Below, in pieces: positions 1 through 64,000 of a DNA stretch of 64,000 nt (its first letter is position 1; each line of letters starts with the position of its first letter). The notes beneath the pieces are model-generated. The model did no database searches and was not told the origin of the DNA. It saw nothing but the letters and a program-made list of their open reading frames with translations. Location: NCBI RefSeq assembly GCF_963678975.1, contig NC_089273.1:10106614-10170613 (forward strand), written 5' to 3'. Made by a program: the position numbers and the translations under genes. Source of the DNA: Dysidea avara (lineage: Eukaryota; Porifera; Demospongiae; Dictyoceratida; Dysideidae).

Positions 1-227
1 GCTATTATATGTTTGATGGTATAGTCATACTTTTTAGTTGGGTTCCCCCTAAAGTGACATGCGCCATAAAAAAAAACAGCATCTAACATGGAAATATCAA
101 ACGTGGCAAAAATCGCCTTTACGGAATAGTCTTACTCCATTCAACTCAATTACAGCATTAAAAACAAGAAAACACAAGTGTCCTGATATCGAATTTCAAA
201 ATAAATGCCAGAACTAGAAATTATTTT

Positions 228-560
228 GGTCTGCCTGCCTGCCTGCCTGCCTGCCCACCCACCCGCCCGCCCGCCCATCCGCCCGCCCGTCCGCCCGCCT
301 GCCTGCCTGCCTAAAGTCGCAAGGCTAGAAACAATGAAGCAGCACACAGCTTCCATTTTACACCACAGCAACAATAGTTCCAATGAATGGTGTGCCTTCT
401 GTGCTTCGCCATTCCTTTCGCCCGCCCGCCCGCCTGCCTGCCTGCCTAAAGTCGCAAGGCTAGAAACAAAATGAAGCAGCACACAGCTTCCATTTTACAC
501 CACAGCAACAATAGTTCCAATGAATGGTGTGCCTTCTGTGCTTCGCCATTCCTTTTGTCT
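228..560. repeat. GCCT/GCCC microsatellite and direct duplication
   Basis: A run of GCCT, GCCC and CCGC units at 228-312 leads into a unit starting TAAAGTCGCAAGGCTAGAAA. A second copy of the short tract plus this unit follows at about 421-557. The two roughly 115-bp units are almost identical. A diverged inverted copy lies at about 1835-1950. The open frames through this tract encode Pro/Ala/Cys runs and look like chance products of the repeat. Confidence 0.8.
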
Positions 561-911
561 TTGATTACATGGTCTTCTCCTTCTTCTTCATGCAAACCAT
601 ACCAAGAAATAAATTTTCCCTTTCACACTTTCTTTGAAGGATCGGAGTGTATTGAGACACCACAAAACTATTTGAGGTGCTTAGCAGATTGTAGCAGCTA
701 AGCTACATTTTTAAAACAATTACCATGCCCCCTTCAACGATCAAAATGTGCCACAAGAATGATCTAGCTCTATAAGAAAACAAGGAATTGTGCCATGTCC
801 ATTAGCTTGATTTACTGCATAGCTGAGTGGTGAGATCGAAATACTCTAATACAACAGTCACAGCCACACATGTATTTTCAAAGCTATGCTCTAAGTTAAC
901 AACCTGGTGCA

Positions 912-1132
912 ATAAAAAAATGAGGTAGGGTTCCAGCAATAAAAAGCAGTGTAACAAGAGATGATGTGGTAGTTATGAGGAAAATCCCTAGCTACTTGAC
1001 ATTGTAGGAGTGATGCCAAAGGTGGCAATTTCCCACATTGCTACAATGCCAAGTAGCTAGGTATTTTCCCTCATAGCTACCATCGTCTCTTGTCTCACTG
1101 CATTTTATCACTGGAACCCTATTTCATTTTTA
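912..1132. mobile_element. Palindromic MITE
   Basis: The left half, from AAAATGAGGTAGGGTTCCAG, is the reverse complement of the right half, which ends CTGGAACCCTATTTCATTTT. The fold covers nearly the whole element, joined near GGTGGCAATTTCCCACATTG. No coding capacity. A clear TSD is not visible. Confidence 0.75.
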
Positions 1133-1202
1133 AATTAATAATTTTTATTGCACTATAATTCCATATTTAGCTCTCCTTATATTCTTTAAAATTTATTTAT
1201 TT

Positions 1203-1395
1203 AAAAATGAAGTAGGGATCCAAGCAGTAAAAGTAGTGAAACAAGAGATTAATGATGGTAGTACAGCATAGCTGTGTGAAAATGGCAATTGTTTGTTCAG
1301 TGCCAAAGTAGAGATTTCCCAATAAGCTATGTTGTAATACTATTATTCATCTCTTGTCTCATCGCTATTTATGGCTTCATCTTTTTCATAATTAA
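1203..1395. mobile_element. Palindromic MITE related to its left neighbour
   Basis: It begins AAAATGAAGTAGGGATCCAA, like the element 70 bp to its left, and ends in a diverged inverted form. GAAACAAGAGAT near the left end answers ATCTCTTGTCTC on the right. The interior differs from the neighbour, so the two are separate insertions or diverged subfamilies. Confidence 0.55.
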
Positions 1396-2569
1396 TTTTT
1401 AGTTTAGCATTTTTTGCTGCAGCGTACAGCATTAAATGTGTGACTATTTTATTAGGTAACTGCTGAATTAGAGTGTCTCAAGTCATTGTCCCACCTACCA
1501 AGATGCATGGTCACTATGCCTAATATTTACCCTGCTATCATGTAAATACAGCTAGTCTAAGACTAATAAGGGTGTTTGTTCATTGTATTGGAGTATGTGG
1601 TATCTGCATTCCATCATTCTAGATTGTTAAATAGGTGTGTTTTCAAAAGTTACAGGTATGTCCAGTACATTTTGCAGTAGCACAAGAGCTTTAAATAATT
1701 TTGTGGCATCTAAATTATACTGCTCAAGGAAAGTGTTGATCCAGAAAATGAACACCTTGATCTGATTTCATTACTTGAAGATGACGACTGGGTTGATTGA
1801 AGATAAAAGGAAAGACAAGGAGCAAACAGCACACAAATGCCATTAGTGAGTTTGTTTTTGCGGTGTAAAATGGTGGCTGTACACTGCTTCATTTGGCCTC
1901 CAGCTTTGTGAATGTGGTCAGGCAGGTAGGTAGGCAGGCAGGTGAAATTCAAGTTTGGGCGATTATTCTTATAATTTTATATCCGGTCACCTGTAAGATT
2001 GTTTTCTGTTGTTGGATTAATATTATTCCGTAAAGGTAATTTTCATTGTGTAAGATGTCTTTAGGATGATTTTAAAGGGAGAATTTCAGGCAGCACAGAG
2101 CATTTTAGTGGCGATCCCAACTTACGTAAACTACTGTTTGACTATACCACATATGTAAGGAAAAATTAAGAATTTTTAGTTCAATTAGGGTATTTCAGTA
2201 TATACCTATAATTTTGGATTGAATTTCCGCTAGTATATCTGCAGGTGTAGGTGACCTCCCTTTTTTCCCTACATTTTTCTATGATCCCTAGTTGAGCATA
2301 AAATTCTGAAGTTTTTCTTATACGTATTTGTTTACCTTTGTGATTATACCATATCTGAAAAAAATGCATATCTGTATCAAAGTAGTTAAATTTTTCTCCC
2401 TACAGATATGTTCGATATTCTCGTTTGTACTACATAAGTAGTCCATTAATTCGATATTCAACAATGCCAACTTGCTGCATTGGATATATAGGATCTCCTC
2501 CAAATTGTGAAGGTTGTTGGAATGTCATGTATTTTAATTAATATGTATATGTATATTAACAAGTACACA
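1396..2569. other. No gene seen
   Basis: Apart from the right arm of the first element (about 1800-2160) this stretch is AT-rich and shows no recognisable coding or repeat structure. Short open frames here have no family features. Confidence 0.5.
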
Positions 2570-2822
2570 AATTTTCAACTAGAGTAGGGACCATAGCACA
2601 TCAATAAAAAGTACTAAAACAAGTTGGAGTAGTGCACAATATTAAATCACAGTAAAACAATAAGAAGTGTTGTATCCCTACTATGCTCCAAGATCCCATA
2701 ACGAAACAGTAAGGATATAACACTTCTTATCGTTTTACTGTGATTTAATATCATGCACTACTCCAGCTTGTATCAGTACTTTTTAACGATGTGCTATATA
2801 ATCCTCACTCTAGTTGAAAATT
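2570..2822. mobile_element. Palindromic MITE, CTAGAGTAGGGACC type
   Basis: The ends are AATTTTCAACTAGAGTAGGG and its inverted form CACTCTAGTTGAAAATT. The inner arms (CAGTAAAACAATAAGAAGTG and its complement) pair around ATGCTCCAAGATCCC, so the element is nearly a full hairpin. A fragment of the same end lies at about 18850. A related element is at 35351-35590. Confidence 0.8.
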
Positions 2823-2849
2823 CCAAATGTTTTGTGTACATGTTTGCCA

Positions 2850-3000
2850 ACATTTTTTGTAAATAATTATTAGCTATGACTGGTGAACCCATGCATACCG
2901 CATCTGAAATGGCGCCATGCGCCCTGATTGTCATCTGAAAAGTGAAGTATCCATTAAGCTTCGTTGTCAGCTTTGTTTAATCTGTTACACAGCATACAGC
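2850..3000 (-). repeat. Fragment of dispersed repeat family M
   Basis: ACTGGTGAACCCATGCATAC and AGTGAAGTATCCATTAAGCT recur, inverted, near 18340-18470 and 35270-35340. It looks like one terminal part of the longer family described at 34842-35345. Confidence 0.5.
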
Positions 3001-4370
3001 TGTATGTAATAATTGAGTGGAAGTTGAATGGCTCCATTCTGTTCAATGTATGGAAATTTTTCTCTTCTTCTTATTATTACTAGGACCGTGTCACATAAAA
3101 CCAAGTACATACACCATCGTGACAGCCCCCTGGTGAGGCTGTTAGGTGGTGAAGGCACGATCCCCAATCAATATGTCCCAGTAGTGACCAATATAACACA
3201 ATAGTGGTATTGTAACTAAAGGCCACCAGTAGCTAAGTGCCAGTATATCATTGGTGTGGTAATGGCACAGTGATGAGTACACAGTATATGTATACAAAAC
3301 ATACAGGAGAGAACTATACCGTATTTCTATAAATATAAGCTGCGAGAAATTTTCACGAGACAAATTTTCGTGTTAAAAATTTTTCACCGGTGTCCTCAAG
3401 CGACGAAAATTTTTTAACAATGAACTACATAACTTTATTAATTCTATACGGCCATTTTTTGAGAAGCAGAATGACAAGCAGCGAATTGGAAAGTGTGGCA
3501 TCTCCGTTCCATGGAGGCTGTGCCTCAGATTTAGAAGTTGTCCGTCACAAATCAAGCAATGGACTGGAGTGGTAGAAGCTCATTCCATGCAACTTGCATA
3601 TTTGTACATATATACTTTATTTAATGTGTCCTGTAGTAGCTGTCTCACGGAATGGCATCATTACCAACGTGCAGCGAAATAGAAGAAGCGAGACGAACCC
3701 CTCTCAGGGAGAACTTTGTTTTTAAAAGACTGCAGCAGGCATATGCCTGACACGCCAATGGCCAAGCCTCGATCCAGGTGGCCAGAAAGTAGTTTACCGA
3801 ATTCGTTCAACTTCTCGAATATTACGTTGGTAAAAAATTTTCGTGTAATTAATTTTCGTCGGATGCTACCTTCGACGAAATATTTTTAACGGTTTATAAT
3901 TATAGAAATACGGTACATTATTGCAGTATTGTATGCAGCAATACATTACAGGCAACATCACCAGATAAAAGTTATTAGCCAATATACAGCACAGTATATC
4001 AACATCAACTAGAGCTAAATAAGGTTCATCAGTGGTGTAGCAATGGCACAGTGATGGGTGACACATATAATTATGCATACACAACTTGCAGTAGTTAGCT
4101 ACGCAATACTGTAGGAGTATGCAAACCAGATGAACCAGATAAAGGAAAACAGCCAAGCCAGCCAGAGCCTAGTAGCTAAGCCAGGTGAAGGCAAAAAAGA
4201 TTAAGCACGTATTGAATTGCCTGACACCGAAGTTCGCCATGCCAGCTGCACAAGACAAGATTGTTTACTTGCATTTTATACGTAACTGTATTGTAAAGAG
4301 CGTGGCATATGTTTTCTTGTATTTTTTAATTACATATTTCAGTTATGTGAATGAATTCACTGGCAGCTAG
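3001..4370. repeat. Diverged copy of dispersed repeat R1, split by a MITE
   Basis: On the minus strand the segment at about 3070-3310 matches 30720-30960 and 37500-37960: GCCATTACCA, ACTGGCACTTAGCTACTGG, CAGGGGGCTGTCAC and the ACTTGG...CCTAG end. After the MITE at 3319-3913 the similarity continues to about 4180 (AGCCAAGCCAGCCAGAGCC is the inverse of 30640-30660). The piece at 4230-4330 matches 30450-30610 in direct orientation. Rearranged and non-coding. Confidence 0.55.
3319..3913. mobile_element. TA-flanked MITE, TIR CCGTATTTCTATAA
   Basis: The outermost bases CCGTATTTCTATAA (3319) and TTATAGAAATACGG (ending 3913) are inverted and flanked by TA on both sides. Subterminal ACGAAAATTTTT-type repeats lie in both arms. 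The 595-bp interior has a short open frame (3390-3575) with no recognisable domain. The TA target suggests mobilisation by a Tc1/mariner-type transposase. Confidence 0.75.
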
Positions 4371-5062
4371 CATGGAGACTTGAGACGTTACAAACATAAA
4401 ATGCAGCAGTAGACAGGGACAGTGCTCAGTTACAACAAATCATGAAAGTCAAGCTGTGAAAAGGGTGCATGCATGGCACTACAACTGTATCATTGAGAGT
4501 TGGCTATAAACTAAAATTAAAGAGCATTAGTCTAGCTAAAATTTAATCATTGGAGCAATTCTTGGTTGCTGATTTTGATTTACTTCATAGTTGGCTATTT
4601 TGTCTGCAGTTTAGCTATTTTGGCATAGATATCATGATTTACTACTTTACATGTGCTCTATTCAAGACAGAAAGTCAAGCTAAATAAATGTTCAAAACAC
4701 AACTTATACAATTACTTATACCTAAAACCATTTAGTTGATGAGATTACATTAATATAACTACTATAAATTTACTTAATCGCTCAGCATAAAAATAATAGT
4801 GAACTTTCCCATTCCGATCACCTGTCTTACTAAGGAGGTGGATGCATTAAACATGTTAATGTCACTGTGTACACAAATGACACAACTAGGAGACTTACAA
4901 TTGTCAATTAAATCAGGCGACCTTATTATACAGTGATCCATTTAGACAGTTTTACTGTATAGTTCAATATTAGAAGTATTGTACAATCACAATTAATGCA
5001 GTAAAACACATACAGTAAAGCAAACAGGCGTAACATGGAATGTGATCAAAGGAATCTAATGA
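4371..5062. other. No gene seen
   Basis: AT-rich sequence without convincing coding frames, RNA genes or element ends. Confidence 0.5.
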
Positions 5063-5590
5063 CAACGTTGAAACCGGGTCACTACTGCTGACCCGGATGA
5101 CCCACTGTGCTATCCGGGTCAGACCCGGATTTCACCCGGATTTGACCCGGATGTGACCCGGATTAATTGCTAGTCTCGAGCGAGCGAACGAGTCTACATT
5201 TTGAGCGTTCGATTCGTGTTGAGTAAATATTGCAACTTCAGACTAGCTGTAGGTTGAAGACCAAAAAAAAAAAAAAAAAGAGCCTTCACCTACTGACAAT
5301 GGCTACCCCTCACCATAGATCATAGATATACCCTCAGTTTCGTGCTTACTACACTTACTAACAAATGGGCGTGGCTGAGCGTATGTTGGTAATGCGATAA
5401 GTGGGCGTGGCTCACGAAGAAGCTACGCGATAGCGTTTATAAGTTTCCATGTCGTCAAACGAACAATTTTGTTTTTCACGTGATCCAATCCGGGTCAGAC
5501 CCGGATAAATTGTAAACCGGGTCAGACCCGGATGACCCGGAGAAAATGTGACCCGGATGACCCGGATGACCCGACCCGGTTTCAACGCTG
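5063..5590. mobile_element. MITE rich in subterminal GACCCGGAT repeats
   Basis: The ends are CAACGTTGAAACCGGGTC and GACCCGGTTTCAACGCTG, inverted. Each arm carries a cluster of GACCCGGAT/TGACCCGG repeats, about a dozen in all, with an AT-rich centre and a poly-A run near 5263. The CARCGTTG tips and dense subterminal repeats resemble hAT elements. A clean 8-bp TSD is not visible, so the superfamily is not certain. Confidence 0.75.
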
Positions 5591-5933
5591 GTATGAAATT
5601 TGGTGTATGACTTTGACTCATGATGTACTGTCTTTGTGCCAATTTTGGAGAAATTTGAAAAAAGTGGGTTAACATTTTAATTTCTCTGATACTTTAGCAT
5701 GGAATGACCAAAATACTAGAATTTCCGGAATTATTATCCCAACTTTCCCAATGCTGATGGAGGTTCAGCAAGTTGTTTTGAGTAGTCCATAGTATGGAGA
5801 AATATTTTGTAACAAAATAAACTATAGACCATATTGCAAGGTTCAGCCAAAAAAGGCCTTTCTTCTGCTGGACTATGTTTGATCACTTTAGGAATGTGTT
5901 AAGTTGTGGAAATGATGATTCATTAGCCACCAA

Positions 5934-6381
5934 TAGGGATGCGGCGATTATGCTGGCATAATTTCGGGCATAATAGGTATGTGTGGAAATCAGGAATTAT
6001 GCTAGCATTTTGAGGTGATTATAAAGCTTTAACAGTAGGAAAATCTGCAGATTGCACAATTCCGTTAAAAAAGATCGAGATACTCTAATAGAGCAGTCAG
6101 AAACTCTAATAGAACAGTCATTGAATATTATTTACTCTAATAAAGCAGTCATATTGAAATGAAATTCTCTAATACAGTAACCAGCTAAAGAATTCAAGAC
6201 TATTTGAAGCCTAAACATCAATGAAAATGGTCTGATACAGCAATAAACTGGCATTATTAGCCAATTATGGTGGCATAATTTTGGGAATAATGGGCAATTC
6301 TCAAAAGCATAATAGGTGATTTTTTTAGCACTGCTCAAAAGCATAATGCTCATTTTTTGGAGCATAATAGCCTCATGCCTA
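5934..6381. mobile_element. hAT-type MITE with 8-bp TSD GCCACCAA
   Basis: Termini TAGGGATGCGGCGATTATGC and the inverse of TAGGCATGAGGCTATTATGC are flanked by the perfect 8-bp duplication GCCACCAA (5926-5933 and 6382-6389). The interior has repeated GCATAAT blocks and, at 6067-6183, a cluster of the ACTCTAATARAGCAGTCA motif. No transposase. The 8-bp TSD is the hAT hallmark. Confidence 0.85.
6067..6183 (+). repeat. Cluster of ACTCTAATARAGCAGTCA motifs
   Basis: Four close copies stand in a row, starting GATCGAGATACTCTAATAGA and separated by 10-25 bp. The same motif is scattered over the window on both strands, for example near 7100, 10080, 24770, 26260, 29840, 42150, 46470, 46980, 47130, 51640, 52290 and 61060, mostly inside MITEs. 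Function unknown. Confidence 0.85.
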
Positions 6382-6895
6382 GCCACCAATACTTTACTAA
6401 ATGAGGACATGAATCGGACAAAGGCAATGAATTAGAATAAGTGAGCTGGTCAACACAACAGGTCGATTGTTTGTTGTGTTTAATTGTAAGCCAAGATTCT
6501 TATTTAGATGTGATTACCAATGTGTTTGATCACTTTAGGAATGTGTTAAGTTGTGGAAAAGATGACTCATTAGCCATCAATACTTTACTAAATGAGAACA
6601 TGAATCGGACGAAGGCAATGAATTAGAATAAGCGAGCTGGCCAACACAACAGGTCGATTGTTTGTTGTGTTTAATTGTAAGCCAAGATTCTTATTTAGAT
6701 GTGATTACCTATGTGTTTGACCACTTTAGGAATGTGTGAAGTTGTGGAAGTGATAACTCATTAGCCACCAATACTCTACTAAATGAGGACATGAATTGAA
6801 CAGAGGGGATTAATTAGATAAAGCAAGCTGGCCAATTAGTTACCATTTGTATTCCATTACATCTGTTTAAAACTTTAGAGGATATGTATCAGAGT

Positions 6896-7262
6896 CAGCG
6901 GCGGAGGAAGTAGTTGATATGAGGGGGGGGGGGGCTCCGCTGGGCTGACCCAGACTTATTTCTATAGTTTGGTAAGGTGAGACCAAAAAAAAAAAAAAAA
7001 AAAGGTCACAACCAACTGACAAGAGTTTTCCACCTCACCAGATACCATTTCTAGCTGATAAACTACATAAAAATTCTTACATAGCTCGCTGCACACTGAC
7101 TACTTTATTAGAGTGACTGCTCTATTAGAGTATCTCGATCTTTATCACGGTCTTCAAGAAAGATAATTTCGTTTTGATATCATTCTGAGGGGGGGCTAAG
7201 CCCCCCTCAGCAGACCGAAGGGGGGCTTTAGCCCCCTAGCCCCCCCCTTTCCGCCGCCTATG
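6896..7262. mobile_element. hAT-type MITE with 8-bp TSD ATCAGAGT
   Basis: Ends CAGCGGCGGAGGAAG and TCCGCCGCCTATG are flanked by ATCAGAGT at 6888-6895 and 7263-7270. G runs near the left and C/G runs near the right form GGGGGGCTAAGCCCCCC-like hairpins. Two inverted motif copies (ATTAGAGTATCTCGATC) lie at about 7100-7142. Confidence 0.85.
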
Positions 7263-7548
7263 ATCAGAGTGTTGTTCCACTGGTTGTCCTTTGCAGAATC
7301 TTGATTTTATTTACTGGATATTTACTTATCCTGATATTTGCTTGTGTATTGTACGACTAAATTTTATCATGCAGTGTGTTTTCTTGTTAAATTTCCAGAT
7401 AAAAAGTGACAACGTACGTTTACGGAAGGCTTGTGGGTTTACGGAATACAGTAGACGCCCGCGCACGAGAGGTAGCAGCCTGCAGCAGTGGTGTATTCAC
7501 AAATGATGTCTTGGCTATTGAAGCGGTTCTGGTACGAGTCATGACACC

Positions 7549-7975
7549 TTTGAAAAGGTTCAGAGATGTGCAACTAAATGCCTTCAAGGTTTAGCCCACC
7601 TGATTTATGAAAGCCGTCTTGAAACTCTGGATCTCTACTCTCTATATTGCAGACGCCAAAGGGGTGATATGATTGAAACTTGTAAGATACTTCAACGATA
7701 TTATGACTTGGACCCATCTACTTATTTTACTTTAAATACTGCTACCACCAGGGGCCATTCTCTTAAGCTTTTAAAGGAAAGATCGAGATTACTTGTTAGA
7801 CAGAACTTTTTTACGAATAGAGTAGTCAATTTATGGAATTCCTTATCTGATTCTCATCATTTCAGCACCAACAGTTGCAACTTTCAAACAGCGCTTAGAC
7901 AATTTTTACTAATGAAATTTGCTTGCATGGATTATACCACTACTGTACGTACAGTAGTTAACCATGTATAGCTAT
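7549..7975 (+). pseudogene. LINE reverse transcriptase C-terminal fragment
   Basis: One frame reads FEKVQRCATKCLQG, then LIYESRLETLDLYSL and RRQRGDMIE, then FFTNRVVNLWNSL. This is the standard thumb/tail region of CR1/L2-like LINE reverse transcriptases, with the conserved R-G-D-x-I block and the final NxWNSL block. The catalytic palm and the endonuclease are absent, so it is a 5'-truncated copy. It ends in ALRQFLLMKFACMDY. Confidence 0.75.
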
Positions 7976-8640
7976 GATGCGCACGAAAAATCAATCCATA
8001 ACCACGTGATCCATTTCTAGTTGGAAACTAATACCATTAGGTGGTCACAACATAATTTTGAAACCTAAATAACTTGCTGGAGAAACTAAAACTTCGAGTT
8101 ATTCTAGCCACGCCTCTCATTTTAGTCTCATACGCGCTAGAAAGAAATTTCATGCCACTTAGTTTGATGGAAGGAAAGCTCAGATCCATATGAAACTTGC
8201 GCTGTGCATGTAGTGATAGCCAAACTATGTTGCTGTATAGTGAAGGTTTGTGGGCTTTGCTTCTGTTGATTGCTGGGTTGCTCCGAATCCAAAAATATGT
8301 GATTTTCAGCTGATTTTCGGCAAAGAGTAGCTCCGTACCAAATCCACAGTAGCAAATCGATTTATTTCTGCTGTGGATTATAATCAGGTATAGACCTGGA
8401 CTATGCACGCCAACTATGGGAAGGAACCCATGCTTCATCCGGAAAGCGTGCAATTTTCACGATTTCCAGCACACAACAATCGTGATTCTCGTCGTATGGA
8501 GGAAGATAAATAAGGTTTATTGGTACGTATAAAAGTACTTTGATATGCCGTACAGGTTGAAATAGTAGGGGAGTAATTTCATGATTATCGATTTTTTTTT
8601 CATTGCGGACCCTAACAAACGGATTCACTTATCTTCACAC
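7976..8640. other. No supported gene
   Basis: A 138-residue minus-strand frame (8037-8453) and two overlapping smaller ones are open, but none shows a domain or start context I trust. The region joins a LINE fragment to a dispersed-repeat copy and is treated as non-coding. Confidence 0.45.
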
Positions 8641-8644
8641 TTCT

Positions 8645-9355
8645 ATAATTGTACTGGCACACAGATACTTGGATAGTGGAGGTCCTACTGTTACAGTACT
8701 TACTATACATCAGTTAGAGAAACAAAATGGAAGTTGTCTTATGCACCTATCAAAGTTTTGCCCCACCTACCCCCATGCGGGCAAGGAGGGGAATTAGGTA
8801 GGGATTTGACCAAAGTCTCAGTCTAAGTCCCCTCGTCTGGGGCAAAATTTCAAGTCTAATCCCCCTCCTTTCTCCCACATATCCCCCTCCTTATAACCTG
8901 GGGTTCTTATATCGTACCTTGAAATAAAGGCAGAAAGGACACTGGAGAATAAACGATTGATTAACAGCACAAGGATAACAGACCACACCATGCGCAAACG
9001 AATATATTAGAATACACGCACGTGTGTTGGTATTAATTCAATAACTGGTATGCTGGTAGTTATTTAGCTTCTGTTCACTGACTGAATACATAGCTATACG
9101 CGGAAAGCAAGATATCTTCACAGAAGTAAGTTTTTTTTCAATTATATGGTTAAATTAAGCAGCATAATCTAAAGCCCCGCACCCAGGGCCAAAGTTTTAG
9201 TCTAATCCCTTCGTTAGCCCCCTCGTTTTCCCGCATGGGGGTAGGTTGGGCAAAACTTTGATAGGTGCATTATACGTAAACAATTTATTTGGTTATGTGT
9301 GACCCAGTCCTAGTAATAATAATAATAATTACATAACCAAGTAATAAGAATAGCT
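8645..9355 (+). repeat. Copy of dispersed repeat R1, split by a MITE
   Basis: GGCACACAGATACTTGGATAG, a short TACAT-CAGTTAGA block and TTGGTTATGTGTGACCCAGT with CCTAGTAATAATAATA follow in the same order as near 29945-30085 and 47265-47430. The 8742-9269 element interrupts it. Confidence 0.65.
8742..9269. mobile_element. Harbinger-like MITE with TTA TSD
   Basis: TGCACCTATCAAAGTTTTGC (8742) is matched by the inverse GCAAAACTTTGATAGGTGCA (ending 9269). TTA flanks both sides (8739-8741, 9270-9272). TIR similarity continues through CCCCATGCGGG. The interior is CCCC-rich. A 3-bp TTA target is characteristic of PIF/Harbinger. Confidence 0.85.
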
Positions 9356-9490
9356 AAGGCCAGGCCAAGTTGATTGACAGTTTATCGTCCGGGATATTTG
9401 AAAAAGTCATACGGGCGGGAGGTCATTTTTCATATTTCATAATTTTTTTACATTAAAAAGTAGCTTCACACAGTTGCTAGCTACTTTAAC

Positions 9491-9850
9491 AATTCTTATT
9501 TAATCAACACTTTCATTCTATTTTTCACAACTCAACCTCACTCCCCAACATTGAAGATCTTCCTACGATGCATGACTCTTTACATTCAATTACTATTACC
9601 ATTCCAGAAGTCTATGAAGCCTTAATTTCACTAGATGTTGAAAAATCTGCCGGAATCGATAACATCTCTCCCAGAGTATTGCAAAGTTGCGCTACAGCGA
9701 TATGTGAACCACTCCATCATTTATTTTCACAATCATTACGTCATGCTACATTACCATCATGTTGGAAAATTCATAAAATCGTGCCTATCTTTAAAGCAGG
9801 TGACGCCAACAGTGTTAAGAACTATCGTCCTATCTCATTGTTATCCATTG
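9491..9850 (+). CDS. LINE reverse transcriptase, N-terminal part
   Basis: This frame reads EVYEALISLDVEKSAGIDNI, then LHHLFSQSLRHATLPSCWK, IVPIFKAGD and NYRPISLLSI: reverse transcriptase blocks 0 to 2 of non-LTR elements (the K-S-A-G-x-D, P-x-W-K and NYRPIS signatures). It stops at the MITE insertion. If the MITE and one TSD copy are discounted, SLLSI runs in frame into VSKVLERLIF of the next segment, so the insertion hit an otherwise open frame. Confidence 0.8.
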
Positions 9851-10199
9851 CAGGGGCGGATCCAGAGTTTCGAAAGAGGGGGGGGGCACCTTTCTGAAAA
9901 ACAGTTGAAGACCAAAAAAACTTGCTGAAAACCAATTGAAGACAAAAAAAAAAAAAAAAAAAAAGGTCACAACAATAATAGCTAGTTATCCTTACCTACT
10001 ATATCACGTCGTCATGTAAAATAAAATCCTATTTGTAGCTTCATAGGTAAGCTACACTGCCTCATGAACATTGTGACTGCTTTATTAGAGTAATTGACTG
10101 CTCTATTAGAGTATATCGATCTTGTATGCAATTTCTTGAAGGGGGGGGGGGGGGGGGGGGGGCATTTGCCCCAAATGCCCCATCCTGGATCCGCCACTG
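9851..10199. mobile_element. hAT-like MITE CAGGGGCGGATCC with 5-bp TSD CATTG
   Basis: Ends CAGGGGCGGATCCAGAG and GGATCCGCCACTG are inverted and flanked by CATTG (9846-9850, 10200-10204). It contains a poly-A run near 9945, two inverted motif copies (CTCTATTAGAGTATATCGAT) and a run of about 22 G at 10141. A second family member at 24520-25406 also has a 5-bp TSD. Confidence 0.85.
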
Positions 10200-10204
10200 C
10201 ATTG

Positions 10205-11541
10205 TATCAAAAGTTCTTGAAAGGTTAATCTTCAGTAAGATCATTACTCACATCAACAAATCCATTAGTCCATCTCAGTTTGGCTTCACAAAGGGTTGTT
10301 CCACACTTCAACAGATGTTAATTCTAACTGACTTCATCACTAACACTTCTTTGCAAACTGATGTTATCTACCTTGACATCAGCAAGGCCTTTGACACAGT
10401 ATTACACGCGATTTTACTTCAAAAGCTATGGTCAATTGGAATAACAGGCCCATTATGGTCCTGGTTCAAGATCTACCTGACTAACCGTTATCAAAGAGTC
10501 TCTATTAATAATGTCTACTCTGACTTGTTACCAGTAGTTTCAGGTGTTCCACAGGGGAGCATCCTCGGTCCGTTATTGTTTCTAGTATATATCAATGATA
10601 TGTCTGCATATATCCATCTATGCCAGCTTCTAAAATTTGCAGACGATGCCAAATGTTTTAATCACATTAAATCGGTTTCTGACAAGGAAGACCTTCAAGA
10701 TAACATTACTGCTCTTTTCGTCTGGTCACAGGACAATGACTTAAATTTCAATATAAAGAAATTTATTCACTTATCATTCAAACGCAAATTCCACACAACA
10801 TACTCAATGTCTGATTCCATTATACCTCATGTAGATTCTCACAAGGATCTTGGCGTGATACTATCTGAAGATCTGAGCTGGGAGAAACATCATAAAACCA
10901 TCATTGCCCGTGCTTACAGAACACTTGGTCTAATTCGACGGACATTTGTCTGCAATCATTCACCTACTACCTTGGTTAGATTGTACGTATCCTTGGTAAG
11001 ATCGCAATTACTTTACTGTACTCAGATCTGGCGACCACATTTGATGAAAGACATTGTTAACCTTGAGAGAATCCAACGCCGAGCCACTAAACACATCCTC
11101 AATGACTACACCAGCTGCTACAAAGATCGTCTAATTAACCTGAAGCTCCTTCCCCTCATATACATATTTGAACTGCAGGACATACTGTTTGCTATCAAGT
11201 CACTAAAGTCACCAACCTACCAGTTCAACATCAACAACTTTATCAGTTTCAACTCTTCTACTACTAGGGCTGGAGCAAGCAATAAACTCTTGATACCTCA
11301 TCACCTTAACAACACAGCTCGACATTCTTATTTCCATCGGTTACCATCTTTGTGGAATGCCATGCCGATAATGGATATAAACACATCATATCTTACTCTC
11401 AAATCTAAGCTTAAATCATTCTTATGGAATCACTTTCTAACGAATTTTGACGAGAGCAACAACTGTACCTTTCACTTCCTTTGTCCTTGCAGAACCTGTC
11501 ATCAATCCAGACCTCCAGTCACAAACTTCAAACATTTATAA
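10205..11541 (+). CDS. LINE reverse transcriptase, catalytic and C-terminal part
   Basis: This is the palm domain of a non-LTR reverse transcriptase. YLDISKAFDTV carries the first catalytic Asp, GVPQGSILGPLLFLVYINDM is block 5, and FADDAK carries the catalytic Asp pair. HKDLGVILSEDLSWEKH and the R-R-A-T thumb block follow, then a tail with LWNAMP. It copies LINE RNA by target-primed reverse transcription. From the MITE junction to the stop (NFKHL) the frame is uninterrupted. The clade is within the jockey/CR1/L2 group; a finer placement needs a tree. Confidence 0.85.
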
Positions 11542-11587
11542 TTAATCAACATAACATTGTATAATTGTAGATAATTTTGTACTTAGG

Positions 11588-11655
11588 CAGGCTGATGGTG
11601 CAAGTTACCATCAGACCTTTGGTGTCACTTTTCACCATAAAGCATTAAATAAATA
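11588..11655 (+). other. LINE 3' stem-loop tail
   Basis: CAGGCTGATGGT...ACCATCAGACCTT forms a strong stem, a second weak stem (TGGTG...CACCA) follows, then TAAAGCATTAAATAAA. The layout matches, on the minus strand, the tail of the SINE-like repeat at 14780-14960. In CR1/L2-type LINEs such 3' structures recruit the reverse transcriptase. Confidence 0.65.
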
Positions 11656-11951
11656 TTGCTGAGCTTATTTGATTACGTCACTGTTAATACTTAGCTATTC
11701 GTTTATGCAATCTCTCTTTAGAAATCCATTTATTGAAAGTACTAACGAGTCCAGGCTGGGTCACGTTTGTTGCACACACCATGTTTTAATATACAAAAAC
11801 GAGTTCGGAAGCGTAGGCAATGATTATCACGTGAGAAATAATGAATTATGAAATTATTGCTCTATTCCTAAAAACCTATGCGGGTGGTGACGATAAACTG
11901 TGAATTAATTTGGCCTGGCCTAATACTTTTTTTGTCAAAATACGCCACAAA

Positions 11952-11960
11952 TAATTAAAT
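11952..11960. repeat. Left 9-bp TSD of the MULE
   Basis: TAATTAAAT immediately precedes GGAAGGCGTAAAGTACAGGG. The identical nonamer follows the right end at 23890-23898. Confidence 0.9.
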
Positions 11961-12540
11961 GGAAGGCGTAAAGTACAGGGTAAACTCCACAAGCTTCTTA
12001 TTATTTGGAATGATCACGTGCGTATTCCAGGGCTTATAGGGATGTGATATCGGGAGCGTAGTTGAAGCATAGAGTTTTGTGACTTCCTTTACAGGTGACA
12101 ATATGGTTTATTGTGCTGTTGTATAGACGTTTTAGTCGTATTTAACTGCTACGTGGGTTATAGTCTACGGTTTCCGTGACTTTTCGCCGGTTTGTACACA
12201 TGCTTTTACCTTTATGAAAGCCCATGCCAGGCAGTGGAAGGTGATAAAGTTGGAGAGGGGAGGGGTTAGCTCAAAATTATTTGAGAGTTGTAAGGAAGCT
12301 GAGGCTTGTTCATGGTTGCAGTGATTACAGAAGTGGCTGTAAGCATAGCTACTCAGCATGCTCCTTTGTCTTCAGCCCTGCATGCCAGACCCTAGGGTGT
12401 TATTACATTATATCTATAATCCCATGCTATTCACTATACATGCAGTTAAGTAGCTACAAGTCTTATTCCCTTTCTCTATAAGTAGGTGATTATGAAGATG
12501 TAGTGGTTTTGGGACACTGTATTAGTTGATTTACTAGAAA
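11961..12540. repeat. MULE left TIR including an exon relic
   Basis: Similarity to the right arm runs through AAGCTTCTTATTATTTGG, CAGGTGACAATATGG, CTGCTACGTGGGTTATA, CATGCCAGACCCTAGGGTG and TGCTATTCACTATACATGCA. It continues past the right arm's LINE insertion into AGATGTAGTGGTTTTGGGAC, which matches the coding exon at 22755. It therefore carries a decayed copy of that exon and ends at a run of about 27 G. An unrelated piece at about 12195-12370 interrupts the match. Confidence 0.8.
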
Positions 12541-12567
12541 TGGGGGGGGGGGGGGGGGGGGGGGGGG
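12541..12567 (+). repeat. Poly-G run
   Basis: About 27 consecutive G residues mark the point where similarity to the right MULE arm stops. Runs this long can form G-quadruplexes and are error-prone in assembly. Confidence 0.9.
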
Positions 12568-13000
12568 TACTGAATTGTTGAGGGACATGTAGGTGATATA
12601 GAGCCTCAGTTTGTGCAGAGTTGTCAAAGTAAGATGCTGCTGTTATCCACTGTCAACAGGAACTGTCTCAAAGGAAAAGTAATGTTGCAAAACTATACAG
12701 AAGTGTGTGCTTTGCTAATGCTGCCATGTTCCATTTAAAATGATAAGCAGAAAGTTTGTCATTTACATGCAGCTATCAGCCTATCTGTCCTTACACAGAA
12801 ATTCCCATCCAGAGTCACCTACATTTTGTACTATAAAATGACTCAGTCGATGAATGTGTGTGTGCGTGCATGCGTGCGTGCCCAGCTTACCCATGCGTGC
12901 CATGCATTGTAGCTATATACAAACACGGTATTTATCATGACACATCAATCATAACTGTATAATTATATTGATACTTTTGTTAGCAAGCTACATTGTATAC

Positions 13001-13529
13001 TTATAGTACTTCAACATGTTGGTACACTTTTCCTTGCAGCACAGGTCGTACCGTAGGCACTTCTTTACTTTTTAACTCTATTATCATGTCAAAATGAACA
13101 GAAGAGCTATGAGCCAATTGCATATGGGTAAAAATTTTTTCTGAATAATTTTCTTTGGTAGATGTTGCATAACATATCCAATGATAATCTATTTTGCTGG
13201 GTTTTTCTGTCAAAACATACAAATCAGTCCCATAAAAATCAGCAGCAGCTTGTAGTTCAACTTGAGTTGCCCAAGTGCCAGATTTGGCCATATGTTTCAA
13301 GTGACGAGCCATGGAATTATTGAACAAAAGGGTGCTGTACACATCTTGATTTGCAATGATATGAGAGCATAATTTTTTTCGTACATTCATATGATAATCT
13401 TCATCTCCATGTACATACACTGCTACACTTCTAAAAAAGCAGTTTCCATCTGGCAACACATTTTTTATCATCTTTCCTTCTGTTAGCAATTTTCTGGTAA
13501 TATTAGATATGTTTGCTGATGACAAACAT
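13001..13529 (-). CDS. MULE terminal exon: OTU-type cysteine protease domain
   Basis: An acceptor (CCACCCAG) precedes the frame, which then has no ATG, so it is read as an exon. Residues about 20-40 read LPDGNCFFRSVAVYVHG, the OTU Asp-Gly-Asn-Cys motif with the nucleophile Cys. Near residue 145 SSVHFDMII supplies the catalytic His before an aromatic residue. The spacing fits the OTU fold, which in cells removes ubiquitin. It ends VYQHVEVL-stop. The joint to the exon at 13651 does not resolve in phase, so there may be another small exon or a defect. Its role in transposition is unknown. Confidence 0.75.
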
Positions 13530-13650
13530 CTGGGTGGAATTGGATCGTCAGGAAAGTTTCAACATTAAAATTTTTGTGAACATCGAACCAGTATAAACAG
13601 CCTATAAATTTAGTAAATCAAAACAATGTTGAAACTTTATAGTAAAACAC

Positions 13651-13715
13651 CTTCATGATCTCATCTTTAAATAGTGAAAACTTCTCCTGCTTTGTTTCCA
13701 GGAATGCTTTATTCT
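13651..13715 (-). CDS. Short MULE exon between CXXC and OTU
   Basis: TCTGTAG precedes AGAATAAAGCATTCC, and ATGAAG/GTGTTT is a possible donor. Joined to the upstream exon in phase it reads KAFLETKQEKFSLFKDEIMK, a charged helix-like linker. Inferred from splice motifs only. Confidence 0.45.
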
Positions 13716-13767
13716 CTACAGAAAAATAATTTAAATACAGTATGCACATATAGACCTTACAACTTAC

Positions 13768-14016
13768 GAAGATTTTCTATTTTATTTTCAATAGATGCAA
13801 GTGCTTCAATAGCACGTGGTTTACTCTTTTGAATCACGTTCTGTTTTTCATCACTATTGTAAGGGCTTCTGGAGGTAATAAATTTACACCGTCTCTGAAC
13901 ACAACACTTTTTAAGACATTCTGGTCCCCCAAATTTCCTTTTGTCCAGGCAAAAACGGCACTTTCCACAATCAGCTGCTTTACAATTCTGACATTCACCA
14001 CACCGTTTTCTCTTTC
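13768..14016 (-). CDS. MULE exon: CXXC zinc finger
   Basis: The acceptor TTCACAG is followed by KRKRCGECQNCKAADCGKC, then RFCLDKRKFGGPECLKKCC and VQRRC. This matches the CXXC zinc finger of MLL, DNMT1 and TET-type proteins (CGxCxxC, DCGxCxxCxD, KFGG, KxxCxxRxC), which binds unmethylated CpG. A GTAAGT donor ends the exon after IENKIENLR. It lies downstream of the SWIM exon on the same strand, so it probably belongs to the transposase transcript. It may steer insertion toward CpG-rich chromatin, but that is inference. Confidence 0.8.
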
Positions 14017-14139
14017 CTGTGAATTTGTATATTGATACAATTATTATCAAAACAACAATAACAAAATCAATACAGGATAACCTGAGGTATTTTTTGGAAA
14101 TAAACAGGTGACCTTCATGTAATTCGTGCAAATCGGCTA

Positions 14140-14495
14140 TGCTATAGCAAAAATCTTAACTGTTATATTGATTGAAGTAGGGTACCAGTGAAATCCCTAC
14201 TTTGGTATTATGAACCAATGGTGGTTGCATGCCAATGTGGGACTGGCACTGAAGGACAAAACAACTGAGGAAGGCCAGCTATTTAAAGTGATGGACAATC
14301 TTCACAGTTATTTTTTGTGAATATCAAGCAGTCAACCGGAACATCAAATGTCATTGGTGTGAACAATTTAAGACATGATTGTACGATATACAAAAGGGAC
14401 CCTGGGGGTTTACACATTATCACAAAATGGCAACAGCCTCACAATACCTTCATAGCACCTCGGTGGTATTGGTGAGGTAAACCCAATAGTGTATA
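14140..14495. other. Intron-like, no gene
   Basis: It contains a fragment of a palindromic MITE near 14170 (AAGTAGGGTACCAGTGAAAT). Otherwise no features. Confidence 0.45.
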
Positions 14496-14746
14496 TGTGA
14501 CCGGGCCTGCGATAATAGGGCATGTGGGCACATGATTTTTGCCTACTTTTTCACAATTTCATCACACATAACTTTTTGTATCATTATGGTATGGAATTTC
14601 AATTTTCAACTCTTAGTGAGCATTTAATTGGCATCATGATGCAAGTTACAGAATGGAAATATACTTTTCCAGTACTGAGATATTACCTGTAGAGTGATGG
14701 GGTGTAGTTTGTGCCCACATGCCCTGTTTTCGCAGGCCCGGTCACA
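14496..14746. mobile_element. TGTGACCGGGCC MITE, copy 1
   Basis: TGTGACCGGGCCTGCG and its inverse bound a 251-bp element flanked by TA. The TIR extends through AGGGCATGTGGGCAC. A sister copy of the same length is at 53853-54104. Confidence 0.9.
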
Positions 14747-14779
14747 TATGTAGCTACAGATGCAATATAATTTTTAAAA

Positions 14780-14960
14780 ATTTATGTGTTAAGGCTTTAC
14801 GGCACAAGCGCTGAAGGTCTGTAGGACACCTGGTCCTACAGCCTGGTTACAGTTGGTACATAAAGTGTGTTTGAAAAGGTAGAGAAAGGAGAAAAAATCC
14901 ATCACTGGACCTGGGCAGCCTCGAACCTGCAGCCATCTGTAATAAGTTGTAAGCAGAAGG
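14780..14960 (-). repeat. SINE-like repeat with LINE-type 3' tail
   Basis: On the minus strand GCAGGTTCGAGGCTGCC resembles a tRNA B box (GGTTCGANNC). A body with a pyrimidine tract follows, then CAGGCTGTAGGAC...GTCCTACAGACCTT and TAAAGCCTTAA. The tail copies the layout of the LINE 3' tail at 11588-11655 with a different but still paired stem. The A box is weak, so the tRNA origin is tentative. Confidence 0.6.
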
Positions 14961-15676
14961 GGTGACTAAATTATAATTTTAATGTACTGTATATCAGACA
15001 ACCTCATTGTTTCACTATTTTTATGTCCTGATTGAATTCAAAATTTCCTAATTTTAATTTGCATTTACTTGTTTATTAACTTTTTTGGTATGACTGTGAT
15101 CCCATGCATCCTACATCAAAGAAAGAATGGCACTATAAACATGCCACAAAATTAATTTTGCATCTGAATGCATGCCCTAATATTCAATTAATGAGAAATG
15201 AAGTGGCCTTTATGCTTCTATATTATCCCTAGCATTACAAGTGAAGAACAATACGAGCAGCGCTTCTGCAGTCAATCCAGTTACTACAGAAAATATGGTT
15301 GAAAAATGTGGAGATAGTGTGCACAGCCTAACGGGAAGCCATAACATGCTACCATAACCTAAGTTAGTTAGTCAGTCAGTAGAATAGTCACTGAAGCCAC
15401 TACACCTTTTAAACAACTGAGACCATGTACATGCAAGGTTAAAAAATCTATATTAAAAGATAGAAGCTTTTAATTAGGGATTCTGTCACAAGAGGTGGTA
15501 ATGGAGGAAAATTTCAATACTAGTATGCCCTATTATAACTAACCAAATTTACTGCTCCCATTTGTTTCCTTCTTGACATTACAGATCATATCCGGATCAT
15601 TGTCAACATCAGTGCCTATAATACGTACATATGTAGACACGTACATAAAATGTGAAGATGTAACCCACAGGCTTAC
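14961..15676. other. MULE intron sequence
   Basis: Holds a family M-like fragment at about 15090-15220 (GATCCCATGCATCCTACATC). No coding evidence. Confidence 0.4.
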
Positions 15677-16807
15677 CTAAACTGTTCTTTTTTTTTTTCC
15701 TTTTGGTCTTCCTACTGATCTTAGGCTTGCCTTATTTAATGGGTCTTCTTTTACTTTAAGTTGCTTTAAGGGTAAAGGGCATGTAGAGACATTAGATTTT
15801 CTTTTCACACGCATTGTCCTATATTTCTTTGTCAGTTGATTAGCTCGTGAAATTAAGTGAATTCTTTGCTTGTATTCATTGCTTTCATCAGCCATTAGGC
15901 ACTTCATGACTGGGATTTGTTCTGAACTCAGATTAGTAGATGCAGTTTGCAACAGCTCAGTGTGAATGTGGTTTACCTTGTCATCAATTTCTTTCAATAC
16001 ACTGATATCGTCAATCATGAATACGGCAGCACTACACTTTGCTAAATTGTCTCTGATTTTTTTCTGCATGCTTAGTAGAGTTTTTCCAGATGGATGATAT
16101 GAGGGTATTGTACTATGAACTGCATCAGGATCAGCATGGTTGCCATCATAGTCAACTTCTTGGTTAATATTATGATCTCCTGTGTCAGTATGGTCGTCCA
16201 CTTTACCAGCACAGACAGTTACATCAATTACACTGTTTGGCTCAGACTGGTTGACCTTTAAAAAGGTTTCTTCTAATATCATATGAGGACTTTCTGTTAG
16301 GGATATTGGTAGATTTTTCCATGACCAGTCCGTGTGCTCAAAAATGCTAAAAATGTGTTTGCACGGGAGGTTTTGTTTAAGAAAATATGGACATGAACAA
16401 GTACCATCAGTGATGTTGACATCATACACTGAGTTCCCACTTGAAGATTTAACTTCGTATATGCCGTCTTTTGCATGTATCTCTGATATAGAGTCAGCTG
16501 GCACTTTTTTGGATCTCTCCATGTTGGCAATGCATGAAGTCTGTACATTAAAAGGACGATTCTTCAGAAACTCTGGGATATCTTTTCTTGGTACTCTGTG
16601 CAGGGATGATTGCTTGGCTGTAAGAACAGCATACTCTCTTTCTTGGTCAGGAAAAATGCAATGCAGCAAAATTTTAGTTAGTGAAAAAATTGATTTGTCA
16701 TGCCGTAAAGTCAAGTAATGGTTTTTAAGAACATTGTTAAATGATTCCACAAAATTATCAGTATTGATATTTGCATGGTACACCTGCCTATATACATGAC
16801 TCCACAG
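15677..16807 (-). CDS. MULE transposase exon: catalytic Glu region and SWIM zinc finger
   Basis: An acceptor (ATACTGTAG) opens LWSHVYRQVYHAN followed by INTDNFVESFNNVLK, the MULE motif NTDNxxES that holds the catalytic Glu. Further on SNVYDVNITDGTCSCPYFL and LPCKHIFSIFE make a SWIM zinc finger (CxC...CxH) at about residues 130-155. The C-terminus has a basic tail with VGRPKGKKKR, an AT-hook-like element, before a stop next to GTAAGC. Whether the transcript splices there into the CXXC exon or ends is not resolved. Confidence 0.85.
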   Translation of the reverse strand: MWSHVYRQVYHANINTDNFVESFNNVLKNHYLTLRHDKSIFSLTKILLHCIFPDQEREYAVLTAKQSSLHRVPRKDIPEFLKNRPFNVQTSCIANMERSKKVPADSISEIHAKDGIYEVKSSSGNSVYDVNITDGTCSCPYFLKQNLPCKHIFSIFEHTDWSWKNLPISLTESPHMILEETFLKVNQSEPNSVIDVTVCAGKVDDHTDTGDHNINQEVDYDGNHADPDAVHSTIPSYHPSGKTLLSMQKKIRDNLAKCSAAVFMIDDISVLKEIDDKVNHIHTELLQTASTNLSSEQIPVMKCLMADESNEYKQRIHLISRANQLTKKYRTMRVKRKSNVSTCPLPLKQLKVKEDPLNKASLRSVGRPKGKKKRTV

Positions 16808-16984
16808 CTACAGTATAAAATATAGCAATGATGGCACAAATCAAATAAAACAATTACAGTAGCTATAAACAAAACCCAACCAGTTTACATTTTTGTACTA
16901 TGAATATACTGGCCTGTTAAAGTTGTAGTAAAAAAAGGCAAGTAAAGCTGGACATAGCAACCTTAATTGCCAATTGTAAAAAGA
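16808..16984. other. MULE intron
   Basis: Short AT-rich intron sequence upstream (in gene sense) of the SWIM exon; no other features. Confidence 0.5.
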
Positions 16985-17319
16985 AATGATATTATACAGT
17001 ACGATAGTACTGACCACAGAAGATTGGGCGTGGCCCATGATAAGACATCACCCAAAAACCAGCCTCGCTTTTCCCTGATGACGATGAAGCAGGTTAGGTT
17101 AAAACTTAGCCTTCCAAAAACAAGCCTTTAGATTGACCCAAAACACTTTCAACAGTTGCTATGAAATTGTTTAAACAGAATTTTCTAGTGACTTGCTAAC
17201 TTATGTAGTAACTGACTGATGCCTTCAGACAAGCGCAACTCGATAGCAGTGCTTGATTTTTTCACTGTTTGACAATGCTTTAGTCGGACACATGCCTTTT
17301 GGTATATCGTAATTCGTAC

Positions 17320-18122
17320 TAGTGATGTGCGATATAGGATATTTTCCTATCACGATTATTGCACACAATTATCACGGTACGATATATATAATAGTTATAC
17401 GGACACAATGTGGAGTCTATGAAATTTATAAACCCGAAGGCCCGGGCTGTAGCGCACGAGCGAAGCGAGGGCGCTACTAAGGGCCTGAGGGTTTATAAAT
17501 TTCATAGACTCCACATTGTGCCCGTATAACTGCTTTAGACTCTATTTCACGTTACACTCAGATTACTTACCTCATCCACGGCTGTTTCTGCTGTAGGCTC
17601 GGCGAAAGCGACTGGTTTTCTTACGATAATACTAGCGCCATGGCAACTATGCATCCTCACGTGACTAAATAATCGCGCTCGTTAAATCACTGCACGTGAA
17701 TAACGCATAGCGATTGGACAAACCCGAATTTGAGCATATGTCATATTGTGCTTGGAGGCGTGGAGTATATTAGAAAACAAGGTGGAGTATATGAGATTTA
17801 TTACCCACCCAAAACAGCCTAAATAGAGTCTAAATCACAATATACAAACTCATCACTCAGCTTGTGTGCTTACACCGATGACACTTGCAGCACTAATCTA
17901 TTAGAAGTACAATACAACACGGTACATCACTTGCATACAACATTACAAGCTCTTATATCAAAAATATTACAGTGTACAATGACATCTTGGGTACATTTTT
18001 CTCTAATTATAACTAAAATCTATACTTCGGCTTATATCATGATATAAAGATTCTATATCATATCACGATATAAAAAAAATTATCACGATATTTCGATATA
18101 TGTCACATATCGCACATCACTA
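17320..18122. mobile_element. hAT element TAGTGATGTGCGATA with 8-bp TSD
   Basis: TAGTGATGTGCGATATAGGA and its inverse bound the element. Flanks ATTCGTAC (17312-17319) and ATTCATAC (18123-18130) differ at one base. The arms are rich in ATATCACGATA. A foldback block (17393-17835) fills the centre. No transposase remains. Confidence 0.8.
17393..17534. repeat. Long near-perfect hairpin
   Basis: GTTATACGGACACAATGTGG through ATTTATAAACCC is repeated inverted as GGGTTTATAAATTTCATAGA through CCGTATAAC, a stem of about 45 bp with two mismatches. The loop contains AGCGCACGAGCGAAGCGAGG, which can pair in part with GGCGCTA. It sits within the hAT element and is GC-richer than its surroundings. Confidence 0.8.
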
Positions 18123-18504
18123 ATTCATACAATGCATTCTTCATGGACTTACCAGTGTCCTCTTTTGTGTCTCATTCATCTTTGCTGATGGCAAAAGGTG
18201 TCAACTTGGCGGTAGCTAGTGCATGATACATGTAGCTTTCCTTCGCAATGAAAATTATCCATATATTTTTATAGTGGTTACTTTAATTGCAGTGGTGCTT
18301 TTTGAACAGTCCTTGATTCGTACAGTAATGCTGTGTAACAAACATAGCTGACAACGAAGCATAATGGATACTTCGTTTTTCAGATGAATACTTTGTTTTT
18401 CAGATGATAATTGATAGGGGCACTATTTTTTTATTTTGATGTGGTATGTGTGAGTTCACCAGTCATAATAAATTTATTTTACAAAAAAAAAGTTAACAAA
18501 CCAC

Positions 18505-18814
18505 TAGAGCTGGGCGATATCACAATTTCCTACAAGCGATATATCACCACCTGAAACATCATGATACTACTAAATATCACGATATCCATCCTTAAGTGGT
18601 ATAGCAAGAATATTTTCATAACAAGTACTTTTTTGGATATAACTTGGATGGCAATTCCATCTAAGAATTGAATAAATATGTGTAAATATGTAGAATTACA
18701 CTAAATACAGAAAACTACTAAAATATGATATGTTATGATGATATTACAATTTGAAGACGAAATCAGAGGTAAATATCCCAATATACGATAATATTGTGAT
18801 ATTGCCCAGCACTA
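18505..18814. mobile_element. hAT MITE TAGAGCTGGGCGATATC
   Basis: TAGAGCTGGGCGATATCAC and GTGATATTGCCCAGCACTA are inverted. The flanks CAAACCAC and CAAACAAG agree at 6 of 8 positions, as expected of an aged hAT TSD. Interior with ATATCACGATA repeats. Confidence 0.7.
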
Positions 18815-19502
18815 CAAACAAGCTGGCGGTACACAAAGAAATAGAATTTTCAACTAGAGTAAGGATCATAGCACATTGGAAAAAAAGTGCTTGGTCATTG
18901 GTTTTGCTAGTGACTTGGCCTAGCTAACCTAGCAGAAGAAAGCTGTTAGGATAAAGGAGGAAACTGGCTGCTCCTAGTCCGGGGATACAATATACCACTT
19001 AAAGCACTGCCTATGCTTGTGTGTACAAAAATATAGCACTCAGGATCTTGAGGCAAAAGCAGCACTCGGCTTCACCTCATGCTGTATTAGACTCTCAACA
19101 CACCCCCTTGTACTGTATTTTCCGTACACACGTCTGGTGGTACTTTAACTATAACATAAAGCATACTTTGTGGGCTATAAAGTACTTTTTGCCCTAAAGT
19201 GTACTTTTTGAAATATAAAGTAAATTTTCTTTGATCTCGCCCACCCAAAGATACTCTCCATGAACACGAATGCCGTTATAAGTTAAATTTGTTTTTTTGT
19301 ACCACATTCATGTGTTACCCAATGCATTCCGATGAAAAAAAAGACAATATGCAAACAAGTCAGATTATTTTCAACCAATCAGCAGGTCATATTAACTGAG
19401 CTCTGCCCAAATATAAATATACTGGTAAACATTTAAAAGTCTTTCATTATCTACTGGTAACAGTAATTATCTGCCTATTAAAGAGTGATAATAAATACTT
19501 AC
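18815..19502. other. MULE intron sequence
   Basis: A truncated CTAGAGTAAGGATC MITE end lies at about 18851. No other recognisable feature. Confidence 0.45.
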
Positions 19503-19609
19503 AGGTTTGCAGTTCAGCCACTGGTTTATCAAGTATTCTTGTAATGGCAAGTTTTCTTTGTACCAGCTAGATGTTTGAATCTGTGTTAACATCTCTTCAA
19601 ATTTCTCAT
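19503..19609 (-). CDS. MULE transposase exon, linker before the catalytic Glu
   Basis: Acceptor CACACAG and donor CCT/GTAAGTAT bound DEKFEEMLTQIQTSSWYKEN then LPLQEYLINQWLNCKP. It joins in phase to LWSHVYRQVY of the SWIM exon, giving the W...QW...W...YR pattern seen before the NTDN motif of MULE transposases. Confidence 0.7.
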
Positions 19610-19663
19610 CTGTGTGACAATAAAGCTTATAACACAGTATGCTGCATAAAATTTATCACTAAC

Positions 19664-19825
19664 TTGAAATAGCATATAACAAGGTTCTAAATGATGATTT
19701 AACTGTTGCCTTATATTCAAACTTCACACCATTTGATGATTTGTTTATCCATCTTTCCACTGCCTGCAAACTATGGAAGTCACACACCAATCTAAAACAC
19801 TTTGGATGTACCACACCAATAGCAC
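19664..19825 (-). CDS. MULE transposase exon, C-H motif
   Basis: Acceptor TCTATAG and donor CAA/GTTAGT bound AIGVVHPKCFRLVCDFHSLQ, AVERWINKSS and FRTLLYAIS. The C-x2-H (CDFH) after a hydrophobic A-I-G-V-V stretch is the conserved block following the second Asp of MULE DDE domains. Confidence 0.8.
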
Positions 19826-19877
19826 CTATAGAACAGTTCCAACTCAAAGACAATTAGCCATGTTAGTGAAATCATAC

Positions 19878-20242
19878 CTAATTCTTGTGAGCTCTTATCA
19901 GTCATGAAGAATTTTGGACTCCACCGTGGGTTCCATTGCTTAATAATCTTAAGCCCTTCAGCAATAAGCTCCTCTGTTTCATATTGGGGAATAATAGTGC
20001 CAACAACTCTACCTATTCCAATTGATGTCTTGACAACAAGGAAGTAACAAGGAAATCCATATCTCAGAGTTTTATAAACTCCATCCATGCAAGTAATTAC
20101 GTTACCATAACATTCTAACCATTCTTTCTGCTTCTTAGTTTGGTAAACAAGTAAAAATGAGTCTTCCTTGCTAAGATCAATATCTTCAGCTGTCTTCAAA
20201 GTGCTAACACTTTCATTTATTTCAGAAAGTAGGTTTTGATTC
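19878..20242 (-). CDS. MULE transposase exon, first two catalytic Asp
   Basis: Acceptor CACTATTAG and donor GAATTAG/GTATGA bound the frame. VITCMDGVYKTLRYGFPCY carries the first Asp, IPQYETEELIAEGLKII a helix, and WSPKFFMTDKSSQEL the second Asp. With NTDNFVES on the SWIM exon this completes the DDE triad. The core cuts and rejoins DNA at the TIRs in the nucleus. Confidence 0.85.
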
Positions 20243-20259
20243 CTAATAGTGAACATGCA

Positions 20260-21509
20260 TTAGTGAAGTATTACATTTTAGAGTACAAAACAATAAATTA
20301 TGTCATGATAGTGATCATACAGTATCATTACAGTAAGTTATACCCCTTACACATAAACCAACAGTACATGCAGTAAAGCGTCCAGCTGAAGTAAGATAAA
20401 ATGCATACAGAGTACAGCTTAACTGTAGGTTTTATTCTATAGAACACACACACAATGGCTGCATTTAGCACAAATGCTGCACAACAAATTCCATATATAC
20501 ATGTTTTTCAGAAACGATTTTAAGAAAACCAGGCACGCATCCCAGCCAGCTACAGGCCATGATGCCAAATGTGGGCCTGTGGGTATTTTATAGGGTTATA
20601 CGTAGGCACACTCCATTGGCCCAGTGTGAACACAAAAGTGGTCCACACTCCTCCTTTATTTTTCTCATACTAGTTCAGTTTTGTGGAATACACTTTAAAT
20701 GGTTGGCCAAGTGGTATGCTACTGGTGGAGCAGTAGATGTCTGGGTTAGGCCAGTTTGGCAGAGATCTATATAACTTTTGAATACTTATGAAAACCCTAG
20801 CGAACCCCATTATGAACCACTAGTGTGGTATTGCACAATGTGCTTTGCAATTTAGCAATGATACGTTTTACACATTTTAGAACAAATCATTGCTCACATG
20901 TAGTACCGGATATTACAAACAGTTGTAGTACAGTAAAGGTCTTTTGTAAGCACACACATTTCTGAAAAATTTATGTACATATGGGATAGCTTGTAGACTA
21001 GAAATACCACTTGCGTGTCAGCTTGAATGCAAACTTTAGACCATCAAGTGAGGATAAAACAAAGCAGACATAATACTGTACATATATAAGCAGGTTTATT
21101 TGAAAATATCTGATGGGAGAAACTTTTGCATGATAGCTGCTTGCTCAATACTCCAACAATAACATTTTGATAGAGTACTGACAGAACTACCAATACAAAA
21201 TTAATTTAGAGCTGTCAATACAAAATGTTTTCCTCCATAGCCACCAACTGCTATTCTGATTATACTGGTAAGAACACATGCACTGTTGATTCAGATAAAA
21301 TGTATTTTAATAATTTAAAGCATTGTTACTCACCAGCCTGGCAGCTACATGTATGGATTTTCACCACAGATGAGGCAATTCACCACTTTTAAGAGCACCT
21401 GGTGGCCAGGATAATCCTGGTATTATGAAATGCTTATAAAAGGTCATAAACTGCTATCAACCTGCTACGTTTATAATTATATACTGCATATATGCATGAT
21501 GTAACTTAC
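20260..21509. other. MULE intron with a short repeat
   Basis: A 100-bp block at 21322-21425 (ATTGTTACTCACCAGCCTGG, AAGAGCACCTGGTGGCC) has a copy at 52793-52895. Otherwise no recognisable content. Confidence 0.45.
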
Positions 21510-22579
21510 TGTTCCCCATATGTGATACACTTTTTGTCTTCAACCAATGCATCAGATTTTTCAATAGCCTTGCTTTCTTCACCTAATAAAATGGATTTGC
21601 CTTCTTCACCTGATGAAATAGTGTTGTCTCTTTCTCGTAAGTTGTCTCTTTGACTTGATGAAGTAGAGCTGTCATTATTACCAGAGTTGTCTTTTTCATC
21701 TGAAGAAGTATATTTGTTAGAAGCCATCTTGTATTCACGAAAGAAAAAATTAAGCTGATTTTTGTCTTTTTCTTCACGTAGCAGGTGTAATACAGCTCCT
21801 TGGTCAAATTGTGAATTTCGTTCTTGGATAATAGCCTTCTTCACCATAATTCGTACATCTTCAGCATTGGGACAGTATGCTCTATTGAACAAAGATGGTT
21901 CTTTGTCAATCACACCAGTCTCAAGGTGCAGTGGTATAAGTTCGTTATTTACCCACGTTTTCAAAGCCATTCTAAGAGCCCTTTGATTCAAAAGTGAGTC
22001 TTGCACCAATTCAGATACTTTAGCCTCTATCTGTTGCAAAGGTTTGAGACAAATTTGATCTGCTACAGATGAAACATCATGAGAATGAGCAGAGTTCATT
22101 GGTACTTTAATTTCAAGGATTTCAGTTCCATTGGACATTTTTAGTAACCGCAAACAAATGGCTGCTTCACAGCCAAGCCTTCTTGTTCCAATAGCTCGTC
22201 TGTTTTTCTTTGACAGTTTCAAAGATTTGAGCCTGCCTTTGCCTCCCCTCAAACACACATATGTATGTGTCCAAACTGACTTATAGGAATGGACTGATTG
22301 CTGGAATTTGATAACACCACTTTCTCTGGATGTGTTCTGGTTCTCTTGCACACCAGTACGAATTGTGAACTGACACTCGGTTTGAAGAGTAAACTGTTTC
22401 ATCCAACTCTTCCATAATTCTTCTGTGTATGGTGTCATGTAGCCAATCACTGAATTGGTAGTTGGTTTCCCTTTATTATCACCTGAGGAGTAATACTCAA
22501 CCTTAGGACTTAGCAATTCCATGCAACAAGGTGGAATGTCATCTGTTGGAATGCATCGGCAAAGATTTGCAACATTACT
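21510..22579 (-). CDS. MULE transposase N-terminal exon, DNA-binding region
   Basis: About 350 residues. CRCIPTDDIPPCCMELLS leads into FTLQTECQFTIRTGVQEN, then RRLGCEAAICLRLL and VPMNSAHSHDVSS. The Cys/His spacing over a basic region resembles the FAR1/WRKY-GCM1-type zinc domain at the front of many MULE transposases. The rear is acidic and Ser-rich. GAACA/GTAAGT at 21510 is the donor, so the apparent stop next to it is intronic. The frame is continuous upstream with the exon at 22586 apart from one TAA. Confidence 0.7.
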
Positions 22580-22585
22580 TTCTTA

Positions 22586-22755
22586 GTGAGACAGTTCCTG
22601 TCGACAGTGGGTAACAGTAGCACCTTTACTTTGACACTCTGCACAAACTGAGGCTCTATCATCTGTATGTCCCTTAACAATTCTGCAATATTCGGCCCTT
22701 CTTTTGCCAGTAAAACAGCTAATACAGCGTCCCAAAATCACTACATTCTCCTCAC
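22586..22755 (-). CDS. MULE Cys-rich first exon part
   Basis: NVVILGRCISCFTGKRRAEY, CRIVKGHTDDRAS and VCAECQSKGATVTHC show paired cysteines (CxxC, CxxC) typical of a small zinc-binding module. A TAA at 22583-22585 separates it from the downstream frame, which stays in phase, so it looks like one nonsense change in an old copy. A decayed relic of this exon lies in the left TIR near 12485-12540. Confidence 0.6.
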
Positions 22756-22784
22756 CTGCATATACAGTTACAATATAAGACAAT

Positions 22785-23515
22785 CTTTTGAAAGCTAAGT
22801 ATATACAACCAATCCATGGAGTTAATGGTGTTCTAAAAGAAAGTATAACATCCCACAAAGATCTTGGGATTATATTTGACGATCACCTAAAGTTTGGCAA
22901 CCATACTAATGCCAAGGCTATTATCACCTTCTGGGAGTTAAGAAATCTTTTGATTACTTGGAGCCTGACATGTTGGTGAAGCTATTCACTACATTAGTAT
23001 ATACCAAACATACCTCCTACACTTGAGTATGGCAACTCTGTTTGGGGACCAGCATTTATTTTGGATCAAAAGAAACGCTGATAAAAGTGCGACATAGAGC
23101 CACTCACTGTTTACCAGATAACTCTTAATTATGATGAAAGATTATGTACATTGCAGTTACCATCATTATACATCAACGACTTAGAGGGGATCTAATTCTA
23201 TTGTACCAAATGTGAACAATTATTTTTAGCTCAGACTTTGATACTATGCAAACACCAATAAGAGTACATGAATTTATAAACAATTTAAACCTTTTTCAAA
23301 AATGAAATGTAGGGCTGATTATTTCTTCAACAGAATTCTTAATGACTGGAAGTTTACTTGACTATGTTGTGAATCCAGATTCAGTAAATAGTTTTAAATC
23401 TCACTTAAGATTTAATTTCGTTTTGTGTTGATCCATATAAAGGTATTACCTTTACAAGTTGTGAAAAAAAAGAAACTGCCTTTACAAGGTGCTAATGAAA
23501 ATGAACAAAACTTGA
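22785..23515 (+). pseudogene. LINE reverse transcriptase fragment in the MULE right arm
   Basis: ITSHKDLGIIFDDHLKFGNH matches the block after the RT palm of LINEs. LEYGNSVWGPAF and the R-L-R-G-D-L-I block follow in shifted frames. It is 5'-truncated and has several frame breaks. It separates the coding exon at 22755 from the rest of the right TIR; the left TIR lacks it, so it is a later insertion. Confidence 0.7.
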
Positions 23516-23889
23516 ATTGTAGTTACTTGACTGCATGTATAGTGAATAGCATAAATAACAATGCCAGTTGGGATAACTAGGTGTACTGTAATACCCACCC
23601 TAGGGTCTGGCATCCTTTGTAGCATGGAATAACTAACCAGGGCAGTAGACTTAGTACAAAAAAGATTGGTTACTCACGAAAACCATATAACCCACGTAGC
23701 AGTTAGGATACCACACAAAAAGGTCTATACAACAGCACAATAAACATTGTCACCTGTAAGGGAAGTCATAAAGCTCTATTCTTCAACCATGCTTCCGATA
23801 TCACATTTCGCGGTCAATTAATCGATACGCACGTGATCGTCCCAAATAATAAGAAGCTTGCGGAGTTTACCCTGTACTTTACGGCCTCC
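23516..23889. repeat. MULE right TIR, outer part
   Basis: Inverse of 11961-12450, about 80-85% alike by eye, ending in CCTGTACTTTACGGCCTCC at 23889. It probably holds the gene's promoter. Confidence 0.8.
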
Positions 23890-23898
23890 TAATTAAAT
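23890..23898. repeat. Right 9-bp TSD of the MULE
   Basis: TAATTAAAT, identical to 11952-11960. Confidence 0.9.
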
Positions 23899-23958
23899 AA
23901 TGTATGGCTAAACCACTGCACATAAAAATATGCACTCACCGGTAATGAAATAAGTAAG

Positions 23959-24343
23959 GCCACTCCAAATAAATTCTCTGTTTCCCGTCCTGGACTCAGG
24001 TCTCAGGCATATTTGCATGTGGGCGGGCGGTCCATTTCCATTATTTCATTCTAAGATTGGCTAGCTTTTCAAGCCATTATTTGCCTGGCACAGCCAAAAA
24101 GGCTGCATAAAAGCATGCTTAAGCTTATTCCTTCCTTTGTAAGTTGCAAAAATAACTCAAACGTGAAGTTTGTGCTGACTTGATAGCACTGCTGACACTG
24201 TTTCAAGATAGCTTTTACTGAGTCTATCAGCATGCAAGAATAACCGGAAAATAATGGAAGAATACGGAATAATGGAGTATTTAGAGCTGGCAGTAGCCAG
24301 ATGCGGGCGGTGGACGGGAAACAGAGAATTTATTTGGAGTGGC
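23959..24343. mobile_element. TIR element, GCCACTCCAAATAAATT
   Basis: GCCACTCCAAATAAATTCTC continuing to TTTCCCGTCC is repeated inverted at 24311-24343, a TIR of about 33 bp with no mismatch seen. GTAA flanks both sides and may be the TSD. No coding content. Superfamily not assigned. Confidence 0.75.
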
Positions 24344-24439
24344 GTAATACACGAAGGGATAAACTAAAAATGGATTCATCTCTACTTGCTGTAATTACGA
24401 AATTCACTATTCCAAATAACACTGCCCAATAAACAAACA

Positions 24440-25500
24440 AAATAACTTTGTGGTCCCTAGCAACGAATTCGTACAACCGGTTTGAAAAACGGGTTGTAGT
24501 TTATAGCAACCAACTAGTTCAGGGGCGGATCCAGGGGGGGGGGGGGCTTTGGGGGCTGAAGTCCCCCCCCCCCCCCCCTTCATATTTAGGCTTTACTTGA
24601 TCAATATGCTGAGTATTATAATGAAATTTTGTCTTAGCATAATTATATGATCACTAATAATACAAATACTCATAAAACCACCTTATAAACATATTTCCAA
24701 GGCATTATCAGTGGATTTATGCTAAAGTTAATGCAACAAGGGCCCGGATCAGCATTGGAGGTGTACAAGATCAAGATACTCTAATAGCGCAGTCAGCTAA
24801 CTACTCTAATAGAACATTCACTGGAAGCATGTAGTCGGTTCTGTTATGGAATTTTTCCAAATCTGCCTGCACCTATACATACAATGAAGTAAATTGGTCT
24901 GTTTAAAGGGCTTCATTCATCTACTTGTGTAGTTAATATGTATGACAATACTTAATTCAGGTACACAATTTCCATTGAAAATGCTCTCAGATTCAATCTT
25001 GTATTGTTCAAATTTCAAAATTTTCCACTTTCAACATTATTATTCTAACATGCACCTATTCAGTGTTGTGCAATTGTGAGAGGGGTGCATCATGTACTTG
25101 GTTGCCTGTACCTACCCAAACTTTTCCATTAGCAAAATACTTCAGAGTCAGAGAGTCATACCTATAATCTAAAGGCAGTATATAAAATATCTACAGGCAG
25201 AAAATATTATGAATTTTATGTGGAAATGTCTCCAAATTGCAGTATTTTAGCATCTATTTTTCAAATTTTTCCTGGGGGGGCATGCCCCCAGACCCCCCTA
25301 TTTCCAGCATGCGACGCATGCTGGGAAGTGTGCTTCGCACACCTCTACCCAAGAGATTAGTACCTTGAGTTAGCCCCCCCTTTTATAAATCCTAGATCCG
25401 TCCCTGTAGTTGATATGCGCTGCACGTTTAACCGGGCATTAGATACTGCTTGCAGTTGAGAAGCTCAGTGAGAAGACACTTCGAGTTAAAGGAATTGTTA
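24440..25500. repeat. Dispersed leader-like repeat R2, split by a MITE
   Basis: TATAGCAACCAACTAGTT before, and GATATGCGCTGCACGTTTAA after, the MITE at 24520-25406 match 47760-47810 (TATAGCAACCAGTTC, ATGCGCTGCGCGTTTAAC), where nothing intervenes. A third relative is near 38220-38290. Confidence 0.65.
24520..25406. mobile_element. CAGGGGCGGATCC element with 5-bp TSD TAGTT
   Basis: Ends CAGGGGCGGATCCAGG and CTAGATCCGTCCCTG are flanked by TAGTT (24515-24519, 25407-25411). It is 887 bp, longer than the 349-bp member in the LINE. G and C runs lie near the ends and two motif copies near 24770-24810. No transposase frame. Confidence 0.85.
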
Positions 25501-25948
25501 GTTGATGGATGAACAGAATACCACACATCGAGATTTAGTGGGTGTGTCACATGCGTAAGGAACTCGGCCAGTTAAAGCCAAGTGTAATTTTACTCATCCA
25601 GTTAGGACAGCAACTGAAGTAGCAGGGACAAATGACACAAGAATGTTTACAGCTGAAAAGGTGTTGTAAGTTGAGTAGGAAAGGGTCCAAGAGAACATAT
25701 AAGAGGAATGTCAAGCATATTGGATATTTAAGTAGAGCAATATATTAAAATTTGTTTGTTCCTTGCTTGACTACATAATGTGAAGTGATTTTCCAATGAT
25801 ATAACTTTTTTTATTTCCAGATTCACACTTTTGGCTGTATCTCTAGCGTTGAAGGCAGAAAAAGTCTGTAATAAATTTCAACATGTTTACCCCTTCATTT
25901 TATTGGTCATCACATTGTGTACTGCACACAGTTTTATTGACTGTAGAA

Positions 25949-26577
25949 ACTAGTCTGCCTTTCTATAGAGTAAGGGTCTGGTCACTCTCACATTCAAAAT
26001 TTGCGGTGTAACACTTTTAAAACTGGTAATGCTGCCTAATCCATACGGAAAAAAATCTTGGTTATATTAATCCATATGGAAAGAATCATTGGTTCTCTTT
26101 GGTTAGCAGCTGTTGCTGATGTTTTTTGAGAACTACTCACTTTATGTGGCTGTTGGATGTGCCATTCTTGCTAACATCAGGGGTGTACACAGGAATTTTG
26201 AAAAGGGGTTTCCACTACAGCTAAGTGACTGTTATTAGAATAGTTTATATTGTCTGACTGCTTTATTAGAGCATCTCGATCTTTTCACCAAAATTATAAT
26301 TCAGAACAATGCTATAAGTCTTGCTATCATGTGAAAAACTGTTATTTAACTAAGATAAAAGTTTAAAATGTATCCAGTTCCATGACAGATTCCAGATTCT
26401 GGAACCCTGAAGTTTCAATTTCTTAATGTTTTAAGTACAGTGTAAAATCCAAAGGGGTTTCCTGAAACCCCTGGAAACCCCCTTCCGTACACCCCTGCTG
26501 ACATTATTGTGACATCACTGTTTAATGACACCTATAAAGTGACCAGACCCTCTCTCTATGCAGAGGGGCAGACTAGA
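25949..26577. mobile_element. TIR element with a nested MITE
   Basis: CTAGTCTGCCTTTCTATAGA and GGGTCTGGTCACT at the left are inverted at the right as AGTGACCAGACCC and GGGGCAGACTAG. TAGAAA occurs on both outer sides. A second element occupies 26178-26497. Confidence 0.65.
26178..26497. mobile_element. CAGGGGTGTACACAGG MITE, copy 1
   Basis: CAGGGGTGTACACAGGAATT and CGTACACCCCTG are inverted. The sequence is about 85% like 52210-52522 throughout. It includes an inverted motif copy (GACTGCTTTATTAGAGC). Flanks CTAACAT and CTGACAT may be an aged TSD. Confidence 0.75.
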
Positions 26578-26599
26578 TAGAAACACTATTAACATCTGT

Positions 26600-27305
26600 A
26601 ACGTTAACCATGCTAAATTTCTAGGCCTAACTGTTGGTGTTTCTTTTTCAGATACTCATAAGTTAGACTCTAAATTGATGAATGTTCTATGAGAATACAA
26701 AGAGTGGATTCTAAAAAAGAATTGACATCTGTTTTTCATTTCAACACCATTGTGCAGTGGCATAGCCAGACTTTGCCATGTCTGGACACTGGGTGGGCAA
26801 GTCATATTCAGCCATGCAACACACATACACATGCCCATCTTCATATGGACATAAATACAACATTTCAAAGAATAGTGTTATGCATTATGTAACACTACTG
26901 TATGCAAAATGACTAATATAACCTTGACAACTCTAACTAGCTATTGGCCTGCTTAACCCATATATACATCTGAACGTGTCTTTATATAGTTTATGCCTGA
27001 CTATAGGAAGAAACTTGAAAACATGAGGTGTTTTTAATGCTCTTTACACATGATAAATATGCCCTGCCACTAGACTAGAAACAAAGAAACAACTGTTGAT
27101 TGAACAAGTTGACCACACCATTTAAACTATCACTAAGTAGTATCCACATTACTAGATGGGTGCTAATGTCTCAAATAACTTCCTCTATTCTCTGATCAGA
27201 GTTTGGACGACACCAAATGTTACATAACTTATTCCAAATGTAAACTGTCCAGCTCACTACTGGTTGTTTGAGCTGTGTTATTTATTCTCGTATAATAGTT
27301 AAGTA
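26600..27305. other. No gene seen
   Basis: A possible isolated element end, CAGTGGCATAGCCAGA, stands near 26756 without a partner. Short frames here lack domain features. Confidence 0.4.
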
Positions 27306-27519
27306 CACTAGACCCTCAGTTATCCAACCCTCATTTATCCTAAATTGGTAACAACTGCTTTATTAGAATATTTTGAGTACAAATGTATGTCTATTAGAGT
27401 ATTTCAACAGAGCTCTGGATATAAGTGTATAGACTTCAGTTTTACAAACAATTGATTTATCTTAACACTTTTACCATTGTCTGAGACACATTGGGTTTCA
27501 GATAGCCAAGGGTCCACTG
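27306..27519. mobile_element. Pogo-like MITE, TA-flanked
   Basis: CACTAGACCCTCAGTTATCC and GATAGCCAAGGGTCCACTG are imperfectly inverted, with TA outside each. The CAGTRGACCCTC...TATCC tip is the pogo/Tigger (Tc1/mariner) style. It includes motif copies (TGCTTTATTAGAATATTT). Confidence 0.7.
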
Positions 27520-27528
27520 TACCTTCAC

Positions 27529-27920
27529 CATATTTGACTGGTTAATAGCCGTGGCTCTTACAATAGCTGCCTCCAGATAGTGGCCGCTCTACAGCCTAAA
27601 ATTATTGTCATAAGAGTTGACCTCAGATAAGAGCCACATCTTGTATCTTAATATGCTGGTACAAGTGTTGATAAGACATGTTTGGAGCAGACACCAGGCA
27701 AAAGAGTTGTTTTAAGCCAGGAAATAACGTATTTGAGAGAAGTTTAAATGAGTGATACTGTTGAAGGATGATTGAACAAGGCCAGTCACTTGTGAATCCA
27801 TAAAGACACCATGAGCTGCTGCCACACAAGCCCATAGTAGCCGCCTTCACATAGTAGCCGCAGGGTTTTCTTTGCTGAAAGTTGTAGTAGCCTCAGCTAT
27901 AACCGGTCAAATGTAGTATT
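27529..27920. mobile_element. Inverted-repeat element, TTTGACTGGTTA type
   Basis: TTTGACTGGTTAATAGCCGT with TGGCTC at the left answers CTCAGCTATAACCGGTCAAA at the right. Repeated AGTAGCCGC and AGTGGCCGC words lie in the arms. No coding evidence; a 75-codon minus frame inside is not convincing. Confidence 0.6.
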
Positions 27921-28411
27921 TGTTTTAACAACTAAATATTCCATGATTGCTGAATTGCAGCATGTGCGGTTTCTTTTACATTCAACAGAACAGTCACTCT
28001 AATACAGCAGGGAGACAGAAGTAGTTGCTACTTGCTAATAGTCAGCCTCATGCTGGGTCTAGTGTTAAAAAATTTCTGGATAGTATGTTTCCTGCTTTTC
28101 TGTAAAGTTTCCCTAATAGAGCAGTCACTCTTATACAACAGTAAAATAAGTACTGTAACAGTAAACTGCTGAAATCACCCTCAGACTCAACCACAATGGT
28201 CTAATTTTCCAAAATTGTCTTAGGGATAGGGGTGGGGTGCATGGTCTACTAGGAACCACACTAAGGTATGCCTTCCATATATTACCAAGCTTTAGTATTT
28301 ATGTAGCTAGGCCCTAAGGTCTATCAGTTCTTCTACTGAATTTTACTTTCATTGGAATTAGCAGCAATGAGAAGGTGTGTACACTGGAGAAGTGATTATC
28401 AGCTCCCTTAT

Positions 28412-28640
28412 TGTACAGTATGATAGTACTGTTATCGTACTGTGTAGTAGGGACCACAAAGGCTTGGGTTTGGCCCATCCAAAAACCATCCTCACTTTTC
28501 CCTAACGATGATGTGGCAGTATTGGTTAGGTAAGCCCAAATAAGCCTTCAGATTGACCCAACATGTTTCCAACAAGTTGCTACGGAAATTGAAAATAATA
28601 TTTAACAGAATATCTATTCTTCTACTCTGTGTGCGTCTGC
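28412..28640 (+). repeat. Family M fragment
   Basis: GACCACAAAGGCTTGGGTTT, CCTCACTTTTCCCTAACGAT and AACAAGTTGCTACGG match 34860-35020. It is preceded by an inverted GTACAGTATGATAGTACTG word. Confidence 0.65.
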
Positions 28641-28952
28641 GTGCATATGTGCATGTGGTGTAGTGAGTGGTGATGATTGTGTGGTGTCAATCGTCATTTT
28701 CTAATGGTACAGGGAACAGGGAATTCTTATTATAAGCTCAGCTTGTAATTAATTCAGAGTAAACCAATTACTAGTAAATGATAGTTACTCTGATGTAAAA
28801 CTTAGACCAACAAATAAACGTTAGTTTAATCTGAAATAAATCTCAGGGTAAACTACGCTATATGTAGTGTCCCACCCGTTAGTTTACTGTTACATTTTGT
28901 ACAGGGTAAAATGGTATATCATGCAGTCTTCTTCCTGTGGTGAAATGACGTA

Positions 28953-29120
28953 CAGTGCTAGTTCCCTTGGTTATCTGAACACTTGGTTATGTGAACAGCA
29001 GAATTGAGTTCTCTATTGTTTATGATGTATGTTCTATTAGAGTATTTGAGCTCTGTTTACAAATGTATGGGGTTTGATTATCTGAACATGTCTTGATCCC
29101 AAGGGGGTTGGATAACACTG
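28953..29120. mobile_element. Pogo-like MITE, TA-flanked, 168 bp
   Basis: CAGTGCTAGTTCCCTTGGTT and AAGGGGGTTGGATAACACTG are inverted, with TA on both sides (28951, 29121). One motif copy (GTTCTATTAGAGTATTTGAG) lies inside. Confidence 0.75.
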
Positions 29121-29789
29121 TATTACCCTGTGACTAATGATCATGTGGAATAACACAGTTACTTTGTTTATGCGAAATGGTAGCTTAAAACAGCCCTTGA
29201 ATAGCCATCCTTCTATCCATTTACTAGCCAGAATAAAATTCTTTGGAAAAAATGATGTAGTGTTGTTTAAGTTGTGCTACTCATTCTTGTACAGTAGTTG
29301 AGTAATTTCATTAGTCATTCAGACTTTTTATTCAGAATAATATGTCCCTGAGAGGTTCCCTATACTATACATGTAACTGTATTTGTTGAATATCAGATGT
29401 GGGAATAAGCAGTTTCATGTATTCTTGTTTTGTAGCAAGATAAATAAATGGAATACCTGTCTCAAGTTGCTATTAATGGATAAAGATAAACACTTGAAAA
29501 ATTATTTTTGTATGTTGTATACTGTTATGTGCTTTTATGTTGTTATCATACCATATTTTTAGTGTATAGCATCAGAATTCCACTTAAACAAATGTCGATT
29601 AATGTTAGGTCATTAAGTGGGTGGTTTTCTACATGTTTTTGGTCTTGAAAAAAATCTGCCCTACTTGCAAGCTAAAAGTTGCTCTTATGGTGTTGCAAAC
29701 TGACACTACATCTACATTCTTGTGGCATAATCAGGGCTATGGGGACAAGGTAAAGAGGCCACCATCAATTGTGATACAAGCAGCTGATG
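29121..29789. other. No gene seen
   Basis: AT-rich, with no recognised element or coding frame. Confidence 0.45.
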
Positions 29790-29973
29790 CAATAGGACCT
29801 TGACTATCCATACCTTGATTATTCATTCTTTATTAGTGACTGCTCTATTAGAGTATTTTTTCATTATGTGAGCGTTCTATTAGAGTAAGTGTATGTTCCA
29901 TTAGAGTAGTTGAACGGAACTCTGTATATATTTAAACTGGCACACAGGTGTTTGGATAATGGAGGTTCTACTG
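29790..29973. mobile_element. Pogo-like MITE
   Basis: CAATAGGACCTTGACTATCC and GGATAATGGAGGTTCTACTG are inverted, with TA after the right end. Three motif copies (CTATTAGAGTA) stand in a row at 29845-29910. The same internal order recurs at 47125-47200. Confidence 0.7.
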
Positions 29974-31140
29974 TACTTATTATGCATCACAGTTAGACAA
30001 AGCAGCCACATACGCTAACAAATTTACTTGGTTATGTGTGTCCCGGTCCTAGTAATTATACAACCAAGTACTAAGAATAATACGTAACGCGTTTAAAATT
30101 ACGTCATTAATAATGAAATAAATAATGTTTGAGAAAACTACAAGGCCTAAGGCTCCGCACTCACCGGGAATAGAATCCATGTTGTATGAAGAGATAATCG
30201 TATAATGGGTAAATGTTTCCGTGGAGGTGATAGAAACGTACGACAATTCTATTTAATGCCGATCAAAACAGCACGTGATATACCCACTACCAATCGAGTA
30301 GATTCAAATGGCTATTTAGACGAGCGAATTGCTGTTCAATTGTGTTTGAAAGTATTGCCAGCTGGCACACTAAGTCTCAAGTCGTCATGCCAGCTGCCAG
30401 TGGATACGCTCCGTGTATCTATGGCTGCAGGACACCTGAACAGGTTTGACATGCCAGCTGCACAAGGACAGGTATGTTTGTTGGTATTGTAATGTACATA
30501 TGTCTTTTTTATTTTATTTTTTCTGGCTTGCTAGGCTCTGGTTGGTTTGGTTGTCTGTTTGTACTAATGTATTGTAAAGAGCATGGTATGTTTTAAATGT
30601 TTTCTTGTATTATTGTACATTTTTCCTTTACCTAGCTTACTAGGCTCTGGCTGGCTTGGCTGTCTTCCTTTATCTGGTTCACCTGGCTTGTATACTCCTA
30701 CAGTATTGTGTATCTCCTGTAGGTTGTGTATGCGTATACTTTGTATACATCACTGTGCCATTACCATACCAATGATGTACTGGCACTTAGCTACTGGTGG
30801 CCTTTAGTTACGATGCCACTATTGTGTTGTATCTGTCACTACTGTGACATATTGAGTTGATTTGGGGATTGTGTCTTCACCACCTAATAGCCTCACCAGG
30901 GGGCTGTCACATTGGTGTATGTACTTGGTTGTATGTGACGCGGTCCTAGTTATATGAAATGCGATTAAAATTACATCATTAATAATTAATGAATAAATAA
31001 ATATATAATAATGTTTGAGAAAACTACGAGGCCTAGAGACATGAACTAAGCGGGGATAGATTCGCCTGTGAATGAAGGCACAACCGTATAATAAGTACGC
31101 CTGTTCTTACCGTACGTGTAATCCCATATAACGCCTGGCA
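29974..31140 (+). repeat. R1 repeat unit flanked by direct copies
   Basis: ACTTGGTTATGTGTG...CGGTCCTAG and the following block (ACGTCATTAATAA, TTTGAGAAAACTACAAGGCC, ACCGGGAATAGA) at 30028-30190 recur directly at 30926-31110. The 0.7 kb between has a 95-codon frame and a GGACAG/GTATGT donor-like site. Other copies are near 3000-4370, 8645-9355, 37490-38160 and 47265-47560. A duplicated mobile unit is likely; its class is unclear. Confidence 0.6.
30205..30492 (+). CDS. Hypothetical 95-residue frame inside repeat R1
   Basis: The frame opens MGKCFRGGDRNVRQFYLMPI and contains LPAGTLSLKSSCQLPVDTLR and MPAAQGQ. No domain recognised. GACAG/GTATGT near its end could be a splice donor. The MPAAQ part recurs near 4230, so it belongs to the repeat rather than to a unique gene. 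Coding status is doubtful. Confidence 0.25.
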   Translation: MGKCFRGGDRNVRQFYLMPIKTARDIPTTNRVDSNGYLDERIAVQLCLKVLPAGTLSLKSSCQLPVDTLRVSMAAGHLNRFDMPAAQGQVCLLVL

Positions 31141-31559
31141 CCACACCCTTGTTTAATTACAGATTGCTCAAAGGAGAAGATTAGTAAATGTCCTCGGAGA
31201 GGCCAGGCACCACTTTACTGGTAAACAACAACATTACAAGTATGTTTAAATGTTTGTAACTGTGTATTTTGTGTGCAGGATATGCCCTCCAGGCGTCATG
31301 CAGTGAACAACCAGCTGATGACCAGTTGGAATACCAGCTGATACGCTCATAAACAACCAGCTGGAACAACAAGGTAATGAGTAATGTAATACTTGTACCG
31401 GTAGTTGTATTATACATCTTCATCCTTCATCTGCTTGCTAGCGGCTGGAATTATTTTCTACTCGGCTTAACTACTACCACAGCATAATTCATACACAAAT
31501 ACTGACTGTATTTATTCCATGTATGTTTAGGTATTGGAACTAATAGTCCAAATATTCTA

Positions 31560-31965
31560 CCTTGGTTCAAACAAAAACGGGCCACAACCCTCAATAGTGA
31601 ATAACATTAGAGTCATTTATAGATTTGAGGTTCGCTTTGTCTCGTTATAAGGAGTTTTTAAAATAGTTGTTCCAATACTGAATAAAGACGGAGTTACGTA
31701 GAATATGTAGTATTGGAACACTATTTTCGCTGTGTACTCTACTGTGAGTCTGTAATAGCTAAACAAGAAGCCGATGCAGTGCTGCATATACAACAATGTG
31801 TAATAGTGGGGCGGTTAAGTCATATGATCGTTCACTTTGTGATAAAAGCACCAAATTTAGTGTGGTGATACTTTACTTCATGCATTTTCATTTTAGGATA
31901 GGTACCATTAAAAATTACAATGGGAAACCCACCATTATTATTTTTGAAAAGCTTTGAACCAAGGA
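31560..31965. mobile_element. Possible TIR element CCTTGGTTCAAA
   Basis: CCTTGGTTCAAACAAAAACG near 31560 and AAAAGCTTTGAACCAAGG ending near 31969 are inverted. Inside, TGTTCCAATACTGAATAAAG and AGTATTGGAACACTA pair. No TSD settled. Confidence 0.4.
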
Positions 31966-32388
31966 AACCTTACAAACATACATTTCTTAGCTCTACATGC
32001 ATTCAACATATAGATGAACATGAAAACATGTTTGTGCGTAGCAAGAACATGTTTATAGCAAATTGCTTGTATTTTTCAGTGTAATCATGACCACACACTA
32101 GAGCTGCATTTTACCTGAAATGCATTGCAGCCAAAATTTGTGACCGAATTTGACAAAACAAGGTTTCCACACATCCAATTTTCTGACTTTAACCCTTAAA
32201 CGCGCACGCGAATTTACGAAATATTGCACTGAAATCGCAAGGGCCATTTAAGTGGCCCTCCATATTTGGCACAGAGGTGCGCGCTAGGATTACGAGATCA
32301 TGAAACGGTTTAGTGCAACGGAAAGCCACGTTTCTGGGCTTTAATTCGAGCTCAAGAACTTTGTGCTGTGATTAAAGATAAGCGAGAT

Positions 32389-32542
32389 ATGGATGAAAAT
32401 ACTGTTGTTGATCAACTTTTCTATAGCGACACCGACGATGACTGGAACAACTCGGACGAAGAGGACTCTTTTGTCCATGGAGAAGACTCTTTTGTCCTTG
32501 ATAGGCTTACCAGGGAACAAGACGGTAAAATGGCAGACAGAT
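32389..32542 (+). pseudogene. PiggyBac transposase acidic N-terminus
   Basis: A frame opening MDENTVVDQLFYSDTDDDWN is followed by NSDEEDSFVHGEDSFV. Such Asp/Glu-rich starts are typical of piggyBac transposases. It is followed by further acidic codons at 32600-32670 (EEENDREEE-like) and a GT donor-like site near 32668. Confidence 0.6.
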
Positions 32543-32724
32543 GAATCGGTCCTATCACTTCGCCTGCCATTATAGATGATTATGGCGATGTGGAAGAAAA
32601 TGATCGTGAGGAAGAGTTCAGCAAGGACGAAGAAGACATCGAGGAAGAAACTAACGATGATTATGAAGGTATAATGCTTTTCACATGTTTTATAACTTGA
32701 GTCCTGCTTCTTCTAATAGCTGAT

Positions 32725-33282
32725 GTGAGATACTGTAAAGGTCATGATGAGTCAAGCCATCCTGGACCATCTGGGCTACATAGTGGAGTGAGTGACGGTG
32801 GGATGGGTAGCCTGGAAACTGAATACCCCTGTAGTGGTTCTCCTGTGGCTTACCATGGCTCTCCTGTTAGTTCTTCCCTGCGCTCTCGTTTTTCTTCTCC
32901 ACATGCCCCATTTTCACCTAGTGATAGAGGCAGGGACTACTCACCATCTTCATCTGATCCTTTGTCTGGTAGAAATAGAGGGAAAGGTAGAGGAAGGGGT
33001 AGGGGAACTGTGTCTCCAATGGATCTTGTGCCTAGTCGAGGTAGGAGGAAAGGTACTGGTAGGGGTAGAGGTACCGGTAGGGGTAGGGATTTGGCTATCG
33101 ATAATGCTTATACTCTAGAGTGCTGTTTCACACCTGTGAATGATCGTAGACCATCAAAAGCTTTAGGGAGCAACTGGCTACTAAACTTTTATGTCAACAT
33201 AGCTCACGCCAGCATGGAGGACGTCAATCACAGACTCTTCCACCTCAATCGCCTGCGAGGCTTGAGGAACGCCATTTCATAG
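32725..33282 (+). CDS. PiggyBac-derived frame with Gly-Arg repeats
   Basis: 185 residues. A Ser/Pro-rich front is followed at about residues 82-120 by GRNRGKGRGRGRG and GRRKGTGRGRGTGRGRD, an RGG-like nucleic-acid-binding low-complexity stretch. The rest (KALGSNWLLNFYVNIAH) resembles the region near the C-terminus of piggyBac transposases, so the catalytic middle is missing. The following zinc ribbon is in another frame. Confidence 0.55.
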   Translation: MRYCKGHDESSHPGPSGLHSGVSDGGMGSLETEYPCSGSPVAYHGSPVSSSLRSRFSSPHAPFSPSDRGRDYSPSSSDPLSGRNRGKGRGRGRGTVSPMDLVPSRGRRKGTGRGRGTGRGRDLAIDNAYTLECCFTPVNDRRPSKALGSNWLLNFYVNIAHASMEDVNHRLFHLNRLRGLRNAIS

Positions 33283-33435
33283 AGAACCTTTGGACTGACG
33301 GTGACTGTGCAGTGTGTTCTGACCGGAAGACACATAGAAAACGTACTAAGTATGGCTGCGTAAATTGTGGAATGGTTCATTTGTGCCTTGAAAATTGTTT
33401 TAAGATATACCACACCAAGGAAAACTATAAATAAA
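33270..33435 (+). pseudogene. PiggyBac C-terminal zinc ribbon
   Basis: RHFIENLWTDGDCAVCSDRK, RTKYGCVNCGMVHLC and LENCFKIYHTKENYK fit the Cys-rich C-terminal domain of piggyBac transposases (CxxC...CxxC...LCxxxCFxxYHT), which in the family reads the subterminal DNA. It ends in a clean stop. Confidence 0.8.
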
Positions 33436-33873
33436 TAAGGGGTGTATGCTATTTACTGTGTCTTAGACTTTTTACAGGTTCAGCCGATGTATATAGTTTA
33501 GATGTGTTGACAGTATTATCTGTTTAGTTATGTACAGAGCTGTTTGTAAATCAGGTTTTTCCACAATTGTGGTTTTTTCTCTGAAATCACTTGGATCGGT
33601 GGTTTCTAAACGAGGCAAACCCTTTACTGAGTAAAGATCCCAGCTCTTTAGTGTATATATTTCATGTACATTTTATGTTTGAAAAGTTTTTCAAATTCTA
33701 ATGCTAGTAATAATACTTTATGTTTGATGAACAGTGCATGATAAAATGGATTGCTGTTGGTATTTGATTGACCAGTCACCAGAATACGTCTTGGCAGCAC
33801 GTTGAAATGCCACAGTGATTGTGTTGGAGTTCTTTGTTACATGCCTACAGGGTAAAAATAATTATGAGAATAC

Positions 33874-34520
33874 GACAATTTTTTTTCAATTCACAACTAC
33901 CTGAGAGTTGTAGCTATGTCACTGGAATTTATCCACCTTGTATCAAGGGTACCACCCTTTCTAAACACCAAGTGCTGAGGCGAATGGACAGAGGAGCTGC
34001 CTACCATGATGATTATTTCCAAATGATGCGCGTATTGCTGTGGATAAATGGAGAAGTATTATTGATAAAAACATAATAATAATATTGGATAAACCCCAGG
34101 TTATCCACCGTCTGTGTACCAAGTTACAAGCTGATACATCAAGGATTTTCACAGTTACAGTCGTGTAAAGACGTGCGGTTACTTCGCACAATTGTGTGAA
34201 TACCACAAGTTTTTTTTCTAAAATTCATAAATACCTGAGAGTTGCAGCTATGTCAATGGAATTTCACCACCTTGTATCAAGGGTACAACTCTTTCTCAAC
34301 ACCAAGTATTGAGGCGAATCGCCAACGGAGCCACCTACCATGACGGTTATTTCCAAGTTATGCGCATATTACTTCGGATAAATAGAAAAGCATTAATGAT
34401 AAACAATTGATAGTCACGATGGGTAAACGCCAGGGTATCCACCATCTGTGTACCAAGTTTCAAGTAGATACGTCGAGGATTTTCAGAGATACAGCCTTGT
34501 AAAGACGCGCGATTACTTTC
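33874..34520 (+). repeat. Tandem duplication, about 325-bp unit, in piggyBac 3' region
   Basis: CTACCTGAGAGTTGTAGCTA, CTTGTATCAAGGGTACCACC and TGTGTACCAAGTTACAAGC at 33874-34195 recur at 34203-34520 in order, about 85% alike. Copies of terminal regulatory DNA next to the right TIR could alter transposase binding. Confidence 0.8.
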
Positions 34521-34841
34521 GCGAAAGTAAGCATAAACTTTCGTGCGTTTTCGGTGTAATAAATAATAGGGCCATTATAATGGCCTTTGCGCGTTTAAGG
34601 GTTAACAAACTGTAACTTGACTACTCAGTAAGCTATTTACCTAAAAATTTTACACAATTCTTTCCCAGTAAATAACAGGTCAAAATTTTTAACAGATTAC
34701 ATACTCCTACATAGAGTTATTGTCCTTCAAAGTCATAAAACTGGATGCATGTGTGTGGAAGCCTTGTTTTGTCAAATTCGGTCACATTTTAACAAATACA
34801 CTGATACTCTGAATCGATTAACATCATGTTTTTTGTTGTTG

Positions 34842-35345
34842 TGGATCACTGTATAGTAGGGTTCACAAAGGTTTGGGTATGGCCCATGAAAAACATCACT
34901 CAAAAACCACCCTCACTTTTCCCTGATGAGGAGGAGGCAGTATTGGTTAGGTAAAACTATATAAACCTAAAATAGCCTTCAGATCAACCCGAAACGCTTT
35001 CAACAAGTTGCTATGGAATTTTAAAATAAATATATTAAACAGAATTTTATAGTGACTGACTGACTAAGTGATGCCTTCAGACAAGCGTAACTCAATAATG
35101 GCTAAGGCTACTGGCTTGAGTTTATCACTATTCAAGGTTGTGCAAGATGGCTTCCCTTCATAACGGAAATTATCCATATTTTCCATAGTAGCTATTTTAA
35201 TTGCAGAGGCACTTTTCAAACAGATCTTGATTCATAATGCTGTGTAACAGGCTGGATATAGCTGACAATGAAGCATAATAGATACTTCACTTTTCAGACA
35301 ACAATTTATAGCTGGACCATTCCTTCTTTTGATGCGATATGCAAT
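34842..35345 (+). repeat. Family M repeat, best uninterrupted copy
   Basis: CAAAGGTTTGGGTATGGCCC, CCTGATGAGGAGGAGGCAG, CAGACAAGCGTAACTCAATA and GAAGCATAATAGATACTTCA appear in order, matching 16985-17319 plus 18123-18490. Non-coding; ends not defined by a TSD. Confidence 0.65.
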
Positions 35346-35350
35346 ATTGG

Positions 35351-35590
35351 AATTTTAAATTTGAGTAGGGACTACAGTAGAAAGAAAAGGAAATGAAACA
35401 AGGGGGGTTGCTTATACATGTAACCATACTGGTGTAAATTTATCCCTACTTTAGTTGTTTCAGGGTAGCTTTAGCTATAACCATGACTAAAGTAGGGATA
35501 AATTTGCACTAGTGTGGTTACATGTGTAGGCAACCTCCCTTGTTTCATTGCTTTTTCTTTCTACTGTGGTCCCCACTCAAATTTAAAATT
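35351..35590. mobile_element. Palindromic MITE, TTTGAGTAGGGAC type
   Basis: AATTTTAAATTTGAGTAGGG and its inverse bound a 240-bp element that folds end to end. The inner arms AGTAGGGATAAATTTGCACT pair with GTGTAAATTTATCCCTACTT. Related to 2570-2822. Confidence 0.85.
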
Positions 35591-35599
35591 GCTAATTTT

Positions 35600-36235
35600 T
35601 CCATCCACTTGTGTTAATTATGGTTGCTGCTACCAGCACACATTCAAGATATGGAAGTACTACTAGTGTTCAGCGATCAACACATAATAGAATTGGACAG
35701 AGTTATATATAGTTATATATAGTGGAACTTATGGAGATGGATTGCTTGAATAAAATCAATTTGTGGATGATGGAAAATCTGTTCTAGGCACCATAAACAA
35801 GCTCTGCACTACCAACCACCTTTTAAAAAATAGTACTTCTATTAAGCTGCATAATGCAAAGGAGATGCTAGACCCTAAGGATTGATTTGAATGAAGATGC
35901 AGTCAATTATTTTTATGCTAAACAATTAGGCACAGAGGCAAACTCGCTATTACAGCAAATTGTTTAACTCAATAATTGGAGCCAAAACACTGTTTAAAAC
36001 AGCAGCACTCAAAAAAGATTGTCAACTCTCTGCTAGGTTGTTTACTGTATGGCAGTCAAGAGAATCAACTTTTAAATTAGAAATGCTTTAAAGCCTCACA
36101 AAAGTTGTCCTGTACTTTCTCCATCAATCATCTGGCTTAAGCTTACCAAATCCCTGCATTAGGTAATGAGTCAAGTCTGATCTGCTGTTGGTAATATCAA
36201 GCCATTTTGAAATATGCGTGCGGACAATAATCTGA
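35600..36235. other. Degenerate sequence, unrecognised
   Basis: Scattered short coding-like runs without a recognised family. It may be the upstream remainder of the pseudogene that follows. Confidence 0.3.
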
Positions 36236-36239
36236 TGCC

Positions 36240-37110
36240 ATTTTTGGCTCCCAATTTGTTTGCAGATGTTGAGAGGCTAGACATTGTATTGGATCTTAAT
36301 TCTTCAAACAATACGTTCATAAGGCTGGGGGAGGTTCCAGGAGATGTGTGCTAAATAACACAATTACCTATAACTGGTCTACCTTTTGAGTAACAATAAT
36401 ACTAAAGAAGAGAAATATCTTTGCTACGTATATTTCTCCAAACACAAAATGTAGACATTAACCACAAAGTAATGGCTCATCTTAACAGAGATCTTTCAAC
36501 GAACAAAGTTAGCACTGAATTGATAGCAGAAATTGAACCTTGGAACCATGAAGTGACTGATACTACACTGTTAATTCCTGCTGCTCGTGCTACAAGACAT
36601 GGTCCACTAAATATGGACACTGATGTTCTAGTTTAGTAATTGCCCCCAGCAAACGATTTGGGTTTGACAGAGGAAAGGGAGTTTAAAGATTTACCTTTAT
36701 ATATTTCTACATAAATAACTATCAAAACTAGGTTATGAAAAGGCAAATGCTTTGCTTTTCTTCTACCCATTTGACACTACATCAGCATTTGCTAGTGGGA
36801 GAAAATCTGCATGGGATATTCGAAATGTTAAATTTAACATTTGGCATACCTTTATAGTGCTCCTAATAGTGATTGTGCTCTGAATGATGAGATGCTTGCA
36901 AAGATGTAATATGTTGTTTAAAACATCTGAAGCCAAACTATGTAATGGAGCATGTCAAACCTTTTTGTCAACTGTAGTTATAAATATTTCACCCACAAAA
37001 GAAGCATTACCTCAACATATAACACATGCAAAAAGGGTTGAACAGCACAGGTTGGCTCAGAAGCATTTGCATAGTCCTTGAATGGCAAGACCTTTTGAAG
37101 TTGCAACAAA
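36240..37110 (+). pseudogene. Decayed PIN/XPG-like nuclease-type frame
   Basis: Pieces in several frames read NMDTDVLV, then FYPFDTTSAFASGRKSAWDI, then ISPTKEALPQHITHAKRVEQ. I recall this order (DTDV, H/F-x-G-C-D-T-x-S-A-F, P-P-T-x-A-A-L-x-Q-H) from large uncharacterised animal proteins common in repeat-rich genomes. Several stops and shifts are present. The match is from memory and the function is uncertain. Confidence 0.35.
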
Positions 37111-37489
37111 ACATAGGAAGCAATCCATTTTCAGACAGTTTCCATCCCCATTCTATTCAGGAAGAAACGTAACTTCTTGTTAAGTAAATTCAATGCTTGT
37201 CCCCAGGTCCCCATATAGAAGTATGATATATCACTTCATAAACTACATCCATTGTAGCAAACAATTTATGTACTGTAAATTAATGTACGTGTGTACTGAT
37301 CTATCATTTTTGATATGATACTGCCCTATCAATGGTTTATTTTGATTGTGTAATAATCCACTAAATTAAATTATATTTGGGTGGTACCCATCCTGCAATG
37401 ATTCAGAATGCCTTACTCTACATCTCCACCAAATTCCATGCTTTTATCACAAAGTGAACGTTCCTCTTTATTTTTGAGGCTTAACCGCT

Positions 37490-38463
37490 GTACTATGACT
37501 ATCTCCTGTATGTTGTGCATGGCTGTATGCATAATATTATAGACTGTAATCACTGTGCCAATGCCACACCACTGATATACTGGTACATCATCAGTGGCCT
37601 CTAGTTACAACAGAGTCTGTTGTGCCATATTGGCGTGATTGGGATCAATTGCTAATTGTGCCTTCATCATATCCCTTATTCTGCATAGCCTCACTTCACT
37701 GCTGAGTCATCTTCAGAGACATGTCACACCTACAATATATAGTTACTTTCAATATATCTAACTTAACTTGGTTTTTGTGTAGGTTGTGTTTTAGAATTGT
37801 GGTTTTCTGATGCCAGTTAAACTCCCTTGCCTGTGTACGTATGCATATGTATCATTTCCACCGGTACACGCACACTGCTCTGAGTGCTGCCTATGGCACT
37901 GTTTATACTTGCCCAATGGGTAGGTTGCAACGTTGGTGTATGTACTTGGTTGTATGTGACGCGGTCCTAGTATAATAAATTACATAACCAAGTAATAATA
38001 ATAAGTGATGTCATAAATAATTAATTAATGTACAGCGAAACTACCTACTACACACACAAATGCTCACCGGGATTGTGTTAGACGGAAACATATAAAGGGA
38101 TTTTTTCTTTCGTCCCTTCGTTATTGAATAGAATTTTCCATATAACGCCATCCCTTTTCAGTTCCTGACAACCAGTAACTCGTTAGTTACCACTCATAAA
38201 ACCTGTTTGCGTGCTCAGTAACTAGTAAGGCCGGTTTGTAGCTCATAACAACCAATTCAAATGCACTGCATCGCCTGTGCGTTAACGGGCACTTGATTCC
38301 TATGAGAGAAAGCACTATTATAATATTGGTGGAAACAACGATGTTTTCTTTCTTGTCTATGTAATGTACTCCAACTATTACTTTACTGCAGGTAGTTTTT
38401 AGAGTATTTCATTTGAGTATTAAAATGCGCAAAAGCATTCGAATACACTTACGAGATTTTAGC
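37490..38463 (+). repeat. R1 and R2 dispersed repeat copies
   Basis: CACTGTGCCAATGCCACACC, ATGTACTTGGTTGTATGTGA, GCGGTCCTAG and GATGTCATAAATAATTAATT follow the R1 order. GGCCGGTTTGTAGCTCATAA and CGCCTGTGCGTTAACGGGC near 38220-38290 match R2. No coding frame. Confidence 0.6.
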
Positions 38464-38608
38464 CTATAGAGATGTTTCAGCACGTGATTTTCGTTACGTC
38501 ATTTTCCAGAAGTTGCCATATTGGTGAACAGGTTGCTACGGAGGGCGTAGCTTTGGTGTACAGCTATTTTTACTACGTCGACGAAAAGAAATACATCTCT
38601 ACGTACAG

Positions 38609-39217
38609 ATGGTGATTTGCGCAGTATATGGCTGCTCCAAATGCTCAGGAAGAGACAAAAATGTTTCTTTTTATAGGCTACCAGCAGTGAACAAGTACCA
38701 AGGGAGGAAAGACTATGAATTAAGACTGAAGCGTAGAGCAGATTACCTGGCTGCTATTGGAAGGAAGAATATCGCACCCAAATCACTAAAGAACTGGCGT
38801 GTGTGTTCAAGACAATTTTTATCCAGAAAACCAGCAGGGTTATACGACGTAGCTAATCCAGACTGGCTGCCAACGTTACGTCTCGGCAAAGAGCCTACGT
38901 CAGAGAGCACGGCAGTAAGCCAACTTAAGATACAATCTAGTAACGACCGATATAAGAGAGCCAAAGGAAGGAGGGAAAGGCGTAAATGTATTGAAGAACT
39001 TGTGCAAGTCCTGCCAAATGCTTTCGATGGCTTAATGGATGAAGCATGTGAAGAAGAAGTGAAGGATGTAGCTATAGAGCAGATTAGTATTGGAATGCAA
39101 TACATTGATGTGTCAAGAGCTAAAGAACCCACAGTGTGTAAGTGTTCTGCTGAGGTCAAGGTGCTCCAAGAGCAGTTACACCAAGCTAGGCTTACAATCC
39201 AGAGCCTTTTGCAGTAA
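38609..39217 (+). CDS. THAP-domain part of element A transposase
   Basis: 202 residues, starting with ATG a few bases after the TIR. MVICAVYGCSKCSGRD starts a THAP zinc finger (C-x4-C), followed by SFYRLPAV, LKNWRVCSRQF and DWLPTLRLG. The usual CSxHF His is Gln here (CSRQF), which should weaken zinc binding. A coiled-coil-like C-terminus (VKVLQEQLHQARLTIQSLL) ends at a stop. The DDE domain follows after about 80 bp, so in an intact relative this would be one protein. Confidence 0.75.
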   Translation: MVICAVYGCSKCSGRDKNVSFYRLPAVNKYQGRKDYELRLKRRADYLAAIGRKNIAPKSLKNWRVCSRQFLSRKPAGLYDVANPDWLPTLRLGKEPTSESTAVSQLKIQSSNDRYKRAKGRRERRKCIEELVQVLPNAFDGLMDEACEEEVKDVAIEQISIGMQYIDVSRAKEPTVCKCSAEVKVLQEQLHQARLTIQSLLQ

Positions 39218-39807
39218 CTAGGAGAAAACCCACTACCATTCTGTGAGGATGCATTTGTTGATGACGAGTTTACAAAGTATCATACTGGCCTGCCAAATTG
39301 CAAAGTCTTATTGTGTTATTTGAGCATGTTTCAGTTGGTATGTTACATGAAAGAGAGACCAAATTGACACTCTTTCAACAATTTTCATGTGTTTTATTGA
39401 AGCTAAGGACCAATGCAAACATTGAAAACTTATCACATCGCTTTGGTGTCTCGTGTACAACAATTTCAAGGATCTTCAACAAATGGTTACCACATATTGA
39501 TAGACGGTTGCATGGCTTGATACTTTGGCCAGACAGAAAAGCCTTGCAAAAGACAATGCCGCAGTCCTTTCAGCAATCTTTTGGAAAGAAGGTTGCTGTA
39601 ATTTTAGACTGCTTCGAGGTTTACATCGAAAGACCATCCAACCTCCGAGCAAGAGCTAGCACTTGGTCTAATTACAAGCATCACAATACAACAAAGGTAC
39701 TGCTTGGAATTACTCCTCAAGGAGTAATCTGTTTTGTGTCTGAATGTTGGGGTGGGCGTGTAAGTGATGTGCACCTTACAGAGCACTATGGAATTTTGAA
39801 GAAACTG
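39218..39807 (+). pseudogene. Element A DDE transposase, interrupted
   Basis: A short frame with FTKYHTGLPNCKVLL shifts to one reading FSCVLLKLRTNANIENLSHR and FGVSCTTISRIFNKW (HTH). VAVILDCFEVYIERPSN carries the first Asp and GGRVSDVHLTEHYGIL the second: DDE_Tnp_4 of Harbinger/ISL2EU. The 132-bp MITE at 39808 cuts it. LLPGNVVLADRGFD resumes at 39941, then a second insertion follows and the catalytic Glu region is not found. Confidence 0.75.
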
Positions 39808-39939
39808 CACTGTTAAAAATGAAGTGCTATGGTAGCACCTCTAGGTGCTATTTTGTGACTGAAGCAGTCAAAATTTAGCACTGTTAGGTGCTACCATAGC
39901 ATTTTTAGGTGCTATCATAGCATTTCATTTTTAACAGTG
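39808..39939. mobile_element. 132-bp MITE CACTGTTAAAAATGAA
   Basis: CACTGTTAAAAATGAAGTGC and its inverse TTTCATTTTTAACAGTG bound it. Internal AGGTGCTA(T/C)CATAGCA words repeat. It splits the transposase between ILKKL and LPGNVV. Confidence 0.8.
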
Positions 39940-39977
39940 TGCTGCCAGGGAATGTTGTTCTTGCTGATCGTGGTTTT

Positions 39978-40440
39978 GACTAGGGCTGAAACGGATAGCA
40001 ACTTTTACTATCCGGATATCCTGAACAAAACCTATCCGGATATCCTACGGATAGTGACATCATCACTTGCTATAGAAACATTTATAGTTTATTGTAAACA
40101 TCCTTGTTTTACTAGTACTAGAAGCAAACAAACATTAACATGATAGCAAAAGGTTTGTGGTAATGTTACAGTGTTACTTTGCACCGTCTGTAACAAGATT
40201 GGCAGCTGGAGAAAACATGAATACAAGATGTAGCAGTTGCTACAAGACCATTATAGTCGCAAAGTACCATCCCAATTCAGTATGTAACTAAGGAGAAACA
40301 TCAGAATACTCCACTTATTGACCATATTGTACGTGTATGTTGTGAATTAACGAATGTATGTGTTTCTGTAGTACCTTTTGATTAACCTGAAAGTCATTGT
40401 AATGATACTGTAGAGAGAATACTATATTTTACAATTAATA
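39978..40440. mobile_element. Second insertion in the transposase, right end unclear
   Basis: After ADRGFD the sequence changes to TAGGGCTGAAACGGATAGC, with repeated TATCCGGATATCCT. Tips like TAGGGCTGAAACG are hAT-style. No matching right end was found before the nuclease gene starts at 40442, so the transposase 3' end may have been deleted here. Confidence 0.4.
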
Positions 40441-40441
40441 T

Positions 40442-41600
40442 TCAAATTGTAATACTTTGACAGTCTTTGCAATACCACTTTCCAGTTGGAATTGTCTTCA
40501 TTTTAAGGCATTTTGTGTGGAACCACTCAATCTTGCAGTCAGGATTGTCACAGCCTATCATCTCACCTTCACTGGGTTGGTTGCAAAAGCAATACAAATG
40601 ATCCTCATCACTAGACTCAGATTGGCAATCCTCTTCTTTCTGTACTCCACATTCTGGATGTGTGTACCAGTGTCCTAGCAGTTCAGGTAGTATACAGGAT
40701 GAAAAAAATGCAGCTGCATTTTTAAGGCAATTGTCCCACAAACCATTATCTTGGAATATTCTTTCAACGAAGATGTCAGCACTTGTACCAAATGTGCACA
40801 CAACAAAATTACAGTAGCTAACACCACAAATATGCATCTGAGTTTGAATTTGGTAATAGTATGTGTGGTCTCTGCGTAGCTTCAATTTGCCATCATGCTC
40901 CATTAAGCAAAAAGTGCTGTCCTTGGTGACTGCATTCTTGATGGTGTCATCCTTGTGACTGTAAGGGCACTTGAGCTCAATAACCCACTTTCCATGACAA
41001 GTACAGGAAACAACACCATCAGGAGATGCTCCAAGATGAGGCCACTTTGGATTGATGACAAACCCCACATCTGAAAGTTCTAAATTTTCATGACTGGGTC
41101 CAATTTCTTTGCGGTATAATTCCCTGGCACACTTTTCCTTCTTAGTACCCCAGTCAGTTTGTTTGCTGGAAAGGAACAAACATCAGGGTAACAGATTGAC
41201 TTAATGAGGCTTCGTGATGGATTCTCAATTGCTGTGCTGCAGACAGCTTTCATACGTGATGCAGTGACCCTACCACTTCTGTACTTGTACCACAATTTGC
41301 ATTTAGCCTGTGATCTGGTTGCTGCTTCAATAGCAAGGGACATCTCTTCAGTCAAAGTAATGAATACTGCATCACAAGCACTTCTTAGGTCATCAAACTC
41401 AGCATCAATTAAATTTGGATTATAAAATTCAGTAAGTGGTGTTGGAAAGGTGTACGTTAAGGATTTTGGTACATAGTTGTCTGAGTATGGTGGAACAAGA
41501 AACAAAATACCAGGACTGGTTCCACACATACTAAGCTTTGCAAAAAGGAGTTCCATTTCCATTATCTCTTTTTGTATGTCTACTGGGCTATTCACTGAAG
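40442..41600 (-). CDS. Element A YqaJ-like nuclease with C-terminal PHD finger
   Basis: Reading minus: [19 protein letters not shown], then [17 protein letters not shown] (acidic site), LGASPDGVV (Asp), [10 protein letters not shown] (the E-x-K of PD-(D/E)XK) and [19 protein letters not shown]. This is the YqaJ/lambda-exonuclease fold. The C-terminus [20 protein letters not shown]...FHTKCLKM...WYCKDC is a complete PHD finger (C4HC3), a histone-tail reader. One frame change lies near 41130-41170. The protein is thought to process DNA ends for transposition. Confidence 0.8.
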
Positions 41601-41622
41601 CTTTTGCATCTAGTTGGTCTGG

Positions 41623-41957
41623 TTATTTCATGTTGTCAATTGTTTCATCTAATTTCCTCTTTTTGCCTTTGGGTGATGTAAAATCATTATTTTTGATTGG
41701 ATGGTACTCTGCTGATTTTAGAAATGTTGGCATAATCCAATTACATGGACCTTCAGTTGGTGTCTTAATTCTGGTGATCCTGTAGAGTGTCTCTAGGTAA
41801 AACAGAATTGCAGCCACATGTGTACAGGTCTCGCCCAAGCCAGCCATACAAGTACAATGAGCACAGCATATGTCCCCATCTTCCTCCAACACTATCCAGC
41901 TGCTCAAAGGAGTTTCACTCAACTTCTGTGAATGAAGAACCTATAGTATCATAAAGT
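41623..41957 (-). CDS. Element A nuclease, SWIM zinc finger exon
   Basis: After an ACTATAG acceptor: VLHSQKLSETPLSSWIVLEE, then CCAHCTCMAGLGETCTHVA and AILFYLETLYRI. CxC...CxH is a SWIM finger as found just before YqaJ domains in ISL2EU nucleases. It ends in GKKRKLDETIDNMK; the next segment is in another frame. Confidence 0.75.
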
Positions 41958-42009
41958 AAAACGGTCAAGTAGTTAAACTGCTCTATTAAAACAGTAACAA
42001 GAGCAATAT

Positions 42010-42321
42010 TAGGCCTGAGTCAAATATGATGCCCAAAATGCTTTCAGGAATTTCCCATAATTTCACTCATTATGCTGTTTCAGTGTTTGCATTTATGCTT
42101 CTAAGTTAGCAACGTTTGTGACAATTATTATGGAACATTCAAATCAGTGAATGCTCTATTAGAGTATTTCATCATAAAGCGACTGCTCTATTAGGGAGTA
42201 TTGATCTATTTTTAACTCCATAGTTTGAAATATCCACCTAATATAACAGCATTATGCTTGCATAGCACTCCAGCCTACGATCAATGCTTTTTATTATGTT
42301 GGCATATTTGACGCAGGCCTA
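42010..42321. mobile_element. hAT-like MITE TAGGCCTGAGTC in the nuclease intron
   Basis: TAGGCCTGAGTCAAATATG and GCATATTTGACGCAGGCCTA are inverted; flanks AGCAATAT and AGCAATTA are near-identical. It has two inverted motif copies (GCTCTATTAGAGTATTTCAT). It sits between two coding exons. Confidence 0.75.
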
Positions 42322-42429
42322 AGCAATTATTATTACAATAATTTTAAACAAGCCATCAATCGCTAGAATATCTAGTATGATAACAAGATTAACAACATAC
42401 TACATAAATGTACAATATATAAACATACT

Positions 42430-42665
42430 CGGCCGATTGAAAGATATTTTCCAAGCACCTTTCGAGTACGCACATCCTTCACCCAGCCACTGACGAACTG
42501 GTTATAGGCTTCCAGCCCTTTATGTGCCTTAAACTGCTTCATAGTCAAAAAGCTCGTCCTCAAAATGAGGTACGAAGCCAAGTCACACATTTCCACAGGT
42601 GGTACATCGCTAGTGGAAACCCCTAGTTCACCAGAGGAAAACGGGTCCACTCCTCCAATAAGCAA
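42430..42665 (-). CDS. Element A nuclease, N-terminal exon
   Basis: Minus-strand GGVDPFSSGELG, then EMCDLASYLILRTSFLTMKQ and FKAHKGLEAYNQFVSGWVKD. The AYNQFVSGWVKD block is conserved at the front of SWIM-YqaJ proteins. It is spliced over the intron holding the hAT MITE. An overlapping ATG frame (42660-42715) suggests one frame change near the start. Confidence 0.65.
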
Positions 42666-42861
42666 AATTTTAGCTTGATGTCAAACCTTTGCTTCACATG
42701 GCAAGCTGCCGGCATATTTAGACAATATAGACATAGAGACATACTTCGACGTAGCAAAAACAGCTGTACACCAATAGCTACCTCCATAGCAACCTGTTCA
42801 CCAATATGGCAACTTCCGGAAAATGACGTAATGAAAATCACGTGCTGAAACATCTCTATAG

Positions 42862-43100
42862 TCAGTAGGGGAAAAATCTTATGCTACTTATTACTGTCAA
42901 ATCACTGATACTACACTGTGCGGTCTGTTATTTAGTGACTAGTCCATAAGTGACAACTTACTATTTGTAGCTACTGTATTTGTATTTGTATTTTAAGGAT
43001 AACTGAAGGCTTATGCCTGTACATCCATAAACAAAATTAAAAGCATTGTTGTAGCAAAACAAAATTTCTATGATAAAAGACTCTGTTTACTGTGCTCAGT
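42862..43100. other. No gene seen
   Basis: AT-rich flank of element A. Confidence 0.4.
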
Positions 43101-43251
43101 ATCGAGTAAGGGTACCAAGAAATAGTTTGTCATACAGCAGTCATTCTTATAAGACTTGTTTGTGTTTCGTGTGTATGCAGCTTCTGTAGACATATCAGTA
43201 CTGTGCATGTTGTACACTAATGATGCAGTCACATGTGTCATAAGATAAATA

Positions 43252-43671
43252 CAGTAGGGGCCATTAAAAGTTTACACTTTGTTTGGTTTAACAGTAGTTA
43301 AACCATTTGAATGGTTATAAAAGAACAATTAGTTTAATGGAACTATCTTTTTAACAAAGCCACAGATATGCAGTAAATAACACATCACGAATTGTTAAAA
43401 TTATTGTTTTAACAATATGATTTGTTAAAATGATTGGTTTAACAATACAGATTGTTAAAAATATTGTTTTAACTAATTGTTTTAACAATAGGATTTGTTA
43501 AAATTATTGTTTTAACAGTTGTAAGAGTTAAATAGTTCAAATCATTATTAGCAAAAAACAGACTGTTATGGTAAATTACATAAGTGTTTTGTTAAAATCG
43601 ACAATGTTTCACTATTGTTTTAACTATTGTGAAAATCAAACAGAGTGTAAACTTTTTAATGGCCCCTACTG
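43252..43671. mobile_element. CAGTAGGGGCCATTAAAAG element, TA TSD
   Basis: CAGTAGGGGCCATTAAAAGT continuing to TTTACACTTTGTTTG is inverted at the right end, with TA outside. The interior is tandem-like (GATTTGTTAAAATGATTG, TTTTAACAATA). The right duplicate lacks it. Tc1/mariner-style tips. Confidence 0.85.
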
Positions 43672-44091
43672 TAATATGCTTTGAACATTTGCTTTTACCA
43701 TACCTTTGCAGCACTGGATGTCCGACTGCTTGTCTAGACAAATCTATTGTAGATAGCATAGCTTATAGCTACTAGAGCAATCAAACCGAGCACTGTAATA
43801 TTATTAACACTGAGTAATAATGACTACAATAGCAGTGCAAATGTAGATGTAATGAGCTATTCAATTTGTGGATGGTAACAGTGTTAGTGGAGTATGTACA
43901 AAGATTTTGTCTTGTAACAGTGCTGCCTGTTCACGTCTCAAAACAAACCCGAAGATTCACTCGCAAACAACTATAAACTTGTTGCTAATTACTCACGTAA
44001 CACTAGTCTATATATCGCATACATGTCTGTTGTTACATATAGCTTGTAATGTATGAATGTGTACAGTACATATATATGATAACTTACAATA

Positions 44092-44728
44092 TGTGACCGC
44101 CTCAGGGAAAACCCGTCTAGTTCGTACAAGCATGAGTATTGAGAAAATCGAAATTTTAAAATAATTCGTAAAATTACACATGCTACAAGAAAAATATGCA
44201 AGTTTTTATCGGGCCAGTACTCAAAGAAGGACGATTCAAATCGATTAAACTATACACCATCTTACTCAAGGGGAGTTCGAAAATCTTTGTTTCATTTCTG
44301 TAGCCCCAATGGTTTGCGTGTCACGTGAGTTTGTTTACGGAGCAGTAGACGTAAACAAAGTTTTTTTTAAAAACAAAACCGCCTTCATACGCCTATGCAC
44401 AGGTAAATGCAAAGCTAAAACTATACCTTAGTTGGTCTGCCAATCCATGGTGAACATTGTAAGCCAAATTCCAACTTTGTAGACTAATCCAAACTGAGAT
44501 TATGGCTGCAAATGCAAGCGCCTGTAGTTTATTTTTAGTATAGTCACTGTATAAATTGATTTCCTTGTTCTTCCTACTTTCTAGTGCTGTAATTCCAAAA
44601 CTACTTACCACAGAAGGCTGAAACTTTGGTGAACCATTCCTTGGACTATGCAGATAATGCTGAGAAATTAAAAATATATATATTCGGAGGTTGTGCAAAC
44701 TAGACAGGTTTTCGCTGAGATGGTCACA
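44092..44728. mobile_element. TGTGACCGCCTCAGGG element, TA TSD
   Basis: TGTGACCGCCTCAGGGAAAA with CCCGTCTAGTT is inverted as AACTAGACAGG and CTGAGATGGTCACA; TA outside. The right duplicate (ACAATGTGTGACTG near 46650) gives the empty site. A possible 101-codon minus frame inside has no recognisable domain. Confidence 0.85.
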
Positions 44729-45029
44729 TATGTGACCATTGTACGTACATTCAGTGAAATTAAGTAACGGATAACTCTCAATCTTTCTTTAATATTGTTA
44801 CTCTGTGTTGTGTTGGCTGGTCCATCTGTAATGCTATACTTTTTATAGCATACTGTAGTATTGTTACTAGGTTGTACTGAGAATAAAGCAGATGGGGTTG
44901 ATAATGGTCCTATTCAGTGTCATACATGGTATTGGGGACATTAGCTTTATATAAGTTGACCATATAATATTATTATGTATGTACACTGAGCATAAGAGTT
45001 GACGCTTGTTATTTGTATAGTAGTGTTGT

Positions 45030-45910
45030 GAACCGGTATGGAAAAACTGGTTATTAACTGGTATTGTATTTTGCCACTCACTTGGTAGACTTCTGCTGAC
45101 AAGTGATAACGTCATAGCATAACCCCAAGGCATGTGTAAATACTGTGTAACAACAAAATGATATTTAGGCAATTTGCAGTTGTTAATTTGATGAAATACA
45201 CACTATTTAATTTTTATTAAATTTACTGATAAATTGGCACTACACTGTTGCACATGTTATAGGCTGACAGAAGGATGAGTTTGTATCCTGAATGTTTCTT
45301 GTGCTGAAATGTCTGCCTTGTAGATTTAGTGCTCAATCACAGTGAGCTGTCCACTGATCCCTTTCACAGGGTTAGATCATCTGACGCATAATCAAATACC
45401 TAATGGATTGGATCATGTGTGCAATGGATCAATTAGTTCACGTTGAAGTGTTTTAACCTAGTCCTGCTATAATCTTTTTTTGTGAGCCACACACACTTAT
45501 CATGATCATGTACAGGGTGTGTATCTCGAAGTAATACAGTAAAATTTCTTTAGGATGTCATATTAAGTTACACATACATGTTAAGGAGTGTTGACAATGT
45601 CATCAGTGGACTGCTTATTGAAGCCAAACTACAACGGTTATTGATACTTAATGCTGAGTAGAGACCTGACCAACTAACACATTGAAAGTGACTATAGGTA
45701 TTGCATCATCACTTCGAGATATGCATTTGTACAGGCTATACTGAAGTAGGATACTCTCCTCTCTTTATAAATTATGAACTCTTGCTAGTGGCCATGAGCT
45801 TGGCTCCATGTAAGCTTACAGACAGCATCAAACATAAGATTCATGCAGACTGTAATACTGTAATTGATAAATGAATACAAGCAGAGTCTTATAAGTAGAG
45901 CAAATTTGCT
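45030..45910. other. No gene seen
   Basis: Spacer between the two duplicate copies; AT-rich, no recognised features. Confidence 0.4.
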
Positions 45911-46387
45911 AGTTAGTGCATAAAATCACTGATATGAGCAGTTGTTCTTATAAATAAGACTTTTTCGTGTTCCATGTATACAGCTTTCCTAGACATATCA
46001 GTACTGTCCATTTGGTGCATATAGGCACACATGTCAGAGAATAATAGTATATATTATGCTTGAGCATCTTATTTAAAGATCACTTTCACCATACCTTGCA
46101 GCAGTTTTGATGTGTGACTACTGGTTAAGAGCAATCTATTTTAGATACACTTTTTTGTACACTTCGTAGAATGAAATTAATTTTGTGTATAAACATGGCT
46201 TATAGCTACCGTAACAAGTAAACCTATCACTTTACAATTATATCGGAGTACTGATGGCTACAATAGCAGTGCTAATGTAAATGTAATGAGGTATATAGTC
46301 ATTTTGGGAGTGTGTAGCCATGTTAGTAGTGTGCATAATAAGATTCTATCATCTAAACTATTGGCATATAGCTCATAATGTATGTGG

Positions 46388-46600
46388 ACAGTATAGATCC
46401 TTGCTAATCCAAATTCCTGTAATCCGAACACTTGCTAATCCCAACAGTAGAAATGATTGTTCTATTAGGGTATTTTGAGAACAAGTGTTTGTTCTATTAG
46501 AGTATTTGAATAGGGTTCTGTATATAGTCAATAATCTGAACAATTTCACTACTTTTATCAACTTGAGAACAGTGCTATTCAGATTATTCAGGATTCACTG
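46388..46600. mobile_element. Pogo-like MITE in the right duplicate
   Basis: CAGTATAGATCCTTGCTAATCC and CAGATTATTCAGGATTCACTG are inverted. Two motif copies (TTGTTCTATTAGAGTATTTG) lie inside. Absent from the left duplicate. Confidence 0.7.
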
Positions 46601-46909
46601 TTTAATAAATTGCTATAATATCCATTTTATTGTATTATTAGCTTACAATGTGTGACTGTTGTATGCACATGCAATGAAATTAAGTGATGGATAACTCCCA
46701 ATCTTTTTATGATTGTTCTGCTCTGTGTTGGCTGGTCCATCTATTGCCCTATAATTTTGATAGCATACTTTAACATTGTTACAAAGTTGTACTGAGCTTT
46801 CAGTGTCTTTGTATTGGTACTGGTGACATTAACTTTAAAATATGACCATGTATTTTGTGTATGTACACTTTGCACATGGCTTGTTCCTTGTTATCTGTAC
46901 AGTGGTCCT

Positions 46910-47101
46910 TCTATTATTTAAATTCATTAAATAATGGAAAGTTAAGACCGATTGATTTATTATACAGAATTCCATTCAAATACTCTAATAGAACATACAC
47001 TGTACACACTTACACAAAATACTCTAATTAATAGAACAGTCACTTCTGTTTGAATAACAAAACATTTGGGTATCGATGGCCGAACATTAAAGGGACCACT
47101 G
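46910..47101. mobile_element. Pogo-like MITE CAGTGGTCCTTCTATTA
   Basis: CAGTGGTCCTTCTATTATTT and CGAACATTAAAGGGACCACTG are inverted; TA precedes the left end. Two motif copies (ATACTCTAATAGAACA) inside. A further pogo-like fragment follows at 47125-47300. Confidence 0.7.
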
Positions 47102-47264
47102 CACTTGGGCATGTGTGACCTATTAGAGTATTTCGTCATTACGTGAACATTCTATTAGAGTAAGTGTATGTTTTATTAGAGTGTTTGAACGTAACTCTAT
47201 ATAAACAAATGGGCTTCATTTATTTGAACGAATTCACTTAACTGGATGCTTTTAACATTGAACT

Positions 47265-47850
47265 GAAACAGATGTTCGGATAATGGATGTCCTACAATAG
47301 TTATTATACATCACAGTTTAACAAAGCAAATACAAGTTGTTTTATACGTTAACAAATTTACTTGGTTATGTTTGACCTGGTCCTAGTAATTATATAACCA
47401 AGTGCTAATAATAGTAATACAAACGTGACGTCATAAATAATTAATTCACAGACAAAACTACAAGGTATAGAACAGAACACTAACCGGTATTGGATGAAGC
47501 GATATCCGAACATTAAATAAAAAGACGAGTTTGTTTCTGCAACTCTTCATTACCAAGTTTGGTTTTCTATATAACACTATCCATAGTAACATCTCTTCAG
47601 TACCTGGCAACTAGTTCAAATGTAGTACGCGTTAGTTACAACGCATTCCACTCGTATAACCGATTTGAGTGTACGGCAACTAGTTTATATGTACTACGTG
47701 CAACAGTAAACATTGAACTTGTATAACCAGTTTGAGAACTGGTCGGAACCGGTTTTAGCTTATAGCAACCAGTTCAGAGCTATGCGCTGCGCGTTTAACT
47801 AGGCGTTAGATACTATTTCGAACTTTATCGAGACAAAACTCAACGGATTA
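47265..47850 (+). repeat. R1 followed by R2 dispersed repeats
   Basis: ATACGTTAACAAATTTACTTGG, GGTCCTAGTAATTATATAAC, GTGACGTCATAAATAATTAA and then ACCGGTATTGG form R1. AACCAGTTTGAGAACTGGTC and ATGCGCTGCGCGTTTAACTA form R2. TGACGTCA is a CRE-type palindrome. Confidence 0.65.
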
Positions 47851-48208
47851 GTGCAGTTGGCTAGAGTACCATACTTATACCATCATACTACATAGAAAGT
47901 TGGTGTTTAAGATAGACTAGCTACTCGACCAGAAGGGCAGCTGAGCGGCACTGAAAGAGTGAATCAACTGAGCCGGAGATTTACAACTAAACTGGCTTGA
48001 TAGATAGAAAAAAAAAATAGCGCCTGTGCGAGAACTGCGAGTACCCTTGAGGAGTTCTTGTGGTCTTTCTCCTTCCTTTCTGTTGACAGATACTTCTTTG
48101 GACTGTGGACGGTTATAACAAAGGTATATGTCACGGTGGATGTGTAGTGGCTGCTTTGTCTCCTGTGCTCAATAGGTTTGCAGTGGGCGTTATATCGAGA
48201 ACTCAAAT

Positions 48209-48480
48209 ATGCCACGTCGGAGTGCCTGTATCCGTGCACGACAGGCTGCTGTATCTGCGGATGAATTTCCCTCGATTGATACTAGCGATTCTGAGTCTGG
48301 TGACATTTGGTGTTGCTGTGGTGGTCGAGATGATGGTCGACTCATGCTACTTTGTGATCAGCAAAGTGAAGGATGTAGTATATGGTATCACTATGATTGT
48401 TTAGGGTTGTCGTCGTCTGATGGTCAGTGACTGGGTGCTTCTCATGAGAACTTTATTTGTCCTTTTTGTATGGAAAACTC
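48209..48480 (+). pseudogene. PHD finger of the reverse transcriptase element
   Basis: WCCCGGRDDGRLMLLCDQQS, then IWYHYDCLGL and FICPFC give the C4-H-C3 pattern of a PHD finger. The start MPRRSACIRARQAAVS follows an apparent leader. PHD fingers read histone H3 tails, so this may direct insertion to certain chromatin; that is inference. Confidence 0.75.
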
Positions 48481-51360
48481 TACCCCTCCACGTTCCAATC
48501 TGGATACTATTGGTCAGGACTCTTTTTTGTTCAGGATTCAACTGATCAATTTAAGCCGTGTACTGACTTCCTGTGGAATAATATTGTTACTGGTGAACAA
48601 GTCTGTGACTTTTTGATATCTGCATATGATGAGGTCGTTCATTGGGGACCAAATGTTTTTCTCATACCATATGGAAAAGCAGGCAAGCACTTTATTAAGG
48701 AACTTGCTAGACTATATCAAGCTTTTGCTGAGGACACAGCTCTAAGCTCTATTGCCTTGATGGCCTGTTCAGTGTTGCAGCCCTTGCTGTTACAAAAGCC
48801 ATACAAACAAAGTAAAGCTAAGGATCATTCTGCCCACCTTCTTCGCAGATTGGAATTGTGGAACCAAGGTTCCTTTGATGCTCTGATTAAAGAGGGTCGC
48901 TGTATACAGGATCATCTAAAGCGTGGACTGTCATCTAGGAATGAACCTAAAGATCCTTCACGCTTGTTTGATCATTTGATGTCTGAGGGAAAAGTGAGTA
49001 TGGCACTACGCCTTCTCTCTGAGAAATCTAAGGGTGGTGTGTTGTCACTGGATTCATCAATTCCCTCTGGTTTTGATTCCTCAGGCAAACAACTTTTTCG
49101 TACTGTTAGAGAAATTTTGATGGAGAAACATCCAGCTGCTATTCCAGCCAGCCCATCAATATTACTTGATTCGTCTAGTGAAACTCAGCATTATGACCCC
49201 ATCATTTTTGATTTTATAACTGGTGATCTAATCAAGAAAGCTTCTCTTAATACTCATGGAGCAGCTGGTCCATCTGGTGTTGATGCCTATGCATGGCGAC
49301 GTATGTGTACATCTTTTGGCGAGGCCTCTGTTGGACTATGTGAAGCCCTGGCTTCTGTTGCTCGTCGCCTATGCACTGCTCACCTTGTGCCTTCGGTTTT
49401 AATGCCCTTCCAGTCCTGTAGACTAATTCCATTGGATAAGTGTCCAGGTGTCCGTCCAATTGGCATTGGGGATGTGCCCCGTCGGATTGTGTCAAAGGCA
49501 GTCCTCTATGCCATTGGTGATGATATTGTATCGGCTGCTGGCCCCCTGCAGACTTGTGCTTGTCATGAGGCAGGTTCTGAAGCAGCAGTTCATGCAATGA
49601 AGGAATTGTTTGGGGCTGCCACAAGTGAAGCTGCTCTTCTTGTTGATGCTACTAATGCATTTAACTGTGTCAATCGTTAAGCTGCACTTCACAATATTTC
49701 CAAGATTTGTCCATCATTTTCTACCATCCTGCAGAATACTTATCATGCCCCAGTCCGTCTTTTTGTTGTTGGTGAAGGTGAAATTTCATCTACTGAGCGC
49801 ACAACGCAAGGTGACCCCCTTGCAATGGGCATGTATGCACTGGCTATGGTTCCTTTGATTCGTCGTTTACGTACTGAAGTGCCTGATGTATCTCAGGTTT
49901 GGTTTGCTGATGATGCCAGTGCTGTTGGTTCACTCTCTTCACTGCTGACTTGATGGCGGCAACTTTCATCTTATGGCCCAGCCTATGGCTATTTTACAAA
50001 TGCTGTTAAAACTATTCTAATTGTCAAGCCAGAACACCTCACTCGAGCACAAAAGCTTTTTGCTGATACCAACATTCAGATAACTGCTCGTGGCCAAAGA
50101 CATCTTGGTGCTGTGCTGGGATCAAGAGAATTCGCAGAAGAATATGTGGCTGACAAAGTGCAGTCCTGGGTCTCTGAGGTTTCTGCCTTGGCTGGGATTG
50201 CAAACAGTCATCCACATGCTGCTTATAGTGCCTTCACTCATGGATTGATTGGACGATGGGTTTATTTGATGAGAACAGTCCCGGATATAAGCTCTTATTT
50301 AAAACCACTAGAGGATGCCATACGATTGCAACTTCTTCCTTCTATTTCTGGACACCCTGGTTGCTCTGCTGATGAATGGGACCTGCTCTCCCTTCCTTGC
50401 CGTTTTGGTGGTTTAGGGCTTATAAATCCCACGAAGGTTTCTGATTCTCAGTTTGATGCATCACTACTGATTACTGCCTCCCTGAAAGATCTGATTATCA
50501 AGCAGACAGTTTGTGCTTGGCCCCCTGATGTTCGTTCTGTAAAGGCCCAGGTTCATCTTAATCGGCGAAGAACTTCCAAAGAACTCGCAATGCATGTAAG
50601 AGATCATCTTTCTTCCCAACTTCAAAGGGCGGTTGATTTCAACAGTGAACCCGGTGCATCTTCCTGGTTACTGGCCCTGCCATTACAGGAGCAGGGCTTC
50701 CATATTAACAAACAAGAGTTCTGGGATGCTGTCCATCTGCACTACGGATGGAAGTTACTGAATGTTCCCAGTCACTGTGTCTGTGGGGCTTCTTTTACTA
50801 TCGACCATGCCATGGTCTGTCAACATGGGGGCTTAACCTTTGTGCGACACAATGACTTGCGTGACATCACGGCAGGTTTATTGTCAAGGGTGTGTTCAGA
50901 TGTTGCTACTGAGCCTCCCTTACAGCCCCTCAGTGGTGAAGTAATCACTCCCAAGTCTGCGAACCGACAGGATGATGCCAGGTGCCAGGGCAGATATTCA
51001 TGCACGTGGTTTCTGGGGACGGCGACAAAGTGCCTTTCTTGACGTAAGGGTGTTTCACCCAAATGCACCAAGTTACCGTAACTCCAGCATACCATCTGTA
51101 TATCGCTGTCATGAATTACAGAAGAAGCGAGAGTATGGCGAACGTGTCCGGGAGGTGGAACAGGCTTCCTTTACCCCTTTAGTTTTTTCCACAACCGGTG
51201 GAATGGGAGGAGAAGCACTAACATTCTATCGTCGTCTGGCCGACATGCTTTCTCGCCACAGCTCAACATCTTATAGTGGCACTCTGGCGTGGATTCGCTG
51301 CACACTGTCTTTTTCATTGCTTCGTTCTGCTACAATGTGCATTCGGGAAACATGATCCAT
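48481..51360 (+). pseudogene. Reverse transcriptase and C-terminal nuclease region
   Basis: GPSGVDAYAWRRMC, GVRPIGIGDVPRRIVSKA and ALLVDATNAFNCVNR (first Asp), TTQGDPLAMGMYALAM and VWFADDASA (Asp pair) are reverse transcriptase blocks. The tail has HCVCGASFTIDHAMVC (C-x-C...H...C), then RADIHARGFWGRRQSAFLDV, resembling an endonuclease core, and FTPLVFSTTGGMGGEA. Family-level recall only; breaks are several and are not itemised. Confidence 0.7.
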
Positions 51361-51539
51361 CCTTCATCGTTCCAACAATGCTTCCCCGGAAATGGGCCAT
51401 ATTGCTGGCCCTAGGGACTTTTAGTTGTCCCCCTTTCAGTTGTCCAGCACACTTGCTTCTTGGTGCTGGGGGTGGTAGGCAAGGGCAGTACATCCAGCCC
51501 GGGAGAAAAAAAATGCTAGAAGTGTTGTAAGTTTCTGTA

Positions 51540-52209
51540 ATTTAAGCAGGGGTAGGACTGAAAGGTAGCACCAGGCTAACAGAAGTGTAGCGGAAATCGA
51601 GGCCCAGGTCCGAGCATAGCGAAAAAGATCAAGATACTCTAATAGATAGATACTATAGATAGAACAGTCACGCTAATGTAGCAATCAGGAAAATAAGAGT
51701 ATTCAGTAGTAGTTATGAGGGTCTAAAGTTTCTTGGGTGTTATGTATTTAGTAGAAAGCTTATGCTATAAAATATTGTGATATCCTAATAGAGCAGTCAC
51801 CCTAATGCAGCAGTTGAATAAATTGTTGAAATCACTGTCAGGTTCAAGAAGGTCTAATTTTCAAAGCAACATTACTTGGAGGCATTACCTCAGATTGCCA
51901 TGCTAGTTATATGGTTTGTATAGCTACGCCCTGAAAAGTTTTGCTACACCACTGGCACCAGGAAGATGTCAAATAGTAGTGTTGCCACAATATATCTGTA
52001 GTATCAAGATAATAAGGTGGTGATATAGTCAATCAATTATATTGAAGTTTTCACAATAGTAGCACCACTTAGTATCCTGTACAATGATGTGGGGAGGCCA
52101 GACATATGGTACAGGATGTATTTGTTATTTAATTAAGTTATGCGTTGATGGTTTATAGTGGTGGGCACAATTCAACCCCAAAGTAAACTGAGGTTTTGAT
52201 GTTTCTATA
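51540..52209. other. Repeat-like flank with motif copies
   Basis: ATCAAGATACTCTAATAGAT and CCTAATAGAGCAGTCACCC near 51630-51800 are copies of the dispersed motif. No element ends or genes identified. Confidence 0.4.
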
Positions 52210-52522
52210 CAGGGGCATACGCAGGAATTTTGAAAAGGGGTTTCCGCTACAGATAGGTGACTGTTATATTAGAGTAGTTTACATTACCTGACTGCTTTAT
52301 TGGAGTATCTCGATCTTTCTACCAAAATCATAATTCAGAACAATGCTACAAGTGTTGTTATCATGTGAGAAACTGTTACTTAGCTAATATAAAGGTTTAA
52401 AATGTGTCCTGTTCCATTGCAGATTCCAGATTCTGGAAACCTGCAGTTTCAAATTTTTGATGTTTCAAGTAGTGTGTAAAATCCTCCTGAAACCCTTCGA
52501 AACTCCCATCGGTATGCCCCTG
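52210..52522. mobile_element. CAGGGGCATACGCAGG MITE, copy 2
   Basis: CAGGGGCATACGCAGGAATT and CGGTATGCCCCTG are inverted, flanked by CTATA on both sides (52205-52209, 52523-52527). Sister of 26178-26497. Confidence 0.8.
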
Positions 52523-52792
52523 CTATAGAGTGCTAACCACTTTTCTCAGCTGCAGTAAAATATTCTTATAACTTGATTATCATGAGTAACTTTAACTTGA
52601 GGTATATGTCCAACTTAAATATTTTAATTTACAAGGAGGAGTTTGTCATGTTATAGTTAGTTATCATGATATATGTTTGTATCGTGGCATAAACCTTGGT
52701 GACATATGATATGGAGTTTTTTATGTGTGCCTGGATTTTGGAAAATCACCTTATGGGCGCGTTGTTGATTTAGAGAAAAATGTATTTTTGCA

Positions 52793-52895
52793 TTGTTACT
52801 CACCAGCCTTGGCAACTACACATATGGATTTTTCACTAAAGATGGAGCAATTCACAACCTTTAAGAACACCTGGTGGCCAAGGTAATCCTTGTAG
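52793..52895. repeat. 100-bp repeat, copy in the MULE intron
   Basis: ATTGTTACTCACCAGCCTTG and AAGAACACCTGGTGGCC match 21322-21425. Unknown origin. Confidence 0.6.
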
Positions 52896-53852
52896 AGTTT
52901 CCCACCATTTTAGATAGATTTTTCACCAGTGTTGCAGTATCACGTGTCCAGGGTACTGAGTGTGGGGGTGGCAGGGTGGGTAAGAGATAGGCTAAAAAAT
53001 AGACAAGGATGGTAATTGAAGGCACTAGACCACAAAGCAGCCTATCAGAGGCAGGAATAGACTAAAATCTCACAAAACAGACATACATCACACATTCTGC
53101 TCCCTGGTCGTCTGTTCAGAGTGTATATATGAACCCCCAAAAGCACTTTCCTGTTGTTCACAAACCTGTACAGACATCTGGCATGGTTATACAGGCCACC
53201 AGAAAACAGTCTACCAAAAGCAGACCTGACAAGTTAAAGGAGAGTTTGATATGGAAATTGTTAGCCAGATAGTGCAGCAACTTCATGCTGGTGTTATCTC
53301 ATTTTTGGCTCTTACACCCATATGGTTGATTTTGATATATCTAGTCACATATTGTGGCAGCACTAATGTCATGCACATCAAGATATGCTAATAGAGCAGT
53401 CAAAAGTTACCTCAATAATGTAGGCTCTATTTAGTTTTGTTTATCACCACACATCATAAGGTGAAGGGTTTTGACTGTCATTTGCAGTGATGTTGAGTCA
53501 CATCAATTAATTCTTAGATTGATCTCTTTTGAATGTCCGCCTGCTAAGTACATGTGTCCCTTTGTGTTAATGGTCATTGTGTTCAATTTTTCATGCAGTT
53601 CTCATGACCGGTGGAAACACTGTAATGGCAACTGTACTATAATTTAAGCCAAATAAATGTTATTTTCTTTCCCAGCTACTCTCTGATAGTGTGAAACAAT
53701 AAATTGTACTGACAACATATTGGTGATTGTTTTATTAGGAATAAGTACATTGTGTGAACTTTGTGATTGTCATTTTCACAATGCTGTGGATAGGGTATCT
53801 CTGATGTCCAGTCAATTACAATGTTCACACTTCTCTTGTTTGCTTCATCATA
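52896..53852. other. No gene seen
   Basis: One motif copy at about 53384 (GCTAATAGAGCAGTCA). No coding support. Confidence 0.4.
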
Positions 53853-54104
53853 TGTGACTGGGCCTGCGAAAATAGGGCATGTGGGCACGTGATTTTTGCC
53901 TACCTTTTCAAACTTTCATCTTTCATAACGTTTTGTACCATTATGCTATGGAAATGCAATTTTAAGTTCTTAGAAAGCATTTAATTGGCTTTATGATGCC
54001 AAGTTACAGAATGCAAATATTCTGTTCCAGTACTGAGATATGACCTGTAGAGTGATGGGATGTAGTTTGTGCCCACATGCCCTGTTTTTGCAGGCCCGGT
54101 CACA
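53853..54104. mobile_element. TGTGACCGGGCC MITE, copy 2
   Basis: TGTGACTGGGCCTGCGAAAA and CAGGCCCGGTCACA flanked by TA; 252 bp and about 90% like 14496-14746. Confidence 0.9.
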
Positions 54105-54439
54105 TATCCGGACTGGTAGCATTCTTTCATTCATGACTTTCTTTGTGTTTCTTCACATGATGCGTCAAGCAAATATGTAATACTATGTAAACAGAGTTAG
54201 TGAGTGAACCTTGTACTAAGCTAGATAACTTGATAAATGTCTAAGTGAGTACAGTTTGGCAATATGTGGTGCATTATACTTTTAACTAATTGGCAAAATT
54301 TTACTGACTACTTGCATATATACATATACATGTACACTGTCCCTACTCTACAGTATAGTTTAAAATTCCTTCATAAGCAAGAATTTTTTTTTTTTTTTGC
54401 AAAATAATTATTTATTGTTACACTTGTGACTATCACTAT

Positions 54440-54770
54440 TCAATGTGTTGGTCATGCACTGCTGTACATGCCCCATTTGTAGATTGCCCCATTGGTGATT
54501 GTATTTGGTTGTATGTGCGCCTAGTAGTAATAATAATAATAATAATGAAGATGGGTATTGGTACGGAGGTCCCGTGCAAAGAGTCCCAATACGTATGGTG
54601 GACGGGCCCGTGTTGGTATTTTTGTTGGTCGCTCGTCAAAGCATTGTCGATATTATGTGACCCTATTTTGGAAAACCATACTTTTGGGCATACGCAAAAT
54701 TTGTGGGAATTCTCAATTGAAAATTTCAGTGATTTTTTTAAATTAATTATTTGCGTATTCTGATAAAACA
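54440..54770. repeat. Dispersed repeat fragment
   Basis: TTGGTTGTATGTGCGCCTAG and a TAA microsatellite resemble the R1 end. TGACCCTATTTTGGAAAACC with ATAC recurs inverted near 61170-61195. Open frames on both strands are by-products of the inverted structure. Confidence 0.5.
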
Positions 54771-55130
54771 ACTATTAAGCTTTCTTACTGTGAAATTTCA
54801 CACCCATAGCTTCTTTTATCTAGGAGATATACTGAATTATATCAGATCATGTAGTAGTATCACAATGCGTGGGACAATTAACTTACAAATTGGGTGATTT
54901 GTTCATTCCCAAAACCAAACATTTTCTTGTCTTTAGACAATAATACAAGTGATTCAATTGAGAAAAAGCACAAAGAACACGTGATTAAGCTCTCAAGGAT
55001 CTCTTTTCATTAATTTTAGATTATAAGAATGGTGGTCTTTAGCAACAAAGTGATTTGTCATCAATTTGTCACATCTGATCACTATACAGTTCTATAAACT
55101 GATAATGAAAAGTTAGTTTGTAATGTATAA
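54771..55130. other. No gene seen
   Basis: AT-rich flank of element B. Confidence 0.4.
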
Positions 55131-55360
55131 GCCAAATCCCAAATGACATCACGAAATGCAAATGGACGTTCCATTTGGGGGACTTTAATATTTTCGCAGA
55201 ATGGTTTGTATGGCGAGTCCAATGTGATTGTCCTTGATAGCTGAATAGAATCGATTCACTGCTAAGGTAAGCAAAAAGGATGTTTTCGTACTTGTTTCCG
55301 AATATAGCGATACCACTTTTTGCCGATTCTGATTAATTTTTGCTGTTTTCTACAGAGGCT
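55131..55360 (+). promoter_or_regulatory. Element B left TIR with leader intron
   Basis: The TIR holds CTGCTAAG/GTAAGC (donor) and TTTTCTACAG/AG (acceptor) about 90 bp apart. The same pair is in the right TIR (GTAAGC; TCTTCACAG/AG). Start codons of both genes lie just inside: ATG 55386 here and ATG near 60071 on the other strand. So each TIR seems to supply promoter, leader exon and intron to its own gene. Confidence 0.65.
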
Positions 55361-55385
55361 TGACGTGCTGGGCCGACTCTAGCGA

Positions 55386-56592
55386 TGGTATCACTCGTGA
55401 CATCCGGAGATGGTGGAGCTAAGGGGGGTGTTGGTAATGATTTTGATGGGATCAATATGTTATCGATGCAGATGGAGGAATAAACTGCCTACAAAAGCTG
55501 ACATCAAGTAATAGGCCTGGCTTGCAATCACATAAGCTCCTTCAGTGTATGCCTGCTAAGGAGGATCCAGATTGGACCACCAAGCTCAATCATTTGCCAA
55601 CTATCACTTTTGGTACAATATATGACTTCCTTGTTAGTCGTAAAGTTTTCTTGAAGAGAGTCAGGGACATTGAAATCATTGTAGATGACCAAGAGGACAA
55701 TTTATTGAGTAAAGAAAGCAGTTCTGATGAATCCTGGTATGAGTCAGTCGAGTACACCCGTGCTTTAGATAAAGCGTATCGTTTTTTCAAGGATGGTCAT
55801 GTCCAGGATATAAAGTATCATCCCTGGATAAGCCAAACAGATTTTATATGCATATCAACCAAGGTTTTACCATCTATGAGAAAAGATCGGATATACAATG
55901 TCACAGTCATTATTCAAGAGTCAAATGCCCGTGTTGTTATAGCTTACTGTACTTACCCAGCTGGATTGGCAGGATGTTGTAATCATGTAACTGCTACATT
56001 GTATTGTCTTGAAGATTATGTAGGGTTGGGTTTAAGAGAAGAGGAAGAACTTGGTTGTACTAGCAGATTGCAGACCTGGAATCAGCCCAGAAAACGTAAT
56101 GTTGAGCCGCATCCAACAGATGATGTTACACTACATAAGGATATGTATGGGAAGAAGAAAAGGTGTAAGCTGCAACATGTTAATAAGTGGGACTGTCGTC
56201 CAAGCTCAAGGAAGATCATTGATCCAGATAAGGCACGTACTCTGAGGGAAAGTTTATGTATCATAGAGCAAAACAAGATCATTGCCGCAAATTTTGCTAT
56301 CAACACTGCCAGTACTGAGAGAGAGAGGGAACAAGCACTTGCAAAAGAATCTATGATGACTAACTATGGTACATCATGCTTTTTACAGATCTTGGATGAT
56401 GACCCTGTCCCACTGGACAACAGGAAAGATAAAATGCGGAAGGAAAGAATTGCATGGGCAGAATTGAAGAAGCAGTTGTTTATGCAGCAACTTTCTGCTA
56501 ACCAATCATCTGTTAAGCACGATCATAATTATATCAATAATAGTCATTCCCCTATACCGCCACAGGAATTTTTGCTGGTGAGACAAAAGTAA
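55386..56592 (+). CDS. Element B nuclease, N-terminal and SWIM region
   Basis: ATG at 55386 opens MVSLVTSGDGGAKGGVGNDF, but that frame soon stops. The main frame runs from about 55500: LNHLPTITFGTIYDFLVSRK, SWISQ-like region, ARVVIAYCTYPAGLAGCCNH and VTATLYCLEDYVG. The SWIM pattern CxC...CxH here has Tyr at the second Cys (CTY), so zinc binding may be lost. It is followed by a basic linker and a coiled-coil-like region (residues 240-340). The frame continues after a stop at 56592 into the YqaJ part. Confidence 0.7.
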
Positions 56593-56594
56593 AT

Positions 56595-57266
56595 GTGCAG
56601 CAAAAGTTATTAGATGACCTCTATACCCATCATGTAAGCATCAGTGCTACTGCAATACGGGAACTAGAGTCATCCACACGAGGACAACATCAATCAGACA
56701 GGTGGCACCATGAACGCAAACTTCGTGTGACTGCTTCTGGAATGAAGGAAATTTGTCATCAGAGACCAACTACTACATGTACGTCCTTTGCCAAGAGGAA
56801 ATTCTCATTGCAGTCAATCAATACACTGGCAATTAATTATGGAAAAAACATGAAACTGTTGCAATTTCTAGTTACGTAAAACATCAAAGAGCTAAAGGAA
56901 AAATAGTGAAGGTAGAATCATGTGGTCTTTTTGTTGACCATTCTATGCCTTGGCTTGCAGCAAGCCCAGATGGGATTGTAACTGACTTAAGTGAAAGAAA
57001 TAAAGTGTCCTTATGTTTGTGAGAGACAAACCATAGATGATGCCTGTAAGACTGTGAATGGGTTTTGCTTAACGGAATGAAAAGGACAAGTGATGTTATC
57101 AAAATTGCATGCTTACGTTTTTCAAATACAAACTCAAATGCATGTTACAGGGCTTAAATGGTGCGATTTCTTTGTTTGGTCACCAATGGGAGAACCCTTC
57201 ATTCAGAGAATTGAGTATGAACCAGCCTTTATGGACCAAGTACTGTTTAAAGCACGCGATTTCAAT
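56595..57266 (+). pseudogene. Element B YqaJ nuclease domain, shifted frames
   Basis: RWHHERKLRVTASGMKEICH opens the fold. LAASPDGIVTDL (Asp), EIKCPYVCE (E-x-K) and YVFQIQTQMHVTGLKWCDFF complete it across frames changed by two small indels near 56845 and 56995. It is clearly the same PD-(D/E)XK family as element A's nuclease. Confidence 0.7.
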
Positions 57267-57310
57267 CAGCCTTTATGGACCAAGTACTGTTTAAAGCACG
57301 CGATTTCAAT
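57223..57310 (+). repeat. 44-bp tandem duplication inside the nuclease gene
   Basis: CAGCCTTTATGGACCAAGTA through GCGATTTCAAT occurs twice in direct succession, identical except at the junction. 44 is not a multiple of three, so the duplication itself shifts the frame between the YqaJ and OTU parts. Confidence 0.9.
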
Positions 57311-58399
57311 AAGCTTTTACCAACTGCTGTGCCTCACATGATAATATCTCCATCGGATTGTACCATTAGTTTTCCTGGACCAATCATGAATGAACAGTGC
57401 TCTTTTATAGATTCTGTATCCAGAGTAATAGTGCGAGAGAATTTCATGGAAACTAAAGTAAAGAAGTGTGACCCTATTGATCAGCAAGAAGGCAGTGAAA
57501 GACAGCAAGGCACGCAGAACAAGAATCCACCTTGTTCAGACAGGCAAGATCGTAGTGTGAAAGTGAAATCTTTGGAGAAGTTTGACCCTAATGGCAGCAA
57601 CAATGAACAAGAAACTAGTGAAGGAATCCAAGCTGAGGAGAGTCTTTGTTTAGAGTCTTTAGTCAGGAAAGACAAAAATATGCAAGCACTCAATTTGGAC
57701 ACACACCATGTCAGCAAGCTACAAGCTGGTGTAGAAAAGCCTGGTCACATCTCCACCAAGAAACAACAATGTTCTGATCAAAAAGCAATCATCAAGACAG
57801 ACCATACGCAGATTTCCCATGACCAAGAAACTTCTGATGTGCAGTTAGTGACAGCATATGCCAAGCCATCAAAGTATAGAACTATACAAAGTATTTTAAA
57901 ACATTTGCAGCTAAAGAGGCATACAGTTAAGGGTGACGGCAGTTGTCTTTACCATGCAATTGCACACCAGGCAGGACTAATTGCAAGCTCCTCTACTGGT
58001 GATGAGGTGGTGAGTAACCATCTCAGGCAACTCACCCTTTTGGCAATGCTGAATTACCCTGCTATTCAGCTAGAGTGCTCATTGTCTGACCAAGACTGGC
58101 AGGCAAAACGACTGCAAGTGTTGACCACCTGTGAGTGGGGTGGTGATATTGAACTTCGGTTAATGGCGGTTGGCCTTAAGAGAGACATTATAGTGGTCAC
58201 TGACTCTAATCTTGGAAATGTGTTTGCACGTAAAGTTCCACACCAACCACCAACAGTTCCTAAAATGAAGGGAGGAATTTTTATTCCAGTAACATCTGAT
58301 GAACCCTGTACCAGTGACCAATCAACACAGATACAGAATTGTTTTATTATTGTGTACAATGGCAGTAACCATTATAACTCAACTTTACGTATTTTGTAA
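57275..58399 (+). CDS. Element B OTU protease domain region
   Basis: 374 codons. The first 35 residues continue the nuclease; about 36-200 is a polar Gln/Lys/Ser linker. From about 205: VKGDGSCLYHAIAHQAG (OTU Asp and Cys), WGGDIELRLMAVGLKRDIIV, then CFIIVYNGSNHYNS with the catalytic His. All three catalytic positions are kept. It ends at a TAA 148 bp from the opposing transposase stop. Element A has a PHD finger at this C-terminal position instead. Confidence 0.85.
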   Translation: MDQVLFKARDFNKLLPTAVPHMIISPSDCTISFPGPIMNEQCSFIDSVSRVIVRENFMETKVKKCDPIDQQEGSERQQGTQNKNPPCSDRQDRSVKVKSLEKFDPNGSNNEQETSEGIQAEESLCLESLVRKDKNMQALNLDTHHVSKLQAGVEKPGHISTKKQQCSDQKAIIKTDHTQISHDQETSDVQLVTAYAKPSKYRTIQSILKHLQLKRHTVKGDGSCLYHAIAHQAGLIASSSTGDEVVSNHLRQLTLLAMLNYPAIQLECSLSDQDWQAKRLQVLTTCEWGGDIELRLMAVGLKRDIIVVTDSNLGNVFARKVPHQPPTVPKMKGGIFIPVTSDEPCTSDQSTQIQNCFIIVYNGSNHYNSTLRIL

Positions 58400-58547
58400 A
58401 AATATATTCATCTTTGTGCATGTATAGTATTTTAAAACATCTATACCACATTAATTTTATTATGTACTTTAGTTAACAAACAAGTGGTGGACTGAAGTTA
58501 CAAAGCATGGCACACACATACACAAGTTCATTTACAGAGTCTCACAT

Positions 58548-59600
58548 TCAGGCTGGAATGGTTGGTTGAAAAATCCGGAATTCTTTTATACGGCCTATGG
58601 CTCTCTCAACATGAATTCTCAACCGGGCAATCTTCTTTGTACGTAAAACATTATCGCTTGAAAATTGAGTTCCTGAATTTAAAAATGGAGGAATGTTTAA
58701 CTTTACTCCTAATGGTGCAAGTAAGTCTTGTATATCAAAGCCTTTGTCGGCCATGATCTCATCACCAACTTCAAGTAAGTCTAATAACTTGCTGCGTTCG
58801 ACTAACTTTTTATCTGATATTGATCCTTCATATGTAGGAGATACAAATACAATTGCCCCACTTGGAATGATTCCTATCAGGACCTTCACTGTATTCTTAT
58901 TCTTATATGCCGAAAATGTGGCAGCTTGGGAAACTAGTGATGATGGGCGCTCCATACCAAATTCTGTAACATCGATTATCAGCCTAGTATTTGGATACTG
59001 CTCCTTAAAAGCTTCTGGCATATACTTTTTAACTATATGCCAGGGTGGATAACGCTCCAAGCTTTTCAAACTGTGAAACAGCAGGTTAATCCACGTAGCA
59101 GTGATTCTAGAAACAGATGATTGAGATATTCCAAACCTGTTTGCTATGTCGAATTCAAAAAGACCCAAACAGAGCCTAACCAGCGTTAGAAAGAGCTGCT
59201 CTAGCAAGGGAAGTTTGTGGCTTCTCCCAGTCTTTTCTTCAGCATAAGTATCCTTCGATTTGCCACTCCTCCATTGGCGCATAACCTTTGCATCAGACTC
59301 TAAAATATTTTTATAGAAGTAGAAAAGAGTGTCGTAGTCTGGAAAGCTGGTATACAGGTTGATTTGATAATTCTCATCCTTGATATTTTCCAAGCGAAAC
59401 AAAGATTTTTCGTGCTTAGTTTGTAATTCTGCCAGCTGAAGTGACATTTCCGCTACTTTTCCCTGTAAAAATTCAATTAAATCACCCCCAGAAAACCTTT
59501 CATCTTCTATCCCAATGTCTAGAGTTTTTTCCACATCTTCAGTTGACACAAGTTCCATGCAATACTGTTGGCTAGTCTCCGTTAGTTGAGTAAAATCTGT
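58548..59600 (-). CDS. Element B DDE transposase (Harbinger/ISL2EU type)
   Basis: About 336 residues read minus. A coiled-coil-like start (LIEFLQGKVAEMSLQLAELQ) and a Y-x-G-F-like region lead to LFLTLVRLCLGLFEFDIANR and FGISQSSVSRITATW (HTH). The catalytic core follows: TRLIIDVTEFGMERPSS (first Asp), TYEGSISDKKLVERS (second Asp), IMADKGFDIQDLL, and ARLRIHVERAIGRIK with the Glu. All DDE residues are present and no break is seen. It joins upstream to the THAP part. Confidence 0.85.
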   Translation of the reverse strand, partial: TDFTQLTETSQQYCMELVSTEDVEKTLDIGIEDERFSGGDLIEFLQGKVAEMSLQLAELQTKHEKSLFRLENIKDENYQINLYTSFPDYDTLFYFYKNILESDAKVMRQWRSGKSKDTYAEEKTGRSHKLPLLEQLFLTLVRLCLGLFEFDIANRFGISQSSVSRITATWINLLFHSLKSLERYPPWHIVKKYMPEAFKEQYPNTRLIIDVTEFGMERPSSLVSQAATFSAYKNKNTVKVLIGIIPSGAIVFVSPTYEGSISDKKLVERSKLLDLLEVGDEIMADKGFDIQDLLAPLGVKLNIPPFLNSGTQFSSDNVLRTKKIARLRIHVERAIGRIKEFRIFQPTIPA

Positions 59601-60085
59601 TTTGTTAGAATTCTGTGTTGTACATTTGAATATATACTTTGTCGCTGTTCCATGGAAACAAAGATGGGACAGCTGTTTTCTTCAATACACGTCTGGCAGC
59701 TTGGGGATCTTTACCACTATAGTCATCAGCAGTGAAATGTTCTGAACATACTTTTGTGTTCCTATTGATGACAAAATTGGTAACAGGATCTCGTCAAATA
59801 TTTGAAATCCAGCGCTGTGCCCTTGCCTTTTCTGTAACAATACTTGGGAAAGAATGAAATGAGATACGAGGTAATCCAAAACGTGCTCTTTCTGTGTTTT
59901 CAGCAGATGAATGGTGGCACAAAGGCACACAGCAATACTGACCCCGCCACAATTCATCACTACACGACTTTCTTGAACTGCCTTTGTCAGTTTGCGATGA
60001 AATAGCTGAAGTACTCGCAAGTAATTCGTCGATATCTCCCTCAATTCTGCCGTCTCCGCCAGATGCCATTGCATGGTCTCTGTGA
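59601..60085 (-). CDS. Element B transposase THAP-domain part
   Basis: ATG near 60071 follows the TIR acceptor; MASGGDGRIEGDIDELLAST leads to QYCCVPLCHHSSAENTERA, FHSFPS, RWISNI, then CSEHFTADDY and AVPSLFPWN. This is a THAP zinc finger with its C2CH ligands (C-x4-C, C-x2-H) intact, binding the TIRs. One TGA stands after RWISNI where CGA (Arg) is expected, a CpG-type change. A second frame change lies between FPWN and the DDE part. Confidence 0.75.
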
Positions 60086-60311
60086 AGAACCAGCAAAAAT
60101 TAAGCAGAATTGGCAAAAAGTAGCATCGCTATATTCGGAAACAAGTACCAAAACATCTTTTTTGCTTACCTTAGCAGTGGATCGATTCTATTCAGCTATC
60201 AAGGACAATCACATTGGACTCGCCATACAAACCATTCTGCGAAAATATTAGTCTTAGAGTCCCCCAAATAGAGCGTCCATTTGCATTTCGTGACATCATT
60301 TGGGATTTGGC
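60085..60311 (-). promoter_or_regulatory. Element B right TIR with leader intron
   Basis: Inverse of 55131-55360: the donor CTAAG/GTAAGC and acceptor CTTCACAG are preserved. It drives the transposase on the minus strand. Confidence 0.65.
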
Positions 60312-61882
60312 TGATTAGACAGTAAATTGGCCATATCTTTGGAATGCTTCAACGTATCATCGCAAATTTTTCACACAACATATGGAAACAATTTTGTGAC
60401 ATCAGTGAATGTTCTATTAGAGTATGTAAATACAGTCTTCATGGATTTCATTGATATACATAACACATTCAGAATGTTTGTGTGTATAGACACTTAGTAA
60501 AGTGCTATATACATCATGATGACCAATGAATTTGCTTTAATAATGAATAACATTTAAGAAACCAAATATGTCATACCTGTCTCATTGAGTGGTATGAATA
60601 TACTTAACAGTTGTAAGGATTTCATTACCTGAATAAGTAAGTAGCTGACTACTAAAGAAGGCAATACAGAGCAACTGACTTTAAGTACAATTGTTTCTGA
60701 TATACAATAACAATTATTTTGAAGTTATCTAATAAAGCAGTCGGCCAGGTTTGGATTTAACTTGTTTACAGTAAACAGTGATCACTTGAAAGAAAATTGA
60801 AGGTTTTGCCTTGAAGACAATTATTATGTGTACTGTATGAGCTAATGAATTCCCTTCAATAATGAATCATGTTAAAGAAAGTTAATGCGACATAGAAAAG
60901 GCGTACTGTTGCATATTGCCATATGAATATAATTTGCACTTGTAGGGATTTCATTGGTTAGATAGGCAACTGATCAACATCTGAAGATGTTTGTATACAT
61001 CAATCATCTCTCAGTATGGCTATCTCTGTTATATGATAGAAAGATTTTCAAACACTCTAATAAAGCAGTCTGTTATTTTTTTGTATTGTGCATTCTTCCA
61101 TATGAGGTAGATAACCACTCAGTGCTTCATTGTAGCTATAATAAAGAAAATTGGCCAATGGTCCCAAATGTATGGTTTTCCAAAATAGGGTCACATATAT
61201 TGGCGGTACTCGTTTTATGCTTGGACGGGTACTGTTCATTAACACGTTTTTTCCTGATTGTACCTATTGTGGTTTTAACATATTAAATTCATTACAAATA
61301 TAATTGTAGAAATTATTTAATTAAGGTAGCCACAGATTTGTAGGAAAGTAAAAAGCACAGTAGTATAGTAGCCGATATATGGTTGAAATAAGCTTACTAT
61401 AGTCTGATAATACACCACACTACACTAGTGATTTAACCTCTAATATATGATTGTCTTAAATGTATTCACTAAGCTTGTTATAGTAAAGTCCTAATCTAAT
61501 AGTATATGCTGTGTTATTTCATTCCAATACTAACATAATAAGACTGTTATAGGTTATAATTCTGAGCTTTTTTCAGTGTGGGGATTGTTTTTCTACACAG
61601 TACATTTGAACTGCATGAAAAGATGCCTCAAATATTCCTAACCTATATGTCTCAGTGTTTATTTTAGCACCTTAGGTTACTTTATTCATCCACAAAAGTG
61701 GTTATTTAGTTTAAAATGGTATCACTACAACCAGTGAAACCCACAATCACTTCTTTTTTGTGCCCACAATTTAAACCCACAATCAATGTTTGCAAACCTC
61801 TGTATAAAAGTAATGTATATAGTGATTGCTGATCTGTCTTCCTTCACCTATTAGGTGAGTATACCAGAGTGGTATATATTAC
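60312..61882. other. No gene; scattered repeats
   Basis: Three weakly similar blocks near 60450, 60560 and 60860 share words such as GATTTCATT and AATGAAT. Motif copies at 60412, 60728 and 61055. A repeat shared with 54660 lies at about 61170. No coding support. Confidence 0.4.
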
Positions 61883-61976
61883 TTATACCATGGCCACTCA
61901 GGATTTGTCTGATATATGTCCACACCCTCGGGCTTGGGCATATATATCAGGCAAATTCCTCGTGGCCATGGTATAA
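61883..61976. repeat. 94-bp hairpin
   Basis: TTATACCATGGCCACTCAGG with TTTGTCTGATATATG pairs with CATATATATCAGGCAAATTC and CTCGTGGCCATGGTATAA. The stem is about 40 bp with few mismatches around a short CACACCCTCGGGC loop. Confidence 0.8.
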
Positions 61977-61979
61977 CTA

Positions 61980-63133
61980 TTAAGGGTGCTCTGTACAGTT
62001 CTGCATGTGGCTTCCCGTAAATTATGTTTTCTGCTATAACTTACAAACGGATTAAACCACTGTTAAACTATTTTTATTTGCAATAAGCTATCACTACTGC
62101 ACAGTTTAGTCCAAATCCCGTGTCTTAGCTCACTGTAGAAGGCGAGTTATAATTTTTTGCTTCAAACTAGAACTAGTTGCATAGTTCACACCCTAGAGAC
62201 TTGATTCTTTAAAAATACATTATTGAAAACTGTACAAGCAAATATGTATTTCTATTTTTGTTCTCTGGCTTCTCAGTTATCAGATACTCTGCTTCCACTT
62301 TTGTGATGGCACTAATCAGTCTTCTTTTTACCTCCATGCCATTCCTTGCCGGAAGGAGCTATCAAAAAACGACAAACGCTCTTTTATTGCATAAATACCA
62401 TGGTTTCCCATCTGAAATTTTCGTGCCTATCTGGTGTAAAATCATGCACTACACTGTGAAAAAGGTGGGATATAAGATGATATTTCCAGTGGCTTATTGA
62501 ATACAAATAAGCCTTAATATAAACCCTGTATTATACTCATGTTATACTTTAGTATAAGGCATACTACACTATTACATATATGGTTTCAGTTTGTTTACCA
62601 CATTATCTGAAATAGCTTATATCGAATATAATGCCCACATTATATGATCATATATATGGTTTCAGTATGTTTAACACATTAACTAAAGCCTTACATGAGA
62701 TTGTTAGTATAATAGTTATATCAAGCTTTTTTGTATTCAATAATCCACTGGAAATACCATCTTATATCCCTCTTTTTTCACAGTGCTAGTTCTAATTTTA
62801 GTATCAAGGTGTAGAAACTGAGGCTCGCAGCTGTTCTATGGCCATAGTTATTGTTTCTTAATTACGTAACCAGAAGATAATTGGTCAATTACGGATCACT
62901 ATATTCATTAGACCACAATGAAGATACAACACTTACTTCGCTTCCTTCATGTATATTGCTCTTCTTTCTTCGTTTGTGGCAGGTTATTTCATCATAAAAG
63001 ACATTTTCTCGTTGGGCACGCCATGCGTTAAACAAACCACAAACTAATTAGCTAGATAACTACTGGTGACCACGGAAACCCCAGCTGTGCTAACCTCAGA
63101 AGCCATACACAGAACTGTATAGAGCACCCTTAA
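61980..63133. mobile_element. TTAA-flanked element GGGTGCTCTGTACAG
   Basis: TTAA at 61980-61983 and 63130-63133 bounds GGGTGCTCTGTACAGTTCTG and its inverse; the TIR extends through TGGCTTC. TTAA targets are used by piggyBac and Kolobok transposases. The interior has no recognised transposase and holds a nested MITE. Confidence 0.75.
62452..62785. mobile_element. Nested MITE CACTGTGAAAAAGG, 3-bp TSD CTA
   Basis: CACTGTGAAAAAGGTGGGAT through CCAGTGGCTTATTGAATACA is inverted at the right end, a TIR of about 55 bp. CTA lies on each side. The CACTGT tip recalls the MITE at 39808. Confidence 0.85.
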
Positions 63134-63238
63134 ATACTGTATTTCACATAGCAATAACTGTACATGTGTAATAGTGAATGTGTTAGTGTATGCTTCAATC
63201 ATGATGACACATATTAGTAGTGACATTTTCAGTTACTG

Positions 63239-64000
63239 TTATACTGTAGACCTGTTGTGAAACTTGTGTACTAGGTTAGGAGCAACCTCTTGTATTTTGA
63301 TGAGGTAATTAACATTCACTAACACAAACTCTTCACAATCTTGTCCTGAAAAGAAGTACTGTTTAGTGTATTCTATGTCAGGTGATCCTGTCTGTAATGA
63401 GGTGTAAATTAGTTGGTGTTTCTTAGTGTAAAACTTGATAACAGGTAATGTATGTAGATTGATGTAATGATAATCATGTGTCGTTATTTGCAACCACTCA
63501 CAACTCATCATGATATAATCTAACAGTTTCCCATCACAGTATGGGATGATATTCTTCACCATGACAACTGCTTGTTGTGCTATCGTTGATAGAGGATATT
63601 TATTGAAATATGTTTCTACTGTTTGGATTAAGTTGTGATAGTTCCTTTCAGTAAGATATTTTTGAACATTTTGATTTAATGATCTACTCATTTTGTGAGT
63701 ATCTTTTAATATTATGTGACAGTCACTAATCAGTGATTTAAATTCATCATTTAATGTAGGGAAAATGTAGTAATAGTTGATGAGGTCATTAAATTATGTT
63801 GTATTTCCTGTAACATTTTAATGGTAAAATGTGGGTCAGCTATTGAGAACATGTTGATCTGTTTGATGTTAAAAGGTAATAAATGATATTCAATCGCAAT
63901 TAGCATATATTTCAAGTAATCACTAGCACATAATGATGGTAGGTCATGTATGCCATAACTTTTCAGAAATTGTTCACCTAATTCTATACCAACTGTTTCA
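63239..64000 (-). CDS. Unrecognised protein, partial, at window edge
   Basis: Minus strand, entering from beyond 64000: LKSYGIHDLPSLCASDYLKY and IEYHLLPFNIKQINMFSIAD, then, after an apparent one-base shift near 63790, YYYIFPTLNDEFKSLISDCH and MSRSLNQNVQKYLTERNYHN, ending LVHKFHNRSTV-stop. It is mostly helical and hydrophobic-patterned, without zinc, nuclease or transposase motifs. It is the best candidate for a host gene, or part of a multicopy family. The shift could be an intron edge. Function unknown. Confidence 0.5.

Follow-up and report, generated by a model that had tools for sequence, protein, structure and literature searches.

In a window of 64,000 nucleotides from the sponge Dysidea avara, the whole stretch of DNA analysed here, we identified a decayed ISL2EU-like transposon, element B, whose accessory gene most likely encodes a YqaJ-type nuclease with an OTU cysteine protease domain at its C-terminus, together with a related element, element A, whose homologous nuclease has an ING-type PHD finger as its tail. 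Because element A holds the PHD finger where element B holds the OTU domain, the tail looks like an interchangeable module through which the nuclease is linked to host chromatin or ubiquitin signalling.

Organisation of element B

Element B occupies approximately positions 55127-60315 and consists of two inverted arms, 90.3% identical over 238 columns (55127-55357 versus 60315-60078 on the other strand), that enclose two convergent genes (Table 1). The minus-strand gene encodes a transposase in which Pfam recognises THAP, HTH_Tnp_4 and DDE_Tnp_4 domains; a preliminary description made from the letters alone had called the element Harbinger-like. One TGA codon interrupts the THAP region, and a search of NCBIfam with this transposase returned three rows, all below cut-off, two of which were IS5 transposases. 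The accessory gene is located on the plus strand, from approximately 55.4 kb to 58399, and reads towards the transposase gene. Its parts follow in the order of a SWIM-like N-terminal part, a YqaJ-type nuclease, a linker of approximately 180 aa and an OTU domain. The OTU stops approximately 1.7 kb inward of the right arm, with the convergent transposase gene ending approximately 150 bp further on.

Table 1. Coordinates of the features of elements A and B and of the zinc finger and OTU domain of the MULE (positions within the window; Pfam E-values are given with PF accessions).
Feature	Coordinates	Strand	Details
Element B, left inverted arm	55127..55357	+	outermost well-matched bases AGCCAAATCCC
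Element B, N-terminal part of accessory gene	55447..56592	+	381-aa open frame, degenerate SWIM-like motif C-T-Y...C-x-H
Element B, YqaJ / lambda-exonuclease-type region	56541..57263	+	frame changes and a stop; aligned to element A
Element B, two tandem 44-bp units	57220..57307	+	98% identical; end of nuclease region; nuclease and OTU frames diverge here in this copy
Element B, linker (~180 aa)	57308..57850	+	uninterrupted frame; family searches give nothing above cut-off
Element B, OTU domain and stop codon	57851..58399	+	Asp 57935, Cys 57944, His 58370
Element B, transposase, HTH_Tnp_4 and DDE_Tnp_4 part	58548..59681	-	PF13613 E=1.9e-16, PF13359 E=1.3e-37
Element B, transposase, THAP domain	59662..60063	-	PF05485 E=2.2e-17, TGA read as X
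Element B, right inverted arm	60078..60315	-	pairs with left arm
Element A, two-gene element	38464..42861		related to element B, same layout
Element A, transposase (THAP, HTH_Tnp_4, first part of DDE_Tnp_4)	38528..39816	+	4.6e-7, 5.5e-14, 3.3e-23
Element A, YqaJ region in two overlapping frames, with C-terminal tail	40442..41622	-	PF09588 E=3.5e-15, PF00628 E=1.3e-5
Element A, ING-type PHD finger at nuclease C-terminus	40442..40618	-	PHO23 1.1e-19, ING4 1.4e-19; C4-H-C3
MULE, OTU domain	13001..13558	-	PF02338 E=3.2e-12; OTUD5 9.9e-11
MULE, CXXC zinc finger	13757-14155	-	PF02008 2.4e-10; closest solved KMT2B 1.1e-10

A further inverted pair of 35 bp (54654-54688 / 61163-61197, 97%), beginning TATGTGACCC, surrounds element B and was considered as its true ends. 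We prefer the inner arms for two reasons. As judged by eye, they adjoin both coding starts, which is also the case in element A, and the window contains 15 occurrences of TATGTGAC, spread over both strands. Given the latter, element B probably lies within or next to a different element that has TATGTGAC-type ends. Two short elements with inverted repeats, whose ends resemble ATATGTGACYGGGCCTGCGA, are located at 14493-14749 and 53850-54107.

The accessory gene had been described as encoding a SWIM-YqaJ nuclease fused to an OTU protease, with a start at 55522. This position falls within a plus-strand open frame whose beginning is at 55447. The 381-aa frame matches none of the Pfam families at E<=1, SWIM included, and inspection by eye reveals a Tyr in place of the second Cys of CxC...CxH. 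The pieces of the nuclease region, when searched singly, fall below the Pfam cut-off (Viral_alk_exo 6e-4, YqaJ 0.08); read through, the region is 33% identical to the element A nuclease, and the motifs A-S-P-D-G, E-x-K-C-P-Y and Q-I-Q-T-Q-M are common to both. The YqaJ half of the label is sustained by the alignment to element A, whereas the SWIM half has the support of the motif but not of Pfam. This copy of element B, the single one known, is decayed, as evident from the frame changes and stop in the nuclease, the TGA in the THAP region and the loss of the SWIM-like Cys.

The OTU tail and its relationship to the nuclease

Towards its end, the accessory gene matches the Pfam OTU profile PF02338, with E=3.5e-8 in the 382-aa open reading frame 57251-58399 and E=1.2e-8 when the 182-aa tail is searched alone (36.0 bits versus a cut-off of 23.3, profile positions 1-90 of 128). 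The D-G-S-C and N-H-Y motifs reported earlier are indeed present and supply the Asp, Cys and His codons given in Table 1. With a profile match and all three of these residues, the tail qualifies, on sequence grounds, as an OTU cysteine protease domain. Its closest solved relative is OTU1, a weak match (0.0085), and the alignment with the OTU1 structure 3by4 comprises D-x-S-C, plus the His region in a second, low-scoring stretch. No match was found for the OTU open reading frame at E<=0.1 in NCBIfam, which is a prokaryote-oriented library.

AlphaFold models of this domain had a mean pLDDT of 31.1 when predicted from the single sequence and 42.9 when the MULE OTU was supplied as a second row, neither being usable by itself. 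A Foldseek search with the second model gave 119 matches, and 49 of the 50 rows listed were OTU domains or ubiquitin proteases, the remaining row being an aspartokinase. With this poor model no row reached E<=0.001 (best E 2.1e-3), and TM-scores were all <0.35 among the matches listed, with 0.27 by query for the row of best E. Since the MULE OTU row helped to shape the model, we take these matches as a weak structural hint rather than as proof of the fold.

The OTU domain most likely formed the C-terminus of the nuclease protein, rather than being a neighbouring gene, because a frame of 382 codons is open from the second of the tandem 44-bp units onward, through the last part of the nuclease, then the linker and finally the OTU, and because the peptide FMDQVLFKARDF is read in both the nuclease and OTU frames, once per unit. 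Frame continuity inside the arms, together with a duplication that explains the out-of-frame joint, supports the nuclease-OTU fusion initially proposed. In linker and OTU alike, the codon-position GC and purine pattern matches that of the frames for the SWIM part and the DDE domain and differs from that of the two flanks. Codon-usage scores favour the right frame for the OTU (19.2; next 13.0) and barely for the linker (22.3; next 20.1), a test that discriminates poorly because the linker margin is small and the right flank outside element B scores up to 19.4 over 250 codons. Uneven decay was also considered as a sign of selection on the OTU, and a rough estimate was not convincing.

An alternative is that this particular copy received an OTU fragment from elsewhere, either a host gene or a different transposon, in which case the family would lack the OTU. 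Donors exist, given the OTU-bearing MULE in the same window, and such a one-off fusion is also consistent with a linker that has no family match above cut-off and with the fact that a single copy of element B is known. We nevertheless consider it unlikely, since the 382 codons of uninterrupted frame, from the nuclease end to the OTU, compare with a maximum of 214 and a median of 112 for the longest frames in 500 first-order Markov simulations of element B, and no repeat pair that could mark the OTU as a nested insert frames this part among the repeats listed (20 of 36 direct families and 25 of 47 inverted pairs). Moreover, the active-site residues are intact, and element A has a different functional domain at the equivalent position.

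Searches for other copies were negative in the collections covered. Neither the OTU tail (0 of 7 pattern hits) nor the transposase (0 of 6) of element B was confirmed in viral contigs, and an alignment of the two YqaJ regions gave 0 of 79 confirmed hits in viral contigs and 0 of 71 in prokaryote genome contigs. A tblastn search of phages with the OTU tail found none at E<=0.1. A DNA pattern for the terminal arms was absent from viral contigs and matched once in prokaryote genome contigs, in a Verrucomicrobiae contig that we rejected as a relative: the match is attributed to chance because only 20-21 arm bases and one 16-base stretch are shared (BLAST E<=1). No Rfam family matched at the gathering threshold in the whole window.

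Element A and the MULE in the same window

The arms of element A (38464-38581 / 42746-42861) are 92.4% identical over 119 columns. A foldback of approximately 132 bp (39808-39939) splits the DDE domain of its transposase, and by eye the DDE reading seems to resume past the foldback (VLADRGFD). The accessory gene displays a full CxC...CxH SWIM-like pattern by eye, which scores 14.9 bits with the Pfam SWIM family, below the cut-off of 19.6 (E=0.02); the top Pfam row over this region is DUF5941 (0.0034), also below cut-off. The nuclease itself matches YqaJ in Pfam (Table 1), and a lambda-exonuclease-family model in NCBIfam fell below cut-off (33.6 bits versus 68.05).

The homologous nuclease of element A was previously said to end in a PHD finger, which the PF00628 and ING4 matches corroborate, and the broader claim of different tails on homologous nucleases holds accordingly, with OTU in element B and PHD in element A. 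From its C4-H-C3 pattern and closest similarity, this finger is classed with the ING family: in a comparison with solved structures, all 20 matches at E<=1e-5 (20 of 20) are named ING1-5, PHO23, YNG1, YNG2 or png2, the last four being yeast members of the ING family. The assignment goes beyond that of a plain PHD finger because ING PHD fingers are readers of H3K4me3, and the cage residues of ING2 (Y, M, D, W) also occur in the element A sequence.

The MULE is bounded by inverted arms that include 11961-12025 / 23825-23889 (92%), among others, and its domains lie on the minus strand, each in a separate open frame. They comprise a ZSWIM1/3-type RNase H domain (2.3e-14), a SWIM domain (6e-7) and a FAR1-like region that is below the curated Pfam cut-off (E=0.00099). 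Between the SWIM and OTU frames is a CXXC zinc finger, a domain that typically binds unmethylated CpG. The closest solved relatives of the MULE OTU are OTUD5 (9.9e-11) and OTUD1 (1.7e-9). A perfect 32-bp inverted repeat (23959-23990 / 24312-24343, 321 bp apart) is situated close to the MULE, immediately beyond its right arm, and elsewhere in the window long open frames at 10051-11541 and 48448-51042 resemble reverse transcriptases by eye.

The presence of OTU domains in two unrelated DNA-transposon groups of one window, a further point of the preliminary description, is confirmed by the PF02338 matches in both. BLASTP aligned the element B and MULE domains over the active-site motif (E=0.08) and one short unrelated stretch (0.12) only. 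Since the alignment is restricted to the motif region and the nearest solved relatives differ (OTU1 versus OTUD5/OTUD1), the two domains look separately acquired, and the comparison fits separate recruitment.

Comparison with known transposons

ISL2EU elements are described as having two genes, encoding a DDE + HTH + THAP transposase and a YqaJ nuclease protein, with an autonomous consensus that averages about 4840 bp and inverted repeats of 6-259 bp (PMC4482050, PMC9179366). Elements A and B resemble them in two-gene content and similar length, with arms within the 6-259 bp range; THAP, HTH and DDE domains are found in both transposases, and the YqaJ assignment is provided by PF09588 in element A and by the alignment to element A in element B. 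The 2-bp AT duplication of ISL2EU (A|AT|T) was not found at the arm ends of either element, each of which is represented by one old copy with uncertain ends. Nor do the arms start with GG, as element A begins CTATAGAG and element B begins AGCCAAAT or nearby, a start that the source describes as usual rather than universal. Because the target duplication and GG ends are not seen, we label both elements ISL2EU-like (Harbinger-like / PHIS group) and do not file them as ISL2EU. They differ from ISL2EU in the OTU and ING-type PHD tails of their nucleases: neither domain is mentioned on the ISL2EU nuclease in the main texts of PMC4482050 and PMC9179366. We likewise found no report of either on an ISL2EU YqaJ protein among the open-licence papers listed.

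The transposases of RAG-like (RAGL) transposons belong to a superfamily other than that of elements A and B, and RAG2L is a kelch protein and not a nuclease. In RAGL transposons, inverted repeats enclose a transposase gene and an accessory gene that converge, and the accessory protein has a PHD finger at its end (PMC7204232), a layout and a tail like those of element A. In Ginger1 all but one of the tabulated families end in OTU or Ulp1, one also having a PHD finger, and the authors propose a role for ubiquitin in transposition (PMC2836005). The C-terminal domain of Ginger1 (OTU, Ulp1 or Ulp1 + PHD) thus varies by family, which parallels elements A and B, but it is attached to a Gypsy-integrase-like transposase, whereas the tails of elements A and B are on a separate nuclease.

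Transposon-encoded deubiquitinase domains, with OTU beside or instead of VTD, are likewise found in Helitrons and Helentrons, which differ from element B in being rolling-circle elements. Helentrons contain OTU genes in which all required residues are conserved (PMC4067079). The VTD deubiquitinases of Helitrons are active in vitro and react with ubiquitin probes; it has been suggested that they shield transposition proteins from the proteasome, and the same paper describes transposon OTUs as unassayed as of 2022 (PMC9741609). Among MULEs, a table lists the cnidarian element MuDR-6_HM with an OTU (PMC6446971), as in the MULE of the present window; MULEs differ from element B in their unrelated transposase, and the window MULE differs in the nearest solved relatives of its OTU. 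What appears new here, as far as the open-licence papers listed show, is the occurrence of OTU and PHD tails on ISL2EU-like nucleases; the general pattern has been published and the protective role proposed before.

Proposed role of the nuclease tails

In the reading that we favour, the THAP + HTH + DDE transposase would bind the element ends, cut and join DNA, and the YqaJ-type nuclease would trim or repair the ends. The accessory gene product would be a single protein composed of nuclease, long linker and C-terminal OTU cysteine protease, such that the nuclease could carry the OTU, a putative deubiquitinase, to the transposition complex. There, its most likely substrates would be the transposase, the nuclease or cut-site repair proteins, from which it would strip ubiquitin; degradation would be delayed, the complex would persist and the break could be repaired in favour of the element. 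In element A, the PHD finger may instead tether the complex to H3K4me3 chromatin. For this reading in full, namely a decayed ISL2EU-like element with a nuclease-linker-OTU protein and a deubiquitinase role at the transposition complex, we see about an even chance of being correct. Our confidence is higher in the anatomy alone, that is, in the gene content and order, the position and motifs of the OTU and the type of the PHD finger, than in an OTU that would be active, act on the proposed targets and be present throughout the family.

A broader version of this proposal treats the YqaJ nuclease as a platform whose tail alternates between an ING-type PHD reader and an OTU eraser, both of which would hold the complex at accessible, damaged chromatin, with the OTU perhaps deubiquitinating histones or repair factors and not the transposase only. 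We regard this extension as quite unlikely. The chances are slimmer still for two other roles. The OTU might act as a processing protease, with substrates among the products of the element itself or other proteins of the host, instead of removing ubiquitin, as the nuclease-OTU protein is long and viral deubiquitinases are said often to double in polyprotein processing (PMC9741609); neither a cleavage site nor a polyprotein layout is visible by eye, however, and the nearest solved domain, albeit by a weak match, is the ubiquitin thioesterase OTU1. An equally low ranking applies to a catalytically idle OTU serving as a ubiquitin- or protein-binding reader module, for which the reader-type domain at the equivalent position of element A is a precedent, but the active-site Asp, Cys and His, which pure binding would not need, are kept.

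Returning to the favoured reading, a deubiquitinase role for the OTU tail at the transposition complex, its wider relevance depends on whether such tails recur. If OTU and PHD tails are found on other ISL2EU-like nucleases, these elements would constitute another unrelated transposon group with ubiquitin-pathway domains, beside Ginger1, Helitrons and MULEs, which would indicate that ubiquitin is a general obstacle in transposition. Since it would contain one accessory protein in both a PHD and an OTU form, such a group would permit the two to be compared and tested.
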